Of a stretch of DNA of 64,000 nt, positions 1 to 64,000 are shown in pieces. Each line of letters starts with the position of its first letter. Position 1 is the stretch's first letter. The DNA is taken from contig JAFTQG010000049.1 in NCBI GenBank assembly GCA_017462915.1, positions 1 through 64,000 on the forward strand, written 5' to 3'. The stretch comes from Prevotella sp. (GTDB lineage: Bacteria > Bacteroidota > Bacteroidia > Bacteroidales > Bacteroidaceae). Under the pieces are notes generated by a model that did no database searches, had not been told where the DNA came from, and saw only the letters and a program-made list of their open reading frames with translations. The position numbers and the translations under genes are program-made.

Positions 1-20
1 ATAAAACTTGGTTATTTTTG

Positions 21-73
21 AGATGTTTTAGTCTTGGAACGAAGGAGCATAGCGGGCTATGTGACTGAGTGAC
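21..73 (+). repeat. Dispersed 53-bp repeat, copy 1
   Basis: This segment aligns with 6429-6480 over about 53 positions, with one gap and roughly nine mismatches. The best-conserved blocks are agatgtttt, agcatagcg and gtgactga. Both copies are intergenic. Copy 2 sits just downstream of the ATP synthase operon terminator. The function is unknown. Confidence 0.7.
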
Positions 74-114
74 AAGGCGGAAACAGCCAAAAAGAACAAG
101 GGTTATACATACAA

Positions 115-174
115 GATATAACTATTTGCTTTATTATAGATATTATCGTTTAATTTTTGTGACTTACTTATAAT
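115..174 (+). repeat. Dispersed repeat related to 5727-5790, copy 1
   Basis: The block from 134 (ttatagatattatcgtttaa) to 174 matches 5751-5790 with about five differences, ending in gacttactta in both. Copy 2 ends within a few bases of the cupin stop codon and is bounded by a 10-bp inverted repeat. This copy has the right arm (gacttactta) but no recognisable left arm. Confidence 0.65.
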
Positions 175-220
175 GATTTCTCTCTGTAATGACAATAAAT
201 CCATTGCACTCTTCGGTACA

Positions 221-769
221 TTACCAATTAATATATTCGCCAGCAAAAAACCAACTGCTGGATTGATAAAACATTGGAGTAGTGCCTTTGTAATAATCAC
301 TTACACATTTCCTATAAACTTTTATCCCATCACTGTCCAGTTCGGCCTTATATTCTGTATAATTGTATTCGCGATTGGCAATATTATTACTGTATCTATC
401 ACGATGGTATCCTTCATAATAACCGGTCACAGGGCCATTTGTACCATGAGAATAGCCTTTGCCGACAAGGATATGTTCGCGCTCTCCATTCCAGCTGCCA
501 ATCCACCACTTCCCGTATTCCGTATCCTCGTCTATACGCCAATACAATGTATTATTCTTGACATCAACATTCTTTCCTTTTTGCAGACCTGTAGACGTTC
601 TCATCTGTACAGAAAGTTCTCCCTGTATCTCTGCAACTCGTATGGCTTTGTTGTATGTATCCTCCTTTGTGCTATTCCATACTCCGACAAAGTCTTTGAC
701 AGCAATGTCCTGCGCCATGACGCAACAAGACATTGCCATAATGAATATTGAAATTAAAAGTCTTTGCAT
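221..769 (-). CDS. Exported protein of unknown function
   Basis: A 182-residue protein with a clear signal peptide (MQRLLISIFIMAMSCCVMAQ, cleavage expected after AQ). The mature part starts DIAVKDFVGVWNSTKED, which resembles the start of small beta-barrel, lipocalin-like proteins, and is rich in Tyr and Trp. I do not recognise the family. It lies 27 nt downstream of another exported-protein gene on the same strand and probably shares its transcript. Base composition is AT-rich compared with the housekeeping genes further right, suggesting accessory DNA. Confidence 0.7.
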   Translation of the reverse strand: MQRLLISIFIMAMSCCVMAQDIAVKDFVGVWNSTKEDTYNKAIRVAEIQGELSVQMRTSTGLQKGKNVDVKNNTLYWRIDEDTEYGKWWIGSWNGEREHILVGKGYSHGTNGPVTGYYEGYHRDRYSNNIANREYNYTEYKAELDSDGIKVYRKCVSDYYKGTTPMFYQSSSWFFAGEYINW

Positions 770-796
770 AATTTATACTTTTACATGATTAAACTG

Positions 797-1408
797 TCAA
801 TCTTTATCGCCGAAGACATAACCTATCCTCAAACCGAATGACGGCGCGCTCTCAAACTCGCCAAAACGCATATATTCTCCACCTTTTGACGATACATCCT
901 TACTCTCGATCTTTTGTTTCATTGGACGATAAAAGACACCAACAGAAAAACCATGAAACATCAGGTCTGCAGATATTTTTATCGAAAAAGAACCACTCTT
1001 GACATCTGGGTCAAACCATGCTGCGGATGTTGAATAACCAATGAAAGGGTTTATCATTAATCCTGTTGTACTTTCAAAGCCATCAAAAGGAATAAAGAAA
1101 GAAGGGCCTATATATAAATCCCAGATAAACTTGCTATCATCAAACCACTCTATCTTCTCTGTATTTACCCAGCGGAAATTTGCCGAAAGGCCAAAACCTG
1201 CAATTTTGCTCTCGCCTGTACCTCTCACTCCAAGTTCCACTTCTGGGCAGAAGCTACTTTTCACAGACATTCCGTCCTGCCTGAGTTCTTGATTAATTGT
1301 ACTTCCGAAATGAGCCCATCCGTCAAATCTTTGTGATTTTCCCTCTGAAGAATACATGAGAAGTAACATTAAAATCAGAATCTTTCCTGTAATTTTCATA
1401 TATTTCAT
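797..1408 (-). CDS. Putative outer-membrane beta-barrel protein
   Basis: A 203-residue protein. The N-terminus has a hydrophobic signal segment (ITGKILILMLLLMYSS) followed by alternating hydrophobic and polar stretches such as AGFGLSANFRWVNT and FSVGVFYRPM, and it ends in FGLRIGYVFGDKD. These are typical of small Bacteroidota outer-membrane beta-barrels. The terminal aromatic pattern and closing strand are suggestive only. It may be an outer-membrane partner of the adjacent exported proteins. No specific family was recognised. Confidence 0.6.
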   Translation of the reverse strand: MKYMKITGKILILMLLLMYSSEGKSQRFDGWAHFGSTINQELRQDGMSVKSSFCPEVELGVRGTGESKIAGFGLSANFRWVNTEKIEWFDDSKFIWDLYIGPSFFIPFDGFESTTGLMINPFIGYSTSAAWFDPDVKSGSFSIKISADLMFHGFSVGVFYRPMKQKIESKDVSSKGGEYMRFGEFESAPSFGLRIGYVFGDKD

Positions 1409-1565
1409 TTATTTGCATTATAAACATATTTCCTTATATCAGTTGCATCTTTCCAAGAGATCCACGTCCCAATACAAAGTCTTCACTTACACCATATATT
1501 TGGAGTTTATTGATAATTTCTTATTTCAATATTATTCTCCAATGAGTTATTACTGTCTATTCATA

Positions 1566-2444
1566 CTATTCACCCATAGCCAAACGCAATCCCCAATAGA
1601 CACGCTCACTGAGAGGAGAGCCTCTGCGATGGGAGCAACGAGACTCTACTGAGAAATGGGCATAACTACCACCACGGCAAACTTTAGATGTTCCTGTTTT
1701 CGGCCCCTGCGGATTTACTTGATCTTCTTTCGTATAGTCTGTATACCAGTCTGAGCACCATTCATAAACATTACCTCCCATATCATAGAATCCAAGTTCA
1801 TTAGGCAATGCTGTAGCGACAACATGAGTATCACAACCATTACCTTTCATAGTCCACCAATTCCAATTGCTTTCAGATAGATAGCTCTCACCAGAATTAC
1901 AATAATACCATCCTACAAGAAGTTTATTGTCACTGCCTGGGTATATGTATCCCTTGGACTTATTTCCACCACGAGCTGCATATTCCCATTCCGCCTCTGT
2001 AGGGAACCTAAACTTCATACCACTAACTTCATTTAGCTTTCTTATGAATTTATCAAAATCCTCCCATGTCCCATATACAGGATGATATTTCCCAGAAGCG
2101 CTACCGCTTCCCTCTCCCATGACTGCATCATATAATTCCTTCGTAACCTCTGTCTCTGCAAGATAATAAGAACTCAAAGTCACCTTGTGTACTGGAAATT
2201 CATGATCATCAATTTTAGTACCACTCATGGTCTGTTCTTGTGTTGCACCCATTTGGAACGTGCCACCTTGAACATAAATCATATTAAAAGAAACTCCTCC
2301 GACTGTTATCGCCTTCGTAAAGCTTCCACTTTCATTCTTTGTCGCTCCACCATCATCATCACTACCGCATGAAGCAAAACATACACACATGAATACTGCC
2401 CAATAGAAAGGCAAAATGTTTGAATTAAACTTTTTCATTTTCAC
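1566..2444 (-). CDS. SUMF1/FGE-fold lipoprotein
   Basis: A 292-residue lipoprotein. The signal ends in a lipobox (CFASC, Cys about residue 26). It is followed by a formylglycine-generating-enzyme (FGE-sulfatase) fold: FNMIYVQGGTFQMGAT, then TEVTKELYDAVMG, FPTEAEWEYAARGG, NELGFYDMGGNVYEWCSDWY and KVCRGGSYAHFSVESRCS. In catalytic FGE the RGGSY segment is followed by two copper-binding cysteines. Here those positions read His and Ser, so sulfatase activation is unlikely. A structural or ligand-binding role is more plausible, as for SUMF1-fold proteins such as GldK. A second in-frame ATG two codons in is an alternative start. Confidence 0.88.
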   Translation of the reverse strand: MKMKKFNSNILPFYWAVFMCVCFASCGSDDDGGATKNESGSFTKAITVGGVSFNMIYVQGGTFQMGATQEQTMSGTKIDDHEFPVHKVTLSSYYLAETEVTKELYDAVMGEGSGSASGKYHPVYGTWEDFDKFIRKLNEVSGMKFRFPTEAEWEYAARGGNKSKGYIYPGSDNKLLVGWYYCNSGESYLSESNWNWWTMKGNGCDTHVVATALPNELGFYDMGGNVYEWCSDWYTDYTKEDQVNPQGPKTGTSKVCRGGSYAHFSVESRCSHRRGSPLSERVYWGLRLAMGE

Positions 2445-2499
2445 TTATTTTTTATTCATCATTTATTTGTTGCAACAATATTCGCAATTTAACCGTTGA

Positions 2500-3363
2500 T
2501 TATTTTTTTATCAACTCTTTTTTGAAAAGATTCAATCTATTCATATCTGTATCTGAATATGTATTACTTCCGTTAAAATAATAATCGGTATGAATCTTCT
2601 CACATTCCATCACAAGTGGAGTTTTTGAAAGGTCTACAGTGTAATACCAGGTTGTCAGCGACTCATTATAATAGTATCTGCCTGACCGTGGGAAGCCTGG
2701 ATCAGCATTCCCGTCGCAGTCATCATAATATTTAGTCCATCCTTTTTCTCTCAGGCGTGATCGCTCATCGTGAAATACCTTAACAACAATAAAACACTGA
2801 CTGCCATTCACTGAGATACGGACATCTCGGATACTACCATATCCTGGTGTGGTAAACTGATAAGCAGGATCTATCAATCTCACATTGGAACCATTTCCGC
2901 TAACCTCAAGCACATCCCAACTTTTGCCCGTATAACTGCTGTATTGTTGCCAAATTCCATCTATCCGTACCGGACTATTAGAAAACTTCTTAAGCATGGC
3001 TTCCAATACTATCAGGTCTGCATCTATCTCACTTGACGCCGAGGGGTTAATGCTGACGTATGTTTTATATAGCTGTTTTGCCTTATTATATGCAGATGTG
3101 CCTAACTCAGGTGTCAAGGCAGAGTAAATACGTGCAGCCTCAATATAGGCTTTTGCATAATTGGGGTCACTTTTGATTACTTTCTCATATTCTTCCGCCA
3201 CTTGCAGTTTATCATCTGCATTTACCATCATACTTTTAAGAGTTTCCGCAGCACGCAGATGAGCCGCTCCTTCACGTGAAAGATTCGTCTGTGCATTCAT
3301 ATTCACGCAACACAGCAGGAACGTCAGTACATATAACGATATATAGTTTTTAATTCTTTTCAT
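2500..3363 (-). CDS. Exported TPR-like protein
   Basis: A 287-residue protein with signal peptide MKRIKNYISLYVLTFLLCCV...MNAQ. Residues about 30-125 look like tetratricopeptide helices (AAETLKSMMVNADDKLQVAE, then DPNYAKAYIEAARIYSAL). The C-terminal half, from about residue 135 (IWQQYSSYTGKSWDVLEVSG), is beta-rich and unrecognised. It follows the peptidase gene by 26 nt and precedes the SUMF1-fold gene by 55 nt, so a peptidase-TPR-SUMF1 transcript is likely. A role in a cell-surface complex is an inference only. Confidence 0.75.
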   Translation of the reverse strand: MKRIKNYISLYVLTFLLCCVNMNAQTNLSREGAAHLRAAETLKSMMVNADDKLQVAEEYEKVIKSDPNYAKAYIEAARIYSALTPELGTSAYNKAKQLYKTYVSINPSASSEIDADLIVLEAMLKKFSNSPVRIDGIWQQYSSYTGKSWDVLEVSGNGSNVRLIDPAYQFTTPGYGSIRDVRISVNGSQCFIVVKVFHDERSRLREKGWTKYYDDCDGNADPGFPRSGRYYYNESLTTWYYTVDLSKTPLVMECEKIHTDYYFNGSNTYSDTDMNRLNLFKKELIKK

Positions 3364-3389
3364 ATAAGTAGACTGTATTTAGTTTGATT

Positions 3390-5009
3390 TCATTTCATCT
3401 TTGTTATGACGCCTATAATGTTTTCCACCACGCTGACCATCTGCGCCATCTCCTCCACGCAACACCATTCGTAGATGCTGTGCTCGCTTTGCTGGCCGGA
3501 GTAGATGCATGGACCGCCGGGAATCATGTCGGGCATACGTGCTGAAAGCATTGCTGAGGTTGTGCCACCACGCTCATTACGGGAAACGAGATTCATGGAT
3601 TCCTTTGCCGCCGCCTTGGTTATAAGCTGTGGAACGTACTCCGGCATGGAGTATGCGATGTTCTCATATTGCAGTGCCGGTTCGCTTCGTGTCACCTGCA
3701 CAAAGGGGAAGGCACGGCTTGTCTTTACGAATGCGCTGTCCAGATATCGGCGCAGGGTATCTCCCTCGTTCTTGTCGAAATAGCGGAGGCGTATCTTCGC
3801 CATGTATTCGTCTCTGATTTCCGCGCCTGTGCTGTCCTTGGGATGCTCGCAGGAATAGCAGTGTATATAGCCTTTCTTTCCGGCACTTGCGCTCGGATGT
3901 ACTGAAGGAGGCAAGCTACCTATAAAATAAGACGAGGCAGTGAGCGCATCTCCGTATTTGTTTTCAAGGCCGTGGCTTGGGTGTGCCATGTTTCCCTTGA
4001 AACGGACGGTCTGGCCTATGGCTGTGAAGTTGGCAACGGAGAACGCACGAGGGTCGTCGCCGTCAACGTCTATGACGATGTCCGGTCTTGTACCGAACAC
4101 CTCAGGGTCGTAGCGGTATGCGGCCTTACCCACATCCTCGTTCTGCGAGAGCATCACCATCACGCGTCCGTGCTTGAACTTCGGGTTCTTGATGATTTCC
4201 TCCAGCATGGTGACAAGCACCGTGCAGCCTGTCTTGTCGTCTGCACCGAGCAGTGTCGTGCCGTCACTTGTGATGATGGTCTTCCCTTTCAAGTCCTTGA
4301 GGTGTGCGCCCTCTGGCATGTCCGGACTGAGGGTAATGCCGTTGCCGAGAGTGATTGTCCCGCCGTCATAGTTGCGGTGCACCTGTGGCTTTATGCCTTT
4401 TCCAGGTGCTTCCGGCGTGACATCCATGTGTGCCATGAAGAGAATTGAGGGGACTTCTTCCTTTATGTTTGAGGGAATATCCACATAAATATACTGGTCG
4501 TCGGAGAGAGTCACCTTGACATCACTGCCTCCGAAAGACTTTATCTCATTATATATATGGGAGGCTATCTTCCTCTGCCCTTCCGTCATGGGAAACGACA
4601 GCGGATCAGGGTCGTCTATTGATTGGCTTTCTATCGTGGCGTAAGAAAGGAAACGCTCCTTCACTTTTCCGACACGTTGTCTAATGACATTGACAGGAAT
4701 ATTCTGCTTTGGAAGCGAAGCAGACAAGGAGAAAGACCGTGGAGCCAGATTAGAAACTCGTAGAGAACCGGCCGTCCCTACAGGTGTTACCTGGGGTACG
4801 ACTTGCGGATGCACCTGAGGAACATTGCGTGGAAGGTGACTGGCGGCATGGATAGCACCTGTTACTGCGGCACCTTTTGCGGCAGTCCTCGCAGTCCTCG
4901 TACCTTTGAGTAATTGTTTAACCTGCGCGTCGGCATCTAAGGAAACAATACAACACACCAGCGACATTACTGCCGCTGCAACACATGACCTGAACATAGA
5001 ACATTTCAT
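3390..5009 (-). CDS. pepT: PepT-like M20 peptidase with N-terminal secretion extension
   Basis: A 539-residue protein, about 130 residues longer than cytosolic tripeptidase T. The extra N-terminus starts with a signal peptide (MKCSMFRSCVAAAVMSLVCC...DADAQ) and a Pro/Val-rich linker. The catalytic domain follows: FMAHMDVTPEAPGKGIKP (metal His and Asp), LLGADDKTG (bridging Asp), SQNEDVGKAAY (usual EE pair reads E-D), FKGNMAHPSHG (dimerisation/lid) and SEHSIYEWCCVEEM (last metal His). It would remove N-terminal residues from tripeptides in the periplasm or outside the cell. The second Glu to Asp change is conservative. A long structured leader precedes it (5082-5530). GC content is higher than in the downstream exported genes. 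Confidence 0.88.
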   Translation of the reverse strand: MKCSMFRSCVAAAVMSLVCCIVSLDADAQVKQLLKGTRTARTAAKGAAVTGAIHAASHLPRNVPQVHPQVVPQVTPVGTAGSLRVSNLAPRSFSLSASLPKQNIPVNVIRQRVGKVKERFLSYATIESQSIDDPDPLSFPMTEGQRKIASHIYNEIKSFGGSDVKVTLSDDQYIYVDIPSNIKEEVPSILFMAHMDVTPEAPGKGIKPQVHRNYDGGTITLGNGITLSPDMPEGAHLKDLKGKTIITSDGTTLLGADDKTGCTVLVTMLEEIIKNPKFKHGRVMVMLSQNEDVGKAAYRYDPEVFGTRPDIVIDVDGDDPRAFSVANFTAIGQTVRFKGNMAHPSHGLENKYGDALTASSYFIGSLPPSVHPSASAGKKGYIHCYSCEHPKDSTGAEIRDEYMAKIRLRYFDKNEGDTLRRYLDSAFVKTSRAFPFVQVTRSEPALQYENIAYSMPEYVPQLITKAAAKESMNLVSRNERGGTTSAMLSARMPDMIPGGPCIYSGQQSEHSIYEWCCVEEMAQMVSVVENIIGVITKMK

Positions 5010-5081
5010 GGCTATACAGTTTTGCGCCCTGCCTGTCTCCCTGCGTCAGAGCATGTAACATGAAAAGAACTTGAGACTACA

Positions 5082-5121
5082 CAAAAAAAGCGTGGAGATC
5101 GTGCTTGTCGCTCGTTCCACG
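5082..5121 (-). terminator. Intrinsic terminator of the pepT leader RNA
   Basis: Read on the minus strand, CGTGGA (5121-5116) pairs with TCCACG (5096-5091), with inner pairing CGAGC/GCACG, followed by G/C and seven T residues (5089-5083). It lies between the leader promoter and the pepT start codon. Confidence 0.75.
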
Positions 5122-5530
5122 ATTAGAGGCTCTGGCATTGGCCCATTCTGTCAGAACGAGCAACGTCAGAACCCACGCCGATGAGTTGATATAATTACCC
5201 CTATACCATATATATACATACCAAAACCCTACTATATTTTACAGTAGCGGCATATACAATATGGACATAAGGATGCCTATAAAAACATCCCATGAGCATC
5301 TACCGTTGCTAAGTTCTACGACAGAATGTTGAAACTGCCAGATTTCTAATCGTCAAGAACAAAACGTTTAGTAAACGCTTTCCCTATATAGTGATTCTCA
5401 TTACCCTCCCCTCCGTCGCCATACAACTGTTACATATAGGACGACTCGGCGTGGGTGTTCCTCTCGCTACCAAGGGACTAGTGACGGACACTTCCGCCAT
5501 GTGCTCCTTTCAAGATGGAACAAGAATCGA
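5082..5530 (-). ncRNA. Structured leader or ncRNA upstream of pepT, family unknown
   Basis: A minus-strand -7 box (TATCTTTG) lies at 5534-5541 and an intrinsic terminator at 5082-5121, with no ORF between. A long-range helix pairs ACCCACGCCGA with TCGGCGTGGGT (plus-strand arms 5446-5456 and 5171-5181; 11 bp, then a bulge and 3 more pairs) and encloses about 260 nt. Before the terminator an 11-nt segment (plus-strand GAACGAGCAAC, 5154-5164) can pair with 5107-5117, part of the terminator stem. The element is therefore either a stable RNA or an attenuator/riboswitch for pepT, whose ATG is about 75 nt further on with no second promoter visible. Landmarks of tmRNA and RNase P RNA were not found. 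Confidence 0.55.
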
Positions 5531-5533
5531 TTG

Positions 5534-5541
5534 CAAAGATA
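5534..5541 (-). promoter_or_regulatory. -7 box for the pepT leader RNA
   Basis: Minus-strand TATCTTTG, an exact match to the Bacteroidota TAnnTTTG element and identical to the boxes upstream of atpD and the PPi-PFK gene. No good -33 TTTG is seen about 20 nt upstream. Confidence 0.6.
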
Positions 5542-5634
5542 ACATATTTTTTTGAATATTATCACATTAAGCATGATATTTTTTCATTTTTGCAAATGAT
5601 TTCTCCGATTACAGCTTCATATACTCAATAAACA

Positions 5635-5692
5635 AATGCAAAGAGGGGTGCATCATTTTCCAAATGGAACTTGATACAGCCCTCTTTGCATT
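5635..5692. terminator. 13-bp perfect inverted repeat downstream of the cupin gene
   Basis: AATGCAAAGAGGG (5635-5647) is perfectly complementary to CCCTCTTTGCATT (5680-5692) across a 32-nt loop that itself holds a TTCC/GGAA hairpin. There is no T tract, so it may be a processing or stability hairpin rather than an intrinsic terminator. It lies downstream of the minus-strand cupin gene. Confidence 0.55.
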
Positions 5693-5704
5693 CACAAAAT
5701 TCAG

Positions 5705-5790
5705 GTAAGTAAGTCTACAAATTAATTATAGTATCTGCTTTGTTATATTGTTATAGATAGTATCGTTTAATTTTGGCGACTTACTTATCA
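5705..5790. repeat. About 85-bp inverted-repeat-bounded element, copy 2 of the 115-174 repeat
   Basis: GTAAGTAAGTC (5705-5715) is inverted at 5778-5787 (GACTTACTTA), giving terminal arms of 10 bp around about 62 bp. The right half (5751-5790) recurs at 134-174. The size and terminal inverted repeats look like a miniature inverted-repeat element, but no target-site duplication could be defined. Confidence 0.5.
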
Positions 5791-6198
5791 TAACAGGTTC
5801 TCACGTTCTGTGATTGCGGCATCTGTCATGGTATATCCTTCCAGACTGCCGTCTTTTCCCTGTATGCAGATATACACCATCGGCTCGGCAGATGTGCATT
5901 TAAGATTGCGGTCGCAGCCTGGAGCTACACGGATAACGGAGCCTTCGGAGATGTCAAAGACTTCATCGTTGACCTGAAACTTTCCTGCACCTGAGAGGAT
6001 AACATAATTTTCCTCGTTAGCTTTGTGACTGTGGAAGAACGGCACAGAGGCTCCTGTCGGCAATGTGCCGAATGAAATCTCGCATGAGGTTGCTTCTGTT
6101 GCTTCTTTCGCGAATTCCTTTCCTTCGAAACCTTTCAGTGACCCGACTGATGCATGGGCATATTTCTCGCCCTTGTTCATTACCTTTATACTACTCAT
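5788..6198 (-). CDS. Small cupin-domain protein
   Basis: A 136-residue single-domain cupin. Motif 1 reads PFFHSHKANEENYVILSGAG (His-x-His plus Glu metal ligands). Motif 2 reads EGSVIRVAPGCDRNLKC, where the usual His is replaced. This suggests altered or weak metal binding. There is no signal peptide, so it is cytosolic. Substrate cannot be assigned from sequence; such cupins include sugar isomerases and sensors. It is monocistronic, with its own promoter at 6252-6283 and an inverted repeat downstream. Confidence 0.85.
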   Translation of the reverse strand: MSSIKVMNKGEKYAHASVGSLKGFEGKEFAKEATEATSCEISFGTLPTGASVPFFHSHKANEENYVILSGAGKFQVNDEVFDISEGSVIRVAPGCDRNLKCTSAEPMVYICIQGKDGSLEGYTMTDAAITERENLL

Positions 6199-6251
6199 AT
6201 TTTCTGTTTTTAATAAAATTATAATAAGAATCGTTTTCTGTTTTAATGGTG

Positions 6252-6283
6252 CAAAGGTAATACATTAAATATTAATATACAAG
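6252..6283 (-). promoter_or_regulatory. Promoter of the cupin gene
   Basis: On the minus strand CTTG (6283-6280), 20 nt, then TACCTTTG (6259-6252) fits the Bacteroidota -33/-7 consensus. Transcription would begin about 50 nt before the cupin ATG. Confidence 0.7.
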
Positions 6284-6428
6284 AAGTTACTGTCACGTAA
6301 GATAGTTACCTAAATGTCACTTTTGTATATTTTCAGACAGTTAGCAATGTGTTAAAATACGATAAATACATCCTTACTCGTTTTCAGCCTACCTTTTGCA
6401 TATTAGGCCCCATTTTACAATTAGGTCA

Positions 6429-6480
6429 AGATGTTTTCGCCTTGATACGAGAAGCATAGCGAGCTACGTGACTGAATAAC
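6429..6480 (+). repeat. Dispersed 53-bp repeat, copy 2
   Basis: Partner of 21-73, sharing agatgtttt, agcatagcg and gtgactga blocks. It abuts the ATP synthase terminator. Confidence 0.7.
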
Positions 6481-6485
6481 TATAC

Positions 6486-6525
6486 AAAAAGAAAGACGGC
6501 ATCCATAATGAAAATGGATACCGCC
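6486..6525 (-). terminator. ATP synthase operon terminator
   Basis: On the minus strand GGCGGTATCCAT (6525-6514) pairs with ATGGATGCCGTC (6506-6495) through a 7-nt loop with G-U tolerance, followed by a T-rich tail. It sits about 55 nt after the atpG stop codon. Confidence 0.85.
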
Positions 6526-6578
6526 TGTAATGCAAATTATAATAAGACCTATCGGTTTCTGTATCAATGCCGCAAAGA

Positions 6579-7547
6579 CTAATCCTGTGATCCTCCGGCA
6601 AGGTCAAGCAACTCATTGGTAATGGCCTGCTGACGTGACTTGTTGTACTGAAGATTAAGCACACGCAGAAGTTCATCCGCATTGTCGGTTGCCGTCTGCA
6701 TCGCCACCATACGTGCCGCATGCTCTGAAGCATTGCTGTCAAGAAAAGAGGTATAGACTTTCAAATGCAGATACTGAGGGATAAGCTTGCTGAGGACAGT
6801 GTGCATATCCGGCTCTACGATAAAGTTATCATTGAGAGGTTCAACGTTCTCATTTGCCTTCTCCGCTTCCTCACGGGCATGTCGTGCAATGTATTCCTGG
6901 GTCTCTTTTGTCGCTATCTGTGTCTTCAGGTCACGACCTTTCTCTTCATTGAAATCCACTTCCGTGATATCAATAGGGAGATAGGTCTTGCGTTTCAGCA
7001 CTTGACTGCCGGCACTCTTGAAATGATGGTATATCAGTTCAACCTTGTCGATCTCGCCTTTGCTGAACCTGGTAGCCACGTCACGGGCAATATCCACACA
7101 TCCGTCAATATCTGGATGGTCACAGAGATTATTGAAATCGCCTGCAACAGGGAAGCCCAACTTTGCAGCCTTCTCGGCAACCTTGCGCCCGACAGGATAT
7201 ATCAGGATATTCTCCAAGCCGAGTCCCTTATAATCGTCAACAGCCTTCTGCATAGCCTTTATGATATTGGCATTGAAGCCACCACACAAAGAACTGTTGC
7301 TGCTGAATGCGATTATCGCGACCCTCTTGACCGGGCGTTCCTCTGAATAGACGGTCTGAGCATCTATCTCACTGGCAAGGAATGTCTTGAGAATATGCTC
7401 CAGCATCCTCTCGTATGGGAGCATATTCTCTATCATTACCTGAGCATGGTGGAGTTTGGAACTTGCCACCATCTTCATGGCACTCGTAATCTTACGTGTG
7501 CTGTTGATAGACGCTATTCGGTCTTTGATTTCTTTCAATGAAGCCAT
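6579..7547 (-). CDS. atpG: F1Fo ATP synthase gamma subunit
   Basis: A 322-residue protein, the central rotating stalk of F1. The N-terminal helix reads RIASINSTRKITSAMKMV and the C-terminal helix NKSRQQAITNELLDLAGG, the two ends that form the coiled-coil shaft. The length is about 30 residues more than the E. coli protein, with extra residues in the central Rossmann-like region, a common Bacteroidota trait. It is the last gene of the operon, 47 nt after atpA, and is followed by a strong terminator. Confidence 0.97.
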   Translation of the reverse strand: MASLKEIKDRIASINSTRKITSAMKMVASSKLHHAQVMIENMLPYERMLEHILKTFLASEIDAQTVYSEERPVKRVAIIAFSSNSSLCGGFNANIIKAMQKAVDDYKGLGLENILIYPVGRKVAEKAAKLGFPVAGDFNNLCDHPDIDGCVDIARDVATRFSKGEIDKVELIYHHFKSAGSQVLKRKTYLPIDITEVDFNEEKGRDLKTQIATKETQEYIARHAREEAEKANENVEPLNDNFIVEPDMHTVLSKLIPQYLHLKVYTSFLDSNASEHAARMVAMQTATDNADELLRVLNLQYNKSRQQAITNELLDLAGGSQD

Positions 7548-7594
7548 ACACTTTCAAACTAAGAATTATACATCAGGAATATGTTTACCTGATT

Positions 7595-9175
7595 CTATTT
7601 GAAAGAGCCTGCAACATCTGCCATGACCTTCTCTATAGTATCAGTTGCGTTGTCGTCAATCTTGCCCTCTCCGAGAAGGTTTATGACATCCTGGTGCTGT
7701 GTACGCATCACCTCAAGGAACTGGTCCTGACAGTCGCGGACACGCTCTACTGGAATCGGTGACATGAGGCCATGTGTACCGCAGTAGAGTATGGCAACCT
7801 GCTCGCCGACCGGCATCGGGCTGTACTGTGCCTGAATAAGGAGCTGGTTATTCTTACGTCCACGGTCAAGAGTCATGGCTGTAACGGCATCCATATCACT
7901 TGAGAACTTGGAGAAAGATTCAAGCTCACGATACTGAGCCTGGTCTATCTTCAGCGTTCCGGCAACCTTCTTCATAGACTTTATCTGTGCAGAACCGCCG
8001 ACACGTGACACTGATATACCTACGTTGATGGCCGGACGGAAACCTTGGTTGAAGAGGTCTGACTCAAGATATATCTGACCGTCAGTGATGGAAATCACGT
8101 TTGTAGGGATATATGCAGAAACGTCACCAGCCTGTGTCTCGATGATAGGAAGAGCCGTAAGTGAGCCACCGCCTTTCACCTTGCCTTTCAGACATGCAGG
8201 GAGATCGTTCATCTGCTCTGCCACTTCCTGCTGCTCATTGATTTTGGCAGCACGTTCAAGGAGACGTGAATGGAGGTAGAAGACATCGCCCGGATAAGCC
8301 TCACGTCCAGAAGGACGACGCAGAATCAGTGACACCTCACGGTAAGCGACAGCCTGCTTTGACAAGTCGTCATATACCACAAGGGCATGTTCACCACGAT
8401 CGCGGAAATACTCACCGATAGCAGCACCTGCAAAAGGAGCATAATACTGCATGGCAGCAGGGTCGGAAGCCGTTGCCGCAACAATGATTGTATACGGCAT
8501 AGCACCCTTCTCTTTAAGGTTCTGGACAAGAGCGGCTACAGTAGAAGCCTTCTGTCCTATAGCTACATATATACAATATACCGGTTTGCCAGCCTCATAG
8601 AAAGACTTCTGGTTGATGATGGTATCTATGGCAATAGCAGTCTTGCCAGTCTGACGGTCGCCAATGATAAGCTCTCGCTGTCCGCGGCCGATAGGAATCA
8701 TCGAGTCCACGGCCTTTATACCGGTCTGCAACGGCTGTTTCACCGGCTGACGGTAAATAACGCCTGGAGCCTTACGGTCAAGAGGCATCTCGTAAGCATC
8801 AGTAAGGTCTATGTCACCCATACCGTCAATGGCCTCGCCAATAGGATTGATGACACGACCAAGCATATTGTCGTTTACGCGGATGGAAGCGATACGCTTT
8901 GTACGCTTTACCTTCATGCCTTCCTTGATACCACTGGTAGAACCAAGAAGAATACAACCAACGTTGTTCTCCTCAAGGTTCATCACAATAGCCATCGTCC
9001 CATTTTCGAACTCAAGGAGTTCATTTGCCTCTGCATTGTTGAGTCCATAGATACGTGCCACACCGTCGTTTACGGTAAGTACGGTACCTACTTCATCAAA
9101 ATTCTGCTCGGCTCCGATGCTATTGAGTTGCTGAAGCAAAATTTCAGATACTTCGCTTGGTTTTATCTTGTCCAT
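7595..9175 (-). CDS. atpA: F1Fo ATP synthase alpha subunit
   Basis: A 526-residue protein, the non-catalytic nucleotide-binding subunit of F1. The Walker A reads [14 protein letters not shown]. The signature [17 protein letters not shown] matches the ATPase alpha/beta family pattern, with the arginine finger in SVSRVGG. The N-terminal beta-barrel covers residues about 25-95. It starts 4 nt after the atpH stop, implying translational coupling. Confidence 0.98.
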
Positions 9176-9179
9176 TATT

Positions 9180-9713
9180 TTACTTTAATTGTTTTAGAAT
9201 GCCCTGAAGCTGTGACTTCACACTGGCATCCATACGGTAAGTGTCATACTCGAGAATAAAACCGCCTATGATATCAGGGTTAATCTCGGTAAGGAACTCC
9301 ACTGTGCCATCTGTTCTCTGCTCCACCATCCGGCGCACCTTCTGTTCTGTCGCAGGAGAGACAGCAGTGGCAGTAATGAGACGTCCGTGGATGATATTCT
9401 TCTGCTTGCGGTATAGAGTGATGTATGACTGGGCAATGAGCTGCATCACCGTCTCCCTGCCCTCCTGCAAAACGAGTCTGAGAAAGCGTATCGTCAATTC
9501 TGCCGGCTTCGTACCGCAAGCAGCCTTGAGCAGACTTTCCTTCTTCTCCTGCTGGAGCATAGGATTGTCGATAGTGTGGCGCAGTTGAGGCACTTCCACA
9601 TATGCATTGGCCAGAGACACCATATCATTGTAGACATCCTCATCACAGCCCGTCTGCACGGCACTCTTGTGAAGGGCACGCGCATAGCGAATTGAAATAA
9701 CGCCTAAATCCAT
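9180..9713 (-). CDS. atpH: F1Fo ATP synthase delta subunit
   Basis: A 177-residue OSCP/delta family protein of the peripheral stalk, binding F1 alpha N-termini and the b dimer. It begins [18 protein letters not shown], the typical YA+AL helix. The C-terminus has the conserved [20 protein letters not shown] segment. It lies 12 nt after atpF and 4 nt before atpA. Confidence 0.95.
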
Positions 9714-9725
9714 ACTCTATCTTTA

Positions 9726-10244
9726 TTATTTAGCATCAGAAGAAACATCATCCAGCAACTTGTCGACATAAGCCATCTGACTCTTGTCGTCAGAAAGCTT
9801 CTGGCGCAATATCTTCTCGGCAATGCTCACGCTGAGAACAGATACCTGCTGACGGATATCAGCAATGGCATTCTGCTTCTCGGTCTCTATCTGAGCTTTT
9901 GCCTCTGCAATAATGCGCGCACTTTCCTCACGTGCCTTCACTTCTGCCTGGGCTATCATTTTGTCGCGTGTAGCCTGAGCCTCCTTCACAATCTGTGACT
10001 GGCGCTCTCTTGCCTCAAGCAACATCTTCTCGCCCTCTGCCTGAATATTTGCCAGTTTCTCGTTTGCCTCATGAGCCTTTTTCATGCTCTCGTCGATATA
10101 CGCCTTACGCTCCTCCACCATATTGACAATGGCAGGAAAACCTTTCTTGGCAAGTACGACGAAGACTACGAGAAATGCCAGCAACATCCAAAACAGCAGA
10201 CCAAGGTCCGGTGTGAGTACAGCAGGCAAATTACTTAAATCCAT
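9726..10244 (-). CDS. atpF: F1Fo ATP synthase b subunit
   Basis: A 172-residue protein, the Fo peripheral stalk. There is one N-terminal membrane helix (GLLFWMLLAFLVVFVVLA, residues about 14-31) and then a long charged coiled coil (KKAHEANEKLANIQAEGEKM onward) ending in a short C-terminal segment that contacts delta. It lies 24 nt after atpE. Confidence 0.97.
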   Translation of the reverse strand: MDLSNLPAVLTPDLGLLFWMLLAFLVVFVVLAKKGFPAIVNMVEERKAYIDESMKKAHEANEKLANIQAEGEKMLLEARERQSQIVKEAQATRDKMIAQAEVKAREESARIIAEAKAQIETEKQNAIADIRQQVSVLSVSIAEKILRQKLSDDKSQMAYVDKLLDDVSSDAK

Positions 10245-10268
10245 TTTCTTCTAATTGAATATCAGTCT

Positions 10269-10502
10269 TTACTTGATGATGAACGCACAGGCTGCAATAG
10301 CAAAGAGGGCACAACCCTCAACGAAAGCGGCTGTAAGAATCATGTTTGTCTGAATCTTGCCTGCTGCCTCTGGCTGACGGGCAATGGCATCCATTGCACT
10401 TCCACCTATCTTTCCAATACCAATACCTGCACCGATTGTTGCGATACCTGCACCGAGACCACAGCCCATAGCTGCAAGTCCTTCTGTCAATAATGAAATC
10501 AT
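10269..10502 (-). CDS. atpE: F1Fo ATP synthase c subunit
   Basis: A 77-residue hairpin of two membrane helices forming the rotor ring. Helix 1 has the Gly-rich repeat GAGIATIGAGIGIG, the loop reads ARQPEA, and the ion-binding Glu lies in AAFVEGCALFAI. The Gln and Glu-Ser/Thr pair typical of Na+-binding c rings (GxGQG, ES/ET) are absent, so proton specificity is inferred. It is separated from atpB by 142 nt, unlike the tight spacing elsewhere in the operon. Confidence 0.97.
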   Translation of the reverse strand: MISLLTEGLAAMGCGLGAGIATIGAGIGIGKIGGSAMDAIARQPEAAGKIQTNMILTAAFVEGCALFAIAACAFIIK

Positions 10503-10645
10503 AGTCTTTGAGTTTTAAGTTATTAATTATTCTTGTTTATATTCATTTTATGCAACTTGTCATCATTCTTATTTCAGACTCATTGCCATTTTTCCTTTTA
10601 CTATAGTAGCGTCTCCATAAAAGTCATGTCCACTATACGTGACTG
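10503..10645 (-). promoter_or_regulatory. Extended atpB-atpE intercistronic region
   Basis: 142 nt without a gene, AT-rich before atpE. Just after the atpB stop the minus strand can form a weak hairpin (GTCACG with CATGAC). Such a spacer could adjust c-subunit production, which is needed in many copies per complex. This is inference; no promoter of TAnnTTTG type was seen. Confidence 0.35.
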
Positions 10646-11686
10646 TCATGCCTCATGGTGCTCTACATGTGCCAATCCAATGAACACCGCAGAAAGAAGA
10701 GTGAACACATAAGCCTGTACAAATGCCACAAGAACCTCGAGACAGTTCATGAACAGCAACATCAAGGCACTGAAGATGTTCAGTCCGAGACCATAGGCAG
10801 CCCCCATAGACCAGCCGAGGAATATCACGCAAGTGAATGAAAGTATCACGGCATGGCCCGCCATCATATTTGCAAAAAGACGAATCATCAGTGCAAACGG
10901 TTTCGTGAATACACCGAATATCTCTATCGGAATCATCAGCAACTTCAGTGGTCCTGGGACTTCCGGCCATAGAATCTCCTTCCAATAATGTGCATTTGCA
11001 AAGACATTTATCGCCAGCATCGTGCACAAAGCCAAGAACATTGTGATGTTTATGTTGCCTGTAACATTCGCGCCGCCAGGGAATATCGGCAAAAGACCTA
11101 CAAGGTTGGTTGTCAGAATGAAATAGAACACAGTGAGGAGATACGGAGCGTATGGCTTGTAGTGCTTCTCTCCTATGCAGCTTTTGCAGAGGTCGTCATG
11201 TATTGTCATCGTCAACATCTCTACAGCACCGACAAATCCTCGTGGAGCCTCACTCTTACAGTCGCGCTTCTTGTACCATTTTGCACAACTGAGGAAGATA
11301 GCAAGCAATATGGCAACAACAATCCATATCTGAGCAACCGATTTTGTTATGCTCAGGTCAAGCGGACGAACAGCTGTCCTGTCAGACATCTTCTCGTAAA
11401 TCTTGCCATGGTGTTCCTCATCGAAATAATACGGTTCCGGAAGACTGTGCGCTGTGCAGAAAGTCCATTCGCCAGTCTGCTCGCTTCTGACAATAATCGG
11501 CAATGGTATGCTCAGATGGCTTCCCTCGTAAGAGGCGATGTGCCATTCATAAGCATCCGACAGATGCTCAAGCACTATTCCCGAAATATTCAAGCCTTCT
11601 TCCTTCTGCTCGCCGCCGTTGGCCTGCACTGAGACTACGGAGACAAGCATCAAAGCAAGAAGCATTATAGACTTGATACGTTTCAT
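10646..11686 (-). CDS. atpB: F1Fo ATP synthase a subunit with signal peptide extension
   Basis: A 346-residue protein, about 80 residues longer than the E. coli a subunit. The N-terminus is a cleavable-looking signal (MKRIKSIMLLALMLVSVVSVQA) followed by a periplasmic segment up to about residue 115. The membrane helices follow, including the essential Arg in PFALMIRLFANMMAGHAVI, which faces the c ring, and the closing AYVFTLLSAVFIGLA. The extension is characteristic of Bacteroidota. It starts 3 nt after the upstream atpI-like gene. Confidence 0.96.
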   Translation of the reverse strand: MKRIKSIMLLALMLVSVVSVQANGGEQKEEGLNISGIVLEHLSDAYEWHIASYEGSHLSIPLPIIVRSEQTGEWTFCTAHSLPEPYYFDEEHHGKIYEKMSDRTAVRPLDLSITKSVAQIWIVVAILLAIFLSCAKWYKKRDCKSEAPRGFVGAVEMLTMTIHDDLCKSCIGEKHYKPYAPYLLTVFYFILTTNLVGLLPIFPGGANVTGNINITMFLALCTMLAINVFANAHYWKEILWPEVPGPLKLLMIPIEIFGVFTKPFALMIRLFANMMAGHAVILSFTCVIFLGWSMGAAYGLGLNIFSALMLLFMNCLEVLVAFVQAYVFTLLSAVFIGLAHVEHHEA

Positions 11687-11689
11687 TTT

Positions 11690-12091
11690 TCACTTTTTAT
11701 TGTTAATACGTGCAAAGAACATTGCGTGATGTGCGAGAGACACAAGATAGAACACCATGAATATAATCAGATATTCACCCATATTGTCCCGTCCCACAGC
11801 GATATAGCATCCGAAAAGAGTAAACAGGGCAAGAAGCATCCTGAAGCCTGACACAGCCGTAAAGAATGTAGGCAAGGACTCGGGACTTGAAATAGCGACC
11901 TTCTTCCATATAAGTGATACCACAAAGCCTACCGTCAGCATGAATATCCAACTGACTGTCAACGGCATCGTGATGTCACCGACAATACCTAATGTCATCA
12001 CAGATTCGCAGATTACAAAAAGAACGACTATAATGCCGAGAAGCTGTGCGAGATACCTCTTGCAAGCCCTCTCTACATATTTCTTATCCAT
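11690..12091 (-). CDS. AtpI-like small membrane protein
   Basis: A 133-residue integral membrane protein with about four predicted helices (LLGIIVVLFVICESVMTLGI, LTVSWIFMLTVGFVVSLIW, GFRMLLALFTLFGCYIAV, YLIIFMVFYLVSLAHHAMF). The position between atpC and atpB is where Bacteroidota and other bacteria encode the AtpI/c-ring assembly factor. Sequence similarity to AtpI itself is not obvious, so the role in Fo assembly comes from context. Confidence 0.7.
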   Translation of the reverse strand: MDKKYVERACKRYLAQLLGIIVVLFVICESVMTLGIVGDITMPLTVSWIFMLTVGFVVSLIWKKVAISSPESLPTFFTAVSGFRMLLALFTLFGCYIAVGRDNMGEYLIIFMVFYLVSLAHHAMFFARINNKK

Positions 12092-12155
12092 ATCTTTGCT
12101 TTCTTGTCCATATCCTCGTCAAGGACGGAGTTCCTATGCATACATAGCTTTTGTC

Positions 12156-12395
12156 CTATACCTCAACGCAGATATCCACATTGTTCTTCTTCACTTCGAC
12201 GAACCCTCTTGCTATAACACACGAATATTCTCCATCGACAGTGGTGTACCTGATCTCACCTTCGTCCAAAGATGATATCAAAGGAGCATGGTTGTCAAGA
12301 ATCTCGAATTGCCCCATAGTTCCGGGTACGACGACTTTTTCTGCCGTCCCACTATATATTGTCTTTTCCGGAGATACGATATTAAGAGTAAGCAT
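12156..12395 (-). CDS. atpC: F1Fo ATP synthase epsilon subunit, short form
   Basis: A 79-residue protein holding only the N-terminal beta-sandwich domain (MLTLNIVSPEKTIYSG, VVPGTMGQFEILDNHAPLIS). The C-terminal two-helix domain, which inhibits ATP hydrolysis in many bacteria, is absent; typical epsilon subunits have 130-140 residues. The stop is clean and the next gene starts 64 nt later, so this is a family variant rather than a broken gene. It lies 12 nt after atpD. Confidence 0.93.
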   Translation of the reverse strand: MLTLNIVSPEKTIYSGTAEKVVVPGTMGQFEILDNHAPLISSLDEGEIRYTTVDGEYSCVIARGFVEVKKNNVDICVEV

Positions 12396-12407
12396 AGTCG
12401 AAAAGTT

Positions 12408-13919
<1,512 letters not shown>

Positions 13920-14039
13920 TTAACGTTTTAGTTATTGTTGTTATTATTTTATTCTATCGTAAAATTCCCTGCCATGTCCTATATGTAAGAATTTACATCC
14001 CAAAAGTCAGGTAGAGAATGTTATCTATGTTAGACCTTG

Positions 14040-14070
14040 CAAAGATAACAAAATAATCGAAACTGAGAAA
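14040..14070 (-). promoter_or_regulatory. Promoter of the ATP synthase operon
   Basis: Minus-strand TATCTTTG (14047-14040) is an exact TAnnTTTG -7 element; TTTC lies about 20 nt upstream as a weak -33. The leader to atpD would be about 120 nt. Confidence 0.65.
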
Positions 14071-14087
14071 AGGTTTTCAGGTTTTTT

Positions 14088-14960
14088 TTATAATTTAACA
14101 AATCTCCTTGCAGGAATATCCTTGACATACTTCCCCGGTACTGCCATGCGTCTGATAAGTATCGAGTCATAATGATGTACGCCGTTCTTGTTTATGGAGT
14201 CGCAAGCACGGTTATACACTTTCACGAACATGTCTTTCATCCCGTCTTTCACAAGGAAAGCGCCATACACCTTGCTATCTCTGCCATGCTCCGCATAGAG
14301 ACCTTCATGTCCGGCCTTACGCGCCACCGTTGCTATGGGTTCCGGCAAGACAGCTGCATCCATAGTATTGTTTGCCAGCATTGCCATGCGTGTGGATATG
14401 CTGTTTATGTTCACGAGGAACGCCTTGTCGTCCGCAAGTTTCACAGAGTCCAGCACATACTGAGCCATCAAGGCGTCCGCACCCTTACGGTCCACGGCAA
14501 TCATCTTGTCCTTCATCTGCGATACCTTCCTTATACGCGCCTTCCTGTTCGCGAAAAGATAAAGCCACAAATTAGGGTTCTGCAGCAGCAAGAACTGTTT
14601 TCCTGACGTCTTTTTCTTATCGGCAAGAAACATTTCTGCACGCACACAATCTGTTGTAGCACATACGGCTGAGCCTCCTGTCAGCGCACTGTCACAATCG
14701 GCGATGGACATGTGTTCCTGCAACACCAGTGTGCATCCCATATCCTCGGCTATACCGTTAGCCTGCGCCACATAAAGAGGCAGGCAATCAAGTGTCGGAG
14801 TCACCGCTACTGTCATTCCTCCGTCTGTCTTCGCAATCTCGTTGATATTTTCATCATCATGGACAACATATACAATGCCAGCAACAGCAAACGCCAATAA
14901 GACACATGCAGATACGGCAAGAATACGTTTCTGCCTAACAGTCAACCCTTTCATATTCAC
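14088..14960 (-). CDS. Membrane-anchored NMT1/SsuA-like solute-binding protein
   Basis: A 290-residue protein with an N-terminal anchor or signal (ILAVSACVLLAFAVAGIVYVV, residues about 13-33). It then looks like a type 2 periplasmic binding protein of the NMT1/THI5/SsuA group: MTVAVTPTLDCLPLYVAQAN (substrate-facing start), DKMIAVDRKGADALMAQYVL and NTMDAAVLPEPIATVARKAG. No permease or ATPase gene is adjacent, so the ligand and transporter are unknown. It follows the GT2 gene by 5 nt. Confidence 0.75.
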   Translation of the reverse strand: MNMKGLTVRQKRILAVSACVLLAFAVAGIVYVVHDDENINEIAKTDGGMTVAVTPTLDCLPLYVAQANGIAEDMGCTLVLQEHMSIADCDSALTGGSAVCATTDCVRAEMFLADKKKTSGKQFLLLQNPNLWLYLFANRKARIRKVSQMKDKMIAVDRKGADALMAQYVLDSVKLADDKAFLVNINSISTRMAMLANNTMDAAVLPEPIATVARKAGHEGLYAEHGRDSKVYGAFLVKDGMKDMFVKVYNRACDSINKNGVHHYDSILIRRMAVPGKYVKDIPARRFVKL

Positions 14961-14965
14961 TATTC

Positions 14966-15985
14966 TTATAATTCCGAGAAATGTTTCTTTCCCAGAAGGT
15001 AATATTTCAACAATACGGAATAAGGCATTGTAAGCATTCTGCCGTCATCCCCGGCACCGTGGCAAGCACGCTTCTGTATATCCCGCCTTATCGGTTCGTA
15101 ATCCTTCTTCCACGCTTTGAAATCCCTCCGTGCAGCATGTATCGCCTTAGCATCCGCGACATTACCCTTCAGCAGCGACTGCACCATCGCCACATGGTCG
15201 AGAACAAGCCGCCATCCCATCACCTTATTAATATATGAGTCAGGAAGATTCTTGTAAAGCATAGTAAGGTTATTGCGGAAATTCAGGTAAGTCTTGCGAG
15301 GATTTCCCTGCGGCAGAGTTCCGCCGCCGAGATGATACACGACGCTGACAGGCACACATACGACACGATACCCGAAGAGACGCATACGCCAGCAGAGGTC
15401 TATCTCCTCGTTATGCGCAAAAAAACGGGCGTCGAGGCCTCCAGACTTGATATATACATTCCTGCGCACCATCATGCAGGCACCTGTCGCCCAATGTATA
15501 TCACAGACATCATCATACTGTCCATGATCCTTTTCCACGACACTGAATATCCTGCCACGGCAGAAAGGATACCCGTATCTGTCGACAAATCCTCCGGCTC
15601 CGCCGGCATATTCAAAAGAACTCCTGTCATTGAAAGCAAGCAGTTTCGGCTGACATGCCGCAACATCCTCATGACTATCCATATATTCCACGAGAGGAGC
15701 AAGCCAGCCCTCTGGAGTCTCCACGTCACTGTTAAGGAGCACGACATATTCACTTTCAACCGCCGCTATGGCACGGTTGTAGCCTTCTGCAAAGCCATAA
15801 TTCCTGTCAAGGGCGACAGTCCTCACGGAAGGGAACTCAGATGCCAGCATCTTCAGCGAGTCATCGTCCGATCCGTTGTCTGCAACGACAATCTCCTCTC
15901 CTGCCGTATTGGCGACCACAGAGGGCAGAAACCGCCGCATCATGTCGGCACCGTTCCAATTCAATATTATAACAGACACTTTCAT
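14966..15985 (-). CDS. Family 2 glycosyltransferase
   Basis: A 339-residue GT-A glycosyltransferase starting MKVSVIILNWNGADMM. Motifs are VVADNGSDDDS (nucleotide binding), YVVLLNSDVETPEGWL (DxD-like NSDVE metal site), WATGACMMVRR, and NEEIDLCWRMRLFGYRV (catalytic base region). It resembles rhamnosyltransferase-type enzymes of cell-surface glycan synthesis. The ATG at 15985 is preferred over a GTG eight codons upstream because MKVSVIILNWNG is the usual start. It follows mtaB on the same transcript. Confidence 0.9.
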   Translation of the reverse strand: MKVSVIILNWNGADMMRRFLPSVVANTAGEEIVVADNGSDDDSLKMLASEFPSVRTVALDRNYGFAEGYNRAIAAVESEYVVLLNSDVETPEGWLAPLVEYMDSHEDVAACQPKLLAFNDRSSFEYAGGAGGFVDRYGYPFCRGRIFSVVEKDHGQYDDVCDIHWATGACMMVRRNVYIKSGGLDARFFAHNEEIDLCWRMRLFGYRVVCVPVSVVYHLGGGTLPQGNPRKTYLNFRNNLTMLYKNLPDSYINKVMGWRLVLDHVAMVQSLLKGNVADAKAIHAARRDFKAWKKDYEPIRRDIQKRACHGAGDDGRMLTMPYSVLLKYYLLGKKHFSEL

Positions 15986-16020
15986 AAGCAAGCAATCAAA
16001 ATCCGGCACGCCGTCATTCC

Positions 16021-17397
16021 TTAGGGCAGAATCACAGCCTGCAATGCCGTTCTGTCATTGTTGAAATCGCCCATCCTGACACGCAGTATCTCGTTGTCAT
16101 ACTCATCGCGTGCCATATCGGCAGGAAGCTCCACACGGACGTAATTACCTGTAAATCCGTGCATGGCCCTTCCCTTCGGAGCTTTCTCCATAAGGACATC
16201 CATCTCTCTGCCGATGAAATTCCGATAGAAAGCCTCCGTCTTCCTGTCCGACAGTTCCAGCAGACGATGCGAGCGCAACTTTTTCTCCTTATCGTCAACG
16301 ACATAAGGAATCTTCAGTGCCGCTGTGCCCGGGCGTTCCGAATAAGGGAACACGTGAAGTTGCTGGACATCGAGCGAATCTATGAAACTGTAGCATTCCT
16401 CAAAGCATTCCGGGGTCTCGCCGCGGCATCCCACCATGACATCGACACCTATGAAAGCCTCCGGCATCAGAGACTTTACGAGTTCTATCTTATGACGGAA
16501 CAGGGCTTTATCATAGCGGCGGTGCATCAGCCTCAGCACCTCATCGCTTCCCGACTGCAGAGGGATGTGGAAATGAGGCATGAAGGCACGCGAGCCGGCA
16601 CAATACTCTATCAGTTCGTCGGTAAGCAGATTCGGCTCTATGGACGATATGCGGTAACGCTGTATGCCGTCCACATTGTCAAGAGCCTTCACAAGGTCTA
16701 TGAATGTCTCCCCTGTCGTCTGTCCGAAATCTCCGACATTGACGCCTGTGAGGACAATCTCCTTGCCGCCTCTCTCCGCCACCTCCCGGGCCTGCGCTAC
16801 AAGCGACTCTATAGAAGGATTGCGCGAGTTTCCGCGCGCATACGGTATGGTACAATACGTGCAGTAGTAGTTACATCCGTCCTGAACCTTCAGGAAATAG
16901 CGTGTCCTGTTTCCCCTTGAGCACGACGGGGCAAAAGACTTTATGTCCTTTGTCCTGACACTATGATGACGGTGCAGGTTCTCAGAGACCACGGCACCTG
17001 TGCGGTGCGCCATGTCCTCACCCGACTTTTCCGTCCATGCCTCGGCGAGATACTTTATAAGGTCTGCCTTCTCGTTGGAACCGAGCACAAGATCCACGCC
17101 CTCTATCGCCGCGATACGTTCCGGTTCAAGCTGTGCATAACAGCCTGTCACCACGACAAAAGCCCCGGGATTGTTGCGCACCATCTTGTGTATCTGCTGG
17201 CGGCACTTATGGTCAGCGACCTCAGTCACCGAGCAGGTGTTTATCAGACAGATGTCAGCCCGTTCACCCTTGGCGGCACTGACTACACCCCTCCTCTCCA
17301 GCATTTCGGCAAATGTTGAAGTCTCGGCAAAGTTAAGTTTGCATCCGAGTGTGAAGTACGCGGCTTTCTTGCCTTGGAATATCGTGTTATCAGTCAT
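16021..17397 (-). CDS. mtaB: tRNA t6A37 methylthiotransferase MtaB
   Basis: A 458-residue radical-SAM methylthiotransferase that converts t6A37 to ms2t6A in ANN-decoding tRNAs. The N-terminal UPF0004 domain supplies the auxiliary cluster cysteines (TLGCKLNFAE, LINTCSVTEVADHKC, VVVTGCYAQ). The radical SAM motif is CNYYCTYCTIPYARG at about residue 161. The C-terminal TRAM-like part includes GFTGNYVRVELP. Its start overlaps the lysozyme gene end by 8 nt, implying coupling. The CKLNFAE and YCTIPYARG forms favour MtaB over MiaB or RimO. Confidence 0.94.
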   Translation of the reverse strand: MTDNTIFQGKKAAYFTLGCKLNFAETSTFAEMLERRGVVSAAKGERADICLINTCSVTEVADHKCRQQIHKMVRNNPGAFVVVTGCYAQLEPERIAAIEGVDLVLGSNEKADLIKYLAEAWTEKSGEDMAHRTGAVVSENLHRHHSVRTKDIKSFAPSCSRGNRTRYFLKVQDGCNYYCTYCTIPYARGNSRNPSIESLVAQAREVAERGGKEIVLTGVNVGDFGQTTGETFIDLVKALDNVDGIQRYRISSIEPNLLTDELIEYCAGSRAFMPHFHIPLQSGSDEVLRLMHRRYDKALFRHKIELVKSLMPEAFIGVDVMVGCRGETPECFEECYSFIDSLDVQQLHVFPYSERPGTAALKIPYVVDDKEKKLRSHRLLELSDRKTEAFYRNFIGREMDVLMEKAPKGRAMHGFTGNYVRVELPADMARDEYDNEILRVRMGDFNNDRTALQAVILP

Positions 17398-18196
17398 CTT
17401 CAGGTAGACAGAGTTTCTTTAAGTCGTAAAAAGAGCCGTTATAGATATTGAAATCCACCTCACCCTCTATTCCCGGGAGATGTCCGGCATCGGTATGCTG
17501 CCAGAATTTCCATTGGCCCTTGTACTGCATCTTGTCGACATAGTAGTGCGCTATCCAGTAAGGGTAATCGTCAAAGCGCGCGTCAGCAAGATATTTCTCT
17601 TTAAATTTATAATAGGTATATATTATAGGCTTGACATGGTATTTGTTCTCCACGGCATGGAGCCATGTCAGCACGTCACGCTGGAAATCCTCCACAGAGC
17701 GGTCCTTTGCCTTGTGCTCCACATCGAGTATCGGCGGCAGGTCGCCTGGTTCAAGATGCACATTGGAGAGAAAGAACTCCGCCTGTTGCTTGGCAGGCGA
17801 CTTTATGCTGAAGAAGTGATAAGCCCCGCGGATGAAGCCATGCTCACGCGCCTGGAAGAAATTCTCGTCGAAATTCTCGTCCACAATGTTCGTCCCCTCG
17901 GTAGCCTTGATAAGCACGAAGCGCACAGGGCATCGGTCGATGTTCGCCGTGCGGAGCAACGCCCAGTCTATCTCACCCTGATAATGCGACACGTCTATGC
18001 CGTGTATCTCGTACCCGTCAGGATAGTTGGCGTCACCGTACAGCGCCTGCCAGCGGAAAGATGTCGGCGACACGAAGAAGTACCAGAAGGCCCATGTATA
18101 GACGGCGACAAGCAAAAAGCCACCCAGCCACCATACCCACTTAGGATGGCGGCTGAGTCGCTTGGCTTTATTCTTTCTTGTTTTTTTCTTTCCCAC
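17390..18196 (-). CDS. GH25 lysozyme-like membrane-anchored hydrolase
   Basis: A 268-residue protein with a basic N-terminus and one membrane anchor (WVWWLGGFLLVAVYTWAFWYFF). The GH25 muramidase domain spans residues about 65-255: IHGIDVSHYQGEIDW (catalytic Asp), FVLIKATEGTN, RGAYHFFS, LPPILDVEHK (catalytic Asp-x-Glu) and PIIYTYYKF. It would cleave the MurNAc-GlcNAc bond of peptidoglycan from the periplasmic face. It overlaps mtaB and follows the PPi-PFK gene by about 100 nt. Confidence 0.92.
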   Translation of the reverse strand: MGKKKTRKNKAKRLSRHPKWVWWLGGFLLVAVYTWAFWYFFVSPTSFRWQALYGDANYPDGYEIHGIDVSHYQGEIDWALLRTANIDRCPVRFVLIKATEGTNIVDENFDENFFQAREHGFIRGAYHFFSIKSPAKQQAEFFLSNVHLEPGDLPPILDVEHKAKDRSVEDFQRDVLTWLHAVENKYHVKPIIYTYYKFKEKYLADARFDDYPYWIAHYYVDKMQYKGQWKFWQHTDAGHLPGIEGEVDFNIYNGSFYDLKKLCLPEDD

Positions 18197-18294
18197 TAAA
18201 AGTGTTTCATGGATTCATATTTTCCATGCCATTCCCACGACGGCCGGCAGGACATGCAACAACCTGTCCGCACCGTGGCGGGACGGCTACGGAA

Positions 18295-19938
18295 CTAAGC
18301 CTGCTCGAGGGCGAGGGTCTTTGTAGGCTGGTCACACACCTCTGCCGGACCGAAATACTGTATAGGTCCAGGGTATACGAAGCAGGTGTCCTTCGCCCAT
18401 CCCTCACGCTTTGCGGCGAAGGCGTTGAAAGGCTTACCGTCAAGTTCCACGAGGGCTTTCCTGATGACAGGCTTCATCTCGCCGTTGCGCTTCTCCATAT
18501 TCATCATCATGGTGATAGGAATACCGCCGGCAATCCACTTGTCAGCAGGCTGGAATGTATTCTTCACAGACGACATGTAGCCTGTCTTTCCTGCAGCGAT
18601 AAGCATTGAAGCGTTGAATCCGAGAGAGTAGCAGTAGTCTGCATCCCAGTTGGAAGGGGCAGCGCAGCGTCCCTCGTATCCAAAGAAATGGTGCTGTGCG
18701 GCGAACTTGCCGTTATATTTGCCTTCCTTCTTCCACTCTTCCAGCTTCACAGCAACCATATCGGCGAGCAGCTGTTCTGTCTCGATGAGCGATACCTGCA
18801 CATTGCCGTGAGGGTCGCGCTCGAGAGCGAGCTGGCGGCTGACGCCCACAGGGAGAGAGTTGAATATCGCGGCATTGTCCGCTGAAAGGTGTTCCGCGAT
18901 GAACGCTATCTTCTCGTTTGGAGTGATATTGTCGAACTCTGCCTGGTTTGCGGCGATAAGGTCATTAAGCTCGGCGATGAGCTTCTTTATGGCAGGGATG
19001 AACTCTATAAGTCCTTCCGGCACGAGAGCGACACCGTAGTTCATGCCGTTTGCCGCGCGGTCTGCCACGACCTGTGCTATATATGTGACAACATCGTCGA
19101 GAGTCTGGTTCTTTGCCTCGACCTCCTCGCCTATAAGTGTCACGTTAGGGTGTGTCTGAAGAGCACACTCGAGGGTCACATGAGAAGCGGAGCGGCCCAT
19201 GAGCTTTATGAAATGCCAGTATTTCTTTGCAGAATTACAGTCACGCATGATATTGCCTATCATCTCGGAATAGACCTTCGTAGCTGTGTCGAAGCCGAAA
19301 GAAGCCTCAATCTCGGAATTCTTGAGGTCGCCGTCGATGGTCTTAGGACATCCGATAACCTGCACTCCGGCGTTGATGGCCTTGTAATATTCCGCCAGCA
19401 CGCAGGCGTTGGTGTTGGAGTCGTCGCCGCCGATGATGACAAGAGCCGTGATGCCGAGTTCCTTGAGTATCTCGAGGCCTTTGTCAAACTGCTCCTTCTT
19501 CTCCAGCTTTGTACGTCCGGAGCCGATGATGTCGAAACCGCCGGTGTTCCTGTATTCGTCGATGATTTCAGGAGTAAGCTCCATATAGTTGTGGTCAACG
19601 AGACCGCCAGGACCGAGGAGGAAGCCGTAGAGCTTGTTCTCCGGGTTCATCTTCTTGATGCCGTCAAAGAGGCCGGAAATGACATTATGTCCGCCAGGAG
19701 CCTGTCCGCCGGAGAGGATTACACCCACGTTCATCTGCTGTGTCTTCATCTCTCCCTCGACAGGTTCGAAGCGAAGATACGGCATACCGTAAGTATTAGG
19801 GAAGAGCTTCTTCACCTCTTCCTGGTCAGCAACCGACTGAGTTGGTTCTCCCTCGACAGCCTTCAGCGCGCCGCGCAAAGCGACAGGGAGCTTTGGCTGG
19901 TAAGCGGCACGGGCAATCTGCAATGCACTTTTTTCCAT
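18295..19938 (-). CDS. pfp: PPi-dependent 6-phosphofructokinase
   Basis: A 547-residue long-type diphosphate-fructose-6-phosphate 1-phosphotransferase. LSGGQAPGGHNVISG binds the phosphoryl donor, and IIGGDDSNTNA carries the Asp that excludes ATP (ATP enzymes have GGDGS/T). CPKTIDGDLKN is the catalytic loop and KYWHFIKLMGRSASH the substrate site. It works reversibly in glycolysis and gluconeogenesis using pyrophosphate. Its promoter lies about 180 nt upstream (20114-20121), leaving a long leader that contains G/T-rich and CAACC-rich arms. Confidence 0.95.
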   Translation of the reverse strand: MEKSALQIARAAYQPKLPVALRGALKAVEGEPTQSVADQEEVKKLFPNTYGMPYLRFEPVEGEMKTQQMNVGVILSGGQAPGGHNVISGLFDGIKKMNPENKLYGFLLGPGGLVDHNYMELTPEIIDEYRNTGGFDIIGSGRTKLEKKEQFDKGLEILKELGITALVIIGGDDSNTNACVLAEYYKAINAGVQVIGCPKTIDGDLKNSEIEASFGFDTATKVYSEMIGNIMRDCNSAKKYWHFIKLMGRSASHVTLECALQTHPNVTLIGEEVEAKNQTLDDVVTYIAQVVADRAANGMNYGVALVPEGLIEFIPAIKKLIAELNDLIAANQAEFDNITPNEKIAFIAEHLSADNAAIFNSLPVGVSRQLALERDPHGNVQVSLIETEQLLADMVAVKLEEWKKEGKYNGKFAAQHHFFGYEGRCAAPSNWDADYCYSLGFNASMLIAAGKTGYMSSVKNTFQPADKWIAGGIPITMMMNMEKRNGEMKPVIRKALVELDGKPFNAFAAKREGWAKDTCFVYPGPIQYFGPAEVCDQPTKTLALEQA

Positions 19939-20001
19939 AGTTTTCTTTATTTTGGGTTTTTGAATTTGTTATCGACATCGCCGACATGCACATAGCCATA
20001 G

Positions 20002-20078
20002 GCTGAGGTTTTAGGTTTTAGGTTGTGGGGGTGGGGTTAGTTTCCGACAACCATCAACTGACAACCATCAACCGACGG
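20002..20078 (-). repeat. Possible octamer-arm element in the PPi-PFK leader
   Basis: A G/T-rich arm (ggttttaggttttaggttgt on the plus strand) faces a CAACC-rich arm (acaaccatcaactgacaacc), opposite in sense. The layout resembles the seven octamer-arm elements elsewhere, but neither shared core is present, so membership is uncertain. Confidence 0.35.
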
Positions 20079-20113
20079 AAGCCTGCATCCGCAAGGCCGT
20101 ACATATCTCCCTG

Positions 20114-20121
20114 CAAAGATA
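20114..20121 (-). promoter_or_regulatory. -7 box of the PPi-PFK gene
   Basis: Minus-strand TATCTTTG, an exact TAnnTTTG match. The -33 region is weak. Confidence 0.6.
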
Positions 20122-20214
20122 ACAAAATATTGTCTAACACCCGAATAAATCCGCAAAAAAAATCCAATTTAAAACTTTTTTATTTATAAATTAGGCTATC
20201 TGAGAGATTTTTTA

Positions 20215-20222
20215 TAACTTTG
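20215..20222 (+). promoter_or_regulatory. -7 box of the acyltransferase gene
   Basis: TAACTTTG matches TAnnTTTG, with TTAG 20 nt upstream. It overlaps a possible TTG start at 20220, so that start cannot be used; the ATG at 20256 is the supported start. Confidence 0.6.
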
Positions 20223-20255
20223 AACCCTAATTTGCACTTACACATAAAGACATTC

Positions 20256-20798
20256 ATGAAAAGACTTTGCCACTGGATGCTCTACACGCTTATGGGCTGG
20301 AGGAAAGACATAAGACAGGAACATCCTGACAAATACATCCTCTGTCTCGCACCGCATACCAGCAACTGGGACTTCATCATAGGACAGCTTTTCGCGGAAG
20401 CGGAGGGCATACACATAAACTTCCTCATGAAAAAGGAATGGTTTTTCTGGCCGCTCGGCATCCTGTTCAGGAGGATGGGAGGCATCCCCGTATACCGCAA
20501 GAAAAGCACGTCGATGACAGACACGCTTGCCGAGGCGGCGGAGAAGGCCGACAAGTTCGGGCTTTGCGTCACCCCAGAGGGCACAAGGAGCGCGAACAAG
20601 GACTGGAAAAAGGGGTTCTACTATATCGCCCTGAAGGCAAACCTGCCTATCCTGCTCTACGGAATGGACTACGGGAAGAAGGCCATCGTATGCACCAAGA
20701 CCATCATACCGTCGGGAGATGTCGACAGGGATATGACGGAAATAAAGTCATACTATACCGCCTTTGAAGGCAAACACCCTGAGAAATTCCTGATATAG
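20256..20798 (+). CDS. PlsC-like lysophospholipid acyltransferase
   Basis: A 180-residue member of the 1-acylglycerol-3-phosphate acyltransferase superfamily. The HX4D catalytic motif is in APHTSNWDFIIG, the phosphate-binding motif in VTPEGTRSANKDWKKGFYYI, and the last block is ANLPILLYGMDYG. It is shorter than canonical PlsC (about 240 residues), similar to the compact Bacteroidota enzymes. It is expected at the inner membrane transferring acyl groups to a lipid or aminolipid precursor; the exact acceptor is unknown. The start was chosen because the -7 box lies upstream of it. Confidence 0.88.
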   Translation: MKRLCHWMLYTLMGWRKDIRQEHPDKYILCLAPHTSNWDFIIGQLFAEAEGIHINFLMKKEWFFWPLGILFRRMGGIPVYRKKSTSMTDTLAEAAEKADKFGLCVTPEGTRSANKDWKKGFYYIALKANLPILLYGMDYGKKAIVCTKTIIPSGDVDRDMTEIKSYYTAFEGKHPEKFLI

Positions 20799-20820
20799 CC
20801 TGCCCGTCCCGTAACGGAGG

Positions 20821-20908
20821 GTCACCTTTCGCCTTGTGAAGAGTGACCTTTTACCGCATGAAAGGTGACCTTTCACCTACCAAACCGTCACCTTTTGCAG
20901 GAGGGAAG
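20821..20908. repeat. 22-bp-period array, locus 1 (four units)
   Basis: Units begin at 20821, 20843, 20865 and 20887, exactly 22 bp apart, each with GTSACCTTT. The motif is partly dyadic (GTGAccttTCAC). Other unit positions are degenerate. Similar arrays occur at 37322 and 56304. The locus lies between the acyltransferase and amidase genes, 30 bp before the latter's ATG. Confidence 0.8.
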
Positions 20909-20937
20909 AGCACTGACATCTGAGACAATATACACCA

Positions 20938-23745
20938 ATGCTTCGCAAAACGATATCCATATTACTGTTATTCACCGCATTAACCACGATATACGCACAG
21001 CGTCCATGGGTCACGGAGACATCCCGTGCCACGACTCCCGAGAACGGTCTGACGGGCAAGCATCTCGCCGTATGGCCCAGTCACGGACGATACTATAACA
21101 CGACCTTATGCAGATGGGAGTGGCAGAGGGTACAGCTGTACGGCACGTGTGAGGATGTATTCACGCAGTCGATAGTCTATCCCTACCTCATCCCCATGCT
21201 CGAGAGAGCCGGCGCCAACGTCTTCGTGCCGAGGGAGAGGGACTGGCAGACGGAGATGGCCCTCGTCGACAACGATACGCCACGCTCGGGATATTCCGAG
21301 ACGTCGGGACATTATCCGTGGGAAAACGCTCCTGCCCCGGGATTCGCCATTTCCAACAGGCATTACACTGACGGCGACTGCCCTTTTGCAAGCGGAACGG
21401 CAAGGATGGTGAGGACCACAGCGGAAAAGGGAGCCCGCCTGTCACGGGCATTCTACATGCCCCAGATACGCGAAAAAGGCAGATATGCCGTATATGTCAG
21501 CTACCAGACTGTGGAGGAATCCACGGACGACGCCGAGTATATCGTATGTCATCAGGGGCAGTCTACCGTCTTCCGCGTAAACCAGCAGATGGGGTCCTCG
21601 ACATGGGTTTACCTCGGCACATTCGAGTTTGAGGCCAACGCCCCGTCAGACAATTACGTCTGCGTCACCAACCACAGTTCACGGAAAGGCGTGGTGACGA
21701 CAGATGCCGTGCGTTTCGGCGGCGGCATGGGCGACCATGAGCGTGGAGGAAAGACCTCGGGACTGCCGCGTGCCATGGAAGCGGCGCGCTACTACACACA
21801 GTTTGCTGGCGTGCCGAAGGCAATTTACCTCACCAAGGGTGGGTGCAACGACTACAGCGACGACATCAACTGCCGCTCGCTGGCGTCCAACTGGCTGTCG
21901 TACGGTTCGAGGACAAACCCTTCCGAAGCCCCTACTCCACAGCATCCTGTCTTCAATATCGACTCCCTGACATTAGGAGAGAACGCCGTAAGGATGTACC
22001 TTGACAGCATAACGAAAGCGAATATCGACAGCTTCGGCACAGCATATCCCGACAGCATGGCGGAGTTTATCATAGACTCCACAGCCACGGCGATACTCGA
22101 CAGCGTCAACAGCACACCGCTGCAGCAAATCAACATACAGCGCGGAGAGACGCTTCTCGGACATGTGCCGCTCGATTTGCAGCTCGCCATACACAGCGAT
22201 GCCGGCTGGCAACGGGACTTCATGTCACCGTATGGCACCCTGGCGATATGCACGACGGACTTCAACGACGGGGACCTTGCCGACGGAAGACCACGGATAG
22301 TGTCGAAAGACCTTGCCACCGAACTCCTGAGAGGGGTCTCCAAAGACCTGCAAAGGTCGTTCGGAAACTGGACGGCGAGGGATGTCTGGGACAGGAACTA
22401 CAGCGAGACGCGCCTGCCTGCACAGCCGTCGGCAATACTCGAGACCATGTCTCATGAGAATTTCCCTGACCTCCGCCTCGGTCATGACCCGAACTTCAAG
22501 TTCGTCCTCTCACGTGCCATATACAAGACCATCTTGCGCTGGCTGTGTGAAAGGGACGGAAGAAAGGCTGTAGTACAGCCTCTTGCACCGAAATGTTTCT
22601 CGGCGGCAAGGCTTTCCGGCGACGAACTGACACTGTCATGGCAGGCACAGACCGACTCCCTCGAGCCGTTCGCGTCGCCTACTGAATATATATTGTATAC
22701 CCGTACAGGCAACAAGGGATATGACAACGGCACTGTCGTCAAGGGCACAGGATACCGCCTGCACCTGTTACCGAACACCTTATACCGCTTCCGCCTCACT
22801 GCCGCAAACAGCGGTGGCGAGAGTTTCCCGACAGAAGAACTTGTCGCCGTCTATTCTCCTGCGGCTGAGGAGACAGTGATGATTGTCAACGCTTTCCATC
22901 GACTGTCATCGCCGGAGGTCATAGAGACCGACAGCATCTGCGGATTCGACCTCGATGCCGACATCGGTCTGTCATACGGGAAGACCCCGGCATGGATAGG
23001 TCATCAGCGTATCTTCGACAAGACGCTGGCTGGAAAGAATGCAGGGCTCGGGCATACTGCCAACGACCTCCTTGGACGCTTCACCGCCGGAAACGAGTTC
23101 AACTATGCTTCCGCACACGCAGAGGCAATAACGGACGCAGGGAAATATAACATCGTGAGTCTCTCTTCCGAATGTTTCTCCAAGCATACCGACATGAACG
23201 GCGTGACGGTCCTTGACATTCTCTTCGGCAACGAGAAGGATGACGGGCACTCGCTACTGCCTTACAAGACATTCACTCCGCAGATGCGTGAGGCAATAGA
23301 GGCATTCAAAGGACAGGGAGGCGGCATCCTCGTCAGCGGAAGCTATATAGCCTCGGACATGCAGGAGGAAGAGGAGCGTCAGTGGCTTGCCGACAACCTC
23401 CACATGATGTATGGCGGTGTGGACCGCGACTCGCTGCCTTTCCGCACAGCGGAGGCTCTCGACATCGTCTCCGGCAACGGACTTTGCATACCTGTCTACA
23501 GGCATGTAAACGACAGGCACTATGCCTCCGTGGACTCGGATATCCTGTTTACAGCGGACTCCCTGCCCGACAGAACCAGCCTTTCATACGCATCGGGCGC
23601 CACGGCTTCCGTATCATACAGCGGCAAAGGATACCGGGTGTTCGCCCTCGGATTCCCGTTTGAATGTGTGAAGGATGCTGCCAACAGGAGCCTTCTCATG
23701 CGGAAGATACTGGCTTTCCTGACAAATGGACGGAAAGAGGAATGA
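20938..23745 (+). CDS. Secreted N-acetylmuramoyl-L-alanine amidase with inserted golvesin-like domain
   Basis: A 935-residue protein with signal peptide LRKTISILLLFTALTTIYAQ. An Amidase_3 fold starts at residue about 40 (LAVWPSHGRYYN, then LYGTCEDVFTQSIVYPYLIP and GANVFVPRERDW). It is interrupted at about 95-245 by a beta-rich golvesin C-terminal-like domain (GRYAVYVSYQTVEESTDDAE). It resumes with AARYYTQFAGVPKAIYLTKG, the zinc-site LQLAIHSDAGWQ and the last-Glu segment PSAILETMSHENFPD. A fibronectin type III-like domain follows (about 555-640), then a C-terminal alpha/beta domain. Relatives are often labelled xanthan lyase. It probably cleaves peptidoglycan stem peptides; substrate was not tested. 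Confidence 0.82.
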   Translation: MLRKTISILLLFTALTTIYAQRPWVTETSRATTPENGLTGKHLAVWPSHGRYYNTTLCRWEWQRVQLYGTCEDVFTQSIVYPYLIPMLERAGANVFVPRERDWQTEMALVDNDTPRSGYSETSGHYPWENAPAPGFAISNRHYTDGDCPFASGTARMVRTTAEKGARLSRAFYMPQIREKGRYAVYVSYQTVEESTDDAEYIVCHQGQSTVFRVNQQMGSSTWVYLGTFEFEANAPSDNYVCVTNHSSRKGVVTTDAVRFGGGMGDHERGGKTSGLPRAMEAARYYTQFAGVPKAIYLTKGGCNDYSDDINCRSLASNWLSYGSRTNPSEAPTPQHPVFNIDSLTLGENAVRMYLDSITKANIDSFGTAYPDSMAEFIIDSTATAILDSVNSTPLQQINIQRGETLLGHVPLDLQLAIHSDAGWQRDFMSPYGTLAICTTDFNDGDLADGRPRIVSKDLATELLRGVSKDLQRSFGNWTARDVWDRNYSETRLPAQPSAILETMSHENFPDLRLGHDPNFKFVLSRAIYKTILRWLCERDGRKAVVQPLAPKCFSAARLSGDELTLSWQAQTDSLEPFASPTEYILYTRTGNKGYDNGTVVKGTGYRLHLLPNTLYRFRLTAANSGGESFPTEELVAVYSPAAEETVMIVNAFHRLSSPEVIETDSICGFDLDADIGLSYGKTPAWIGHQRIFDKTLAGKNAGLGHTANDLLGRFTAGNEFNYASAHAEAITDAGKYNIVSLSSECFSKHTDMNGVTVLDILFGNEKDDGHSLLPYKTFTPQMREAIEAFKGQGGGILVSGSYIASDMQEEEERQWLADNLHMMYGGVDRDSLPFRTAEALDIVSGNGLCIPVYRHVNDRHYASVDSDILFTADSLPDRTSLSYASGATASVSYSGKGYRVFALGFPFECVKDAANRSLLMRKILAFLTNGRKEE

Positions 23746-23747
23746 CG

Positions 23748-23968
23748 GTGGTTTGGCGGTTTAGTGGTTTGGTGGTTTAGTTATTTAGTCGTTTAGTTAT
23801 TAGCTTATCTATTACGGCTATAAAGGCTATTCCGGCTATCACAAAAAACTAAACAACCAAGCAACTAAATAACTAAACCACTAAACAACTAAACCACCAA
23901 ACAACTAAACAACCAAACAACTAAACAACCAAACAACTAAACAACCAAACCACTAAACAACCAACAAC
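23748..23968 (+). repeat. Octamer-arm inverted element, type II core
   Basis: The left arm (about 23750-23798) is G/T-rich (ggtttagtggtttggtgg). The core 23799-23841 contains three GGCTAT hexamers and matches 39931-39973 with four mismatches in 43. The right arm (about 23846-23968) is built from 8-bp units CAACYAAA/CCACYAAA and runs straight to the ATG of the next gene. The arms are complementary and could fold into one long hairpin. Confidence 0.8.
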
Positions 23969-23969
23969 C

Positions 23970-24290
23970 ATGCAGATAATAGCAAACGCAAAAGGTACAC
24001 GTACCATCGACATCACGCCTGAGCATGTCGAGACAATAAGGAAATACCAGCTTTTCCGCAATCTCATAGACAGCAACGGCATCATCGACGAGACCGTGCT
24101 CGGCAAACTGCGCCTAAACATACGCGCACTGCTCGAGCACGAAGGCACATCGGACAAGAGCCTGATGGACCTCTGCTTCGATGTAATCTATAATCCCGAC
24201 ATGAAAGCCATCGGGCTGCACAACCTTATAAAACTGTATGCAGAACATGATGCTGACAGACTTCCTGCCGACGACCAAGAAGGAGCTTGA
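23970..24290 (+). CDS. Small conserved-looking protein of unknown function
   Basis: A 106-residue soluble, mainly helical protein beginning MQIIANAKGTRTIDITPEHV and ending in a charged tail. It has no signal peptide, membrane segment or recognised motif. Its 3' end overlaps the ygiQ start by 53 nt, indicating translational coupling. The octamer repeat array ends 1-2 nt before its ATG. A real gene is supported by composition and placement; function is unknown. Confidence 0.65.
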   Translation: MQIIANAKGTRTIDITPEHVETIRKYQLFRNLIDSNGIIDETVLGKLRLNIRALLEHEGTSDKSLMDLCFDVIYNPDMKAIGLHNLIKLYAEHDADRLPADDQEGA

Positions 24291-26121
24291 GCTCCGCGGC
24301 TGGGACTATGTGGATATAATAATATTCTCTGCCGACGCGTATGTCGACCACCCGTCTTTCGGTGCTGCCGTGATAGGCAGGACATGGGAGGCGGAGGGCT
24401 ATCGTGTCGCCATAGTTCCGCAGCCGGACTGGCACGGTGACTTCCGCGACTTCAAGAAACTGGGCAAGCCGCGCCTGTTCTTTGCCGTATCGCCGGGTTG
24501 CATGGACTCCATGGTAAACAAATACACGGCAAACAGGCGGCTCCGCAGCGAGGACGCCTACTCGCCTGACGGACGGCACGACTGCCGTCCGGAGTATCCT
24601 ACGATTGTATATACACGGATTCTCAAACAGCTGTACCCAGACATCCCGGTCATTCTCGGAGGCATTGAGGCTTCCCTGCGACGCGTCACGCACTATGACT
24701 ACTGGCAGGACAGACTGCAGAAATGTATCCTCTGCGACTCCAAGGCTGACATGATAACATACGGTATGGGTGAGCGTGTCAGCACAGAACTGGCAAGGCT
24801 TGTCGCCGAGGGTACTCCCGTAAGCGCAATAAAAGACCTTCCGCAGACCGTTGTATTATGCCGTAAAGAGGATATACCAGGCGGCGTGACGGAAGATGAT
24901 ATCGTATTGCACTCTCACGAGGAATGTCTCAGGAACAAACGTGCACAGGCGGAGAACATACGCCATATAGAGGAGGAGTCAAACCGTATCCACGCCCAGC
25001 GCATATTGCAGGAGGTGGACGGGCAGTTCGTAGTAGTCAATCCGCCATATCCGACGATGACGACAGAGGAGCTTGACCGTTCGCACGACTTGCCGTACAC
25101 GCGTGTGCCTCATCCGAAATATAAAGGCAAGCACATCCCTGCCTACGAGATGATAAAACACTCGGTGAACATACACCGCGGATGCTTCGGCGGTTGCGCA
25201 TTCTGCACCATATCGGCACATCAAGGCAAGTTCATCACATGCCGTTCCAAGGAGAATATCCTCCGTGAGGTAAAGAAAGTCATGGAACTTCCTGACTTCA
25301 AGGGATATATATCAGACCTCGGCGGACCGTCGGCAAACATGTACGGAATGGCAGGAAAGAACAGGAAGGCGTGCGAGGCGTGCAAACGGCCGTCGTGTAT
25401 CCACCCTGCTGTATGCCCGAACCTTGACACCGACCACAGCCAGTTGCTCGAGATATACCGCGCTGTAGACGCTCTTCCGGGGATAAAGAAGAGCTTCATC
25501 GGGTCTGGTGTGCGCTACGACTTGCTGCTGCACCACTCCAAAGACGAGAAGACTAACGAGGCGGCAAGAGAATATACACGGGAACTGATAACACGGCATG
25601 TGTCCGGACGCCTGAAAGTCGCACCGGAACACACCTCGGACAAAGTGCTGAGACTGATGAGAAAACCGTCTTTCCAGCAGTTCCGCACCTTCAAGCGCAT
25701 CTTTGAAAACATCTGCCGGGAGGAAGGACTGAGACAGCAGATTATCCCTTACTTCATCTCCTCACATCCCGGTTGTCACGCTGAGGACATGGCAGAGCTT
25801 GCCGTGATAACGAAAGGGCTGGACTTCCAGCTGGAGCAGGTGCAGGATTTCACCCCTACTCCACTGACTATAGCCACAGAGACATGGTACACAGGATACG
25901 ATCCTTATACACTTGAGCCGGTATTCTCGGCAAAGTCGCAGAAGGAGAAGCTGGAGCAACGGCAGTTCTTCTTCTGGTACAAGCCTGAGGAAAGGCGCAA
26001 CATAGAGCAGGCTCTACGCCGCATGGGACGGCAGGACCTTATCGATGCGCTGTACAAAGGTTCTGCCCCTCCACGTCCGTACAGGCAGAAAGGACACGGA
26101 AAGCATGGCGGGAAACAATAG
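24238..26121 (+). CDS. ygiQ: YgiQ-family radical SAM protein
   Basis: A 627-residue protein with the N-terminal UPF0313 region (TKKELELRGWDYVDIIIFSA, DRLQKCILCDSKADMITYGM). The radical SAM core starts at HRGCFGGCAFCTISAHQGKF (CxxxCxxC at residue about 317), followed by a second Cys cluster (KACEACKRPSCIHPAVCPN, residues about 379-397) and APEHTSDKVLRLM. The C-terminus is basic. The catalytic role of this family is not established. In-frame ATGs at 24247 and 24250 are alternative starts. Confidence 0.92.
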   Translation: MQNMMLTDFLPTTKKELELRGWDYVDIIIFSADAYVDHPSFGAAVIGRTWEAEGYRVAIVPQPDWHGDFRDFKKLGKPRLFFAVSPGCMDSMVNKYTANRRLRSEDAYSPDGRHDCRPEYPTIVYTRILKQLYPDIPVILGGIEASLRRVTHYDYWQDRLQKCILCDSKADMITYGMGERVSTELARLVAEGTPVSAIKDLPQTVVLCRKEDIPGGVTEDDIVLHSHEECLRNKRAQAENIRHIEEESNRIHAQRILQEVDGQFVVVNPPYPTMTTEELDRSHDLPYTRVPHPKYKGKHIPAYEMIKHSVNIHRGCFGGCAFCTISAHQGKFITCRSKENILREVKKVMELPDFKGYISDLGGPSANMYGMAGKNRKACEACKRPSCIHPAVCPNLDTDHSQLLEIYRAVDALPGIKKSFIGSGVRYDLLLHHSKDEKTNEAAREYTRELITRHVSGRLKVAPEHTSDKVLRLMRKPSFQQFRTFKRIFENICREEGLRQQIIPYFISSHPGCHAEDMAELAVITKGLDFQLEQVQDFTPTPLTIATETWYTGYDPYTLEPVFSAKSQKEKLEQRQFFFWYKPEERRNIEQALRRMGRQDLIDALYKGSAPPRPYRQKGHGKHGGKQ

Positions 26122-26211
26122 AAGGCTACGCACTGCATAAGGCAACGGGAAGCGTATCATCCTGCAATGCCGACTGTATCTCACTGTAATATCAAAGGTT
26201 ACACGATACAA

Positions 26212-26266
26212 AACGGCAAACATTAATAAACTTTAATAATGGTTTATTGGATGTTTGCCGTTTTTT
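26212..26266 (+). terminator. ygiQ terminator, overlapping the next promoter
   Basis: AACGGCAAACAT (26212-26223) pairs perfectly with ATGTTTGCCGTT (26251-26262). An inner AATAAAC/GTTTATT stem extends it, and the T tract runs 26261-26266. Confidence 0.9.
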
Positions 26267-26277
26267 CGCTACCTTTG
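26246..26277 (+). promoter_or_regulatory. Promoter of the ThiE/TenI-like gene inside the terminator
   Basis: ATTG (26246-26249), 20 nt, then TACCTTTG (26270-26277). The -33 lies in the terminator hairpin and the T tract is in the spacer. The ATG at 26297 is about 20 nt downstream. Confidence 0.75.
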
Positions 26278-26296
26278 CACAAAATTATATAGACAG

Positions 26297-26905
26297 ATGA
26301 AACTCGTCATAATAACACAACCGCAATTCTTTATCGAGGAAGACAGAATCATCACGGCTCTCTTCGATGAAGGACTTGACTCGCTGCACCTCTATAAGCC
26401 GGGCTCATCACCGCTATATTTCGAGCGTCTGCTGACACTCATCCCTGAAGAATACCACCGCAACATCGTCATACACGAGCACTTCTACATGAAGCAGGAG
26501 TTTGACCTTGCCGGTATACATCTTGACGCCCCTGATGCCGATGTGCCGCAGGGATACCGCGGCAAGGTGAGCAGAAACTGTTCTGACCTCAGTCTGCTGA
26601 AGGATATAAAGAAGAAGTCGGAATATGTATTCCTGCACGATGTCTTTGACAGCCTCCACGAGGAAGGCGTGAAATCAAAGTTCTCCGTATCGGAAATCCA
26701 CGAGGCAAGTCGCAAGGGACTTATAGACAAGCATGTCTACGCCCTTGGCGGAATGAATGCCGACAATATCCGCTGGGCACACGACGAGGGATTCGGCGGC
26801 GTGGTACTGTGCGGCGACATCTGGAACAGGTTTGATGTCCACAGCCAAGTGGACTACAACGACGTCATACAGCATTTCCAGCGTCTGCGCAAACTGGCGC
26901 GATGA
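26297..26905 (+). CDS. Thiamine-phosphate synthase/TenI family protein
   Basis: A 202-residue TIM barrel beginning MKLVIITQPQFF. Family landmarks are LAGIHLDAPD (strand 3) and YALGGMNADNIRWAHDEGF (strand 7, phosphate-binding GG), followed by FGGVVLCGDIW. The usual GxSxH segment reads KVSRNCSDL, so active-site residues differ from ThiE; a TenI-like tautomerase or another role is possible. There is no thi operon nearby. An upstream in-frame start at 26255 was rejected because the -7 box lies within that extension. Confidence 0.75.
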   Translation: MKLVIITQPQFFIEEDRIITALFDEGLDSLHLYKPGSSPLYFERLLTLIPEEYHRNIVIHEHFYMKQEFDLAGIHLDAPDADVPQGYRGKVSRNCSDLSLLKDIKKKSEYVFLHDVFDSLHEEGVKSKFSVSEIHEASRKGLIDKHVYALGGMNADNIRWAHDEGFGGVVLCGDIWNRFDVHSQVDYNDVIQHFQRLRKLAR

Positions 26906-27023
26906 CGACGGAGATGCTGTCTATTGATATTCGGGAAATACGAAAAAAGAAGATATAAGGTAACGGCAAGAAGATAAAACTTGTACAGAAACGGAAATAT
27001 CACATAACGATTATACAAGCAAA

Positions 27024-27968
27024 ATGTCTGATTCTAAAAACTTTATGGTATTCTCTGGCACAGCGACCAGATACCTTGCTGAAAAGATTTGTCAGAGTCT
27101 CGGTTGTCCACTCGGCAACTTGGTAATCACAACATTCTCCGACGGAGAGTTTGCAGTAAGCTATGAGGAGTCCATCCGCGGACGTGACGTGTTCCTTGTA
27201 CAGAGCACATTCCCCACATCCGATAATCTTATGGAGCTTCTCCTGATGATTGACGCCGCAAAGCGTGCATCGGCAAAGACCATCAATGCCGTGATTCCTT
27301 ATTTCGGATGGGCACGCCAGGACCGCAAGGACAAGCCGCGCGTCTCCATAGGTGCGAAACTCGTTGCTGATCTGCTCACCGTTGCGGGAATTGACCGTAT
27401 CGTGACAATGGACCTCCATGCAGACCAGATTCAGGGATTCTTCAACTGCCCTGTGGACCATCTTTACGGTTCGGCAGTGATTCTCCCTTACATAAAGTCG
27501 CTGAATCTTGAGAATCTTGTCATCGCTTCACCTGATGTCGGCGGTGCGAAACGTGCCAAGACATACGCGAAATACCTGAACTGCCCGCTTGTCCTCTGCA
27601 ACAAGTCACGTGCCCGTGCCAATGTCATCGAGTCAATGCAAATCATCGGTGAGGTGAAGGGCAAGGATGTCGTGATTGTCGATGATATGGTGGACACCGC
27701 AGGAACGATAACCACAGCGGCAAACATAATGATGGAGGCAGGCGCAAACAGCGTACGTGCCACGGCAAGCCACTGCGTCATGTCCGGACCGGCAAGCGAG
27801 AGAGTGCAGAACAGTGCGCTTGAGGAGATTGTCTTCACAGACTCCATACCTTATACACAGCGTTGCGCAAAGGTGAAGCAGCTCTCTGTGGCAGATATGT
27901 TTGCCGAGACGATACGCCGAATCGTTGACAAGGAAAGCATCTCAGACCAATATATCATACAGAACTGA
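27024..27968 (+). CDS. prs: Ribose-phosphate pyrophosphokinase
   Basis: A 314-residue PRPP synthase transferring pyrophosphate from ATP to ribose 5-phosphate for nucleotide, His and Trp synthesis. Landmarks are FSDGEFAVSYEESIRGRDVF, the flexible loop YFGWARQDRKDKPRVS, MDLHADQIQGFF, and the PRPP-binding loop VVIVDDMVDTAGTI. Length and motifs are those of class I enzymes. It is a single gene, with an octamer-arm element immediately downstream. Confidence 0.97.
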   Translation: MSDSKNFMVFSGTATRYLAEKICQSLGCPLGNLVITTFSDGEFAVSYEESIRGRDVFLVQSTFPTSDNLMELLLMIDAAKRASAKTINAVIPYFGWARQDRKDKPRVSIGAKLVADLLTVAGIDRIVTMDLHADQIQGFFNCPVDHLYGSAVILPYIKSLNLENLVIASPDVGGAKRAKTYAKYLNCPLVLCNKSRARANVIESMQIIGEVKGKDVVIVDDMVDTAGTITTAANIMMEAGANSVRATASHCVMSGPASERVQNSALEEIVFTDSIPYTQRCAKVKQLSVADMFAETIRRIVDKESISDQYIIQN

Positions 27969-27979
27969 TTACACGTTGA

Positions 27980-28100
27980 GCGGTCTGTAAGGTTATACGG
28001 AGATATGGAGATTACTTTTTCAGTACCAATATCAGTACGACCACAAACAACCGTAAAACCACATAACCGCATAACCGTAAAACCGCATAACCGTAAAACT
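27980..28100 (+). repeat. Octamer-arm inverted element, type I core
   Basis: The left arm ggttatacgg lies at 27991-28000 and the core GGAGATTACTTTTTCAGTA at 28007-28025. The right arm has an 8-bp period (ccgtaaaa/ccacataa/ccgcataa and so on, about 28041-28099), ending 9-10 nt before the next start codon. Confidence 0.75.
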
Positions 28101-28108
28101 CTGATACA

Positions 28109-29170
28109 TTGAAACATATCATCCTATATCTCATAGCATTCTGTGCCGTCACACAAGTGATGGCACAGAAACTTAGTACCGAGACTCCCGCATACGATTG
28201 CGGACAGGTATTGTTCAGGAACCCTGTAACGACAAAGTTCACGTTGCGTAACAAGTCATCGCGACAGGTTGCCATAAACAGGATAGAGACTTCCTGCGGA
28301 TGTGCCACAGCCGTTGCCTCGCAGACGAAAGTCGGCGGAGGCAAGGAGCTCGTTGTCGACATCACGTACGACGCGAAGCAGTTGGGACATTTCCACAAGG
28401 AGATAAGGATATATGAAGAAGGCCAGAAGAAGCCTCTCGTGCTCACTGTGAAGGGTGTCGTGGTCACAGAGATACAGGATTTCAGCGGCTCATATCCATA
28501 TACTCTCGGCGATATCAGCACAGATGTCAACGAAATAGAGTTTGACGATGTCAGCAAAGGCTCACAACCGATGCTGACCATGCATATCCGCAACACGACA
28601 GGAAGCACCATCGAGCCTGTGATAATGCACCTTCCTGATTATATTGAAGCAAATGTCTCACCGACAAGGCTGAGACCTAACCAGGCCGGTGAAGTCACAT
28701 TCATGCTCCTGTCGTCAAAGCTGAGGGATATGGGACTGACCCAGACTTCGCTTTATCTTGGCAAAAAGCCCGGCGACAAGGTTTCTACCGAGAAGGAAAT
28801 ACCTGTCTCCGTCATTCTGACACCTGCCTTCCCGACACAGGATGCGGCAATAATCGCCAACGCACCTCATCTGGAACTGTCGAAGACTGTCGTCAAGAGG
28901 AGCGAGATGCATGGAAAACCTAACAAGCTGAAGACAGACATCGTATTGCGGAATACCGGCAAGCAGCAGCTTGTAATAAGTGCATTGCAGATGTTCACGG
29001 CAGGAATGAATGTATCACTCAGCAAGTCCAAGATTGAACCTGGTGAGAGTGCAAAGATGAAAATCTCCGTTGACGGCGTTGCCATCAAGCAACTGAAACA
29101 GCGACCACGTATACTTATGATTACAAATGATCCACAACAGCCTAAAGTCATTGTGGAGATTGTAGAGTGA
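28109..29170 (+). CDS. Exported DUF1573 protein
   Basis: A 353-residue protein with signal peptide KHIILYLIAFCAVTQVMAQ. Residues about 22-120 form a DUF1573 immunoglobulin-like domain with the diagnostic NRIETSCGCATAVA. Two further Ig-like repeats follow (from about 125 and 255, e.g. TDIVLRNTGKQQLVISALQM). The start codon appears to be TTG at 28109: no in-frame ATG precedes the signal peptide. It is probably periplasmic or surface; function unknown. Confidence 0.85.
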   Translation: MKHIILYLIAFCAVTQVMAQKLSTETPAYDCGQVLFRNPVTTKFTLRNKSSRQVAINRIETSCGCATAVASQTKVGGGKELVVDITYDAKQLGHFHKEIRIYEEGQKKPLVLTVKGVVVTEIQDFSGSYPYTLGDISTDVNEIEFDDVSKGSQPMLTMHIRNTTGSTIEPVIMHLPDYIEANVSPTRLRPNQAGEVTFMLLSSKLRDMGLTQTSLYLGKKPGDKVSTEKEIPVSVILTPAFPTQDAAIIANAPHLELSKTVVKRSEMHGKPNKLKTDIVLRNTGKQQLVISALQMFTAGMNVSLSKSKIEPGESAKMKISVDGVAIKQLKQRPRILMITNDPQQPKVIVEIVE

Positions 29171-29184
29171 TTATTATCAGCTAT

Positions 29185-29276
29185 TAGGCGGTTTTTAAGG
29201 TTATACGACCATGGAGATACACCCCATACCCGCAAACGCATGACCTACAACCGCTAACCGCATAACCTTGAACCAC
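29185..29276 (+). repeat. Degenerate octamer-arm element upstream of meaB
   Basis: It contains ggttatacg (29199-29207), ggagataca (29213-29221) and a short right arm (ccgctaaccgcataacc) ending close to the meaB start. The core is less well kept than at 28007 or 31312. Confidence 0.5.
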
Positions 29277-30374
29277 ATGGAACACCCAGAGAACGCAAGC
29301 GAATATGCAGGACTGCAAGTCAATTCCGGCATAATAAAGCCACAGTCTGTAAACCCGTACTTGAAGAAAGGACGCTTCAAACGCCACGAATATACTGTAG
29401 ACGAACTTGTCAACGGTATCCTCGCAGGCAATATCACCATGCTGTCACAGGCCGTAACGCTTGCGGAGAGCCAGGCTCCCGAGCATCAGGAAAAGGCTCA
29501 ACAGGTAATAGAGCGGTGTCTTCCATACAGCGGGAAGTCAGTACGTATCGGCATCAGCGGCGTGCCGGGAGCAGGAAAGTCGACATCAATCGACATCTTC
29601 GGCTGTCATGTCCTTGACACACGTGGCGGGAAACTTGCCGTTCTTGCCATTGACCCGTCATCAGAACGCTCGCAAGGGTCTATCCTTGGAGACAAGACGC
29701 GTATGGAGAAACTGTCACAACGTGAGGATGCTTTCATCCGCCCCAGTCCATCGGCAGGCTCTCTGGGCGGTGTGGCGCGCAAGACCCGTGAGACAATAGT
29801 GCTCTGCGAGGCAGCAGGCTTCGACACAATATTCATAGAGACGGTAGGCGTGGGCCAGAGCGAGACGGCATGCCACTCAATGGTTGACTTTTTCCTGCTA
29901 TTGCAAGTCACAGGAACAGGTGACGAGCTGCAGGGCATAAAGCGTGGCATCATGGAGATGGCAGACGGCATCGCCATAAACAAATGTGACGGTGACAATG
30001 TCGACCGTTGTCACATGGCAGCGACAAACTACCGCAACGCTCTCCATTTCTTCCCTCAACCAGAGTCCGGATGGACACCTCAGGTACTGTGTTACAGCGG
30101 TTTTTACGGCAATGGCGTAAAGGAAGTATGGGAGATGGTGTTCAAATATATCGACTTTGTAAAGGACAACGGATACTTCGAATACCGCAGGGCTAAGCAG
30201 GCACGCTACTGGATGTATGAGACCATAGACGAGTATCTCCGCAGGTCTTTCTATCAGAACGCAGAGATAAAGGCTCTCAAGCATCTCGCGGAAGACGCTG
30301 TGCTGACAAAGAAAAAGACATCATTCACTGCGGCGCACGAGTTGCTTGAAACATATTTCGGTTCTTTGAAGTAG
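29277..30374 (+). CDS. meaB: Methylmalonyl-CoA mutase-associated GTPase MeaB
   Basis: A 365-residue G3E GTPase. The P-loop reads GISGVPGAGKSTSID, switch regions include IDPSSERSQGSILGDKTRM and IETVGVGQSE, and the guanine motif is NKCDGDN. MeaB loads and protects adenosylcobalamin-dependent methylmalonyl-CoA mutase, linking to the succinate-propionate pathway together with the OadB/biotin carrier genes near 44 kb. The ATG at 29277 is preferred over TTG at 29268. Confidence 0.95.
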   Translation: MEHPENASEYAGLQVNSGIIKPQSVNPYLKKGRFKRHEYTVDELVNGILAGNITMLSQAVTLAESQAPEHQEKAQQVIERCLPYSGKSVRIGISGVPGAGKSTSIDIFGCHVLDTRGGKLAVLAIDPSSERSQGSILGDKTRMEKLSQREDAFIRPSPSAGSLGGVARKTRETIVLCEAAGFDTIFIETVGVGQSETACHSMVDFFLLLQVTGTGDELQGIKRGIMEMADGIAINKCDGDNVDRCHMAATNYRNALHFFPQPESGWTPQVLCYSGFYGNGVKEVWEMVFKYIDFVKDNGYFEYRRAKQARYWMYETIDEYLRRSFYQNAEIKALKHLAEDAVLTKKKTSFTAAHELLETYFGSLK

Positions 30375-30421
30375 CAACATACATCTCCTTTTCCCGATAT
30401 TCTGTATTTCATCAACATAAC

Positions 30422-31285
30422 ATGAACATAGAGATAGACAATGGCAGCGGCTTCTGTTTCGGCGTAACCACCGCCATAAGGAAAGCCGAAGAGAAACTGG
30501 CGGAGGGCACAAGACTCTACTGCTTGGGAGACATTGTGCACAACGGCACCGAATGTGACAGACTGCGCGAAAAAGGATTGGTGACCATCGGACATGACGA
30601 ACTGCGCGAACTGCATGACGCAAGAGTGCTGTTACGTGCCCATGGCGAGCCGCCACGCACCTATGAGATTGCCGAAAAGAACCATGTCGAGATAATAGAT
30701 GCCACATGCCCCGTTGTACTTGCCTTGCAAAGGAGAATACGGAGGCAACATCAGGAGAACCCTGAAGCGCAGATTGTCATCTTCGGAAAGAACGGCCATG
30801 CCGAGGTTCTCGGACTTGTAGGGCAGACTGACGGCAAGGCAATAGTCATCGAGCACTACGAGCAACTACAGGACTCGCCTATTGATTTCAACCGTGACAT
30901 CTTTCTCTACTCACAGACAACAAAGTCCCTTGACGAATATCAGCGTATCATAGAATACTGCGAGAATCATATTGCAGAGGGATGCACATTCCAGAGCTTC
31001 GACACCATCTGCCGACAAGTGGCAAACCGTATGGACAACATACGCGAGTTTGCCATAAAGCACGACCTCGTGCTCTTCGTTTCCGGCAAGAAAAGCAGTA
31101 ACGGCAAAGTATTGTACAACGAGTGTCTGAAGGTAAATCCCAACACATATCTTATAGAAGAGCCTGCCGAGATACAGGCCGACTGGCTCAAAAACGTCTC
31201 GTCCGTAGGCATCTGCGGTGCTACAAGTACCCCAAAATGGCTTATGGAACAATGTGCCGAGGAGATTAAAAGCAAATATCCCTAA
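30422..31285 (+). CDS. ispH: 4-hydroxy-3-methylbut-2-enyl diphosphate reductase
   Basis: A 287-residue Fe-S enzyme, last step of the MEP isoprenoid pathway, producing IPP and DMAPP from HMBPP. Cluster cysteines are in GFCFGVTTAIRKAEE, DATCPVVLALQRR and FDTICRQVANRMD. Substrate contacts are RAHGEPPRTYE and GKKSSNGKVLYNEC, and the C-terminus has GICGATSTPKWL. It follows meaB by 47 nt. Confidence 0.95.
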   Translation: MNIEIDNGSGFCFGVTTAIRKAEEKLAEGTRLYCLGDIVHNGTECDRLREKGLVTIGHDELRELHDARVLLRAHGEPPRTYEIAEKNHVEIIDATCPVVLALQRRIRRQHQENPEAQIVIFGKNGHAEVLGLVGQTDGKAIVIEHYEQLQDSPIDFNRDIFLYSQTTKSLDEYQRIIEYCENHIAEGCTFQSFDTICRQVANRMDNIREFAIKHDLVLFVSGKKSSNGKVLYNECLKVNPNTYLIEEPAEIQADWLKNVSSVGICGATSTPKWLMEQCAEEIKSKYP

Positions 31286-31405
31286 CGGTTAATACGGTTG
31301 CGCGGTTATATGGAGATCACTTTTCCTGTATACCGCAAGCATCCCAAAACCGAGTAGCCACATAACCATATAACCGCATAACCATAAAACCGCATAACCG
31401 TATAC
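31285..31405 (+). repeat. Octamer-arm inverted element, type I core
   Basis: The left arm cggttaat/acggttgc/gcggttat is in reverse sense. The core GGAGATCACTTTTCCTGTA lies at 31312-31330. The right arm cataacca/tataaccg/cataacca/taaaaccg/cataaccg has an 8-bp period, ending 6 nt before the esterase ATG. Confidence 0.8.
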
Positions 31406-31410
31406 TACCA

Positions 31411-32712
31411 ATGAGAAAACTATTACTTGCGCTTATGCTCATGATAAGCGCCTTAAACGTCACCGCCGACAATTATCCGTACCGCGTCGACTACCTCTGG
31501 GTGACAGTGCCCGACCACGCCGACTGGCTGTATAAATGTGGAGAGAATGCCACGATAGAAGTGCAATTCTACAAATACGGCATACCGCGCGACGGCCGTG
31601 TCAACTGGAAACTATCCAATGACATGCTCAAGACAGACAAGCAAGGGACAGCAACACTAAAGAACGGACGCTGCAAAATAAACATCGGCTCACGGAAGAC
31701 TCCGGGATTCCGCGACCTGAACCTCGCTGTAGAGATAGACGGAAAGACGTATGTCCATCATATAAAGGTGGGATTCTCCGTAGACAAGATCATGCCTCTC
31801 ACGAAAGAGCCTTCCGATTTCATGACTTTCTGGGATACGCAGAAGAAAAGTCTCAAGAGGGAACTGTCATACACCCGTGAGCGTGCCGAGGAATACTGTA
31901 CAGACAAGATTCTGTGTGACCTCATAAAACTCAACATAGACAACAAGCATTCCGTCTATGCTTACCTGACATACCCACGCAATGCCGAACGTGGCAAGCA
32001 CCCGATATGTATCTGCCCTCCAGGAGCTGGCATAAAGACCATAAGGGAACCTATGCGCCATAAATACTATGCCGAGAACGGTTTCATACGCCTTGAGATG
32101 GAAATCCACGGCATTGACCCACGCACTCCCGAAAGCACATTCAGGGAAATACAGGCCGCTTTCCAGACAGACGGCAACAATTACCTCGAGAACGGACTTG
32201 ACAACCGTGACAATTACTACATGCGTCATGTCTACCTGTCGCTCATACGTGCCGTGGACTTCACCACATCCCTGCCGGAATGGGACGGAAAGAACGTCGC
32301 TTTCCAGGGAGGAAGCCAGGGAGGAGCACTGTCTCTGATAGCCGCCGCCCTTGACAACAGGGTGACACAGTGTGTTGCCAACCACCCTGCCCTTGCAGAT
32401 ATGGCAGGATATGCCGAGCAGGGACGCACGGGCGGCTATCCGCATTTCAACAAGAAGAACGGGATGATGACACCGGAGAAGATAAAGGTGATGGCGTATT
32501 ACGATGTCGTGAACTTTGCACGGCATATCACATGCCCGACATATATGACATGGGGTTATAACGACAACACATGCCCTCCTACGACATCATTCGCCGTATA
32601 TAATGTACTGAAATGCGAGAAAGAGGCTCTACTCACACCGATAAACGAGCACTGGACATCAGATGCAACGGAGCGCGGCCACATGGAGTGGATAATGAAA
32701 CACTTGAAATGA
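31411..32712 (+). CDS. Secreted acetylxylan esterase
   Basis: A 433-residue protein with signal peptide MRKLLLALMLMISALNVTA. An N-terminal beta domain (about 20-125) precedes an AXE1/cephalosporin-C deacetylase alpha/beta hydrolase: the nucleophile is in FQGGSQGGALSLIAA, the Asp in TWGYNDNTCPP and the His near ATERGHMEW. It would remove acetyl groups from xylan or xylo-oligosaccharides in the periplasm. There is no adjacent SusC/D or glycoside hydrolase, so it is not in an obvious polysaccharide utilisation locus. Confidence 0.87.
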   Translation: MRKLLLALMLMISALNVTADNYPYRVDYLWVTVPDHADWLYKCGENATIEVQFYKYGIPRDGRVNWKLSNDMLKTDKQGTATLKNGRCKINIGSRKTPGFRDLNLAVEIDGKTYVHHIKVGFSVDKIMPLTKEPSDFMTFWDTQKKSLKRELSYTRERAEEYCTDKILCDLIKLNIDNKHSVYAYLTYPRNAERGKHPICICPPGAGIKTIREPMRHKYYAENGFIRLEMEIHGIDPRTPESTFREIQAAFQTDGNNYLENGLDNRDNYYMRHVYLSLIRAVDFTTSLPEWDGKNVAFQGGSQGGALSLIAAALDNRVTQCVANHPALADMAGYAEQGRTGGYPHFNKKNGMMTPEKIKVMAYYDVVNFARHITCPTYMTWGYNDNTCPPTTSFAVYNVLKCEKEALLTPINEHWTSDATERGHMEWIMKHLK

Positions 32713-32836
32713 CCGTAAACATCTGCAAAACATCTGCAAACTACGATGTGTGAGATGACTTTCTCACAACATTTCATGCAATAAAAACAGCACCGATAAT
32801 AACCAAAATACATTACATTTATTTCGGAAAATATTA

Positions 32837-32876
32837 CCCATATTACTGATTCGTTTGGTAATATGGGATTTTTTTT
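32837..32876 (+). terminator. Acetylxylan esterase terminator, overlapping the tatA promoter
   Basis: CCCATATTAC (32837-32846) pairs with GTAATATGGG (32858-32867), followed by a T tract at 32869-32876. Confidence 0.9.
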
Positions 32877-32885
32877 GTATTTTTG
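32854..32885 (+). promoter_or_regulatory. tat operon promoter inside the terminator
   Basis: TTTG (32854-32857), exactly 20 nt, then TATTTTTG (32878-32885): a full Bacteroidota consensus. The -33 lies in the loop of the upstream terminator and its T tract fills the spacer. A 9-bp perfect hairpin (AATAGGCTG/CAGCCTATT, 32893-32915) lies at the 5' end of the expected transcript. Confidence 0.85.
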
Positions 32886-32892
32886 CAACCGT

Positions 32893-32915
32893 AATAGGCT
32901 GTTTTGCAGCCTATT
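32893..32915 (+). promoter_or_regulatory. 5' leader hairpin of tatA
   Basis: AATAGGCTG, a TTTTG loop and CAGCCTATT form a perfect 9-bp stem right after the predicted transcription start. It could stabilise the mRNA or act as an operator. The overlap with the start is seen; the role is inferred. Confidence 0.5.
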
Positions 32916-32954
32916 CTAAGCAAGTAAACAACAAACCTAAAACAATTAAAGACT

Positions 32955-33146
32955 ATGTTCGGTACACAAGAATTGCTACTTATCGCCTTGGTCATCCTGC
33001 TCCTTTTCGGTGGCAAGAAGATTCCAGAGATGATGCGCGGACTCGGAAAAGGAGTGCACAGCTTCAAGGAAGGGATGAAAGGTATAGACGAACCGGAGAA
33101 AGACAACACGGAGAAGACCGAGAAAAAGAGCGACAGTGACAAGTGA
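32955..33146 (+). CDS. tatA: Twin-arginine translocase subunit TatA
   Basis: A 63-residue protein with one N-terminal membrane helix (ELLLIALVILLLFGGKKIP), the FGGKKIPEMMRGLGKG hinge and amphipathic helix, and a short charged tail. It oligomerises to form the Tat pore. No separate TatB is present, so this appears to be a minimal TatAC system. Its promoter is at 32854-32885. Confidence 0.95.
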   Translation: MFGTQELLLIALVILLLFGGKKIPEMMRGLGKGVHSFKEGMKGIDEPEKDNTEKTEKKSDSDK

Positions 33147-33153
33147 TACAGAC

Positions 33154-33909
33154 ATGCAAGACAGCCTGGCCGAAAACCAATCGTTCTGGGAACACCTTGA
33201 TGTGCTTCGCTCCTGCCTTATAAAGATTGTCGTGGCAGTGGTCGTGAGCGGTACAGCGGCTTTCTTCCTGAAAGACCAGCTGTTCGGAATCGTCCTCGCA
33301 CCCTCCCACGGCGACTTCATCACATACCGCCTTCTGGGTGCAGAACCTTTCACACTCCACCTTATCAATACAGGACTGACGGAGCAGTTCATGATACACC
33401 TCAAGGTGGCAGCCATGGCAGGCATCGTATGCGCCTCACCATATATTATATATGTGCTCTTCCGCTTCATCTCGCCGGCACTCTATGCCAACGAGCGCAG
33501 TGCATCCGTAAGAGCAATACTCTCAGGCTATATCATGTTCATCATAGGCATGGCCGTCAACTACCTGCTGATATTCCCGCTCACAGTAAGGTTTCTCGGC
33601 ACATACCAGGTCAGTGCTGACATCGACAACATGCTCACTGTCAGCTCTTATATCGACACTCTCGTTATGATGACCCTGACCTTCGGCATAATCTTCGAAC
33701 TGCCTGTCGTATGCTGGATACTTGCCTGGATGGGACTGCTACGCCCGGAATGGATGACACGTTTCCGCCGTCATGCCATTGTGGCGATACTGATTGTCGC
33801 GGCGGCCATCACCCCTACCTCTGATATCTTTACACTTACACTGGTGTCATTGCCTATCTGGCTGCTTTACGAGATAAGCATCATCATTGTCCGCATGGCA
33901 AAACATTAA
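33154..33909 (+). CDS. tatC: Twin-arginine translocase subunit TatC
   Basis: A 251-residue polytopic protein with six predicted membrane helices. The N-terminal signature ENQSFWEHLDVLRSCLIK forms part of the twin-arginine recognition site. Further landmarks are FRFISPALYANERSASVRAI and FELPVVCWILAWMGL. The ATG at 33154 gives the usual N-terminus; a GTG at 33136 overlapping the tatA end is an alternative. It lies 8 nt after tatA. Confidence 0.95.
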   Translation: MQDSLAENQSFWEHLDVLRSCLIKIVVAVVVSGTAAFFLKDQLFGIVLAPSHGDFITYRLLGAEPFTLHLINTGLTEQFMIHLKVAAMAGIVCASPYIIYVLFRFISPALYANERSASVRAILSGYIMFIIGMAVNYLLIFPLTVRFLGTYQVSADIDNMLTVSSYIDTLVMMTLTFGIIFELPVVCWILAWMGLLRPEWMTRFRRHAIVAILIVAAAITPTSDIFTLTLVSLPIWLLYEISIIIVRMAKH

Positions 33910-33937
33910 ACAAAAGAAACAGAAAACAAATACATAT

Positions 33938-35470
33938 ATGTTGCGAAAAACAAGAATCGTGCTCGCTACCGTGATGTTCATAGGCATCACACTGCTGTTC
34001 CTCGACTTCACAGGGACACTGCATTCGTGGCTCGGATGGATGGCAAAAATACAGTTCTGGCCTGCATTCTATGCACTGAACATCGCCGTTGTCGTGGGCA
34101 TCATCGCCCTGACACTGGTCTTCGGACGCATCTACTGCTCCATGATATGTCCGCTCGGAATCCTTCAGGACATCATCTCGAATGTCCGCGGAAGGCTGAA
34201 AAAGAACCGTTTCAGCTACTCGCCGGAGAAGAAAATCCTGCGATATGCTATGCTCGTGCTCTTCCTCGCCTCTGCCCTCGCCGGAGTAAACATCATAGTC
34301 TCCCTGCTCGCCCCTTACAGCAGTTACGGACGCATGGCAGCATCTTTCCTCCTGCCCGTCTGGCAATGGGGCAACAACCTTCTCGCCATGGCAGCAGAAC
34401 ATCTTGACAGCTACGCCTTCTACACTACAGACGTATGGATGAGGAGCGGCATCACTGTCGCCATAGCTGCCGTGACACTCGCTGTAATCACAGTCTTGGC
34501 AATATGCGGAGGCAGGACCTACTGCAATACCATCTGCCCTGTAGGCACTATACTGAGCCTCTTCGCCAGACACTCATGGATGAAAGTGCACTTCGATACC
34601 GACAAGTGCACCAGTTGCGGACTATGCGCACGCAACTGCAAGGCATCGTGCATAGACACTAAAAACCACAAGATAGACTACAGCCGTTGCGTGACATGCG
34701 GCGACTGCATCGGCAAATGCCGTCAAGGAGCTCTCTCTTTCAGACACAAAACGTCAACGGCGACAAAGGAAAGCAGCAGGTCCACTGCCACAAATGGCGG
34801 AAAATCAGCGGATAAAGGACAGCAGGTAGACAGCTCACGGCGTTCCTTCCTGCTCGCTTCCACTATGGCAACGACAGCGGCAGCCACAGCATCGGCGCAG
34901 GCAAAACTTGACGGCGGACTGGCTCAAATAGAGGAAAAGGAGATTCCGAAGCGTGAGACGCCGCTGACACCTCCGGGCTCTCTGTCGGCACAGAACATGG
35001 CACAGCACTGCACATCCTGTCAGCTCTGCGTATCGGCGTGCCCTAACGGTGTCCTGCGTCCTTCCACAGAGGCAGGCAAACTGATGCAACCGACCATGAG
35101 TTACGAGCGCGGATACTGCCGTCCCGAGTGCACACGATGCAGCGATCTCTGCCCTACAGGAGCCATAACGAAGATAGGCAAGGACATGAAATCGTCCATA
35201 CAGATAGGTCATGCCGTATGGATACGCAAGAACTGCCTGCCGGCAACCGACGGCATACCATGCGGAAACTGCGCCCGCCACTGCCCTACTGGTGCGATAA
35301 CGATGGTACCTCTCGACAAGGATGATTCCCCAGAAGACAAGAACGCACTGAAGATTCCTGTCGTCAACACAGCCATCTGCATCGGATGCGGTGCCTGCGA
35401 GAATCTGTGTCCGGCACGCCCTCTCTCGGCAATCTATGTCGAAGGGCATGAGGTACACAGGGAGATATAA
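33938..35470 (+). CDS. NapH-like membrane protein fused to Tat-type multi-4Fe-4S domain
   Basis: A 510-residue protein. The N-terminal half has about four membrane helices and two CxxxCP motifs of the NapH/NosR type (RIYCSMICPLGIL, RTYCNTICPVGTI). Two ferredoxin-type clusters follow (CTSCGLCARNCKASC, CVTCGDCIGKC). At about residue 303 an internal twin-arginine-like signal appears (SSRRSFLLASTMATTAAATA). It precedes four more Cys clusters (CTSCQLCVSACP, CRPECTRCSDLCP, CGNCARHCP, CIGCGACENLCP). This looks like NapH joined to a NapG-like, Tat-exported Fe-S protein, suited to passing electrons from quinol to periplasmic acceptors. An upstream TTG start at 33887 inside tatC was rejected. Confidence 0.85.
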   Translation: MLRKTRIVLATVMFIGITLLFLDFTGTLHSWLGWMAKIQFWPAFYALNIAVVVGIIALTLVFGRIYCSMICPLGILQDIISNVRGRLKKNRFSYSPEKKILRYAMLVLFLASALAGVNIIVSLLAPYSSYGRMAASFLLPVWQWGNNLLAMAAEHLDSYAFYTTDVWMRSGITVAIAAVTLAVITVLAICGGRTYCNTICPVGTILSLFARHSWMKVHFDTDKCTSCGLCARNCKASCIDTKNHKIDYSRCVTCGDCIGKCRQGALSFRHKTSTATKESSRSTATNGGKSADKGQQVDSSRRSFLLASTMATTAAATASAQAKLDGGLAQIEEKEIPKRETPLTPPGSLSAQNMAQHCTSCQLCVSACPNGVLRPSTEAGKLMQPTMSYERGYCRPECTRCSDLCPTGAITKIGKDMKSSIQIGHAVWIRKNCLPATDGIPCGNCARHCPTGAITMVPLDKDDSPEDKNALKIPVVNTAICIGCGACENLCPARPLSAIYVEGHEVHREI

Positions 35471-35538
35471 CCTCAACATACCCTTATATCGGTCTAATGA
35501 CTGATTTGGGATAATGCAAAACCGAACAACAGAAGCAA

Positions 35539-36960
35539 ATGAAAACGATAAACCGACGTGATTTCATAAAGATATTCTCCGGCACCGCCATAGCCTCATC
35601 GTCACTGCTGGCGGCATGTAAGAGCAAGAACGGTGGCGCCACTGACGTGAAGACGTCAGACAAGAGTATGCAGCCGCGTGGCGAAATGACTGTCAGAACC
35701 AACCACAACAACGGCGACAAGGTGTCTCTCCTCGGCTACGGCATGATGCGCCTGCCTGTTGTCGGCGGTGCCAGCGGACGCGAAAACAGCGATGCGCCCA
35801 TCGATCAGGACATGGTAAACAGACAGGTGGACTACGCGCTGGAACACGGTGTGAACTATTTCGACACGTCTCCTGCATACTGCAAAGGACGCTCGGAACA
35901 GTCTACAGGCATCGCGCTGAAACGCCACAAGCGCGACAAATACTTCATTGCCACAAAGTTATCCAACTTCGCACCGGAGACATGGACACGCGAGGCGTCA
36001 ATGAAGATGTTTGAAGACTCGCTGAAGAATCTCCAGACAGACTATATAGACTATCTCCTGCTCCACGGCATCGGCATGGGCGACGACTCTCTCGCCACCT
36101 TCAACAGCCGTTATATGGACAACGGCATACTCGACTGGCTGGTGGAACAGAAAAGGAAGGGACGCATACGCAACCTCGGATTCTCCTACCACGGCGACGT
36201 GAAGATATACGACATGCTCCTGAAATGGCACGATGAGGGCAAGTATCACTGGGACTTCGTGCAGATAGAGCTGAACTATCTCGACTGGAGCTATGCCAAC
36301 GAGATAAATCCACGTAACACAGACGCCAGCTATCTCTATGAAGAACTGCGGAAACGCAATATCCCTGCCGTAATCATGGAACCTCTTCTCGGCGGCAGAC
36401 TGGCAAGCATTCCGACATATATAGCCGAACGTCTCAAGACGCAACGCCCAGAAGACAGCATCGCAAGCTGGGCTTTCCGCTATGCCGGCACACCGGAAGG
36501 GGTGCTGACGGTGCTGAGCGGCATGACATACATGGAGCATCTCAAGGAGAATATCGCGACTTACTCTCCGCTCGAACCTATATCCAGCGAGGAGAACAAG
36601 CTGCTGATGGCAATCGCCGACGAGATATACAACCTCAAGACGATACCGTGCAACGAGTGCAACTACTGTATGCCGTGTCCTTACGGCCTGAATATCCCTG
36701 CCATCTTCAGCCATTTCAACAAGTGTATCAATGAGGGCGTCATGCCAAACCGTGGCACAAAAGACCCGGAATATGCCAAGCATCGCCGCGCATATCTGAT
36801 AGGATACGACCGCAGTGTCCCCAAACTGCGTCAGGCAGACCACTGTGTAGGATGCGGACAGTGTAACGAGCATTGCCCGCAACGCATAAACATCCCTGCC
36901 GAGATGCAACGCATAGACCAGTTTACGGAAGAGGTGCGCCTCCATTCCGACAGGCTCTAA
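35539..36960 (+). CDS. Tat-exported aldo/keto reductase with C-terminal ferredoxin domain
   Basis: A 473-residue protein. The Tat lipoprotein signal reads NRRDFIKIFSGTAIASSSLL, with a lipobox LLAAC at about residue 25. The AKR barrel has LGYGMMRLPVVGG, the catalytic Asp/Tyr in YFDTSPAYCKGRSEQS, Lys in FIATKLSNF and His in YLLLHGIG. The C-terminus has two Cys clusters (CNECNYCMPCPYGLNIP, CVGCGQCNEHCPQRINIP). It lies 68 nt after the Fe-S membrane gene and probably receives electrons from it. Substrate unknown. Confidence 0.88.
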   Translation: MKTINRRDFIKIFSGTAIASSSLLAACKSKNGGATDVKTSDKSMQPRGEMTVRTNHNNGDKVSLLGYGMMRLPVVGGASGRENSDAPIDQDMVNRQVDYALEHGVNYFDTSPAYCKGRSEQSTGIALKRHKRDKYFIATKLSNFAPETWTREASMKMFEDSLKNLQTDYIDYLLLHGIGMGDDSLATFNSRYMDNGILDWLVEQKRKGRIRNLGFSYHGDVKIYDMLLKWHDEGKYHWDFVQIELNYLDWSYANEINPRNTDASYLYEELRKRNIPAVIMEPLLGGRLASIPTYIAERLKTQRPEDSIASWAFRYAGTPEGVLTVLSGMTYMEHLKENIATYSPLEPISSEENKLLMAIADEIYNLKTIPCNECNYCMPCPYGLNIPAIFSHFNKCINEGVMPNRGTKDPEYAKHRRAYLIGYDRSVPKLRQADHCVGCGQCNEHCPQRINIPAEMQRIDQFTEEVRLHSDRL

Positions 36961-37026
36961 GGCAAGAGGCGTAGCAACAGAAACGGCAAAATAACACCAT
37001 AAGACATACAACAAGACACAAGATGA

Positions 37027-37057
37027 AGCCGGGACTTTCACGAGTTCCGGCTTTTTT
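37027..37057 (+). terminator. tat operon terminator
   Basis: AGCCGGGACT (37027-37036) pairs with AGTTCCGGCT (37043-37052) around a 6-nt loop, followed by TTTTTT. Confidence 0.9.
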
Positions 37058-37321
37058 GCGCCCGAGAATATCACCTTTTCCTTACGGTACGTGAGATAAT
37101 ACATCGGCACAGGAAAACTCTCCCAAGCGATATGCCGTGCTGAATGGGCACACCTCACCCTGTAAAAAAGCTACAATCACAAACCAAAATCGGCCGCCAG
37201 GCAAAAGAGTCATCTCGGTCTTATGGCCTAAGCAGCTGTATCTGCGGCATATCTGCGTGACAGATGATATTTGTTCTGCAAAGCATGTAAAGACTATACT
37301 CAAGGCATACATTTGCAGGAG

Positions 37322-37409
37322 GTGACCTTTCGCACAGTGAAGGGTCATCTCCTGCCATGTAAACCGTCACCATTCACACGGTAAAAGGCCACCCCTAACA
37401 GACTAAGCA
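37322..37409. repeat. 22-bp-period array, locus 2 (four units)
   Basis: Units start at 37322 (GTGACCTTT), 37344 (GTCATCTCC), 37366 (GTCACCATT) and 37388 (GCCACCCCT), exactly 22 bp apart. The fourth unit is degenerate. Confidence 0.7.
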
Positions 37410-37539
37410 AAAACGAGGCATATTATTCATCCTCTCATTATTAGTTCCAAAGTAAGTCCCTTGGTGTTGAGACGAAACTGGATTTATTCGCTAAAATATT
37501 AAATATGTGACTATTGTAATAGAAAAAAATGTCAAAAAA

Positions 37540-37571
37540 CTTGCATAAATGTATCCAATTAGTTACCTTTG
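37540..37571 (+). promoter_or_regulatory. Toxin-antitoxin promoter
   Basis: CTTG (37540-37543), 20 nt, then TACCTTTG (37564-37571). The toxin ATG at 37576 lies only 5 nt after the -7 box, so the mRNA would be leaderless or nearly so. Confidence 0.7.
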
Positions 37572-37575
37572 CAAT

Positions 37576-37941
37576 ATGGAAGGCAATACGATACATATAA
37601 GGAATGTCTATTGGACAACTGAATTTGCACAATTCTACAACAAGTTGTCAGATAAAGTCAAAGGCAAATTTGATTATGTATTGGGGATAGTACAGACAGA
37701 GCGCATCATTTCAACAAAGTTCGTAAAGCACTTGGAAAATACAGACCTGTATGAGATGCGTGTCTCCATAGGGCATAACGAATATCGGACAATAATGTTT
37801 TCCATGGATAATGAAAACATAATGCTTGCAACAAAGATTATCCTGCTGAACGCATTTATGAAGAAATCCACCAAAGACTATCAGAAACAAATAAAGTTAG
37901 CGGAAAATATACTAAACGAGATTAGCTATGAGGAAGATTGA
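37576..37941 (+). CDS. RelE/HigB-type toxin
   Basis: A 121-residue protein of the RelE/ParE (HigB-like, DUF891) superfamily: NVYWTTEFAQFYNKLSDKVK, VKHLENTDLYEMRVSIGHNE, YRTIMFSMDNENIMLATKII. The pattern of a basic small toxin followed at once by a helix-turn-helix antitoxin supports mRNA interferase activity, though catalytic residues cannot be verified by eye. The 3' end overlaps the antitoxin start by 14 nt. Base composition is AT-rich. The gene starts next to its -7 box. Confidence 0.85.
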   Translation: MEGNTIHIRNVYWTTEFAQFYNKLSDKVKGKFDYVLGIVQTERIISTKFVKHLENTDLYEMRVSIGHNEYRTIMFSMDNENIMLATKIILLNAFMKKSTKDYQKQIKLAENILNEISYEED

Positions 37942-38230
37942 TATAAGCAAACTGATTGATGCAGAAACGGTATTGACAGAAAAATACGGAGCACCAGGAA
38001 GCGAGAGTCGCCGCGAGTTCGACGAGAAGGCGCATGCGTACTATTACGGTGTGATATTACGTGACCGCAGGAAAGAGCTGAAAATGACACAGAAGGAGTT
38101 GGCCGAGAAAGTAGGAACGGCGCGCAGTTATATAGCACGTGTGGAGCGTGGCGAGACCGACATGCAACTTTCAAGTTTTCTGCGTATTGCAAATGCACTG
38201 CGCATAAACTTCACTCCCACATTTGCCTAA
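37928..38230 (+). CDS. XRE-family antitoxin
   Basis: A 100-residue protein. The XRE/Cro helix-turn-helix lies at about residues 43-95: RRKELKMTQKELAEKVGTAR (helices 1-3), SYIARVERGETDM and FLRIANALRINF. The N-terminus (KISKLIDAETVLTEKYGAPG) likely contacts the toxin. The toxin-first order is that of higBA modules; the antitoxin presumably represses the pair's promoter. Confidence 0.9.
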   Translation: MRKIDISKLIDAETVLTEKYGAPGSESRREFDEKAHAYYYGVILRDRRKELKMTQKELAEKVGTARSYIARVERGETDMQLSSFLRIANALRINFTPTFA

Positions 38231-38244
38231 GGAAAAGAAAGTTG

Positions 38245-38293
38245 ATGTCATAATTCCGTACGTTTGTTTTACATGAAAGCGGATTTATGACAT
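38245..38293 (+). terminator. Inverted repeat downstream of the antitoxin
   Basis: ATGTCATAATTCC (38245-38257) pairs with GGATTTATGACAT (38281-38293), 12 of 13 positions, loop 23 nt, without a T tract. It is possibly a weak terminator or an mRNA 3' stabiliser. Confidence 0.45.
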
Positions 38294-38314
38294 GGAATTT
38301 CCACTTGCTTACAC

Positions 38315-38354
38315 AAAAAAACGATGGAATCCGAGACATCCCGGATTCCATCGT
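38315..38354 (-). terminator. RNase Z operon terminator
   Basis: Minus-strand ACGATGGAATCCG (38354-38342) pairs perfectly with CGGATTCCATCGT (38333-38321), followed by a run of T. The rnz stop is 4 nt away. Confidence 0.92.
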
Positions 38355-38357
38355 CAA

Positions 38358-39275
38358 TTATACCGTTATGGTCTGTAGCTCATTGGTGAGATAAGAGCGT
38401 TCAAAGACCTCTTTAGCCTCCTTCAGCAATGCCGATTCCTCACGCTCGTAACGGGCACTGTAATGGCCGAGCAGCAGTCTGCCGACATTGGCGTCACGCG
38501 CGACCATAGCTGCCTGGCGGGCTGTGGAGTGACAGTATTTCATGGCATTCTCCGCCATCGCCTCGGCGTATGTCGCCTCATGATAGAGGACATCGACACC
38601 CTCCACTATCCTATGGAGCTCAGGCAGATATTTCGTGTCCGAGCAATAGGCATAGGAACGGGCCTTGTCGGGAGGAGTAACGAGGCGCGCATTCTCTATG
38701 AGGCGGCCGTCCTCCGTCGTCCAGTCGGCACCTGCCTTTATGTTGTTTATCTGCGATACGGGGATGTTGTAGAAGTCTATCATGTCGCGGCGTATATGCG
38801 GCAGGCCGGGTTTCTCACGGAAAAGGAAGCCCGAGCACGGCACACGGTGGTACAGCGGCACGGACTCCACCATGAGACTTCTGTCTTCGTATATCACCTG
38901 ATGCTTCAATGTGTCGACGGCATGGAACACTATCTCGTAGCCGAAATCGCTGCAAAACAGCCTTTTCAGCATCAGCAGATACTCCTCCATGGCAGCAGGG
39001 GCGTAGATATGCAACGGTGCCGTCCGGCCGAGAAGCCCGAAGGAGGAAATCATCCCTGCCAGTCCGAAGCAATGGTCGCCATGCATGTGGGAGATGAAGA
39101 CCGCCTGTATACGGGTGAAAGCCACGCGCGTCTTGCGCAGTTGCAGTTGAGTGCCCTCGGCACAGTCTACCATGAACATCTTTCCCCTTATCTCCACAAT
39201 CTGCGAAGAAGGGAAATGTTGCAGTGTCGGCGTTGCCGAACCGCAGCCTAATATATGTATCTTGAACGGTTCCAA
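38358..39275 (-). CDS. rnz: Ribonuclease Z
   Basis: A 305-residue metallo-beta-lactamase-fold tRNA 3'-processing endonuclease. Metal motif: FISHMHGDHCFGLAGMISSF. Others: YAYCSDTKY, YHEATYAEA, KYCHSTARQAAMVA and LLLGHYSARYE. Length fits the short (ELAC1-type) form. It starts 2 nt after the lipoprotein stop and probably ends the mazG-lipoprotein-rnz transcript. Confidence 0.95.
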   Translation of the reverse strand: MEPFKIHILGCGSATPTLQHFPSSQIVEIRGKMFMVDCAEGTQLQLRKTRVAFTRIQAVFISHMHGDHCFGLAGMISSFGLLGRTAPLHIYAPAAMEEYLLMLKRLFCSDFGYEIVFHAVDTLKHQVIYEDRSLMVESVPLYHRVPCSGFLFREKPGLPHIRRDMIDFYNIPVSQINNIKAGADWTTEDGRLIENARLVTPPDKARSYAYCSDTKYLPELHRIVEGVDVLYHEATYAEAMAENAMKYCHSTARQAAMVARDANVGRLLLGHYSARYEREESALLKEAKEVFERSYLTNELQTITV

Positions 39276-39277
39276 AG

Positions 39278-39862
39278 CTATTTTATGTTCCTTGATGTGA
39301 CCTGTTTCTGACGTTTATATACAAAGATGCCCTTGCTGTTCTCCAGTTCCAGGGAGTCGGCACCAAGGGATACCACGTCGAAAGAGTCACGCCCCATGAG
39401 GAGCTTGCCGTTGTGTATCTTCCACGATGTATACGGATTGGTCTCGCTCTGCACGGTAGACAGCACCTCTCCGCCGTCGACTATCTCGAAGTTACGGTCA
39501 AGGCTGGTCCATTTTCCCTCAAGGGTCGTGAGGTTTACCACAATCCCTGCCGTCTTCTCGCCATAGATGTCGGTAACAATCACGGCAAGTTTGTCACCGC
39601 TGAGGAGACCTCCCTTGACGACATCCGTATCGGAATCGTCTACGTTTACAGCCAGATTGAGGGTATCGCCGTCATTGGTTATCAGTTCAAGGTTGTGCAT
39701 CGTCGTTCCCTCGCCGCAGATGCCGTAAACGGTAGTGTCAAGTTCCTCCTCACAGATGCTGTCTGTTCCATTGTCAGGAGATACAGCGGTTTTCTCCTTG
39801 CAGGCGGTGGTAAGAATACCGGAAAGCAGTACCGCCAGGAATAAATATGCCAGTTTTCTCAT
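39278..39862 (-). CDS. Lipoprotein of unknown function
   Basis: A 194-residue protein. The signal ends in a lipobox (LAVLLSGILTTAC, Cys at about residue 20). The mature part is Asp/Glu-rich and beta-rich (DTTVYGICGEGTTMHNLELI, GDTLNLAVNVDDSDTD, GKWTSLDRNFEIVDGG). A family was not recognised; the repeated VVKGGL/GDKLAV and SLELENSKGIF segments suggest a lipocalin-like beta barrel. The ATG at 39862 was chosen because it directly precedes the signal; upstream residues would come from the repeat element. Confidence 0.75.
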   Translation of the reverse strand: MRKLAYLFLAVLLSGILTTACKEKTAVSPDNGTDSICEEELDTTVYGICGEGTTMHNLELITNDGDTLNLAVNVDDSDTDVVKGGLLSGDKLAVIVTDIYGEKTAGIVVNLTTLEGKWTSLDRNFEIVDGGEVLSTVQSETNPYTSWKIHNGKLLMGRDSFDVVSLGADSLELENSKGIFVYKRQKQVTSRNIK

Positions 39863-39868
39863 AATTGT

Positions 39869-40008
39869 TGTTTTGTTATTTTGTCGTTTGGTTGATGATT
39901 GTTTGACGGTTTTATTATTGGTGGTTAGGCTGATAGCCAGGATAGCCTGTATAGCCGTAATATATAAGCTAATGACTATACCAACCAAACCACAAAACGA
40001 CTATACCA
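39869..40008 (-). repeat. Octamer-arm inverted element, type II core
   Basis: It lies between mazG and the lipoprotein gene. Read on the minus strand, a G/T-rich arm (ggtttggttgg) comes first. The core (39973-39931) matches 23799-23841 with four mismatches in 43 and keeps three GGCTAT hexamers. A CAACCAAA-type arm then runs to within about 10 nt of the lipoprotein ATG. Confidence 0.8.
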
Positions 40009-40797
40009 CTAATATCCTTCCACGGTTTTTGCCTCGTCCCAAAGCGCATCCATCTCCGCGAGCGTCATGTCCTTCAGCTCCTTGCCCATCTCCCGTGCAC
40101 GCGCCTCTATGTGGTTGAAACGTCGGATGAACTTCCTGTTTGTCTTCTCAAGAGCTGTGTCCGGATTCAGATGATACAGACGTGCGGCATTGACAACTGC
40201 AAAAATGAAATCGCCCAACTCACTGAGAGCCTTATCCTTATCACCACGCTCAAACTCAGCTTTCAGTTCGCCGATTTCCTCGTACACCTTATCCCATACC
40301 TGCTCGCGCTCGTCCCAGTCGAAGCCTACGTTGCGCGCCTTGTCCTGTATGCGGTATGCCTTTATCAGCGAAGGGAGGGAGGCCGGGACACCGGAGAGCA
40401 CGGTCTTGTTGCCGTCCTTTTCCTTCTGCTTCACCTGTTCCCATAGCTTGCTGACATCATCGCTCGTCTCCGCCTGCTGTCCGCCGTAGATATGCGGATG
40501 GCGGAAGATGAGCTTGTCGGCCTCCTTGTTGCAGACATCGGCAATGTCAAAGTCGCCTTTCTCACTGCCGAGCATACTGTAAAAGACGATGTGCTCCATG
40601 ACATCGCCGAGCTCCTTGACAATCTCCGTCTTGTCACCCTCCATCAAGGCATCGCAAAGTTCGTATGCCTCCTCTATGGTATGAGGGCGCAACGACTCAT
40701 TCGTCTGCTTCCTGTCCCAAGGACATTTCACCCTGAGCGTCTCCTGTACATCCAATAGTCTTCCGAAAGCCTCCAGCTTTTCCTCACGTGTATGCAT
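40009..40797 (-). CDS. mazG: Nucleoside triphosphate pyrophosphohydrolase MazG
   Basis: A 262-residue protein with two MazG folds. The N-terminal one has CPWDRKQTNESLRPHTIEEA, then EIVKELGDVMEHI (EExxE...ExxD metal site). The C-terminal one has NVGFDWDEREQVWDKVYEEI and ALSELGDFIFAVVN. It hydrolyses NTPs to NMP and PPi as housecleaning. The ATG at 40797 is preferred over one at 40851, which adds a non-homologous stretch. Confidence 0.93.
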   Translation of the reverse strand: MHTREEKLEAFGRLLDVQETLRVKCPWDRKQTNESLRPHTIEEAYELCDALMEGDKTEIVKELGDVMEHIVFYSMLGSEKGDFDIADVCNKEADKLIFRHPHIYGGQQAETSDDVSKLWEQVKQKEKDGNKTVLSGVPASLPSLIKAYRIQDKARNVGFDWDEREQVWDKVYEEIGELKAEFERGDKDKALSELGDFIFAVVNAARLYHLNPDTALEKTNRKFIRRFNHIEARAREMGKELKDMTLAEMDALWDEAKTVEGY

Positions 40798-40973
40798 AAT
40801 TCCAACTTTATTTATTAATGTCTGCAGATACTTTACCGATAGGCTTGCCACTGCTCAGCCATATCATTTCAGCTCTGCTTTACTATATTTATTACAAAGG
40901 AAACATGCCATCCGCGGCAAGCAAAATGGCATTTCCCATGCCGTCTGCTGACGGTGTGCAGAGAAGCACGATA

Positions 40974-40981
40974 CAAAAGTA
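40974..40981 (-). promoter_or_regulatory. -7 box upstream of mazG
   Basis: Minus-strand TACTTTTG, a TAnnTTTG match about 175 nt upstream of the mazG ATG. No clear -33. Confidence 0.45.
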
Positions 40982-41056
40982 CACATAAAATTCCAAAAAC
41001 TTGCACACGAACATAAAATAAGTGCAAAAAAATTCTTTTCTTACCAAAATAATGAG

Positions 41057-41064
41057 TAATTTTG
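41057..41064 (+). promoter_or_regulatory. -7 box of the AspT-like transporter gene
   Basis: TAATTTTG, 23 nt before the ATG at 41088. It lies inside an open upstream extension, so it also supports the 41088 start. Confidence 0.6.
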
Positions 41065-41087
41065 TAGCAAATTTCTGTAAATATCAT

Positions 41088-42782
41088 ATGGATTGGCTAA
41101 TAAACTTATTCACCGGCACTGAGTCTGTTGCGCATATAGCACTGCTTTATGCGTTGGTCATCGCAGTTGGTGTTTATCTTGGAAAAATCAAATTCGGCGG
41201 AATTGCACTCGGGGTAACATTTGTGCTTTTTGCCGGCATTGCCGCCGGTCATTTCGGCTTTACAGCCCCGGCTTCTATCCTGACATTCGTACAGGATTTC
41301 GGTCTTATCCTCTTCGTATTCATGATAGGTCTGCAAGTAGGTCCCGGCTTCTTCGAGAGCTTCAGGGAAGGCGGAGTGAAGATGAATGTCATGGCAATGA
41401 GCATCATTTTCCTCAATATTGCAGTGATGTTCGGATGCTACTATGCATTCTTCGACACAAGCGACCCTAACAACCTGCCGATGCTTGTGGGCACACTGTA
41501 CGGTGCCGTGACAAATACTCCTGGTCTCGGTGCCGCCAACGAGGCTCTGTCGTCAGTCTTTTCAGACGGGGCGACTCCAGCTATCGCCAACGGCTATGCC
41601 TGTGCATATCCTCTCGGCGTTGTCGGAATAATAGGCGCGACAATCGCCATACGATTCATCACGAGGACAAGACTCGATAAAGAGGAGGAGGCTCTGGACA
41701 TGCTGGGAGCAAACAACGCGACCAAGAAGCCGTACCTCATGCACCTTCTGGTGCGCAACTCATACATCTGCGGACGCACGATACTGGAGATACATGATTT
41801 CATGAAGCGTGATTTCGTGTTCTCACGTATACTCCGTGGCAACGAACTGATTATCCCTAAGCGCAACACTACCCTTGAACTGGGAGACAAGATCTACTGT
41901 GTCTGCGCGGAAGCTGACGCGGAAGCCATCGTGGCCTTCGTAGGCGAGAAGACCGAAGTCTCGGAGTTCAAGGAGCAGGAGGAGAAGAAGCAGATGATAA
42001 GCAAGCGTGTCCTTGTCACAAAACCTGAGATAAACGGCAAGACACTGGCAAAGATGCACTTCTCAAGCGTCTATGGCGTAAACGTGACACGAGTGACACG
42101 CCAGGGCATGGACCTCTTCGCGTCGAGCAACCTCGCGTTGCAGGTCGGCGACCGAGTGATGGTTGTCGGAGAAAAAACGAGTGTAGACCGTGTAGGCAGT
42201 ATCCTCGGCAACTCGATAAAGCGTCTTGACCACCCTAATATAGCAACGATATTCGTAGGCATCGTGCTCGGAATACTCTTCGGAAGCATACCGTTCGCAC
42301 TGCCTAACATCCCTGTGCCGCTGAAGCTCGGTATCGCCGGCGGTCCGCTTATCATAGCCATACTTATCGGACGGTTCGGACATAAGTTCCATCTTGTGAC
42401 CTATACCACGACATCAGCCAACCTCATGTTGCGCGAGGTAGGACTTGTGCTGTTCCTTTCAAGTGTCGGCATAAAGGCCGGTGCGAACTTCGTCAACACC
42501 GTTGTCGCAGGTGACGGACTTCTGTACGTCCTGTGCGGATTCCTTATCACCGTAATCCCGATACTTATAATAGGGACAGTGGCACGCTTGAGATACAAGC
42601 TGAACTATTTCACCATTATGGGCATGATTGCCGGTTCTTATACCGATCCTCCGGCACTTGCATACGCAAACTCCGTATGCTCTAAAGAGGCTCCTGCCGT
42701 AGGATACTCCACGGTCTATCCGCTGACCATGTTCCTGCGTATCTTCACCGCACAGCTGATAATAATATTCTGCTGCGGATAA
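41088..42782 (+). CDS. AspT/YidE-family transporter with two TrkA-C domains
   Basis: A 564-residue membrane protein. The first YidE/YbjL duplication domain (about residues 1-190) contains [20 protein letters not shown] and [11 protein letters not shown]. Two RCK_C/TrkA-C regulatory modules follow (about 205-295 and 305-385, e.g. [20 protein letters not shown]). The second membrane half includes [20 protein letters not shown] and [18 protein letters not shown]. Such proteins exchange anions such as aspartate/alanine; the substrate here is unknown. It precedes the oad genes on the same strand. Confidence 0.88.
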
Positions 42783-42893
42783 GCCACATGCAGTAGCCTG
42801 CACAAGCCTGATGACGCCCATCATGGCGACAACAAACAGCATATATCTTCATAAACTGACAGAATAGAAAAAAAACAAAACGACAAGAAACCA

Positions 42894-43871
42894 ATGAAAA
42901 AAATCGGATTCCTGCTTGCGTTGATTGTCTGCATCTCGTCTGACGCTCTCGCCCAAGGGGCAAAGAACATCAAGATAAACGAGGTAATGACAGGCAATGA
43001 CTCCAGCATCGTAGATGAGTTCGGAAAGCGTGAAGCATGGATTGAGCTATGCAACGCCTCATTCACGACGGTCAACATCCGCGGAATGTACATCACCACC
43101 GACAAGTCCGTACTCAACAAAGATCTCAGTGCTCCACAACGTCAGGCACTCATGTCACAAATTCCGAATGGTGACGAGCGCACAGTATTGACAGGACACC
43201 AGCATCTCCTCTTCTACTGTAACGGCAACCCTAAGGAGGGCTCGCTCCATATAACAGCAAAGGTATCTGCAGGAGAGCCTGTATGGGTAGCGCTTTATGA
43301 CGGCAACGGTATCGAACTGATTGACTCTGTCTCCGTTCCCGCTCTTGCTGCCAACCAGTCTTATGCACGAAAGAAAGACGGTAGCGAGACCTGGATCGTA
43401 TGCGACTCTGCCAATGTCACTCCTGGGATAGCCAACACCCCGAATATAAACGACAAGATAGCACGCACAAAGGCGGAGGATCCACATGGATTTGCCATCA
43501 CCATACTTGCTATGGGCACAGTATTCGCATGTCTTGCACTGCTCTTTGTATTCTTCCGTGTGCTCGGTCTTGTCATGGACCATATCAACACGACAAAGAA
43601 GATAGCAAACGCCTATCCTCTCAAGCCTGTAACAAGCACTATCACCACTACAGCGAAAATAGGTGCAGAGGTGCTTGACACAACAGGAAAGCTGATGAAG
43701 GACGGTCTTAAACTCAAAGGTATCGACAAGAAAGTGTACATCGCCGTCATCGCCATGGCCATCAAGCAATACGAGGATGATGTACATGATGTCGAGTCTG
43801 GCATAATATCTATCAAGCCGAAGAACACATCCTGGAACGCTCCTAAATTCAATAATCAAGTAAAGAAATAG
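42894..43871 (+). CDS. OadG-type sodium pump subunit with lamin-tail domain
   Basis: A 325-residue protein with signal peptide MKKIGFLLALIVCISSDALA. A lamin-tail-like beta domain spans about 23-165 (IKINEVMTGNDSSIVDEFGK, HLLFYCNGNPK). Then comes the single OadG membrane helix (ILAMGTVFACLALLFVFFRV, about 202-221) and a charged cytoplasmic tail. OadG-type gamma subunits hold alpha and beta together in Na+-translocating decarboxylases; the extra lamin-tail domain is a Bacteroidota form. The gene order gamma, biotin carrier, beta supports the call. Confidence 0.85.
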   Translation: MKKIGFLLALIVCISSDALAQGAKNIKINEVMTGNDSSIVDEFGKREAWIELCNASFTTVNIRGMYITTDKSVLNKDLSAPQRQALMSQIPNGDERTVLTGHQHLLFYCNGNPKEGSLHITAKVSAGEPVWVALYDGNGIELIDSVSVPALAANQSYARKKDGSETWIVCDSANVTPGIANTPNINDKIARTKAEDPHGFAITILAMGTVFACLALLFVFFRVLGLVMDHINTTKKIANAYPLKPVTSTITTTAKIGAEVLDTTGKLMKDGLKLKGIDKKVYIAVIAMAIKQYEDDVHDVESGIISIKPKNTSWNAPKFNNQVKK

Positions 43872-43914
43872 TTAGATTCCCCATTAAGAAACAAAACGAA
43901 GAAAACAATATATT

Positions 43915-44355
43915 ATGGCAACATACCAATATACAGTGGAGGGTACTGATTACGAAGTAGATATCCTCGAAGTTCAGGACAAGGTGGCAAAAGTCACAGT
44001 CAACGGAGTAGAGTTTGAGGTGGAACTGAAACGCGCGCTGAAGCCTACCACGCGTCCTATACAGCAAGTACAGGCAGCACCGAAGGCCGCAGCACCTGCT
44101 GCAACAGTACAGCAGCCGAAGCCTGTTGTCCCTGCCGGTGCCGGTCAGCATGTCCTCGCTCCACTGCCGGGAACGATTATCGAACTGAAGGTCAATGTCG
44201 GAGACACGGTAAAGCAGGGCGACACGGTGCTTATCCTTGAAGCCATGAAGATGCAGAACAATATTGAGGCAGAATGTGACGGACAGGTGACATCTGTGCT
44301 GGTAAAGGCTGGTGACACAGTAATGGAAGGAGCTCCGCTCATCACTATAGGATAA
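43915..44355 (+). CDS. Biotin carrier protein of the decarboxylase pump
   Basis: A 146-residue biotinyl protein. The C-terminal lipoyl-type domain has the biotinylation motif LILEAMKMQNNIEAE (Lys at about residue 112). An Ala/Pro/Gln-rich flexible linker lies at about 43-75 and a short N-terminal beta segment precedes it. It would carry CO2 between the carboxyltransferase (not in this window) and OadB. It lies 43 nt after oadG and 26 nt before oadB. Confidence 0.94.
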   Translation: MATYQYTVEGTDYEVDILEVQDKVAKVTVNGVEFEVELKRALKPTTRPIQQVQAAPKAAAPAATVQQPKPVVPAGAGQHVLAPLPGTIIELKVNVGDTVKQGDTVLILEAMKMQNNIEAECDGQVTSVLVKAGDTVMEGAPLITIG

Positions 44356-44381
44356 TGGCAAACCGTTAAGAAAAAAGAATC

Positions 44382-45542
44382 ATGGAAACATTTCTGAATT
44401 TCCTTAAAGGCAACTTCTTCGATTTCCTCACATACACAGGCTTTGCCAATGCAGAAATAGGAAATCTCATAATGATTGCTGTCGGTGCTTTCTTTATCTG
44501 GCTTGCCATAAAGAAGGACTTCGAGCCACTGTTGCTTGTCCCTATCGGCCTTGGCATCATACTGGGAAACATACCGTTCAAGACCGACGCAGGACTGGAG
44601 ATAGGACTGTATGAGGACAACTCCGTGCTGAACATCTTCTACCAAGGCGTAAAACAGGGATGGTATCCTCCCCTGGTGTTCCTCGGCATCGGTGCGATGA
44701 CCGATTTCACTGCACTCATTGCAAACCCGAAGCTCGTACTTATCGGCGCTGCCGCACAGTTCGGCATTTTCGGTGCATACATGACAGCCCTCGCCCTCGG
44801 TTTTGAACCGAATCAGGCGGCAGGCATCGCCATCATCGGTGGTGCCGACGGTCCGACAGCCATATTCCTCAGTTCAAAGCTATGCCCGAACCTTATGGGT
44901 GCGATAGCCGTCTGCGCATACTCGTACATGGCTCTTGTGCCTGTAATACAGCCACCTCTCATGCGTCTGCTCACGACAAAGAAGGAGCGCGTCATAAAGA
45001 TGAAGGCTGGACGTGAGGTATCACAGACGGAGCGTATCCTCTTCCCTATCATCGGCTTGCTCATCACCACATTCATCGTGCCTTCAGGAATGCCGCTTCT
45101 GGGAATGCTCTTCTTCGGAAACCTCCTGAAAGAGTCCGGCAAGACAACACGTCTTGCAAAGACAGCAGGCTCTTCGCTCAATGATATCATCGTGATGCTC
45201 CTTGGACTTACCGTAGGATGCTCCACACAGGCAAGCGAGTTCCTCACCATGAAGACGATATTCATCTTCGCGCTTGGCGCCTGCGCCTTTGTCGTAGCGA
45301 CATGTTCAGGCGTGCTCTTCGTCAAGTTCATGAATCTCTTCCTGCCAGAGCGCAAGAAGCTGAATCCGCTTATCGGCAACGCAGGTGTCTCTGCAGTTCC
45401 GATGTCGGCACGTATATCCAACAACCTCGGTCTTGAATATGACCGTAAGAACTTCCTTCTCATGCACGCCATGGGTCCTAATGTAGCAGGCGTAATCGGC
45501 TCTGCCGTGGCCGCCGGCGCATTGCTCGGCTTCCTCTCGTAA
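44382..45542 (+). CDS. oadB: Na+-translocating decarboxylase beta subunit
   Basis: A 386-residue protein with many membrane helices. Ion-channel motifs are IIGGADGPTAIFLSSKL (Asp of the Na+ site) and GNAGVSAVPMSARISN (Ser/Asn site), with YSYMALVPVIQPP between. It decarboxylates carboxybiotin while exporting Na+, probably as part of methylmalonyl-CoA decarboxylase in propionate formation. Confidence 0.95.
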   Translation: METFLNFLKGNFFDFLTYTGFANAEIGNLIMIAVGAFFIWLAIKKDFEPLLLVPIGLGIILGNIPFKTDAGLEIGLYEDNSVLNIFYQGVKQGWYPPLVFLGIGAMTDFTALIANPKLVLIGAAAQFGIFGAYMTALALGFEPNQAAGIAIIGGADGPTAIFLSSKLCPNLMGAIAVCAYSYMALVPVIQPPLMRLLTTKKERVIKMKAGREVSQTERILFPIIGLLITTFIVPSGMPLLGMLFFGNLLKESGKTTRLAKTAGSSLNDIIVMLLGLTVGCSTQASEFLTMKTIFIFALGACAFVVATCSGVLFVKFMNLFLPERKKLNPLIGNAGVSAVPMSARISNNLGLEYDRKNFLLMHAMGPNVAGVIGSAVAAGALLGFLS

Positions 45543-45672
45543 GCCGTAAAAGCGGGTTCCCGTGGGCCGAAGAATGGAGTAACGCTAAAGAAAATAAATC
45601 ACAAAGGCATGAGATTATACAAGATTGATTGGCCGATGTGATGATATATTAACGATTTTGTTCCGTAAACTT

Positions 45673-46560
45673 ATGAAGCAAAACATATTCCGTGGTCTTG
45701 GCATAGCCTTGATTACACCTTTTACAGAGACTGGTAACATCGACTTCAACGCCATCAAAAGACTTGTGGAGTACCAGATAAGCAATGGTGCAGATTTTCT
45801 CTGCATCCTTGCCACTACAGGTGAGACTCCTTGTCTTACGGCGCAAGAATGTCTTGACGTGCAGCATTTCATTGTAAATCTTGTCAACGGACGTGTACCG
45901 ATCGTCATCGGTTGCGGAGGAAACAATACGGCTGCTATCGTTGAAAAGTTGCAGACAGGAGATTTCAAAGGCATTGACGGAATACTTAGCGTATGTCCTT
46001 ACTATAACAAGCCTTCGCAGGAAGGTCTCTTCCAGCATTTCAAGGCCATCGCCGACGCTACAAGTCTCCCTGTCATATTATATAATGTACCGGGACGTAC
46101 AGGCGTGAACATGAAGGCAGAGACAACGGTGCGTCTTGCCAAAGCCTGCGAGAACATAGTGGCTGTAAAGGAGGCGAGCGGCAATCTTGAGCAAGTAGAC
46201 GAGATACTGAAGAACAAGCCTGATGGCTTTGCCGTCCTATCCGGCGATGACTCCCTGACATATCCTATGATAGCATGTGGCGCGGAAGGTGTCATCTCCG
46301 TCATAGGAAACGCTCTTCCAAGGGAGTTCTCACGCATGATACGTCTGGAGAAACGAGGTGAATTCGAGGCTGCCTTGAAGATACACCACAAGTTCACAGA
46401 CCTGTATTCCCTCCTCTTCGTAGACGGCAACCCTGCCGGAGTAAAGGCACTGCTACATGAAATGGGATACATCGAGAATGTCCTGCGTCTGCCGCTTGTA
46501 CCGACACGTGTACAGACTGTGCAGAAGATGTCGCAGATACTCAAAGACCTGAAAATATAA
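45673..46560 (+). CDS. dapA: 4-hydroxy-tetrahydrodipicolinate synthase
   Basis: A 295-residue TIM-barrel aldolase condensing pyruvate with aspartate semialdehyde. Motifs: [14 protein letters not shown] (Thr-Thr proton relay), [11 protein letters not shown] (Tyr and Arg), and [10 protein letters not shown] (Schiff-base Lys). The ATG at 45673 is preferred over an in-frame start 16 codons earlier. It begins an apparent dapA-hisB pair 10 nt apart. Confidence 0.95.
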
Positions 46561-46570
46561 ATCACTATTG

Positions 46571-47725
46571 ATGAAAAGAGTTCTTTTTATAGACCGTGAC
46601 GGAACGCTCATCCATGAGCCAGCCGACGAACAGATAGACGCCTTTGACAAACTGAAATTTGTCAAAGGTGTTTTCAGAAATCTCAGTTTTATCCGCCAGC
46701 ATCTCGACTTCGAGTTTGTCATGGTAAGCAACCAGGACGGCCTTGGCACAGAGTCTTTCCCGGAGGAAACATTCTGGCCTGTACACAATTTCATCCTTCA
46801 GACACTTGAGGGAGAAGGAGTGACTTTTGACGATATACTCATCGACCGCCATTTCCCTGAAGACAACAGCCCGTACCGTAAACCTGGCACAGGAATGCTG
46901 ACAGAGTACATAAAGGACTCTAATCTCAATCCCCAATACCATTCCGTCTCTTCCTCACGACAGGGAGACAATGTCGGTGATGTCTCAGCCCCTCAAGATA
47001 AAGAACCGAAATATGACCTCGTAAACAGCTATGTCATAGGAGACCGTGCCACAGACCGACAGCTGGCAGAGAACATCGGATGTAAGGCTCTCATACTCGG
47101 CGAGGACATGACATGGGACAGAATCACCGAGATACTCTTTGCCGGAGAACGCATCGCAGAAGTCAGACGCACCACAAAAGAGACCGATATTCATGTTAGA
47201 ATGAACCTTGACGGAAAAGGCATCTGCGACATAAGCACTGGTCTCGGATTCTTTGACCACATGCTTGAGCAGATAGGCAAGCACGGCATGATAGACCTTA
47301 CCATACATACCAATGGAGACCTCCATGTCGACGAGCACCATACCATAGAAGACACAGCCATCGCCATAGGAGAATGTCTGGCGGAGGCTCTCGGCAACAA
47401 GCGCGGAATAGAGCGTTACGGCTACTGCCTCCCTATGGATGATTGCCTGTGCTCCGTGGCTCTCGATTTCGGCGGCAGGCCATGGCTTGTCTGGGACGCG
47501 GAATTCCATCGAGAGAAAATCGGGGAAATGCCTACCGAGATGTTCCTGCACTTCTTCAAATCCCTTTCCGATGCTGCAAAGATGAACCTCAACATCAAGG
47601 CTGAAGGCACAAACGAGCACCACAAGATAGAGGGTATCTTCAAGAGCCTTGCCCGTGCACTGAAGATGGCTGTAAAACGGGACATATACAAGTTTGAACT
47701 GCCATCTACCAAAGGTATGCTCTGA
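46571..47725 (+). CDS. hisB: Bifunctional histidinol-phosphatase/imidazoleglycerol-phosphate dehydratase
   Basis: A 384-residue fusion. The N-terminal HAD phosphatase ([12 protein letters not shown] nucleophile; [28 protein letters not shown]) catalyses the histidinol-phosphate step. The C-terminal IGPD, from about residue 195, has [30 protein letters not shown] and [17 protein letters not shown]. No other his genes are nearby; it is paired with dapA. Start at ATG 46571, not the TTG one codon before. Confidence 0.96.
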
Positions 47726-47758
47726 TACACTCCATAAAGACAACATATTCGTATATAA

Positions 47759-47842
47759 GCAAGCAAACAAAATCAAACGATACCGTATACTACAAAATAC
47801 GTGTCTGAATCCTTTATATATACATTGATTTTGTTTACTTGC
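47759..47842. repeat. 84-bp element with 18-bp inverted ends
   Basis: GCAAGCAAACAAAATCAA (47759-47776) is inverted at 47825-47842 with one mismatch, spacer 48 nt. It lies between hisB and uvrA. The size and the ACTTRC/TAAGYAAG character of the ends resemble the element at 5705-5787. It could serve as a terminator-like hairpin or be a miniature element. Confidence 0.6.
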
Positions 47843-47864
47843 ATATCCTGCAACACAATCTGAT

Positions 47865-50705
47865 ATGAAAGAACATACGTCCCAGCCTGCAATGATAGAA
47901 ATATCACATGCCAAGGTGAACAATCTCAAGGACATCTCCATAAATATCCCAAGAGACAAGTTCATCGTCATAGCCGGAGTGTCAGGTTCCGGCAAGTCAT
48001 CACTTGCCTTCGACACCCTCTATGCCGAAGGACAGAGACGCTATGTAGAATCCCTCTCAAGCTATGCCCGACAGTTTCTCGGCAGAATGCTCAAGCCCGA
48101 ATGCGACTATATCAAGGGGCTGCCGCCCGCAATAGCCATCGAACAGAAGGTCATATCACGCAATCCACGCTCCACAGTGGGCACGAATACCGAGATTTAC
48201 GAATATATGCGACTGCTTTTCGCACGCATAGGACGGACCTTCTCGCCTGTCTCCGGACAGGAGGTGAAGAAGCATTCCGTGGAAGATCTCATAGCCTGTA
48301 TGCTCTCATACCAGAAAGGCACGAAATTCATCATCACCGCCCCACTCCATCTGCCTGAAGGAAGAACACTTGAACGCCAGCTGGAGATGTCTGTGCAGGC
48401 CGGCTATGCACGCCTATATTATAAAGGTGAGATACTCCGCATAGACGAACTTGGAGAACGGACACAAGACATCAATGCCGCCGAAGCACATATCCTCATA
48501 GACAGAATGAGCGTCGATGACAGCAAGGACACCATATCAAGGCTCTATGACTCTGCCGAGACAGCCTTCTATGAAGGCAGGGGAATATGCCGCCTTGTAT
48601 TCCTTCCGGCAATGATAGAGCACGAGTTCTCCACAAAGTTCGAGGCCGATGGCATAACATTCGAGGAACCGTCAGACAACCTTTTCTCATTCAATTCCCC
48701 TGTCGGCGCATGCCCTTCCTGTGAAGGATTCGGCAAGATTGTAGGCATTGACGAGAAACTTGTCATACCCAATCCTTCGCTGTCCGTCTACGACGGCTGT
48801 GTGCAATGCTGGCACGGTGAGAAGATGAAGGTATGGAAAGAAGAGTTCTGCCGTCGCGCCGAGAAAGACAATTTCCCTATCTTCGAGCCATATTTCTCTC
48901 TCTCAAAGCAACATAAGAGCTGGCTCTGGCACGGACTGCCGTCAGAGGAGGGCATGGACTGCCACGAGAAGGTTTCCCTTGACGAGTTTTTCCGTATGCT
49001 CAAGGAGAACCAATACAAGATACAATACCGTGTCATGCTCGCACGCTACCGCGGCAAGACCGTTTGCCCTGATTGCGGCGGCACACGCCTACGCAAAGAG
49101 GCCGGTTACGTAAAGATATGCGGCAAGAATATAATGCAACTCATAGAGATGCCTATCTGCGAACTGCAGGAATGGTTCCGCACCATAAAACTCACTGAGC
49201 ACGAGCAGGGTATCGCCAAAAGACTACTGACGGAGATAAACTCACGCCTGCAGTTTCTCATGGATGTCGGTCTCGGTTACCTCACCCTCAACCGCCCTTC
49301 CAACACATTGTCAGGCGGCGAGAGCCAGCGCATCAATCTATGCACCAACCTCGGTTCGTCTCTGGTAGGCTCGCTTTACATACTCGATGAGCCGTCCATA
49401 GGACTCCATCCTCGTGACACCGACAGACTCATAAAGGTCTTGAGAAAGCTGCAGGAGATAGGCAATACCGTCATCGTCGTAGAGCATGACGAGGAAATCA
49501 TGCGTGCCGCCGACTATCTCATAGACATCGGACCTGACGCTGGAAGGCATGGAGGCGAGGTCGTCTTCGAGGGTGACATGAAACAGATAGCGGAACTCGG
49601 CGAGAAGGACATAACCTTGTACTCACGCAGCCACACGGTAGAATATCTGACACATGCCGAGACCATTGCCATACCGCCAAGCCGCCGCCGATGGAACCAG
49701 CATATCACAATCAAGTCGCCTCTGATGAACAATCTCAAAGGCATGGACGTACATATACCGCTGAACTGCATGACCGTAGTCACAGGTGTCTCCGGCTCCG
49801 GCAAATCGTCACTGATAAAGGGCATATTGTATCCTGCACTGAAGCGCCATCTCGGAGAGGTTTGCAACGCACCTGGGGAATATGGCGGTCTGGACGGTGC
49901 CCTGAGCGCTATAAAGCACGTGGAGTTCGTCGACCAGAACCCTATTGGAAAATCCACACGCTCCAACCCTGCGACATACGTCAAGGCCTACGACGCCATA
50001 CGACAGTGGATGGCAGACATGCCACTGTCAAAGCAGATGGGCTTCACGCCACAGCATTTCTCCTTCAATGCCGAGGGCGGACGCTGTGAGGAATGCAAGG
50101 GTGCCGGCACGATAACCGTCGAGATGCAGTTCATGGCAGACCTCGAACTCGAGTGCGAGGCATGTCACGGCAAACGCTTCAAGCACGACATACTCGAGGT
50201 GAGATACAAGGGGAAGAATATCCATGACATACTCGACATGACTATAAACCAGGCGATCGAGTTCTTCTCTGAAGACACTCTCGCAAAGACTATCGTCAAC
50301 CGCCTAAAGCCATTGCAGGACGTCGGACTCGGATATATCCGGCTCGGACAGAACTCCTCTACACTGTCAGGCGGTGAGAACCAGCGCGTCAAACTCGGAT
50401 ATTTCATCGGACAGGAGAGACAAGACCCTACCCTCTTCATCTTCGACGAACCGACCACCGGACTTCATTTCCACGACATCAAACGTCTCCTTGCAGCCTT
50501 TGACGCACTGATAAAGCGTGGACATTCTGTGCTAATCATCGAGCACAACCTCGATGTCATAAAGTGTGCCGACCATATCATAGACCTCGGCCCTGACGGC
50601 GGACATAAAGGTGGTAACGTCGTGTGTACAGGTACGCCGGAGGAAGTCGCAAAATGTAAGAAAAGCATTACAGGCCAGTTTCTTATAGACAAGATACGGC
50701 TGTGA
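47865..50705 (+). CDS. uvrA: UvrA excinuclease subunit (paralogue)
   Basis: A 946-residue ABC ATPase that recognises damaged DNA for nucleotide excision repair. It has two Walker A motifs (GVSGSGKSSLAFDT, GVSGSGKSSLIKG), two signatures (LSGGESQRINL, LSGGENQRVKLG), and zinc modules (CPSCEGFG with CPDCGGTRL; CEECKGAG with CEACHGKRF). The segment that is usually HCPxCG near residue 125 reads TFSPVSGQEV, losing its cysteines. This suggests the second UvrA type that many Bacteroidota carry beside a canonical UvrA. Confidence 0.93.
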   Translation: MKEHTSQPAMIEISHAKVNNLKDISINIPRDKFIVIAGVSGSGKSSLAFDTLYAEGQRRYVESLSSYARQFLGRMLKPECDYIKGLPPAIAIEQKVISRNPRSTVGTNTEIYEYMRLLFARIGRTFSPVSGQEVKKHSVEDLIACMLSYQKGTKFIITAPLHLPEGRTLERQLEMSVQAGYARLYYKGEILRIDELGERTQDINAAEAHILIDRMSVDDSKDTISRLYDSAETAFYEGRGICRLVFLPAMIEHEFSTKFEADGITFEEPSDNLFSFNSPVGACPSCEGFGKIVGIDEKLVIPNPSLSVYDGCVQCWHGEKMKVWKEEFCRRAEKDNFPIFEPYFSLSKQHKSWLWHGLPSEEGMDCHEKVSLDEFFRMLKENQYKIQYRVMLARYRGKTVCPDCGGTRLRKEAGYVKICGKNIMQLIEMPICELQEWFRTIKLTEHEQGIAKRLLTEINSRLQFLMDVGLGYLTLNRPSNTLSGGESQRINLCTNLGSSLVGSLYILDEPSIGLHPRDTDRLIKVLRKLQEIGNTVIVVEHDEEIMRAADYLIDIGPDAGRHGGEVVFEGDMKQIAELGEKDITLYSRSHTVEYLTHAETIAIPPSRRRWNQHITIKSPLMNNLKGMDVHIPLNCMTVVTGVSGSGKSSLIKGILYPALKRHLGEVCNAPGEYGGLDGALSAIKHVEFVDQNPIGKSTRSNPATYVKAYDAIRQWMADMPLSKQMGFTPQHFSFNAEGGRCEECKGAGTITVEMQFMADLELECEACHGKRFKHDILEVRYKGKNIHDILDMTINQAIEFFSEDTLAKTIVNRLKPLQDVGLGYIRLGQNSSTLSGGENQRVKLGYFIGQERQDPTLFIFDEPTTGLHFHDIKRLLAAFDALIKRGHSVLIIEHNLDVIKCADHIIDLGPDGGHKGGNVVCTGTPEEVAKCKKSITGQFLIDKIRL

Positions 50706-50707
50706 GG

Positions 50708-50777
50708 TATGACTTGTGAGGTATGGTAATCTCCGTAAAACTGCACACCGTATAACCATAAAACCGTAAAACCGTAT
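50708..50777 (+). repeat. Octamer array upstream of the fluoride channel gene
   Basis: A type I-like core appears in reverse sense (GGTAATCTCC, 50725-50734), followed by 8-bp units (ccgtaaaa, ctgcacac, cgtataac, cataaaac) reaching to 4 nt before the ATG. A left G/T-rich arm is short (gtgaggtatg). Confidence 0.6.
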
Positions 50778-50780
50778 TAC

Positions 50781-51161
50781 ATGAAAGAGCTTCTTTTTAT
50801 CTTCATCGGTGGCGGTGCAGGCTCAGTGATGCGCTTCATGGCATCAATGCTGTGGCAACACATGTCCTTGAATCCACGGTTTCAGGACACAGTCATGCCA
50901 TGGCCGACACTGTTTGTCAACGTCCTCGGCTGTTTCCTCATATCACTGTTCTACAAGCACTCCGAGGCATGGGGACTGACCATTGAGATGCGGCTGTTGC
51001 TCACCACCGGACTGTGCGGAGGCTTCACGACATTCTCCACCTTCTCATACGAAGGTCTCACGCTGCTCCGCGAAGGATATATTGCCACCTATCTCATGTA
51101 TATCGCCCTGAGCATCGTCCTCGGACTCCTCGCCGCAGTCCTGCCGTTTGTAATAAAATAA
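50781..51161 (+). CDS. crcB: Fluoride channel FluC/CrcB
   Basis: A 126-residue, four-helix dual-topology channel that exports toxic fluoride. Landmarks: GGGAGSVMRFMAS, TLFVNVLGCFLISLFY and the pore-lining TTGLCGGFTTFSTFSYE. No fluoride riboswitch was recognised in the 75-nt leader, which is filled by an octamer array instead. Confidence 0.95.
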   Translation: MKELLFIFIGGGAGSVMRFMASMLWQHMSLNPRFQDTVMPWPTLFVNVLGCFLISLFYKHSEAWGLTIEMRLLLTTGLCGGFTTFSTFSYEGLTLLREGYIATYLMYIALSIVLGLLAAVLPFVIK

Positions 51162-51255
51162 CCATACAAAACAGAAATCGTAAACATTAACACTAAAACG
51201 CATCATGGTAAACGATTAAACGATTTATAACAATCTTATATCACATCCAAACTAT

Positions 51256-54200
51256 ATGTCCTTCTGGAATAGAATTATAGACACAATCAATGGGGCAGAG
51301 AACAAACCAGCTCATTTACAGGAAGTATCACATGATGCCTCTCGCTATGTTCTTGTAGATGTTGAGGTTGGATTAAAGGATAATAAGATTCATGATATTG
51401 GAGCTCTACGATGGGACGGAGCAATATATCATTCCGCAAACAGGCGAGAGCTGATGGATTTCTTAAAAGATGCGGATTTTATCTGTGGACATAACATCAT
51501 CAATCATGATGCAAAATATCTGTTTGGAGAAGAGATATGCAGATTTTTACTCGTTGACACACTGTTTGTGTCACCATTACTTTTCCCAGAACGTCCGTAT
51601 CATCACTTGCTGAAAGACGACAAGCTGGTAAGCGACCAGATGAACAATCCTGTCAACGACTGTGAGAAAGCTCGTGATTTATTGATGGATGAAACAGCTC
51701 GATGGGAAGAACTGTCTGCCTCAATGAAGGCTATCTACTCAACTCTGCTTCAAGACCATGATGAGTTCAAGGGATTTCTCGCCTTCGTCAATGCCAAAGT
51801 CTGTAAGAAAGAGACATTAGCAAAGTTGATTCGTTCAGAATATATAGGAAAGATTTGCGAACATGCAGATCTTGAAAGCATGATAAACCTGTATCCCTGT
51901 GAACTGGCATACGCACTTGCATTGATAGCTACCACAGACCATCGTTCCATCACACCGGCATGGGTGCTGCATAACTACCCGAATGTGGAGAATCTGATAC
52001 AACTTCTCCGACATACAAAATGTACAGAAAGTTGTACTTATTGCAATAAAGACCTTGATGTCCTTGTTAATCTGAAATTGTTCTTCGGCTTTGATAAGTT
52101 CCGTACCTACGAAGGCGAACCGCTACAGGAGAATGCCGCACGTGCAGCCGTTGAGCATAAATCGTTGCTCGCCATCTTCCCTACAGGCGGAGGGAAATCA
52201 CTGACATTCCAGTTGCCGGCCTTGATGGAAGGACGTTCGGTGCATGGGCTTACAGTTGTCATATCACCCTTGCAGTCATTGATGAAAGATCAGGTGGATA
52301 ATCTGGCTGCAAGAGGTATTACGGACGCAGTCACTATCAACGGTTTGCTCGATCCGATTAGCCGTTCAGAAGCTATTCAACGGGTGATGAACGGTGATGC
52401 TTCGCTATTGTATATTGCTCCAGAGATGCTTCGGTCGAAGACAATAGAGAAGATATTGCTGACACGCCATGTAGTACGCTTTGTAATAGACGAAGCGCAT
52501 TGTTTTTCCTCTTGGGGACAGGACTTCCGTGTGGATTATCTCTACATTGGCAAGTTTATCAGTCAATACCAAAAGAATAAAAAATGTCGTGAACCAATAC
52601 CCGTTTCCTGCTTTACTGCAACTGCTAAGCAGAAAGTGATACAGGATATTTGCGACTATTTCAAATATACACTCAACCTCGACCTTCAGATTTTTGCATC
52701 TTCGGCAACTCGTACCAACCTACGTTATTCGGTAATTCACGCTGATACGGATGAGGATAAGTACATGAAATTACGTTCTTTGATAGCAGAATCATCATGT
52801 CCTACCATTGTGTATGTTTCCCGAACCAAACGTACAAGACAACTGGCAGATAAGCTCACAAGAGACGGCTTCAAAGCTTTGCCATTCAATGGCAGGATGG
52901 ATGCGGAAGACAAAATCATCAATCAGGAAGCATTCATGAAGGATCAGGTACGCATCATTGTGGCAACCTCTGCCTTTGGAATGGGCGTTGACAAAAAAGA
53001 TGTGGGGCTGGTGATACATTATGACATTTCCGATTCATTAGAAAATTATGTCCAAGAGGCTGGTCGTGCCGGTCGTGATCCGCATCTCGAAGCTCGCTGT
53101 TTTGTACTGTATAGCGATACCGACCTTGACAAACATTTCATCTTGCTCAATCAGACAAAGCTGAGCATTAGCGAGATACAGCAGATATGGAAAGCCGTAA
53201 AGGACTTGACCAGACAACGTATGCGTGCATGTTGCTCTGCATTGGAAATAGCCAGGAAGGCTGGTTGGGACGACTCGGTATCTGACATTGAGACACGTGT
53301 ACGGACGGCTCTGGCAGCATTGGAACAGGCTGGTTATTTAGAGCGCGGCAACAATGTACCACATGTCTATGCCACGGGAATAACCGTGAAAAACATAGAC
53401 GAAGCCCGCAGACGTATCACGGAATCCTTGCTTTTTGAGAATGAGGAGATAGAAAAGGCAGTGCGCATCATAAAGTCGCTGATATCGCAGAAGCATATTG
53501 CCAAGGCTCAAGACGCAGAAGCAGAATCGCGCATAGATTATCTGGCTGACATTCTCGGACTGAGCAAGGGCGAAGTTGTCTCCTGCGTGGAGCGTATGCG
53601 CCAAGAAGGCATTCTGGCCGATTCGAAGGATATATCTGCCTTTCTTGGCGATGCAGGAGAATCGGAAAATAAGTCAAAACGTCTGTTGGAACGGTTTACT
53701 AAACTTGAACGTTATATCCTCAGACAGATACCTGATGATGCACTCCGCATATCATATAAGCAACTGAACGATAACGCGCAGAAAGAAGGTGTCGAGACTG
53801 CGACAGAAAAAGATATCCGCACATTGTTATATTTCTTGACGGTCAAAGGCTATACACGTAAGAAAGAGGATGTCGCACACAATATAGAGGTATCTCGCCA
53901 AGTGGATATGGAGTCAACTCTGAAGCGTTTTGAGAAACGTATGGAGATATGCCAGTTCACGATAGGATGGCTGTACAGACTTACAACACCAGTCACGGAC
54001 GAAGGAGCAAAGAAAAATGGTGTCCAGTTCTCTGTCGTGGAGTTGCTGAATGATTTGAAAGCTAATGGACAGGGCATATTCGGAACCTTGCAGGACGTAC
54101 AGTTGGAAGATGTAGAGGAGTCTTTGCTCTACCTGTCGAAGATTGGTGCCCTGAAACTGGAGGGAGGTTTCCTTGTGCTCTATAATGCAATGGACATACG

Positions 54201-56139
54201 TCGTATCAAAGATAGCAGACTGCGGTATAAACAAGAGGACTACCGTATGCTTAGTGAATTCTACAAACAGAAGATTCAGCAAGTGCATATTGTGGGCGAG
54301 TATGCCAATCTGATGGTACGAGACTATCATGCAGCTCTACAGTATGTGCAGGATTACTTCCAGATGGATTACAAGCGGTTTGTTTCGAAATATTTTAAAG
54401 GAGAACGTGTACGGGAAATAGAACGAAATGTCACTCCAGAGAAATATAAGCATATTTTTGGTATGCTCTCTGCAAAACAGATGGAGATTATCTCCGACAA
54501 GGAATCGCGTTGTATAGTGGTTGCGGCTGGCCCTGGCAGTGGTAAGACGCGAGTCCTGGTACATAAGCTCGCCTCGCTGCTATTGCTCGAAGATGTAAAG
54601 CATGAACAGCTATTAATGCTCACTTTCTCGCGTGCAGCAGCTATAGAGTTCAAACAACGGCTGATGGGGCTCATCGGCAATGCGGCTCATTTTGTAGAAA
54701 TCAAGACATTCCATTCCTATTGTTTTGACCTGTTGGGCAGAATCGGCAATCTCGATGATGCAAAGGATGTGGTAGCGCGTGCAGCACAAATGATTAGGGA
54801 TGGAGAAGTCGAGCCGAATCGTATTGCCAAGACAGTCATGGTTATTGATGAGGCACAGGATATGAGCGATGAGGAATATGCCTTAGTACACGCCTTGATG
54901 ACAACCAACGAGGAGATGCGTATCATTGCCGTTGGCGATGATGACCAGAATATATTTGAATTCCGTGGTTCAGACTCACGATACATGACAAAACTACTTC
55001 AAGAATCCGAAGGCCGACTTATTGAAATGACAGAGAACTACCGCAGTTCGCGGAATGTAGTCGATTTTGCCAACACATTTGTGAGTGGAATAAAAGGACG
55101 AATGAAGAGCGAGCCCATCATTTCCATGAATCATAAAGAAGGTTTTGTCAGCATTCACCATCATGTTTCACACACGATGTACCAGCCTCTTATCGATGAT
55201 TTGTTGGCTCACCGTGGGGAAAGCTCAACCTGTGTGTTGACCCAAACCAATGAGGAGGCAGTCATCCTTGTTGCTTTATTGCGCAAATACGGATTGAGCA
55301 GCAAATTGATACAGAGTATGGATGGCTTCAAGTTCTGGAATATGGCTGAGGTGCGTATGTTCCTTAAGTTAATAAACAGTAGCGTACATACACCAGTCAT
55401 TCCTGATAATATATGGGAAAATGCTAAGCACAAGACTCTTGCCATGTATGCAGATTCTTCGAGCCTCCATTACCTGCAACGGTGTATCTCGATATTTGAG
55501 CAGACTAATAAAACAAAGTATCACACCGATTTCAAGGAATTTGTCTTTGAGTCGTCGGTCGAGGATTTCTGTGACCTTACAGGTGCAGACGTAGTGGTGT
55601 CTACAATACATAAGGCCAAAGGGCGTGAATTTGATGATGTTTATATGCTCATCACGAGTCCACAACACATCCAGAACGAAGTGCTACGCAGATATTATGT
55701 AGGGGCTACCCGAGCAAAAGAGCGCCTGTTCATCCATACCGACTGTTCTCTTTTCGACCGTATGCCTGCTGATGAACACCATGGCTGCCAACAGCTGTAT
55801 GACATGCCTGACGAAATTGTTCTTCAGTTGTCGCATAAGGATGTAAACCTTGGTTTCTTCAAATCGCGAAAAAATAAGATACTTGCCCTCAGAGCAGGTC
55901 AGACACTGCGTTTTGACAAGAACTATCTTTATGACTGTTGTACGGATATGACTGTTGCACAATTATCACAGAAGATGCAAGGAGAGTTGCGCCTTTGGGC
56001 TGAAAAAGGATATTCTGTCATATCCGCTTCCATCCGTTTTATTGTGGCATGGCGTCCGAAGGATGCACCGAAAGAAGAAAAGGAACATGCCGTATTGCTC
56101 GTTGATTTAATACTAAAAAAGGGAGAGAGAATATCATAA
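51256..56139 (+). CDS. DnaQ-like exonuclease, RecQ helicase and UvrD helicase fused in one protein
   Basis: A 1627-residue protein with three modules. (1) Residues about 31-150: DEDD exonuclease fold, VLVDVEVG (D35/E37), GHNIINHDAKYL (D85), NNPVNDCEKA (D135), with Asn where the catalytic His is expected. (2) About 285-700: RecQ, with FPTGGGKSLTFQLPAL, VIDEAHCFSSWGQDFR, SAFGMGVDKKD and QEAGRAGRD; the RecQ zinc site is not evident. (3) About 1075-1510: SF1A UvrD/PcrA, with AAGPGSGKTRVLV, VIDEAQDMSDEEY, GDDDQNIFEFRG, HKAKGREFDDVY and RRYYVGATRAKERL. A Cys trio (CTESCTYC) lies before RecQ. Composition is more AT-rich than neighbours, suggesting acquisition. Role in repair or phage defence is open. 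Confidence 0.88.
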   Translation: MSFWNRIIDTINGAENKPAHLQEVSHDASRYVLVDVEVGLKDNKIHDIGALRWDGAIYHSANRRELMDFLKDADFICGHNIINHDAKYLFGEEICRFLLVDTLFVSPLLFPERPYHHLLKDDKLVSDQMNNPVNDCEKARDLLMDETARWEELSASMKAIYSTLLQDHDEFKGFLAFVNAKVCKKETLAKLIRSEYIGKICEHADLESMINLYPCELAYALALIATTDHRSITPAWVLHNYPNVENLIQLLRHTKCTESCTYCNKDLDVLVNLKLFFGFDKFRTYEGEPLQENAARAAVEHKSLLAIFPTGGGKSLTFQLPALMEGRSVHGLTVVISPLQSLMKDQVDNLAARGITDAVTINGLLDPISRSEAIQRVMNGDASLLYIAPEMLRSKTIEKILLTRHVVRFVIDEAHCFSSWGQDFRVDYLYIGKFISQYQKNKKCREPIPVSCFTATAKQKVIQDICDYFKYTLNLDLQIFASSATRTNLRYSVIHADTDEDKYMKLRSLIAESSCPTIVYVSRTKRTRQLADKLTRDGFKALPFNGRMDAEDKIINQEAFMKDQVRIIVATSAFGMGVDKKDVGLVIHYDISDSLENYVQEAGRAGRDPHLEARCFVLYSDTDLDKHFILLNQTKLSISEIQQIWKAVKDLTRQRMRACCSALEIARKAGWDDSVSDIETRVRTALAALEQAGYLERGNNVPHVYATGITVKNIDEARRRITESLLFENEEIEKAVRIIKSLISQKHIAKAQDAEAESRIDYLADILGLSKGEVVSCVERMRQEGILADSKDISAFLGDAGESENKSKRLLERFTKLERYILRQIPDDALRISYKQLNDNAQKEGVETATEKDIRTLLYFLTVKGYTRKKEDVAHNIEVSRQVDMESTLKRFEKRMEICQFTIGWLYRLTTPVTDEGAKKNGVQFSVVELLNDLKANGQGIFGTLQDVQLEDVEESLLYLSKIGALKLEGGFLVLYNAMDIRRIKDSRLRYKQEDYRMLSEFYKQKIQQVHIVGEYANLMVRDYHAALQYVQDYFQMDYKRFVSKYFKGERVREIERNVTPEKYKHIFGMLSAKQMEIISDKESRCIVVAAGPGSGKTRVLVHKLASLLLLEDVKHEQLLMLTFSRAAAIEFKQRLMGLIGNAAHFVEIKTFHSYCFDLLGRIGNLDDAKDVVARAAQMIRDGEVEPNRIAKTVMVIDEAQDMSDEEYALVHALMTTNEEMRIIAVGDDDQNIFEFRGSDSRYMTKLLQESEGRLIEMTENYRSSRNVVDFANTFVSGIKGRMKSEPIISMNHKEGFVSIHHHVSHTMYQPLIDDLLAHRGESSTCVLTQTNEEAVILVALLRKYGLSSKLIQSMDGFKFWNMAEVRMFLKLINSSVHTPVIPDNIWENAKHKTLAMYADSSSLHYLQRCISIFEQTNKTKYHTDFKEFVFESSVEDFCDLTGADVVVSTIHKAKGREFDDVYMLITSPQHIQNEVLRRYYVGATRAKERLFIHTDCSLFDRMPADEHHGCQQLYDMPDEIVLQLSHKDVNLGFFKSRKNKILALRAGQTLRFDKNYLYDCCTDMTVAQLSQKMQGELRLWAEKGYSVISASIRFIVAWRPKDAPKEEKEHAVLLVDLILKKGERIS

Positions 56140-56303
56140 TACAATGCTCTGAAAATATCGTATTTTCAGAAAACATAGAACTACTGATGAACAAGCATAA
56201 AAAAAGAATAGTCTTCATAGGAATGACTGTATTACATCGTTCCTGTGAAGACCTCAAAATATTAGAACCATTTCCCGACAAAGTTATGTTACGAGAAGTA
56301 TGG

Positions 56304-56391
56304 TGACACTTTACCATATCAAGTGTGTCACTTGATATATTGAAATGTCACACTTGATATTATAAAAGGTCACCTTTGATGTCGCAAACTA
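56304..56391. repeat. 22-bp-period array, locus 3 (four units)
   Basis: Units start at 56304 (GTGACACTTT), 56326 (GTGTCACTTG), 56348 (GTCACACTTG) and 56370 (GTCACCTTTG), 22 bp apart. The second half of units is (A/T)-rich with GATATNNTRAAA. Same period and leading motif as at 20821 and 37322. Confidence 0.78.
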
Positions 56392-56478
56392 ATACTGCAT
56401 TGTAAAACACTGATAACCATATCATTTACGAACAACAACAAAATATCGGAAATATCCTGATAACACGCGGGATGAAAC

Positions 56479-56524
56479 AATAATCCTCGACTGCTGACTG
56501 TCAGCAATCGAGGATTATTTCTTT
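56479..56524. terminator. Bidirectional terminator between convergent genes
   Basis: AATAATCCTCGACTGCTGA (56479-56497) pairs with TCAGCAATCGAGGATTATT (56501-56519), one mismatch and a 3-nt loop, followed by TTCTTTAT on the plus strand and an AT-rich tail on the minus strand. Confidence 0.9.
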
Positions 56525-56593
56525 ATGTCTTCACGCTTCACAATATGACACAAAAAAAGCGTTGTGGAAGCTGTGAGATATATTGGCGAAAAC

Positions 56594-57940
56594 TTACTCT
56601 GCAGACTTTGCTGTCTCCTTTTTCGGTTTACGGCGCTGGCGGTTCGGCTTCTTTCCTGCTCCTGCGTCCTTATTCTGCCGTGGCTTTCCACCCTTTGCGG
56701 TACGTGGGGCTTTGGCATTGCGTGGAGTCCCGGCATTACGCCGTGCACCCTGCTTTGGCCTTGCGCCGCCTTTCCTTGGCAACTTATAGTCAGGGCCCTG
56801 GTCAAGACCGTCGGGCATAGGATTCTTGGTGACCTCACGCTCAAGGAATTTCTCTATCGCCTTGAAATAATAGATATCGTCCTCGCTGACGAGGGTAATG
56901 GCGCGTCCGTCTCTCTGTGCGCGTGCGGTGCGTCCGATACGGTGCACATAGTCCTCGGCATCGTGTGGCACATCGTAATTTATCACCATAAGGATATCGT
57001 CAATGTCTATTCCTCGGGAGACGATGTCGGTAGCGACAAGGACATCTATCTGTCCTGACTTAAAGCGGAACATTATCTCGTCACGCTCTGCCTGTGTGAG
57101 ATCGGAGTGCATCGCGCCGCAGTTTATCTTCATGCGTGTGAGCTTGGTCGTGATGTCCTTGACCTTTGTCTTCTTTCCAGAGAAGATGATGACGCGCTGA
57201 AGGTCACCTTGGCGGAAGATGCTCTCTATGATGCGGAGCTTCTGCGGTTCGTAGCATACATACGCCGACTGCTGTATCTTCTCAGCAGGCTTGGAGACGG
57301 CGATTTTCACCTCTACAGGATTCTTCAGAATAGTCTTTGCCAGCTCCTCTATCTTCTCCGGCATAGTGGCGGAGAACATTATGGTCTGGCAAGTAGGAGG
57401 CAGCTCCTTGGCTATCTTCATGATATCCTCGGAGAAACCCATATCGAGCATACGGTCTGCCTCGTCAAGGATAAAAAACGAGCATCGAGAGAGGTCAAGA
57501 TTGCCTATCTGGAGATGGGATATCAGTCGTCCAGGCGTGGCAATGACGAGTCCTGCGCCCTCTCTCATGGCTTTCACCTCCTGGTCGAAGCGGTTGCCGT
57601 CGTTTCCGCCATAGACTGGTATGGAAGAGATGCCGTCGAGGTAGTATCCGAATCCCTGCATGGCCTGGTCTATCTGCTGTGCGAGCTCTCTTGTCGGTGA
57701 CATTATGACGCAGTTGATGGCGTCACTTGGGAAATCGGCAGGGTAATCATCTATCAGGGAGAGCACCGGCAGAAGGTATGCCGCTGTCTTTCCTGTGCCT
57801 GTCTGTGCTATGCCCAGCACATCCTCTCCGTTGAGGATGTGTGGTATGGTGCGTTCCTGAATTGGTGTGCACTCCTCGAACTTCATGTCGTAGAGAGCGT
57901 CAAGTATGTTATCCGATAAATCTAATTCTTCAAATTTCAT
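56594..57940 (-). CDS. RhlE-type DEAD-box RNA helicase
   Basis: A 448-residue SF2 helicase. Q motif CTPIQERTIP; Walker A AQTGTGKTAAYLLP; PTRELAQQ; DEAD in FILDEADRMLDMGF; SAT in MFSATMPEK; HRIGRTARAQRDG. The C-terminal tail (about 375-448) is a basic Lys/Arg/Gly/Ala/Pro-rich disordered segment for RNA binding. It is probably involved in ribosome assembly or cold adaptation. A CAACCAAA-type octamer array lies directly upstream of its ATG. Confidence 0.95.
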   Translation of the reverse strand: MKFEELDLSDNILDALYDMKFEECTPIQERTIPHILNGEDVLGIAQTGTGKTAAYLLPVLSLIDDYPADFPSDAINCVIMSPTRELAQQIDQAMQGFGYYLDGISSIPVYGGNDGNRFDQEVKAMREGAGLVIATPGRLISHLQIGNLDLSRCSFFILDEADRMLDMGFSEDIMKIAKELPPTCQTIMFSATMPEKIEELAKTILKNPVEVKIAVSKPAEKIQQSAYVCYEPQKLRIIESIFRQGDLQRVIIFSGKKTKVKDITTKLTRMKINCGAMHSDLTQAERDEIMFRFKSGQIDVLVATDIVSRGIDIDDILMVINYDVPHDAEDYVHRIGRTARAQRDGRAITLVSEDDIYYFKAIEKFLEREVTKNPMPDGLDQGPDYKLPRKGGARPKQGARRNAGTPRNAKAPRTAKGGKPRQNKDAGAGKKPNRQRRKPKKETAKSAE

Positions 57941-57955
57941 TCTATTTGGTTGTCT

Positions 57956-58091
57956 GGTTGTTTAGTGGTTTGGTTGTTTGGTTGTTTAGTTAATGGTTAT
58001 AGGTCTTGGGTGTCGGTCACAGGAAGAGTAATATCCGTAAAACCGCATAGAACCGTATAAACCGCCTAACAGTAAAACCGCACAACCGTAT
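57956..58091 (-). repeat. Octamer-arm inverted element, type I core, minus orientation
   Basis: On the minus strand: a left arm (cggttgtgcggttttactg...), the core GGATATTACTCTTCCTGTG (58036-58018), then a CAACCAAA-type arm (57990-57956) ending next to the DEAD-box helicase ATG. Orientation relative to the downstream gene is the same as at 31285. Confidence 0.75.
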
Positions 58092-58096
58092 TTGTT

Positions 58097-61000
58097 TTAA
58101 TTAACTTCAAGCACCTTTGAGGCCTCCATCGCAGAGAACTCCGGCGCATAGGCACAGGAGACGGTGCAGACGCCCTGCTGATACCTGCCTTCACGGTCTA
58201 CGTAATACTCTGTCTCGATGATGTGTGTACCTCGTGCCATCTTGTCAAAATAGTAGTTGGTCATACGGTCCTTACTCTCACGGTAATATCCGCTCCATGA
58301 GCCGCGCGCAAGTCCTTCTGTCCTTGCCGCCTCGTAACCGCTCAGCTGGCGTACCGGTTCGAGACAAGCGGCGTGGTTGTCCGTTACCTTGACGAAATCG
58401 TAGTCACGGTCAGCTACTATGGTAAGACGCACAGTGACCTTGCTGCCTGCAGCGAGTTTCTTCTCGCCGAGTATCTCATGCTTTATGGAGAAACCCGTGC
58501 CGCGGGTCTTCACAGACGACAGCGGAGCACGCTGTGTGACAAGCAGTCCACCCCATGCTGTACCTTTGGAGTCCTTGACGGCGGAGAACACTGTCTGTCC
58601 CTGCTCTATGCCGACAGTCTCGCCATCCTTCACCTCCTTGTCGCCGAGGGTGAGACGGCTTACGATATTGCGGTCGAGATTCAAGTCATGGTTGCCGCTG
58701 ATAAACGCCCATACGGCATCAGCCGTGTTTGCGGAGTTGTCCCACTGCTGTGTGCGCTTCTCGTGAAGAAGCCACTGCTGCATCTCCTCCACAGTCCGCT
58801 GGTCGTCAGGGCAGACTATACGCAGAGCCTCTATCGCCGCCACCTCCGTAGGTATCTTGTAGTTGCGCCAAGAGTAGAAAGCCTTTCTTGTATCATAGAA
58901 GCGGCCTGCCTCCGGAGTGTATACAGAGTATTGCTTCATGCTCTCGATGAACTCCAGCGCCTTGGCTTTCTTGCCGTGAAGGGCGAGAATCACCGCGCTG
59001 TGAGCCTTGCCGTAGATAGTGAACTCGGCAGGAACTTTCTCCATCAGTCCAATGAGAAACTTTATATCCGCCTCGGCCTTAGTGCCGAAAGTCTTGCCGC
59101 TCTTCCTCTGCAAAGCGCAGATGTAGAGGATATCCGTGGCAAGTTCGGAAGGATGCACACCCTTTAAGGACTTCATCTTGCGCAAGTCCTTCACCTCCTT
59201 GCCGAGCACATTGAGGAGATACGGCATGGCCTTCTGCAACATGCTGTCGGTCTCCGCTGTACCTATGTATTTATGGTGCAGGCGTGCAAAATATCTTGCG
59301 ACACTTGCCGTCATGTAGGCAGAACCCTCCATGCCTTTCCACCATGACCATGAGCCATCGGTACGCTGCAGCTCGCGAAGCTCACGTGCCAATGATGTCA
59401 CCAGCGTGTCAGGTGTCTGGGCTGGATACATCGTGCCGACATACAACGCCGTCGCCAAGGATATGGCATCCTTGTGCTCAGGACGTATTATATGAGGAAT
59501 GGCATCGAGCACCATGCCCTCGGCGTTTGCCGTGAATCTCACCGTCATCCTGCGGTCTGTACTACCCTTTATGAGCAAGTCCTTGATGTCTGTGGTATAG
59601 AGGCTGTCGCCACGCTGGGTGAATGCTATGGTAGTTGTGGTCTCCTCCACAGCTGGGAGTACAGGGATATAGTGCTGCTCGCCATCGCTTGCCCCATTAG
59701 GAACACTGGCGACAACACGGTAGACAAGCACACTGTCACTGAACGTAATGACCGGAGCTTCAAGGGCTACAGTCTCCGAACGGTTGGCACCGAGAGCGAC
59801 AGAGGTCTTCTTCTCCCATATGACTTTCTCAGCGTCAGAGGAGAGAAGCTGCATGATGACATCGGCAGTGATATCCTCGTCTGTGGTATTGCTTACCGTT
59901 GACGCAAAGACCGGACGGTCGCCGATACGGCGGTCGCCTTCGCGGAGGAAACGAGGGACATTAGGCTTGACGATGATGTCCTTGCGTGCCACGCAGGTTG
60001 TGTCGACAAAGGCGTGACGCATCTTGTCGTCATGGACGAAACCGAGGAAGCGCCATGTCGTCATGGTCTCCGGCATGGTGAACGATATTGTCATATTGCC
60101 GTCCTTGTCTGCCACGAGCGACGGTGTGAAATATGCTGTCTCACCGAGGTCTGTGCGAACAAGTGTGGAGAGATCTGCCACACTGCCGCCATCTATACCG
60201 CCACTCTCTGCACTGTCATTGCTCTCTTCCTCGATTGTCTCCACTGCAGCATAACTGCCGACTGCGGTCGATGCAGCCTCTTTGCTTTGTGAGACAATGC
60301 AAAAGGCCTTATTTTCCTTCCTCTTCATAAGCGGCATCACTTCACGGTCAGACTTTATAACTGGAGGCGTGAACTCATAATTAAACAGTTCTGGTTTGAA
60401 CCGTGCATAGTCTATTAACTTCTCTGTAAGGTACTTGTATGCCGCAAATTTGCTGCACCAGAAGTCCCTGGAATCTTTTATCACCCAATCAGCAGATAGA
60501 TAGAAACTGTTACGTATAATCTGCGCGCTCCAGCTCAACCGCGCCTCGGCATCAAGGCTCTTGTCGTATATTGTAGCTATCATGGAAGCGTATCCGACAG
60601 GATTTCCCTTACTGCTATTTATACGCAGGCTCCATGTCTCCAAAGCTCCCGGGTGTGTCTTGTCCCTGAAAGTGGTCCATACCGGCATGAGGCGGAGGTC
60701 CGGCTGCGGGCGCTTGATAGTCTCGGCGAATCTATATGTCTGGCCGTTCCTTATCGCTACACATCTCAGATAAAGCTCCTCGCCATATTCCTTTTTATAA
60801 GAGAACTTGCGTGAATACGAGCCTTTGACGGTGAATGTACCGTTCTCTATGCACTTATCGTCTGCGAAGAGCGAGTAACGTACATACAAAGGCTGGCGTG
60901 ATGCCGTATCCTTTACAGTGAAAAGGACATTGCCCTGCTGAGGGAAAGCCTTGTCACTGACCTCAAACTTCGGTTTGTCGCTCTTCTCTTCACCATTATC

Positions 61001-62980
61001 CGAAGCATTGAAGAAATCCTTCCATACAGAATTGGCAGTCCTTGCCCTGACATAGGTTCTTGCCTCACGCGACTCGCCGTCCTTGCCGGTCACCTTGGCG
61101 GTAATCTCATATATGAACATGCTGAAGCCTTCCTCCGGCAACGTGACATGGAGAGGAATGACAACCCTGCCTTCGCTGTCTGTAACGGTTTTTACATTCT
61201 CGGCTATCAGGCGTGGGGTGCTGAAACGGAAGAAATGAGGACGGCGCTTCACCGTATACTCGACAACGGCGTTGCTGACAGGAAGCGACGTGAATGTCTT
61301 TGCCTCGAAAGCCACCGCTACACTGTCGCCATGGAGATAAATGCTGTCGGGAGAGGCGTATCTCGTATCGTCGCGGACGGCATTGACATCAAATGTAGGA
61401 CGCTTATATTCCTCAACCCTGACAAAAGTGCTGGCATATACGCTGTGTGCCGTCTTTGCAGTGATGGAGAAACGGCCATTCTTCGCAAGGTTTTTCGGTA
61501 TAGCAAACTCAAATCCTGCATTGCCATGAGTGTCCGTTATGACGGAATCCGTGTATATTTCCTTGTATTCCGCATCCATGATGGATATATTCACCTGCCT
61601 GCCCGGAACAACATGAATGGAGTCTATATCGGCGGCTTTGTGCGCCACGACACTGCCCTTTATCGTCTGGCCCGGACGATATATGGCCCTGTCCGTGAAG
61701 AGCGTCAGTATATCCTTCTCTTCCTTGTGTCCGTCATAGTAGAAACCGCAGAAATAAGACCTTCTTCTAAAAGCCTTATCCGAAGATGTATAGGCATAGA
61801 CACCATTCTGCATAAAGTCGCCGCTGAAGATAGCCTCGCCGTCTTTGGATGTCACAGCAGTATATGTATTGACAGTTTTGTCTCTCATCCGCTGGGTAAG
61901 TATAATATTACAGGATGGAATTCCCTTGCCTGTCGTCGCCGATACGGCTACAAGTCGCTGGCGGTTCTTGTCGAGAGGAAGGGCGAGTATCGCTATGTCC
62001 GAGTTGTACATGACCTCGTATGCGACAAGTCCATTTGCCGATGTCTTGACGAGATACACACCGACAGGAAGCTGCGGACGCTCAAGTGTGTCATTCACTA
62101 TCTCCCATGGCTTGCTGGAAGAGTAGTCGCGCGATATGACATGAACGGCCTTGCCGTCCACAAGTTTCAGCAGTTTCGCCATGTCGGCCTTGTTTTCCAC
62201 ATCCAAATCCAGCGTGCCGTCGGCACGGAGAGGGAGAAATTCGATGGCGAGCTTGCCTATGTTCCTTACATTCCGCACTATAAGTTTGTCATCGATAGAC
62301 AGCCCAAACTGTGAGCATGTGATGCGGTTGAGCTGGTTCTTGAAGAAGTTGACATACTTGTTGTCGCTGTATCGGCTGATGCAGTCCAGCAGATATGCAT
62401 GACGTGACTGGTTGGAGATGTCATCATCGTTGAGCATAACAGTGTAATACTCCTGTGCCAGCAGCGCCACTTCCTCTATGTCCTTATATCTCTGCATACC
62501 GCTCTCCAGCATCTGGCGCTTGTGCGTCATTGACAGTTCGTCGTTGCTTATGTCAAGGTTGCGCACCTCAAAAAACAGTTCCACACAAGCCGCCTTACGG
62601 TTTCCTATACTGTCATAGTATTCCTTGAGGAAACCGTAACGGCCAGCCTGATGGCCGATGATACTGAGCAGGTCATTGTTCCACAGCGCATCATCCGCAC
62701 CTTTGTTTATTATACGTTTCCACGGTGTTGACTTCTCCCTTGCCAGAAGGTCAGGATTCGCCAGAGCCTTGTCGTAATCTTGCTTTATAGTATAATAGAC
62801 AGCGGCAAGCACAGGATCCTTCTCTGCCAACTTCTCTATCTTCTGAAGCTGTTCCTGAGCGTCCTGATACATGTCTTTCTCGACAGCCTCACAATATTTT
62901 TTCCATATCGTGTCATAGTCTGCGGCAGAGACTGTCAGAGACAAAGCCACAGAGAACATCATTGCAAGAATCTTTTTCAT
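58097..62980 (-). CDS. Alpha-2-macroglobulin-like protein without thioester
   Basis: A 1627-residue exported protein (signal MKKILAMMFSVALSLTVSAA). It has an N-terminal helical region (about 20-200), macroglobulin domains with the diagnostic TDRAIYRPGQTIKGSVVAH (MG2, about 430), the A2M domain (AYFTPSLVADKDGNMTISFT, TTWRFLGFVHDD, about 950-985) and the alpha-toroid (about 1120 on, GSWSWWKGMEG). The thioester site after NAEGMVLDAIPHI reads RPEHKDAISLA, so the CxEQ thioester is absent. Bacterial relatives trap proteases in the periplasm; without thioester, capture would be non-covalent. Confidence 0.92.
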   Translation of the reverse strand: MKKILAMMFSVALSLTVSAADYDTIWKKYCEAVEKDMYQDAQEQLQKIEKLAEKDPVLAAVYYTIKQDYDKALANPDLLAREKSTPWKRIINKGADDALWNNDLLSIIGHQAGRYGFLKEYYDSIGNRKAACVELFFEVRNLDISNDELSMTHKRQMLESGMQRYKDIEEVALLAQEYYTVMLNDDDISNQSRHAYLLDCISRYSDNKYVNFFKNQLNRITCSQFGLSIDDKLIVRNVRNIGKLAIEFLPLRADGTLDLDVENKADMAKLLKLVDGKAVHVISRDYSSSKPWEIVNDTLERPQLPVGVYLVKTSANGLVAYEVMYNSDIAILALPLDKNRQRLVAVSATTGKGIPSCNIILTQRMRDKTVNTYTAVTSKDGEAIFSGDFMQNGVYAYTSSDKAFRRRSYFCGFYYDGHKEEKDILTLFTDRAIYRPGQTIKGSVVAHKAADIDSIHVVPGRQVNISIMDAEYKEIYTDSVITDTHGNAGFEFAIPKNLAKNGRFSITAKTAHSVYASTFVRVEEYKRPTFDVNAVRDDTRYASPDSIYLHGDSVAVAFEAKTFTSLPVSNAVVEYTVKRRPHFFRFSTPRLIAENVKTVTDSEGRVVIPLHVTLPEEGFSMFIYEITAKVTGKDGESREARTYVRARTANSVWKDFFNASDNGEEKSDKPKFEVSDKAFPQQGNVLFTVKDTASRQPLYVRYSLFADDKCIENGTFTVKGSYSRKFSYKKEYGEELYLRCVAIRNGQTYRFAETIKRPQPDLRLMPVWTTFRDKTHPGALETWSLRINSSKGNPVGYASMIATIYDKSLDAEARLSWSAQIIRNSFYLSADWVIKDSRDFWCSKFAAYKYLTEKLIDYARFKPELFNYEFTPPVIKSDREVMPLMKRKENKAFCIVSQSKEAASTAVGSYAAVETIEEESNDSAESGGIDGGSVADLSTLVRTDLGETAYFTPSLVADKDGNMTISFTMPETMTTWRFLGFVHDDKMRHAFVDTTCVARKDIIVKPNVPRFLREGDRRIGDRPVFASTVSNTTDEDITADVIMQLLSSDAEKVIWEKKTSVALGANRSETVALEAPVITFSDSVLVYRVVASVPNGASDGEQHYIPVLPAVEETTTTIAFTQRGDSLYTTDIKDLLIKGSTDRRMTVRFTANAEGMVLDAIPHIIRPEHKDAISLATALYVGTMYPAQTPDTLVTSLARELRELQRTDGSWSWWKGMEGSAYMTASVARYFARLHHKYIGTAETDSMLQKAMPYLLNVLGKEVKDLRKMKSLKGVHPSELATDILYICALQRKSGKTFGTKAEADIKFLIGLMEKVPAEFTIYGKAHSAVILALHGKKAKALEFIESMKQYSVYTPEAGRFYDTRKAFYSWRNYKIPTEVAAIEALRIVCPDDQRTVEEMQQWLLHEKRTQQWDNSANTADAVWAFISGNHDLNLDRNIVSRLTLGDKEVKDGETVGIEQGQTVFSAVKDSKGTAWGGLLVTQRAPLSSVKTRGTGFSIKHEILGEKKLAAGSKVTVRLTIVADRDYDFVKVTDNHAACLEPVRQLSGYEAARTEGLARGSWSGYYRESKDRMTNYYFDKMARGTHIIETEYYVDREGRYQQGVCTVSCAYAPEFSAMEASKVLEVN

Positions 62981-63087
62981 AAGATGTTATGTCTTGTTTG
63001 TCGTGTTATCATTCGGATTGCTGGCACTTTATATAAAGGCGACGGCAACCTCATCTGCTGATTATGATGGATTTATCCTGTCAAGAA

Positions 63088-64000
63088 TTATCTTGTCCGC
63101 TGGCCGGCAATGTTGTAATCGCCTATCATAATACGGCCGTCTTTGACCGTTTTCCTTGGAGCAGTCTCCTGTTCCGTGCCGGCATTGATGTCTACGATGC
63201 CAGTACCTCCTCCCATGAACCTGAAGCTGACACTGCCGTCATCATTTTGCCTGATATCTGTAATCGGGAATTTGATTGACATCTCCGCACCAGAATAATT
63301 ATTATAGGCACCTACTGCCGTAACCTCTTTAACGCCTGGATACGGGTCTCCCTTCAGCTCATTGTCAAACATCTCCCTTGTCACTTGCTGCGCCCGGCCG
63401 TCATACCATACAGTCTCGCCTACAGAGTACAGGGCAAGCAGGAATCCGTCAGCAGGTACAATAGTAAGGTTCGGGTGCTTGTATGTATTGTTAGGTGTCA
63501 TTCCGTATCTGCTGATATCATGGACATGAGTAATGAGAAGGCCTGAGGACTGCTTACGTGCCTGATACTCATTCCATGTCACCTTGCCGAAATTCTCCAA
63601 GACATAGTATTCGTTGGCGTTTGCTGGGTTTGTGACACGGAAGGCCTTGCCATTCTCGCTGTCGAGTGGATAGATGGTAACATCGGCAGGAGAGTCCAAC
63701 TCTTCAAGCTTCATCCATCCCATTATATCCCTCTCCCACGCAGCATACTGCACTGGCCAGAAGCCGTTGAAAAGGTTTTCGCCGCCATCCATCAGGTCCC
63801 AGTCTTCCGGTCCGCAGTTGTTCCAGTCGGCATATCCATGCTCGTCTACAGGCGCATTATTGGACGTATTATACAAATCAGGCAACCCGAGTCCATGGCT
63901 CATCTCATGGCATAGGACTCCGATGCCCGCACGCAAGGCCGTCCCTTGATTGTCTGCTGCGGTGACAGCGAGTTCATTGGACAGCCCTACTATCCTTATG
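63088..64000 (-). CDS. M6-type metalloprotease, 5' part beyond the window
   Basis: The open frame continues to the window edge (about 303 residues visible). The zinc motif HEMSHGLGLPD fits HExxHxxGxxD of M6 (immune inhibitor A-like) proteases, followed by EDWDLMDGGENLFNGFWPVQ and the Met-turn region. The C-terminus (GTGIVDINAGTEQETAP, then MIGDYNIAGQRTR) resembles the short secretion-sorting tail seen in Prevotella type IX substrates. A TTG within the frame near 63936 is internal, not the start. Confidence 0.85.
   Translation of the reverse strand, partial: IRIVGLSNELAVTAADNQGTALRAGIGVLCHEMSHGLGLPDLYNTSNNAPVDEHGYADWNNCGPEDWDLMDGGENLFNGFWPVQYAAWERDIMGWMKLEELDSPADVTIYPLDSENGKAFRVTNPANANEYYVLENFGKVTWNEYQARKQSSGLLITHVHDISRYGMTPNNTYKHPNLTIVPADGFLLALYSVGETVWYDGRAQQVTREMFDNELKGDPYPGVKEVTAVGAYNNYSGAEMSIKFPITDIRQNDDGSVSFRFMGGGTGIVDINAGTEQETAPRKTVKDGRIMIGDYNIAGQRTR

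Follow-up and report, generated by a model that had tools for sequence, protein, structure and literature searches.

The window, the stretch of 64,000 nucleotides of Prevotella DNA analysed here, carries at 23746-23969 an element that fills exactly the gap between the stop codon of one gene (23743-23745) and the ATG of the next (23970). The upstream gene (20938-23745) encodes a product with Golvesin_C and fn3 matches, the downstream open reading frame (23970-24290) has 106 amino acids, overlaps a radical-SAM gene and yielded no match in a Pfam search at E 0.001. On the forward strand, a G/T-rich arm of type II octamers (complement of AACYAAAC) begins directly after the upstream stop codon (23746-23798). 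It is followed by a core of 43 bp, recognised by pattern match (23799-23841), and by a C/A-rich arm of about 15 octamers that reaches the ATG (23842-23969). Tandem Repeats Finder (TRF), used for the arm periods in the window, reported period 8 for both arms, with 6.2 copies at 23748-23797 and 14.9 copies at 23843-23961. Sequence and TRF agree in this with the first-pass annotation, which had described a G/T arm, a core and a C/A octamer arm ending at the next ATG. Its 43-bp core is present as a stretch, but not as a separate unit, being a run of tandem 9-mers GGCTATNNN in sense orientation. Folded as RNA, the region has a predicted energy of -68.6 kcal/mol (z -7.9), and none of 200 shuffles was equally stable. 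In the stretch leading up to the AUG, the final ten bases have a predicted mean unpaired probability of 0.88 and the preceding ten one of 0.64; the register of the hairpin is uncertain, with 39 unpaired bases before the AUG in the best structure versus 7 in the centroid.

The core recurs once in the window, at 39931-39973 on the reverse strand, where 4 of 42 bases differ from copy 1, as had been noticed before. A 42-base core pattern derived from both copies (up to 3 mismatches) matched the window only at 23800-23841 (+) and 39931-39972 (-) and was absent from 100 shuffles of the window. Copy 2 is embedded in an element with irregular arms that occupies the whole intergenic region 39863-40008 (-), bounded by the stop codon of a MazG-domain gene and by the ATG of a gene weakly matching Lipocalin_3. 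An array of three AACY motifs at spacing 8 was sought in it and none was found. Its RNA fold was not significant (z -1.7, 10 of 200 shuffles as stable); the very long hairpin proposed from the sequence holds for copy 1, but not for copy 2. Both copies belong to the commoner kind of element, with the core in sense only.

Further elements in the window consist of type I octamers (AACCGYAW). The one at 27969-28108 (+) has a C/A array ending at 28100, 8 bases before an open reading frame with a TTG start at 28109, a start that the hexamer gene caller placed at 28160 instead. Between co-directional neighbours, the C/A arm of the element at 31286-31410 (+) stops a few bases short of the ATG at 31411. 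A short type I element (50706-50780, +) precedes a CrcB-like gene and a degenerate one lies at 29171-29276 (+). By eye, the element at 57941-58096 (-), in front of a DEAD-box helicase gene, is chimaeric, its stop-side arm being type I and its start-side arm type II. The intergenic region 19939-20255 between divergent genes, to which no strand was assigned, holds 7-mer arrays (AACY at spacing 7). Near the chimaeric element, two oppositely oriented open reading frames of 1627 amino acids each (51256-56139 and 58097-62980) were considered as an inverted duplication; they have no homology, hence their equal length is chance.

The window belongs to a genome (G000) of 2,926,307 bases in 59 contigs, in which three AACYNNAH octamers in a row had 307 overlapping matches and the same pattern read backwards had none. 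A looser 9-mer core pattern (up to 2 mismatches, overlapping) matched the genome 151 times, and the 42-base core (up to 3 mismatches) is present in 6 copies. Intergenic regions were studied in a sample of 829,630 bases including the window, for which three contigs were taken whole and four in part. With a home-made hexamer ORF caller, 536 genes were predicted therein, some with inaccurate starts. Octamer arrays were present in 89 of the 429 intergenic regions of at least 30 bp, namely in 67 of 319 co-directional, 14 of 54 convergent and 8 of 56 divergent regions. Within these regions lay 126 arrays; 3 others were centred outside them, one of these at the end of a contig. The 9-mer core GGCTATNNN gave 305 matches, of which 300 were intergenic, and its reversed motif 3. 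Both counts contradict a placement mostly inside genes, which the first-pass annotation had named as the finding that would speak against it. A strict test for arrays running on into genes was negative: the gene edge was crossed by at least 6 bases in 1 of the 22 arrays close to a stop and in none of the 38 close to a start, although on visual reading some stop codons seem to belong to an arm. Arrays of three AACY motifs covered 4060 bases at spacing 8, of which 3946 were intergenic, and 1622, 398, 141 and 578 bases at spacings 7, 6, 9 and 12, respectively. The eight commonest octamer units were AACCACCA, AACTAAAC, AACCAAAC, AACCACTA, AACCGTAA, AACCGCAT, AACCGTAT and AACCGCCT. BLAST revealed repeats in common with another region for 200 of 421 intergenic regions of 30-3000 bp. 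A depletion of the promoter-like TAnnTTTG in array regions was not confirmed (4 of 55 versus 22 of 156, p 0.24). Very long type II arrays occur at C14 8282-8972 and C16 3089-3652, the latter with 22 units counted. By eye, the C14 array lies between a terminator-like hairpin on its upstream side and a promoter-like TATTTTTG on its downstream side, and is therefore unlikely to belong to the leader at this site.

Other repeat families were observed in the same genome. One palindromic repeat, with AAAGTCCCG at one end and GAGCGAAGCTC at the other, is 95-98% identical over 150-180 bp among several copies (C38 25093-25365, 56088-56377, 92792-93122, 171223-171747 and 177904-178197; C10 317-796) and lies within or beside octamer arms, as if inserted into them. 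An element of about 200 bp with inverted ends AAGTAAGTCRCCAAAATTAA occurs at C25 57562-57874 and C30 216332-216566 with 89% mutual identity, and the end of one of the two copies coincides with an ATG. Convergent junctions (C30 144654-145069 and 185410-187028, C14 50419-51764) harbour another family of about 200 bp, with 92-95% identity.

In its full form, the element reads from the stop codon through G/T-rich 7- or 8-mers, reverse-complement 9-mers (ATAGCC), a centre, 9-mers (GGCTAT) and C/A-rich 7- or 8-mers to the start codon. Where co-directional genes enclosed both core orientations, the antisense core was on the stop side in 23 of 23 cases, thus, where the element is complete, co-directional genes are separated by a nested palindrome. 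Cores between convergent and between divergent genes had no clear polarity about the middle of the region, with 25 outward and 20 inward in each. The C/A strand of the octamer arrays pointed outward, toward the nearer gene, in 109 of 126 cases (85 of 94 co-directional, 15 of 21 convergent and 9 of 11 divergent), and 43 of 58 7-mer arrays were outward as well. Arms are spelled as type I (AACCGYAW), type II (AACYAAAC) or 7-mers such as AACTCAT and AACCTAC. After omission of 28 of 88 elements that were untyped on at least one arm, 43 of the remaining 60 had the same type on both arms, where 28.8 were expected and 40 was the maximum in 10,000 permutations. Overall, the two arms of one element paired more stably (-32.5 kcal/mol) than arms combined across elements (-28.4 kcal/mol), and none of 5000 permutations reached so low an energy. 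Exact mirror copies were considered and rejected: native type II pairs reached -42.4 and swapped pairs -44.2 kcal/mol (31 elements, permutation p 0.91), type I gave p 0.54 (11 elements), and the best 40-nt identity was 0.744 versus 0.760 (28 type II elements). The pairing of the arms is not tuned beyond arm type, and the arms are not simple mirror copies.

The elements change rapidly between sister species. Over 16 kb, the sister genome (G076) shares about 93% identity with the window, and the ordinary intergenic regions at 26122-26296, 32713-32954 and 40798-41051 of the window are 91-93% identical to it. Of the intergenic pairs, 36 could be mapped to stretches of the sister genome; the median identity was 0.46 for the 14 regions with octamer arrays in G000 and 0.88 for the 22 without. 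The latter group was defined by the lack of three AACY at spacing 8 in G000 and includes copy 2 (identity 0.35) and other 7-mer or core regions, hence the contrast is conservative. The site of copy 1 has a shorter element in the sister (118 versus 224 bp), that of copy 2 no recognisable element (80 versus 146 bp). By strict count, arrays were present in both species at 11 orthologous sites, in a single species at 7 and 5, and in neither at 13, a weak association (p 0.09). All four arms could be typed at 7 loci, 16 of the 23 listed orthologous rows lacking a type on at least one arm: two loci kept type I, four had switched both arms together (II to I twice, II to 7-mer and I to 7-mer) and one had changed to a mixed pair. 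The sister orthologues of the junctions at C38:125814, 159477, 172747 and 184106 contain a nested palindrome of their own, GTAGGGACGTACCGTGGTGCGTCC, which the matching G000 junctions do not have.

The octamer pattern was searched in 276 Prevotella genomes that are at least 90% complete; it had at least one match in 101 and more than 20 in 17 (307 in G000, 451 in G094), with a reversed-pattern control that was not always silent (G369, 0 matches and 47 in the control; G044, 17 and 37). In 150 genomes of the genus, the core pattern (up to 2 mismatches, overlapping) had 151 matches in G000, 20 in the sister, 1 in one other genome and 0 in the remaining 147. The spelling of the octamers varies by species, e.g., AACCTCAY, AACTCAAA and AACTGTAA, among others. 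In three other genomes of the genus, sampled with 400,000 bases each, 41 of 45 arrays were outward (14 of 14, 10 of 14 and 17 of 17), and start-only regions outnumbered stop-only ones 10 to 3 (p 0.09). A smaller sample of G293 (185,438 bases), left out of this pool, held three arrays, all outward, one start-only and one stop-only. Junctions of G008, G004 and G001 had the same layout from stop codon to start codon; among 20 stretches from other species, only some with a junction, two clear arms were not seen in those of G012, G019 and G009. Outside the family, none of 16 genomes from other families of the order had more than 4 matches to the octamer pattern.

The position of the arrays in co-directional regions is biased toward starts. 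Octamer arrays were on the start side only in 42 regions, on the stop side only in 13 (p 1e-4) and on both in 12, and in these 12 the start-side arm was longer in 9, equal in 3 and shorter in none. Cores behaved alike (sense-only 53, antisense-only 10, p 3e-8, both 23), as did 7-mers (22 start-side only versus 5 stop-side only). The orientation bias to starts expected by the first-pass annotation was found in these counts, 42:13 for octamers and 53:10 for cores, but not in proximity: the median distance was 25.5 bases for the 78 arrays pointing at starts and 28.5 bases for the 48 pointing at stops. Base composition was counted in co-directional regions of at least 70 bp. The 30 bases before starts were A 0.44, C 0.23, G 0.12 and T 0.21 in 196 regions without an array, and A 0.47, C 0.32, G 0.07 and T 0.13 in 67 regions with one. 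The 30 bases after stops were nearly even without an array (A 0.29, C 0.21, G 0.23, T 0.27) and G/T-rich with one (G 0.31, T 0.38). C/A arms are thus close to the composition of a normal leader, whereas G/T arms are unlike normal post-stop sequence. The predicted accessibility of leaders was the same with and without arrays (0.606 and 0.616). A comparison of native and flipped folding did not separate the groups either, native being better in 51 of 57 regions with arrays and in 51 of 60 sampled regions without.

We read copy 1 as one copy of a dispersed, fast-evolving palindromic short-tandem-repeat element that is selfish or tolerated, not a dedicated regulator, and that is filtered by translation; the probability of this reading is roughly one half. 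Judged from the sequence, the element family appears to be dispersed, and a selfish or tolerated status is the most likely one. The positional bias suggests that translation may act as the filter, as C/A-rich RNA before a start would be harmless or even useful to a ribosome working without Shine-Dalgarno pairing. If such an arm is tolerated there, only families with outward C/A arms would consequently be able to fill gene junctions; the start-side half would be retained and may grow, the stop-side half would erode. Where both arms are long, e.g., in copy 1, the RNA is predicted to form a hairpin with the ten bases before the AUG mostly open. Against this reading, the start-side bias would be explained just as well by a real function, with the leader benefiting some genes. 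The outward polarity between convergent genes (15 of 21 arrays) is also beyond what a filter at start codons explains, unless each family inherits its polarity. Some loci may have a dedicated regulatory role.

As a general explanation, dedicated translation control, with a long C/A leader that recruits ribosomes or S1 and an octamer number or hairpin that sets downstream expression, appears doubtful, although it has several observations in its favour. The start-side bias is common to octamers, cores and 7-mers, the start-pointing arrays end at a median of 25.5 bases before starts, and the copy-1 hairpin is pronounced (z -7.9). An unstructured leader is reportedly needed in Prevotella: in the portion of the study on Prevotella bryantii drawn on here, the reporter level was fivefold lower if the region before the start was in secondary structure, a hairpin at -21 caused no loss, and S1 binding to unstructured leaders was proposed (PMC3155529). 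The start-side bias and this published requirement, with the resemblance of the C/A arm to ordinary leaders, agree with the leader that the first-pass annotation had suggested. They do not extend to a dedicated element, given that the frequency of arrays in convergent regions (14 of 54), which contain no start codon, matches that in co-directional ones (67 of 319). Arrays lie as near to stops (median 28.5 bases), leaders with arrays are no more accessible than ordinary ones, the copy-2 hairpin is not significant and the hairpin hence not general, and sister species rewrite the arrays rapidly; all this counts against dedicated control.

A miniature inverted-repeat element (MITE) moved by a transposase and comparable to BrickBuilt of Porphyromonas gingivalis, with octamer arms as internal minisatellites, is unlikely. 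The dispersed copies with a common core, the palindromic layout and the resemblance of the different repeat of about 150-180 bp in this genome to a nested insertion would fit. Among the elements inspected, however, fixed termini were absent and arm length and type varied; no target duplication was noticed on unsystematic inspection, and a Y1 transposase (PF01797) was absent from the genome, while 5 of 14 control genomes matched. The same search (0 matches in G000, controls positive in 5 of 14) led us to reject an origin as REP elements with RAYT transposases.

A more far-reaching reading, which we rate as slightly less probable still, holds that Prevotella gene junctions contain exchangeable palindromic cassettes whose two arms are swapped together, at a fixed stop-to-start site, on the time scale of species formation. 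If so, the outward polarity shared with other species and with the published heptamers of two other phyla would suggest one common, so far undescribed process by which G-rich repeats are written from gene edges inward, while the start-side half is selected by translation initiation.

A role in transcription is very unlikely. Rho prefers C-rich, G-poor RNA, and the outward C/A strands give each passing transcript such a stretch, possibly as a Rho loading site; alternatively, arrays could act as bidirectional terminators or stabilisers between genes, and they do occur between convergent genes too. No U-run followed the arms in elements read by eye, however, and the majority of carriers lie between co-directional genes, in which termination would have a polar effect.

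The repeat units look telomere-like, and the G/T strand runs mostly inward from gene edges. By analogy with DRT10, for which the part of the report used here describes synthesis of tandem-repeat DNA (PMC12632851), a reverse transcriptase might have added repeats at DNA ends that later fused as G/T-rich 3' extensions, and RVT_1 matches exist in this genome (2) and its sister (1); with matches in 8 of 18 genomes, this genome among them, and in 3 of 14 controls, and with none in the array-rich G094, G069 and G348 (97, 98 and 91% complete), we rejected this origin as hardly credible.

In this one genome, roughly one in five of the intergenic regions sampled holds layered palindromes, with a measurable orientation and start-side bias and a fast, partly concerted replacement between sister species. 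Two questions thereby become accessible to tests: which process writes and exchanges these repeats, and to what extent the requirement for an unstructured leader moulds intergenic DNA in a phylum that does not use Shine-Dalgarno pairing. REP and BIME elements with RAYT transposases are intergenic palindromes, often in more than 100 copies; in contrast, the Prevotella genome is without a Y1 transposase, and no fixed REP-like hairpin was noticed. Tandem repeats of 6-9 bases between bacterial genes are, according to the part of the literature consulted, rarely reported and little understood (PMC4692102), and no paper on such intergenic, palindromic or heptanucleotide repeats in Prevotella was found among the papers listed in searches of the open-licence literature. 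BrickBuilt of Porphyromonas gingivalis (Klein et al. 2015, PMC4596501), from the same order, is likewise intergenic and has tandem repeats in an inverted-repeat element. As far as the consulted part of that paper describes it, BrickBuilt has a 23-nt repeat, leader and tail subunits and 19 copies at 49-591 nt from the nearest genes, whereas the Prevotella arms have neither end subunits nor a 23-nt unit, are variable and run to gene edges in the elements inspected.

The closest published kinds, in the portions of the two reports drawn on here, are the heptamer repeats of Xanthomonas and Nostoc (PMC4692102) and the TAACTGA repeats (PMC4679880). TAACTGA repeats (MacGregor 2015, PMC4679880) are mostly intergenic, forward toward the start and most often end 1 nt before it in a Beggiatoaceae genome; they were also described from five Bacteroidetes, a translational role was proposed, and one reverse-oriented set directly follows a stop codon. 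Short AACT-containing tandem units in mostly intergenic locations are common to both. The unit there is a fixed 7-mer in two to six copies in the Beggiatoaceae genome and up to 43 in some others, and the part of the report consulted describes no systematic inverted partner or core (PMC4679880), while the Prevotella arrays consist mainly of 8-mers, with variable units and frequent stop-side arms. Among the eight commonest 7-mer or 8-mer units of our sample, neither TAACTGA nor any of its rotations appeared, and the start-proximal forward orientation is biased, but far from exclusive (78 start-pointing versus 48 stop-pointing arrays).

The G-rich heptamers of Xanthomonas and Nostoc (Rehm et al. 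2015, PMC4692102), according to the parts of that account used here, have the G-rich strand near the edge of the upstream open reading frame, at distances of up to 50 bp from stops (sense strand) or starts (antisense strand). Two close repeats were in convergent orientation in 70 and 75 cases, and some overlap stop codons. They share with the Prevotella arrays the mostly intergenic location (3946 of 4060 bases of period-8 arrays), the position at gene edges and the inverted pairs, and also the G-strand that starts near an open reading frame and runs inward (109 of 126 arrays, and 41 of 45 in the other genomes). The heptamers are 7-nt units of GGGANTN that form G-quadruplexes in vitro, come from other phyla and are rarer between divergent open reading frames (PMC4692102), whereas Prevotella octamers cover 4060 bases and its 7-mers, AACTCAT and the like, 1622. 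An increased genomic stability was reported near the heptamers, the opposite of the fast turnover in Prevotella, and a 9-mer core or a layered palindrome filling the junction is not described in the consulted parts (PMC4692102). The Prevotella elements differ from both published kinds in unit length, the layered core, the filling of whole junctions and their fast turnover.
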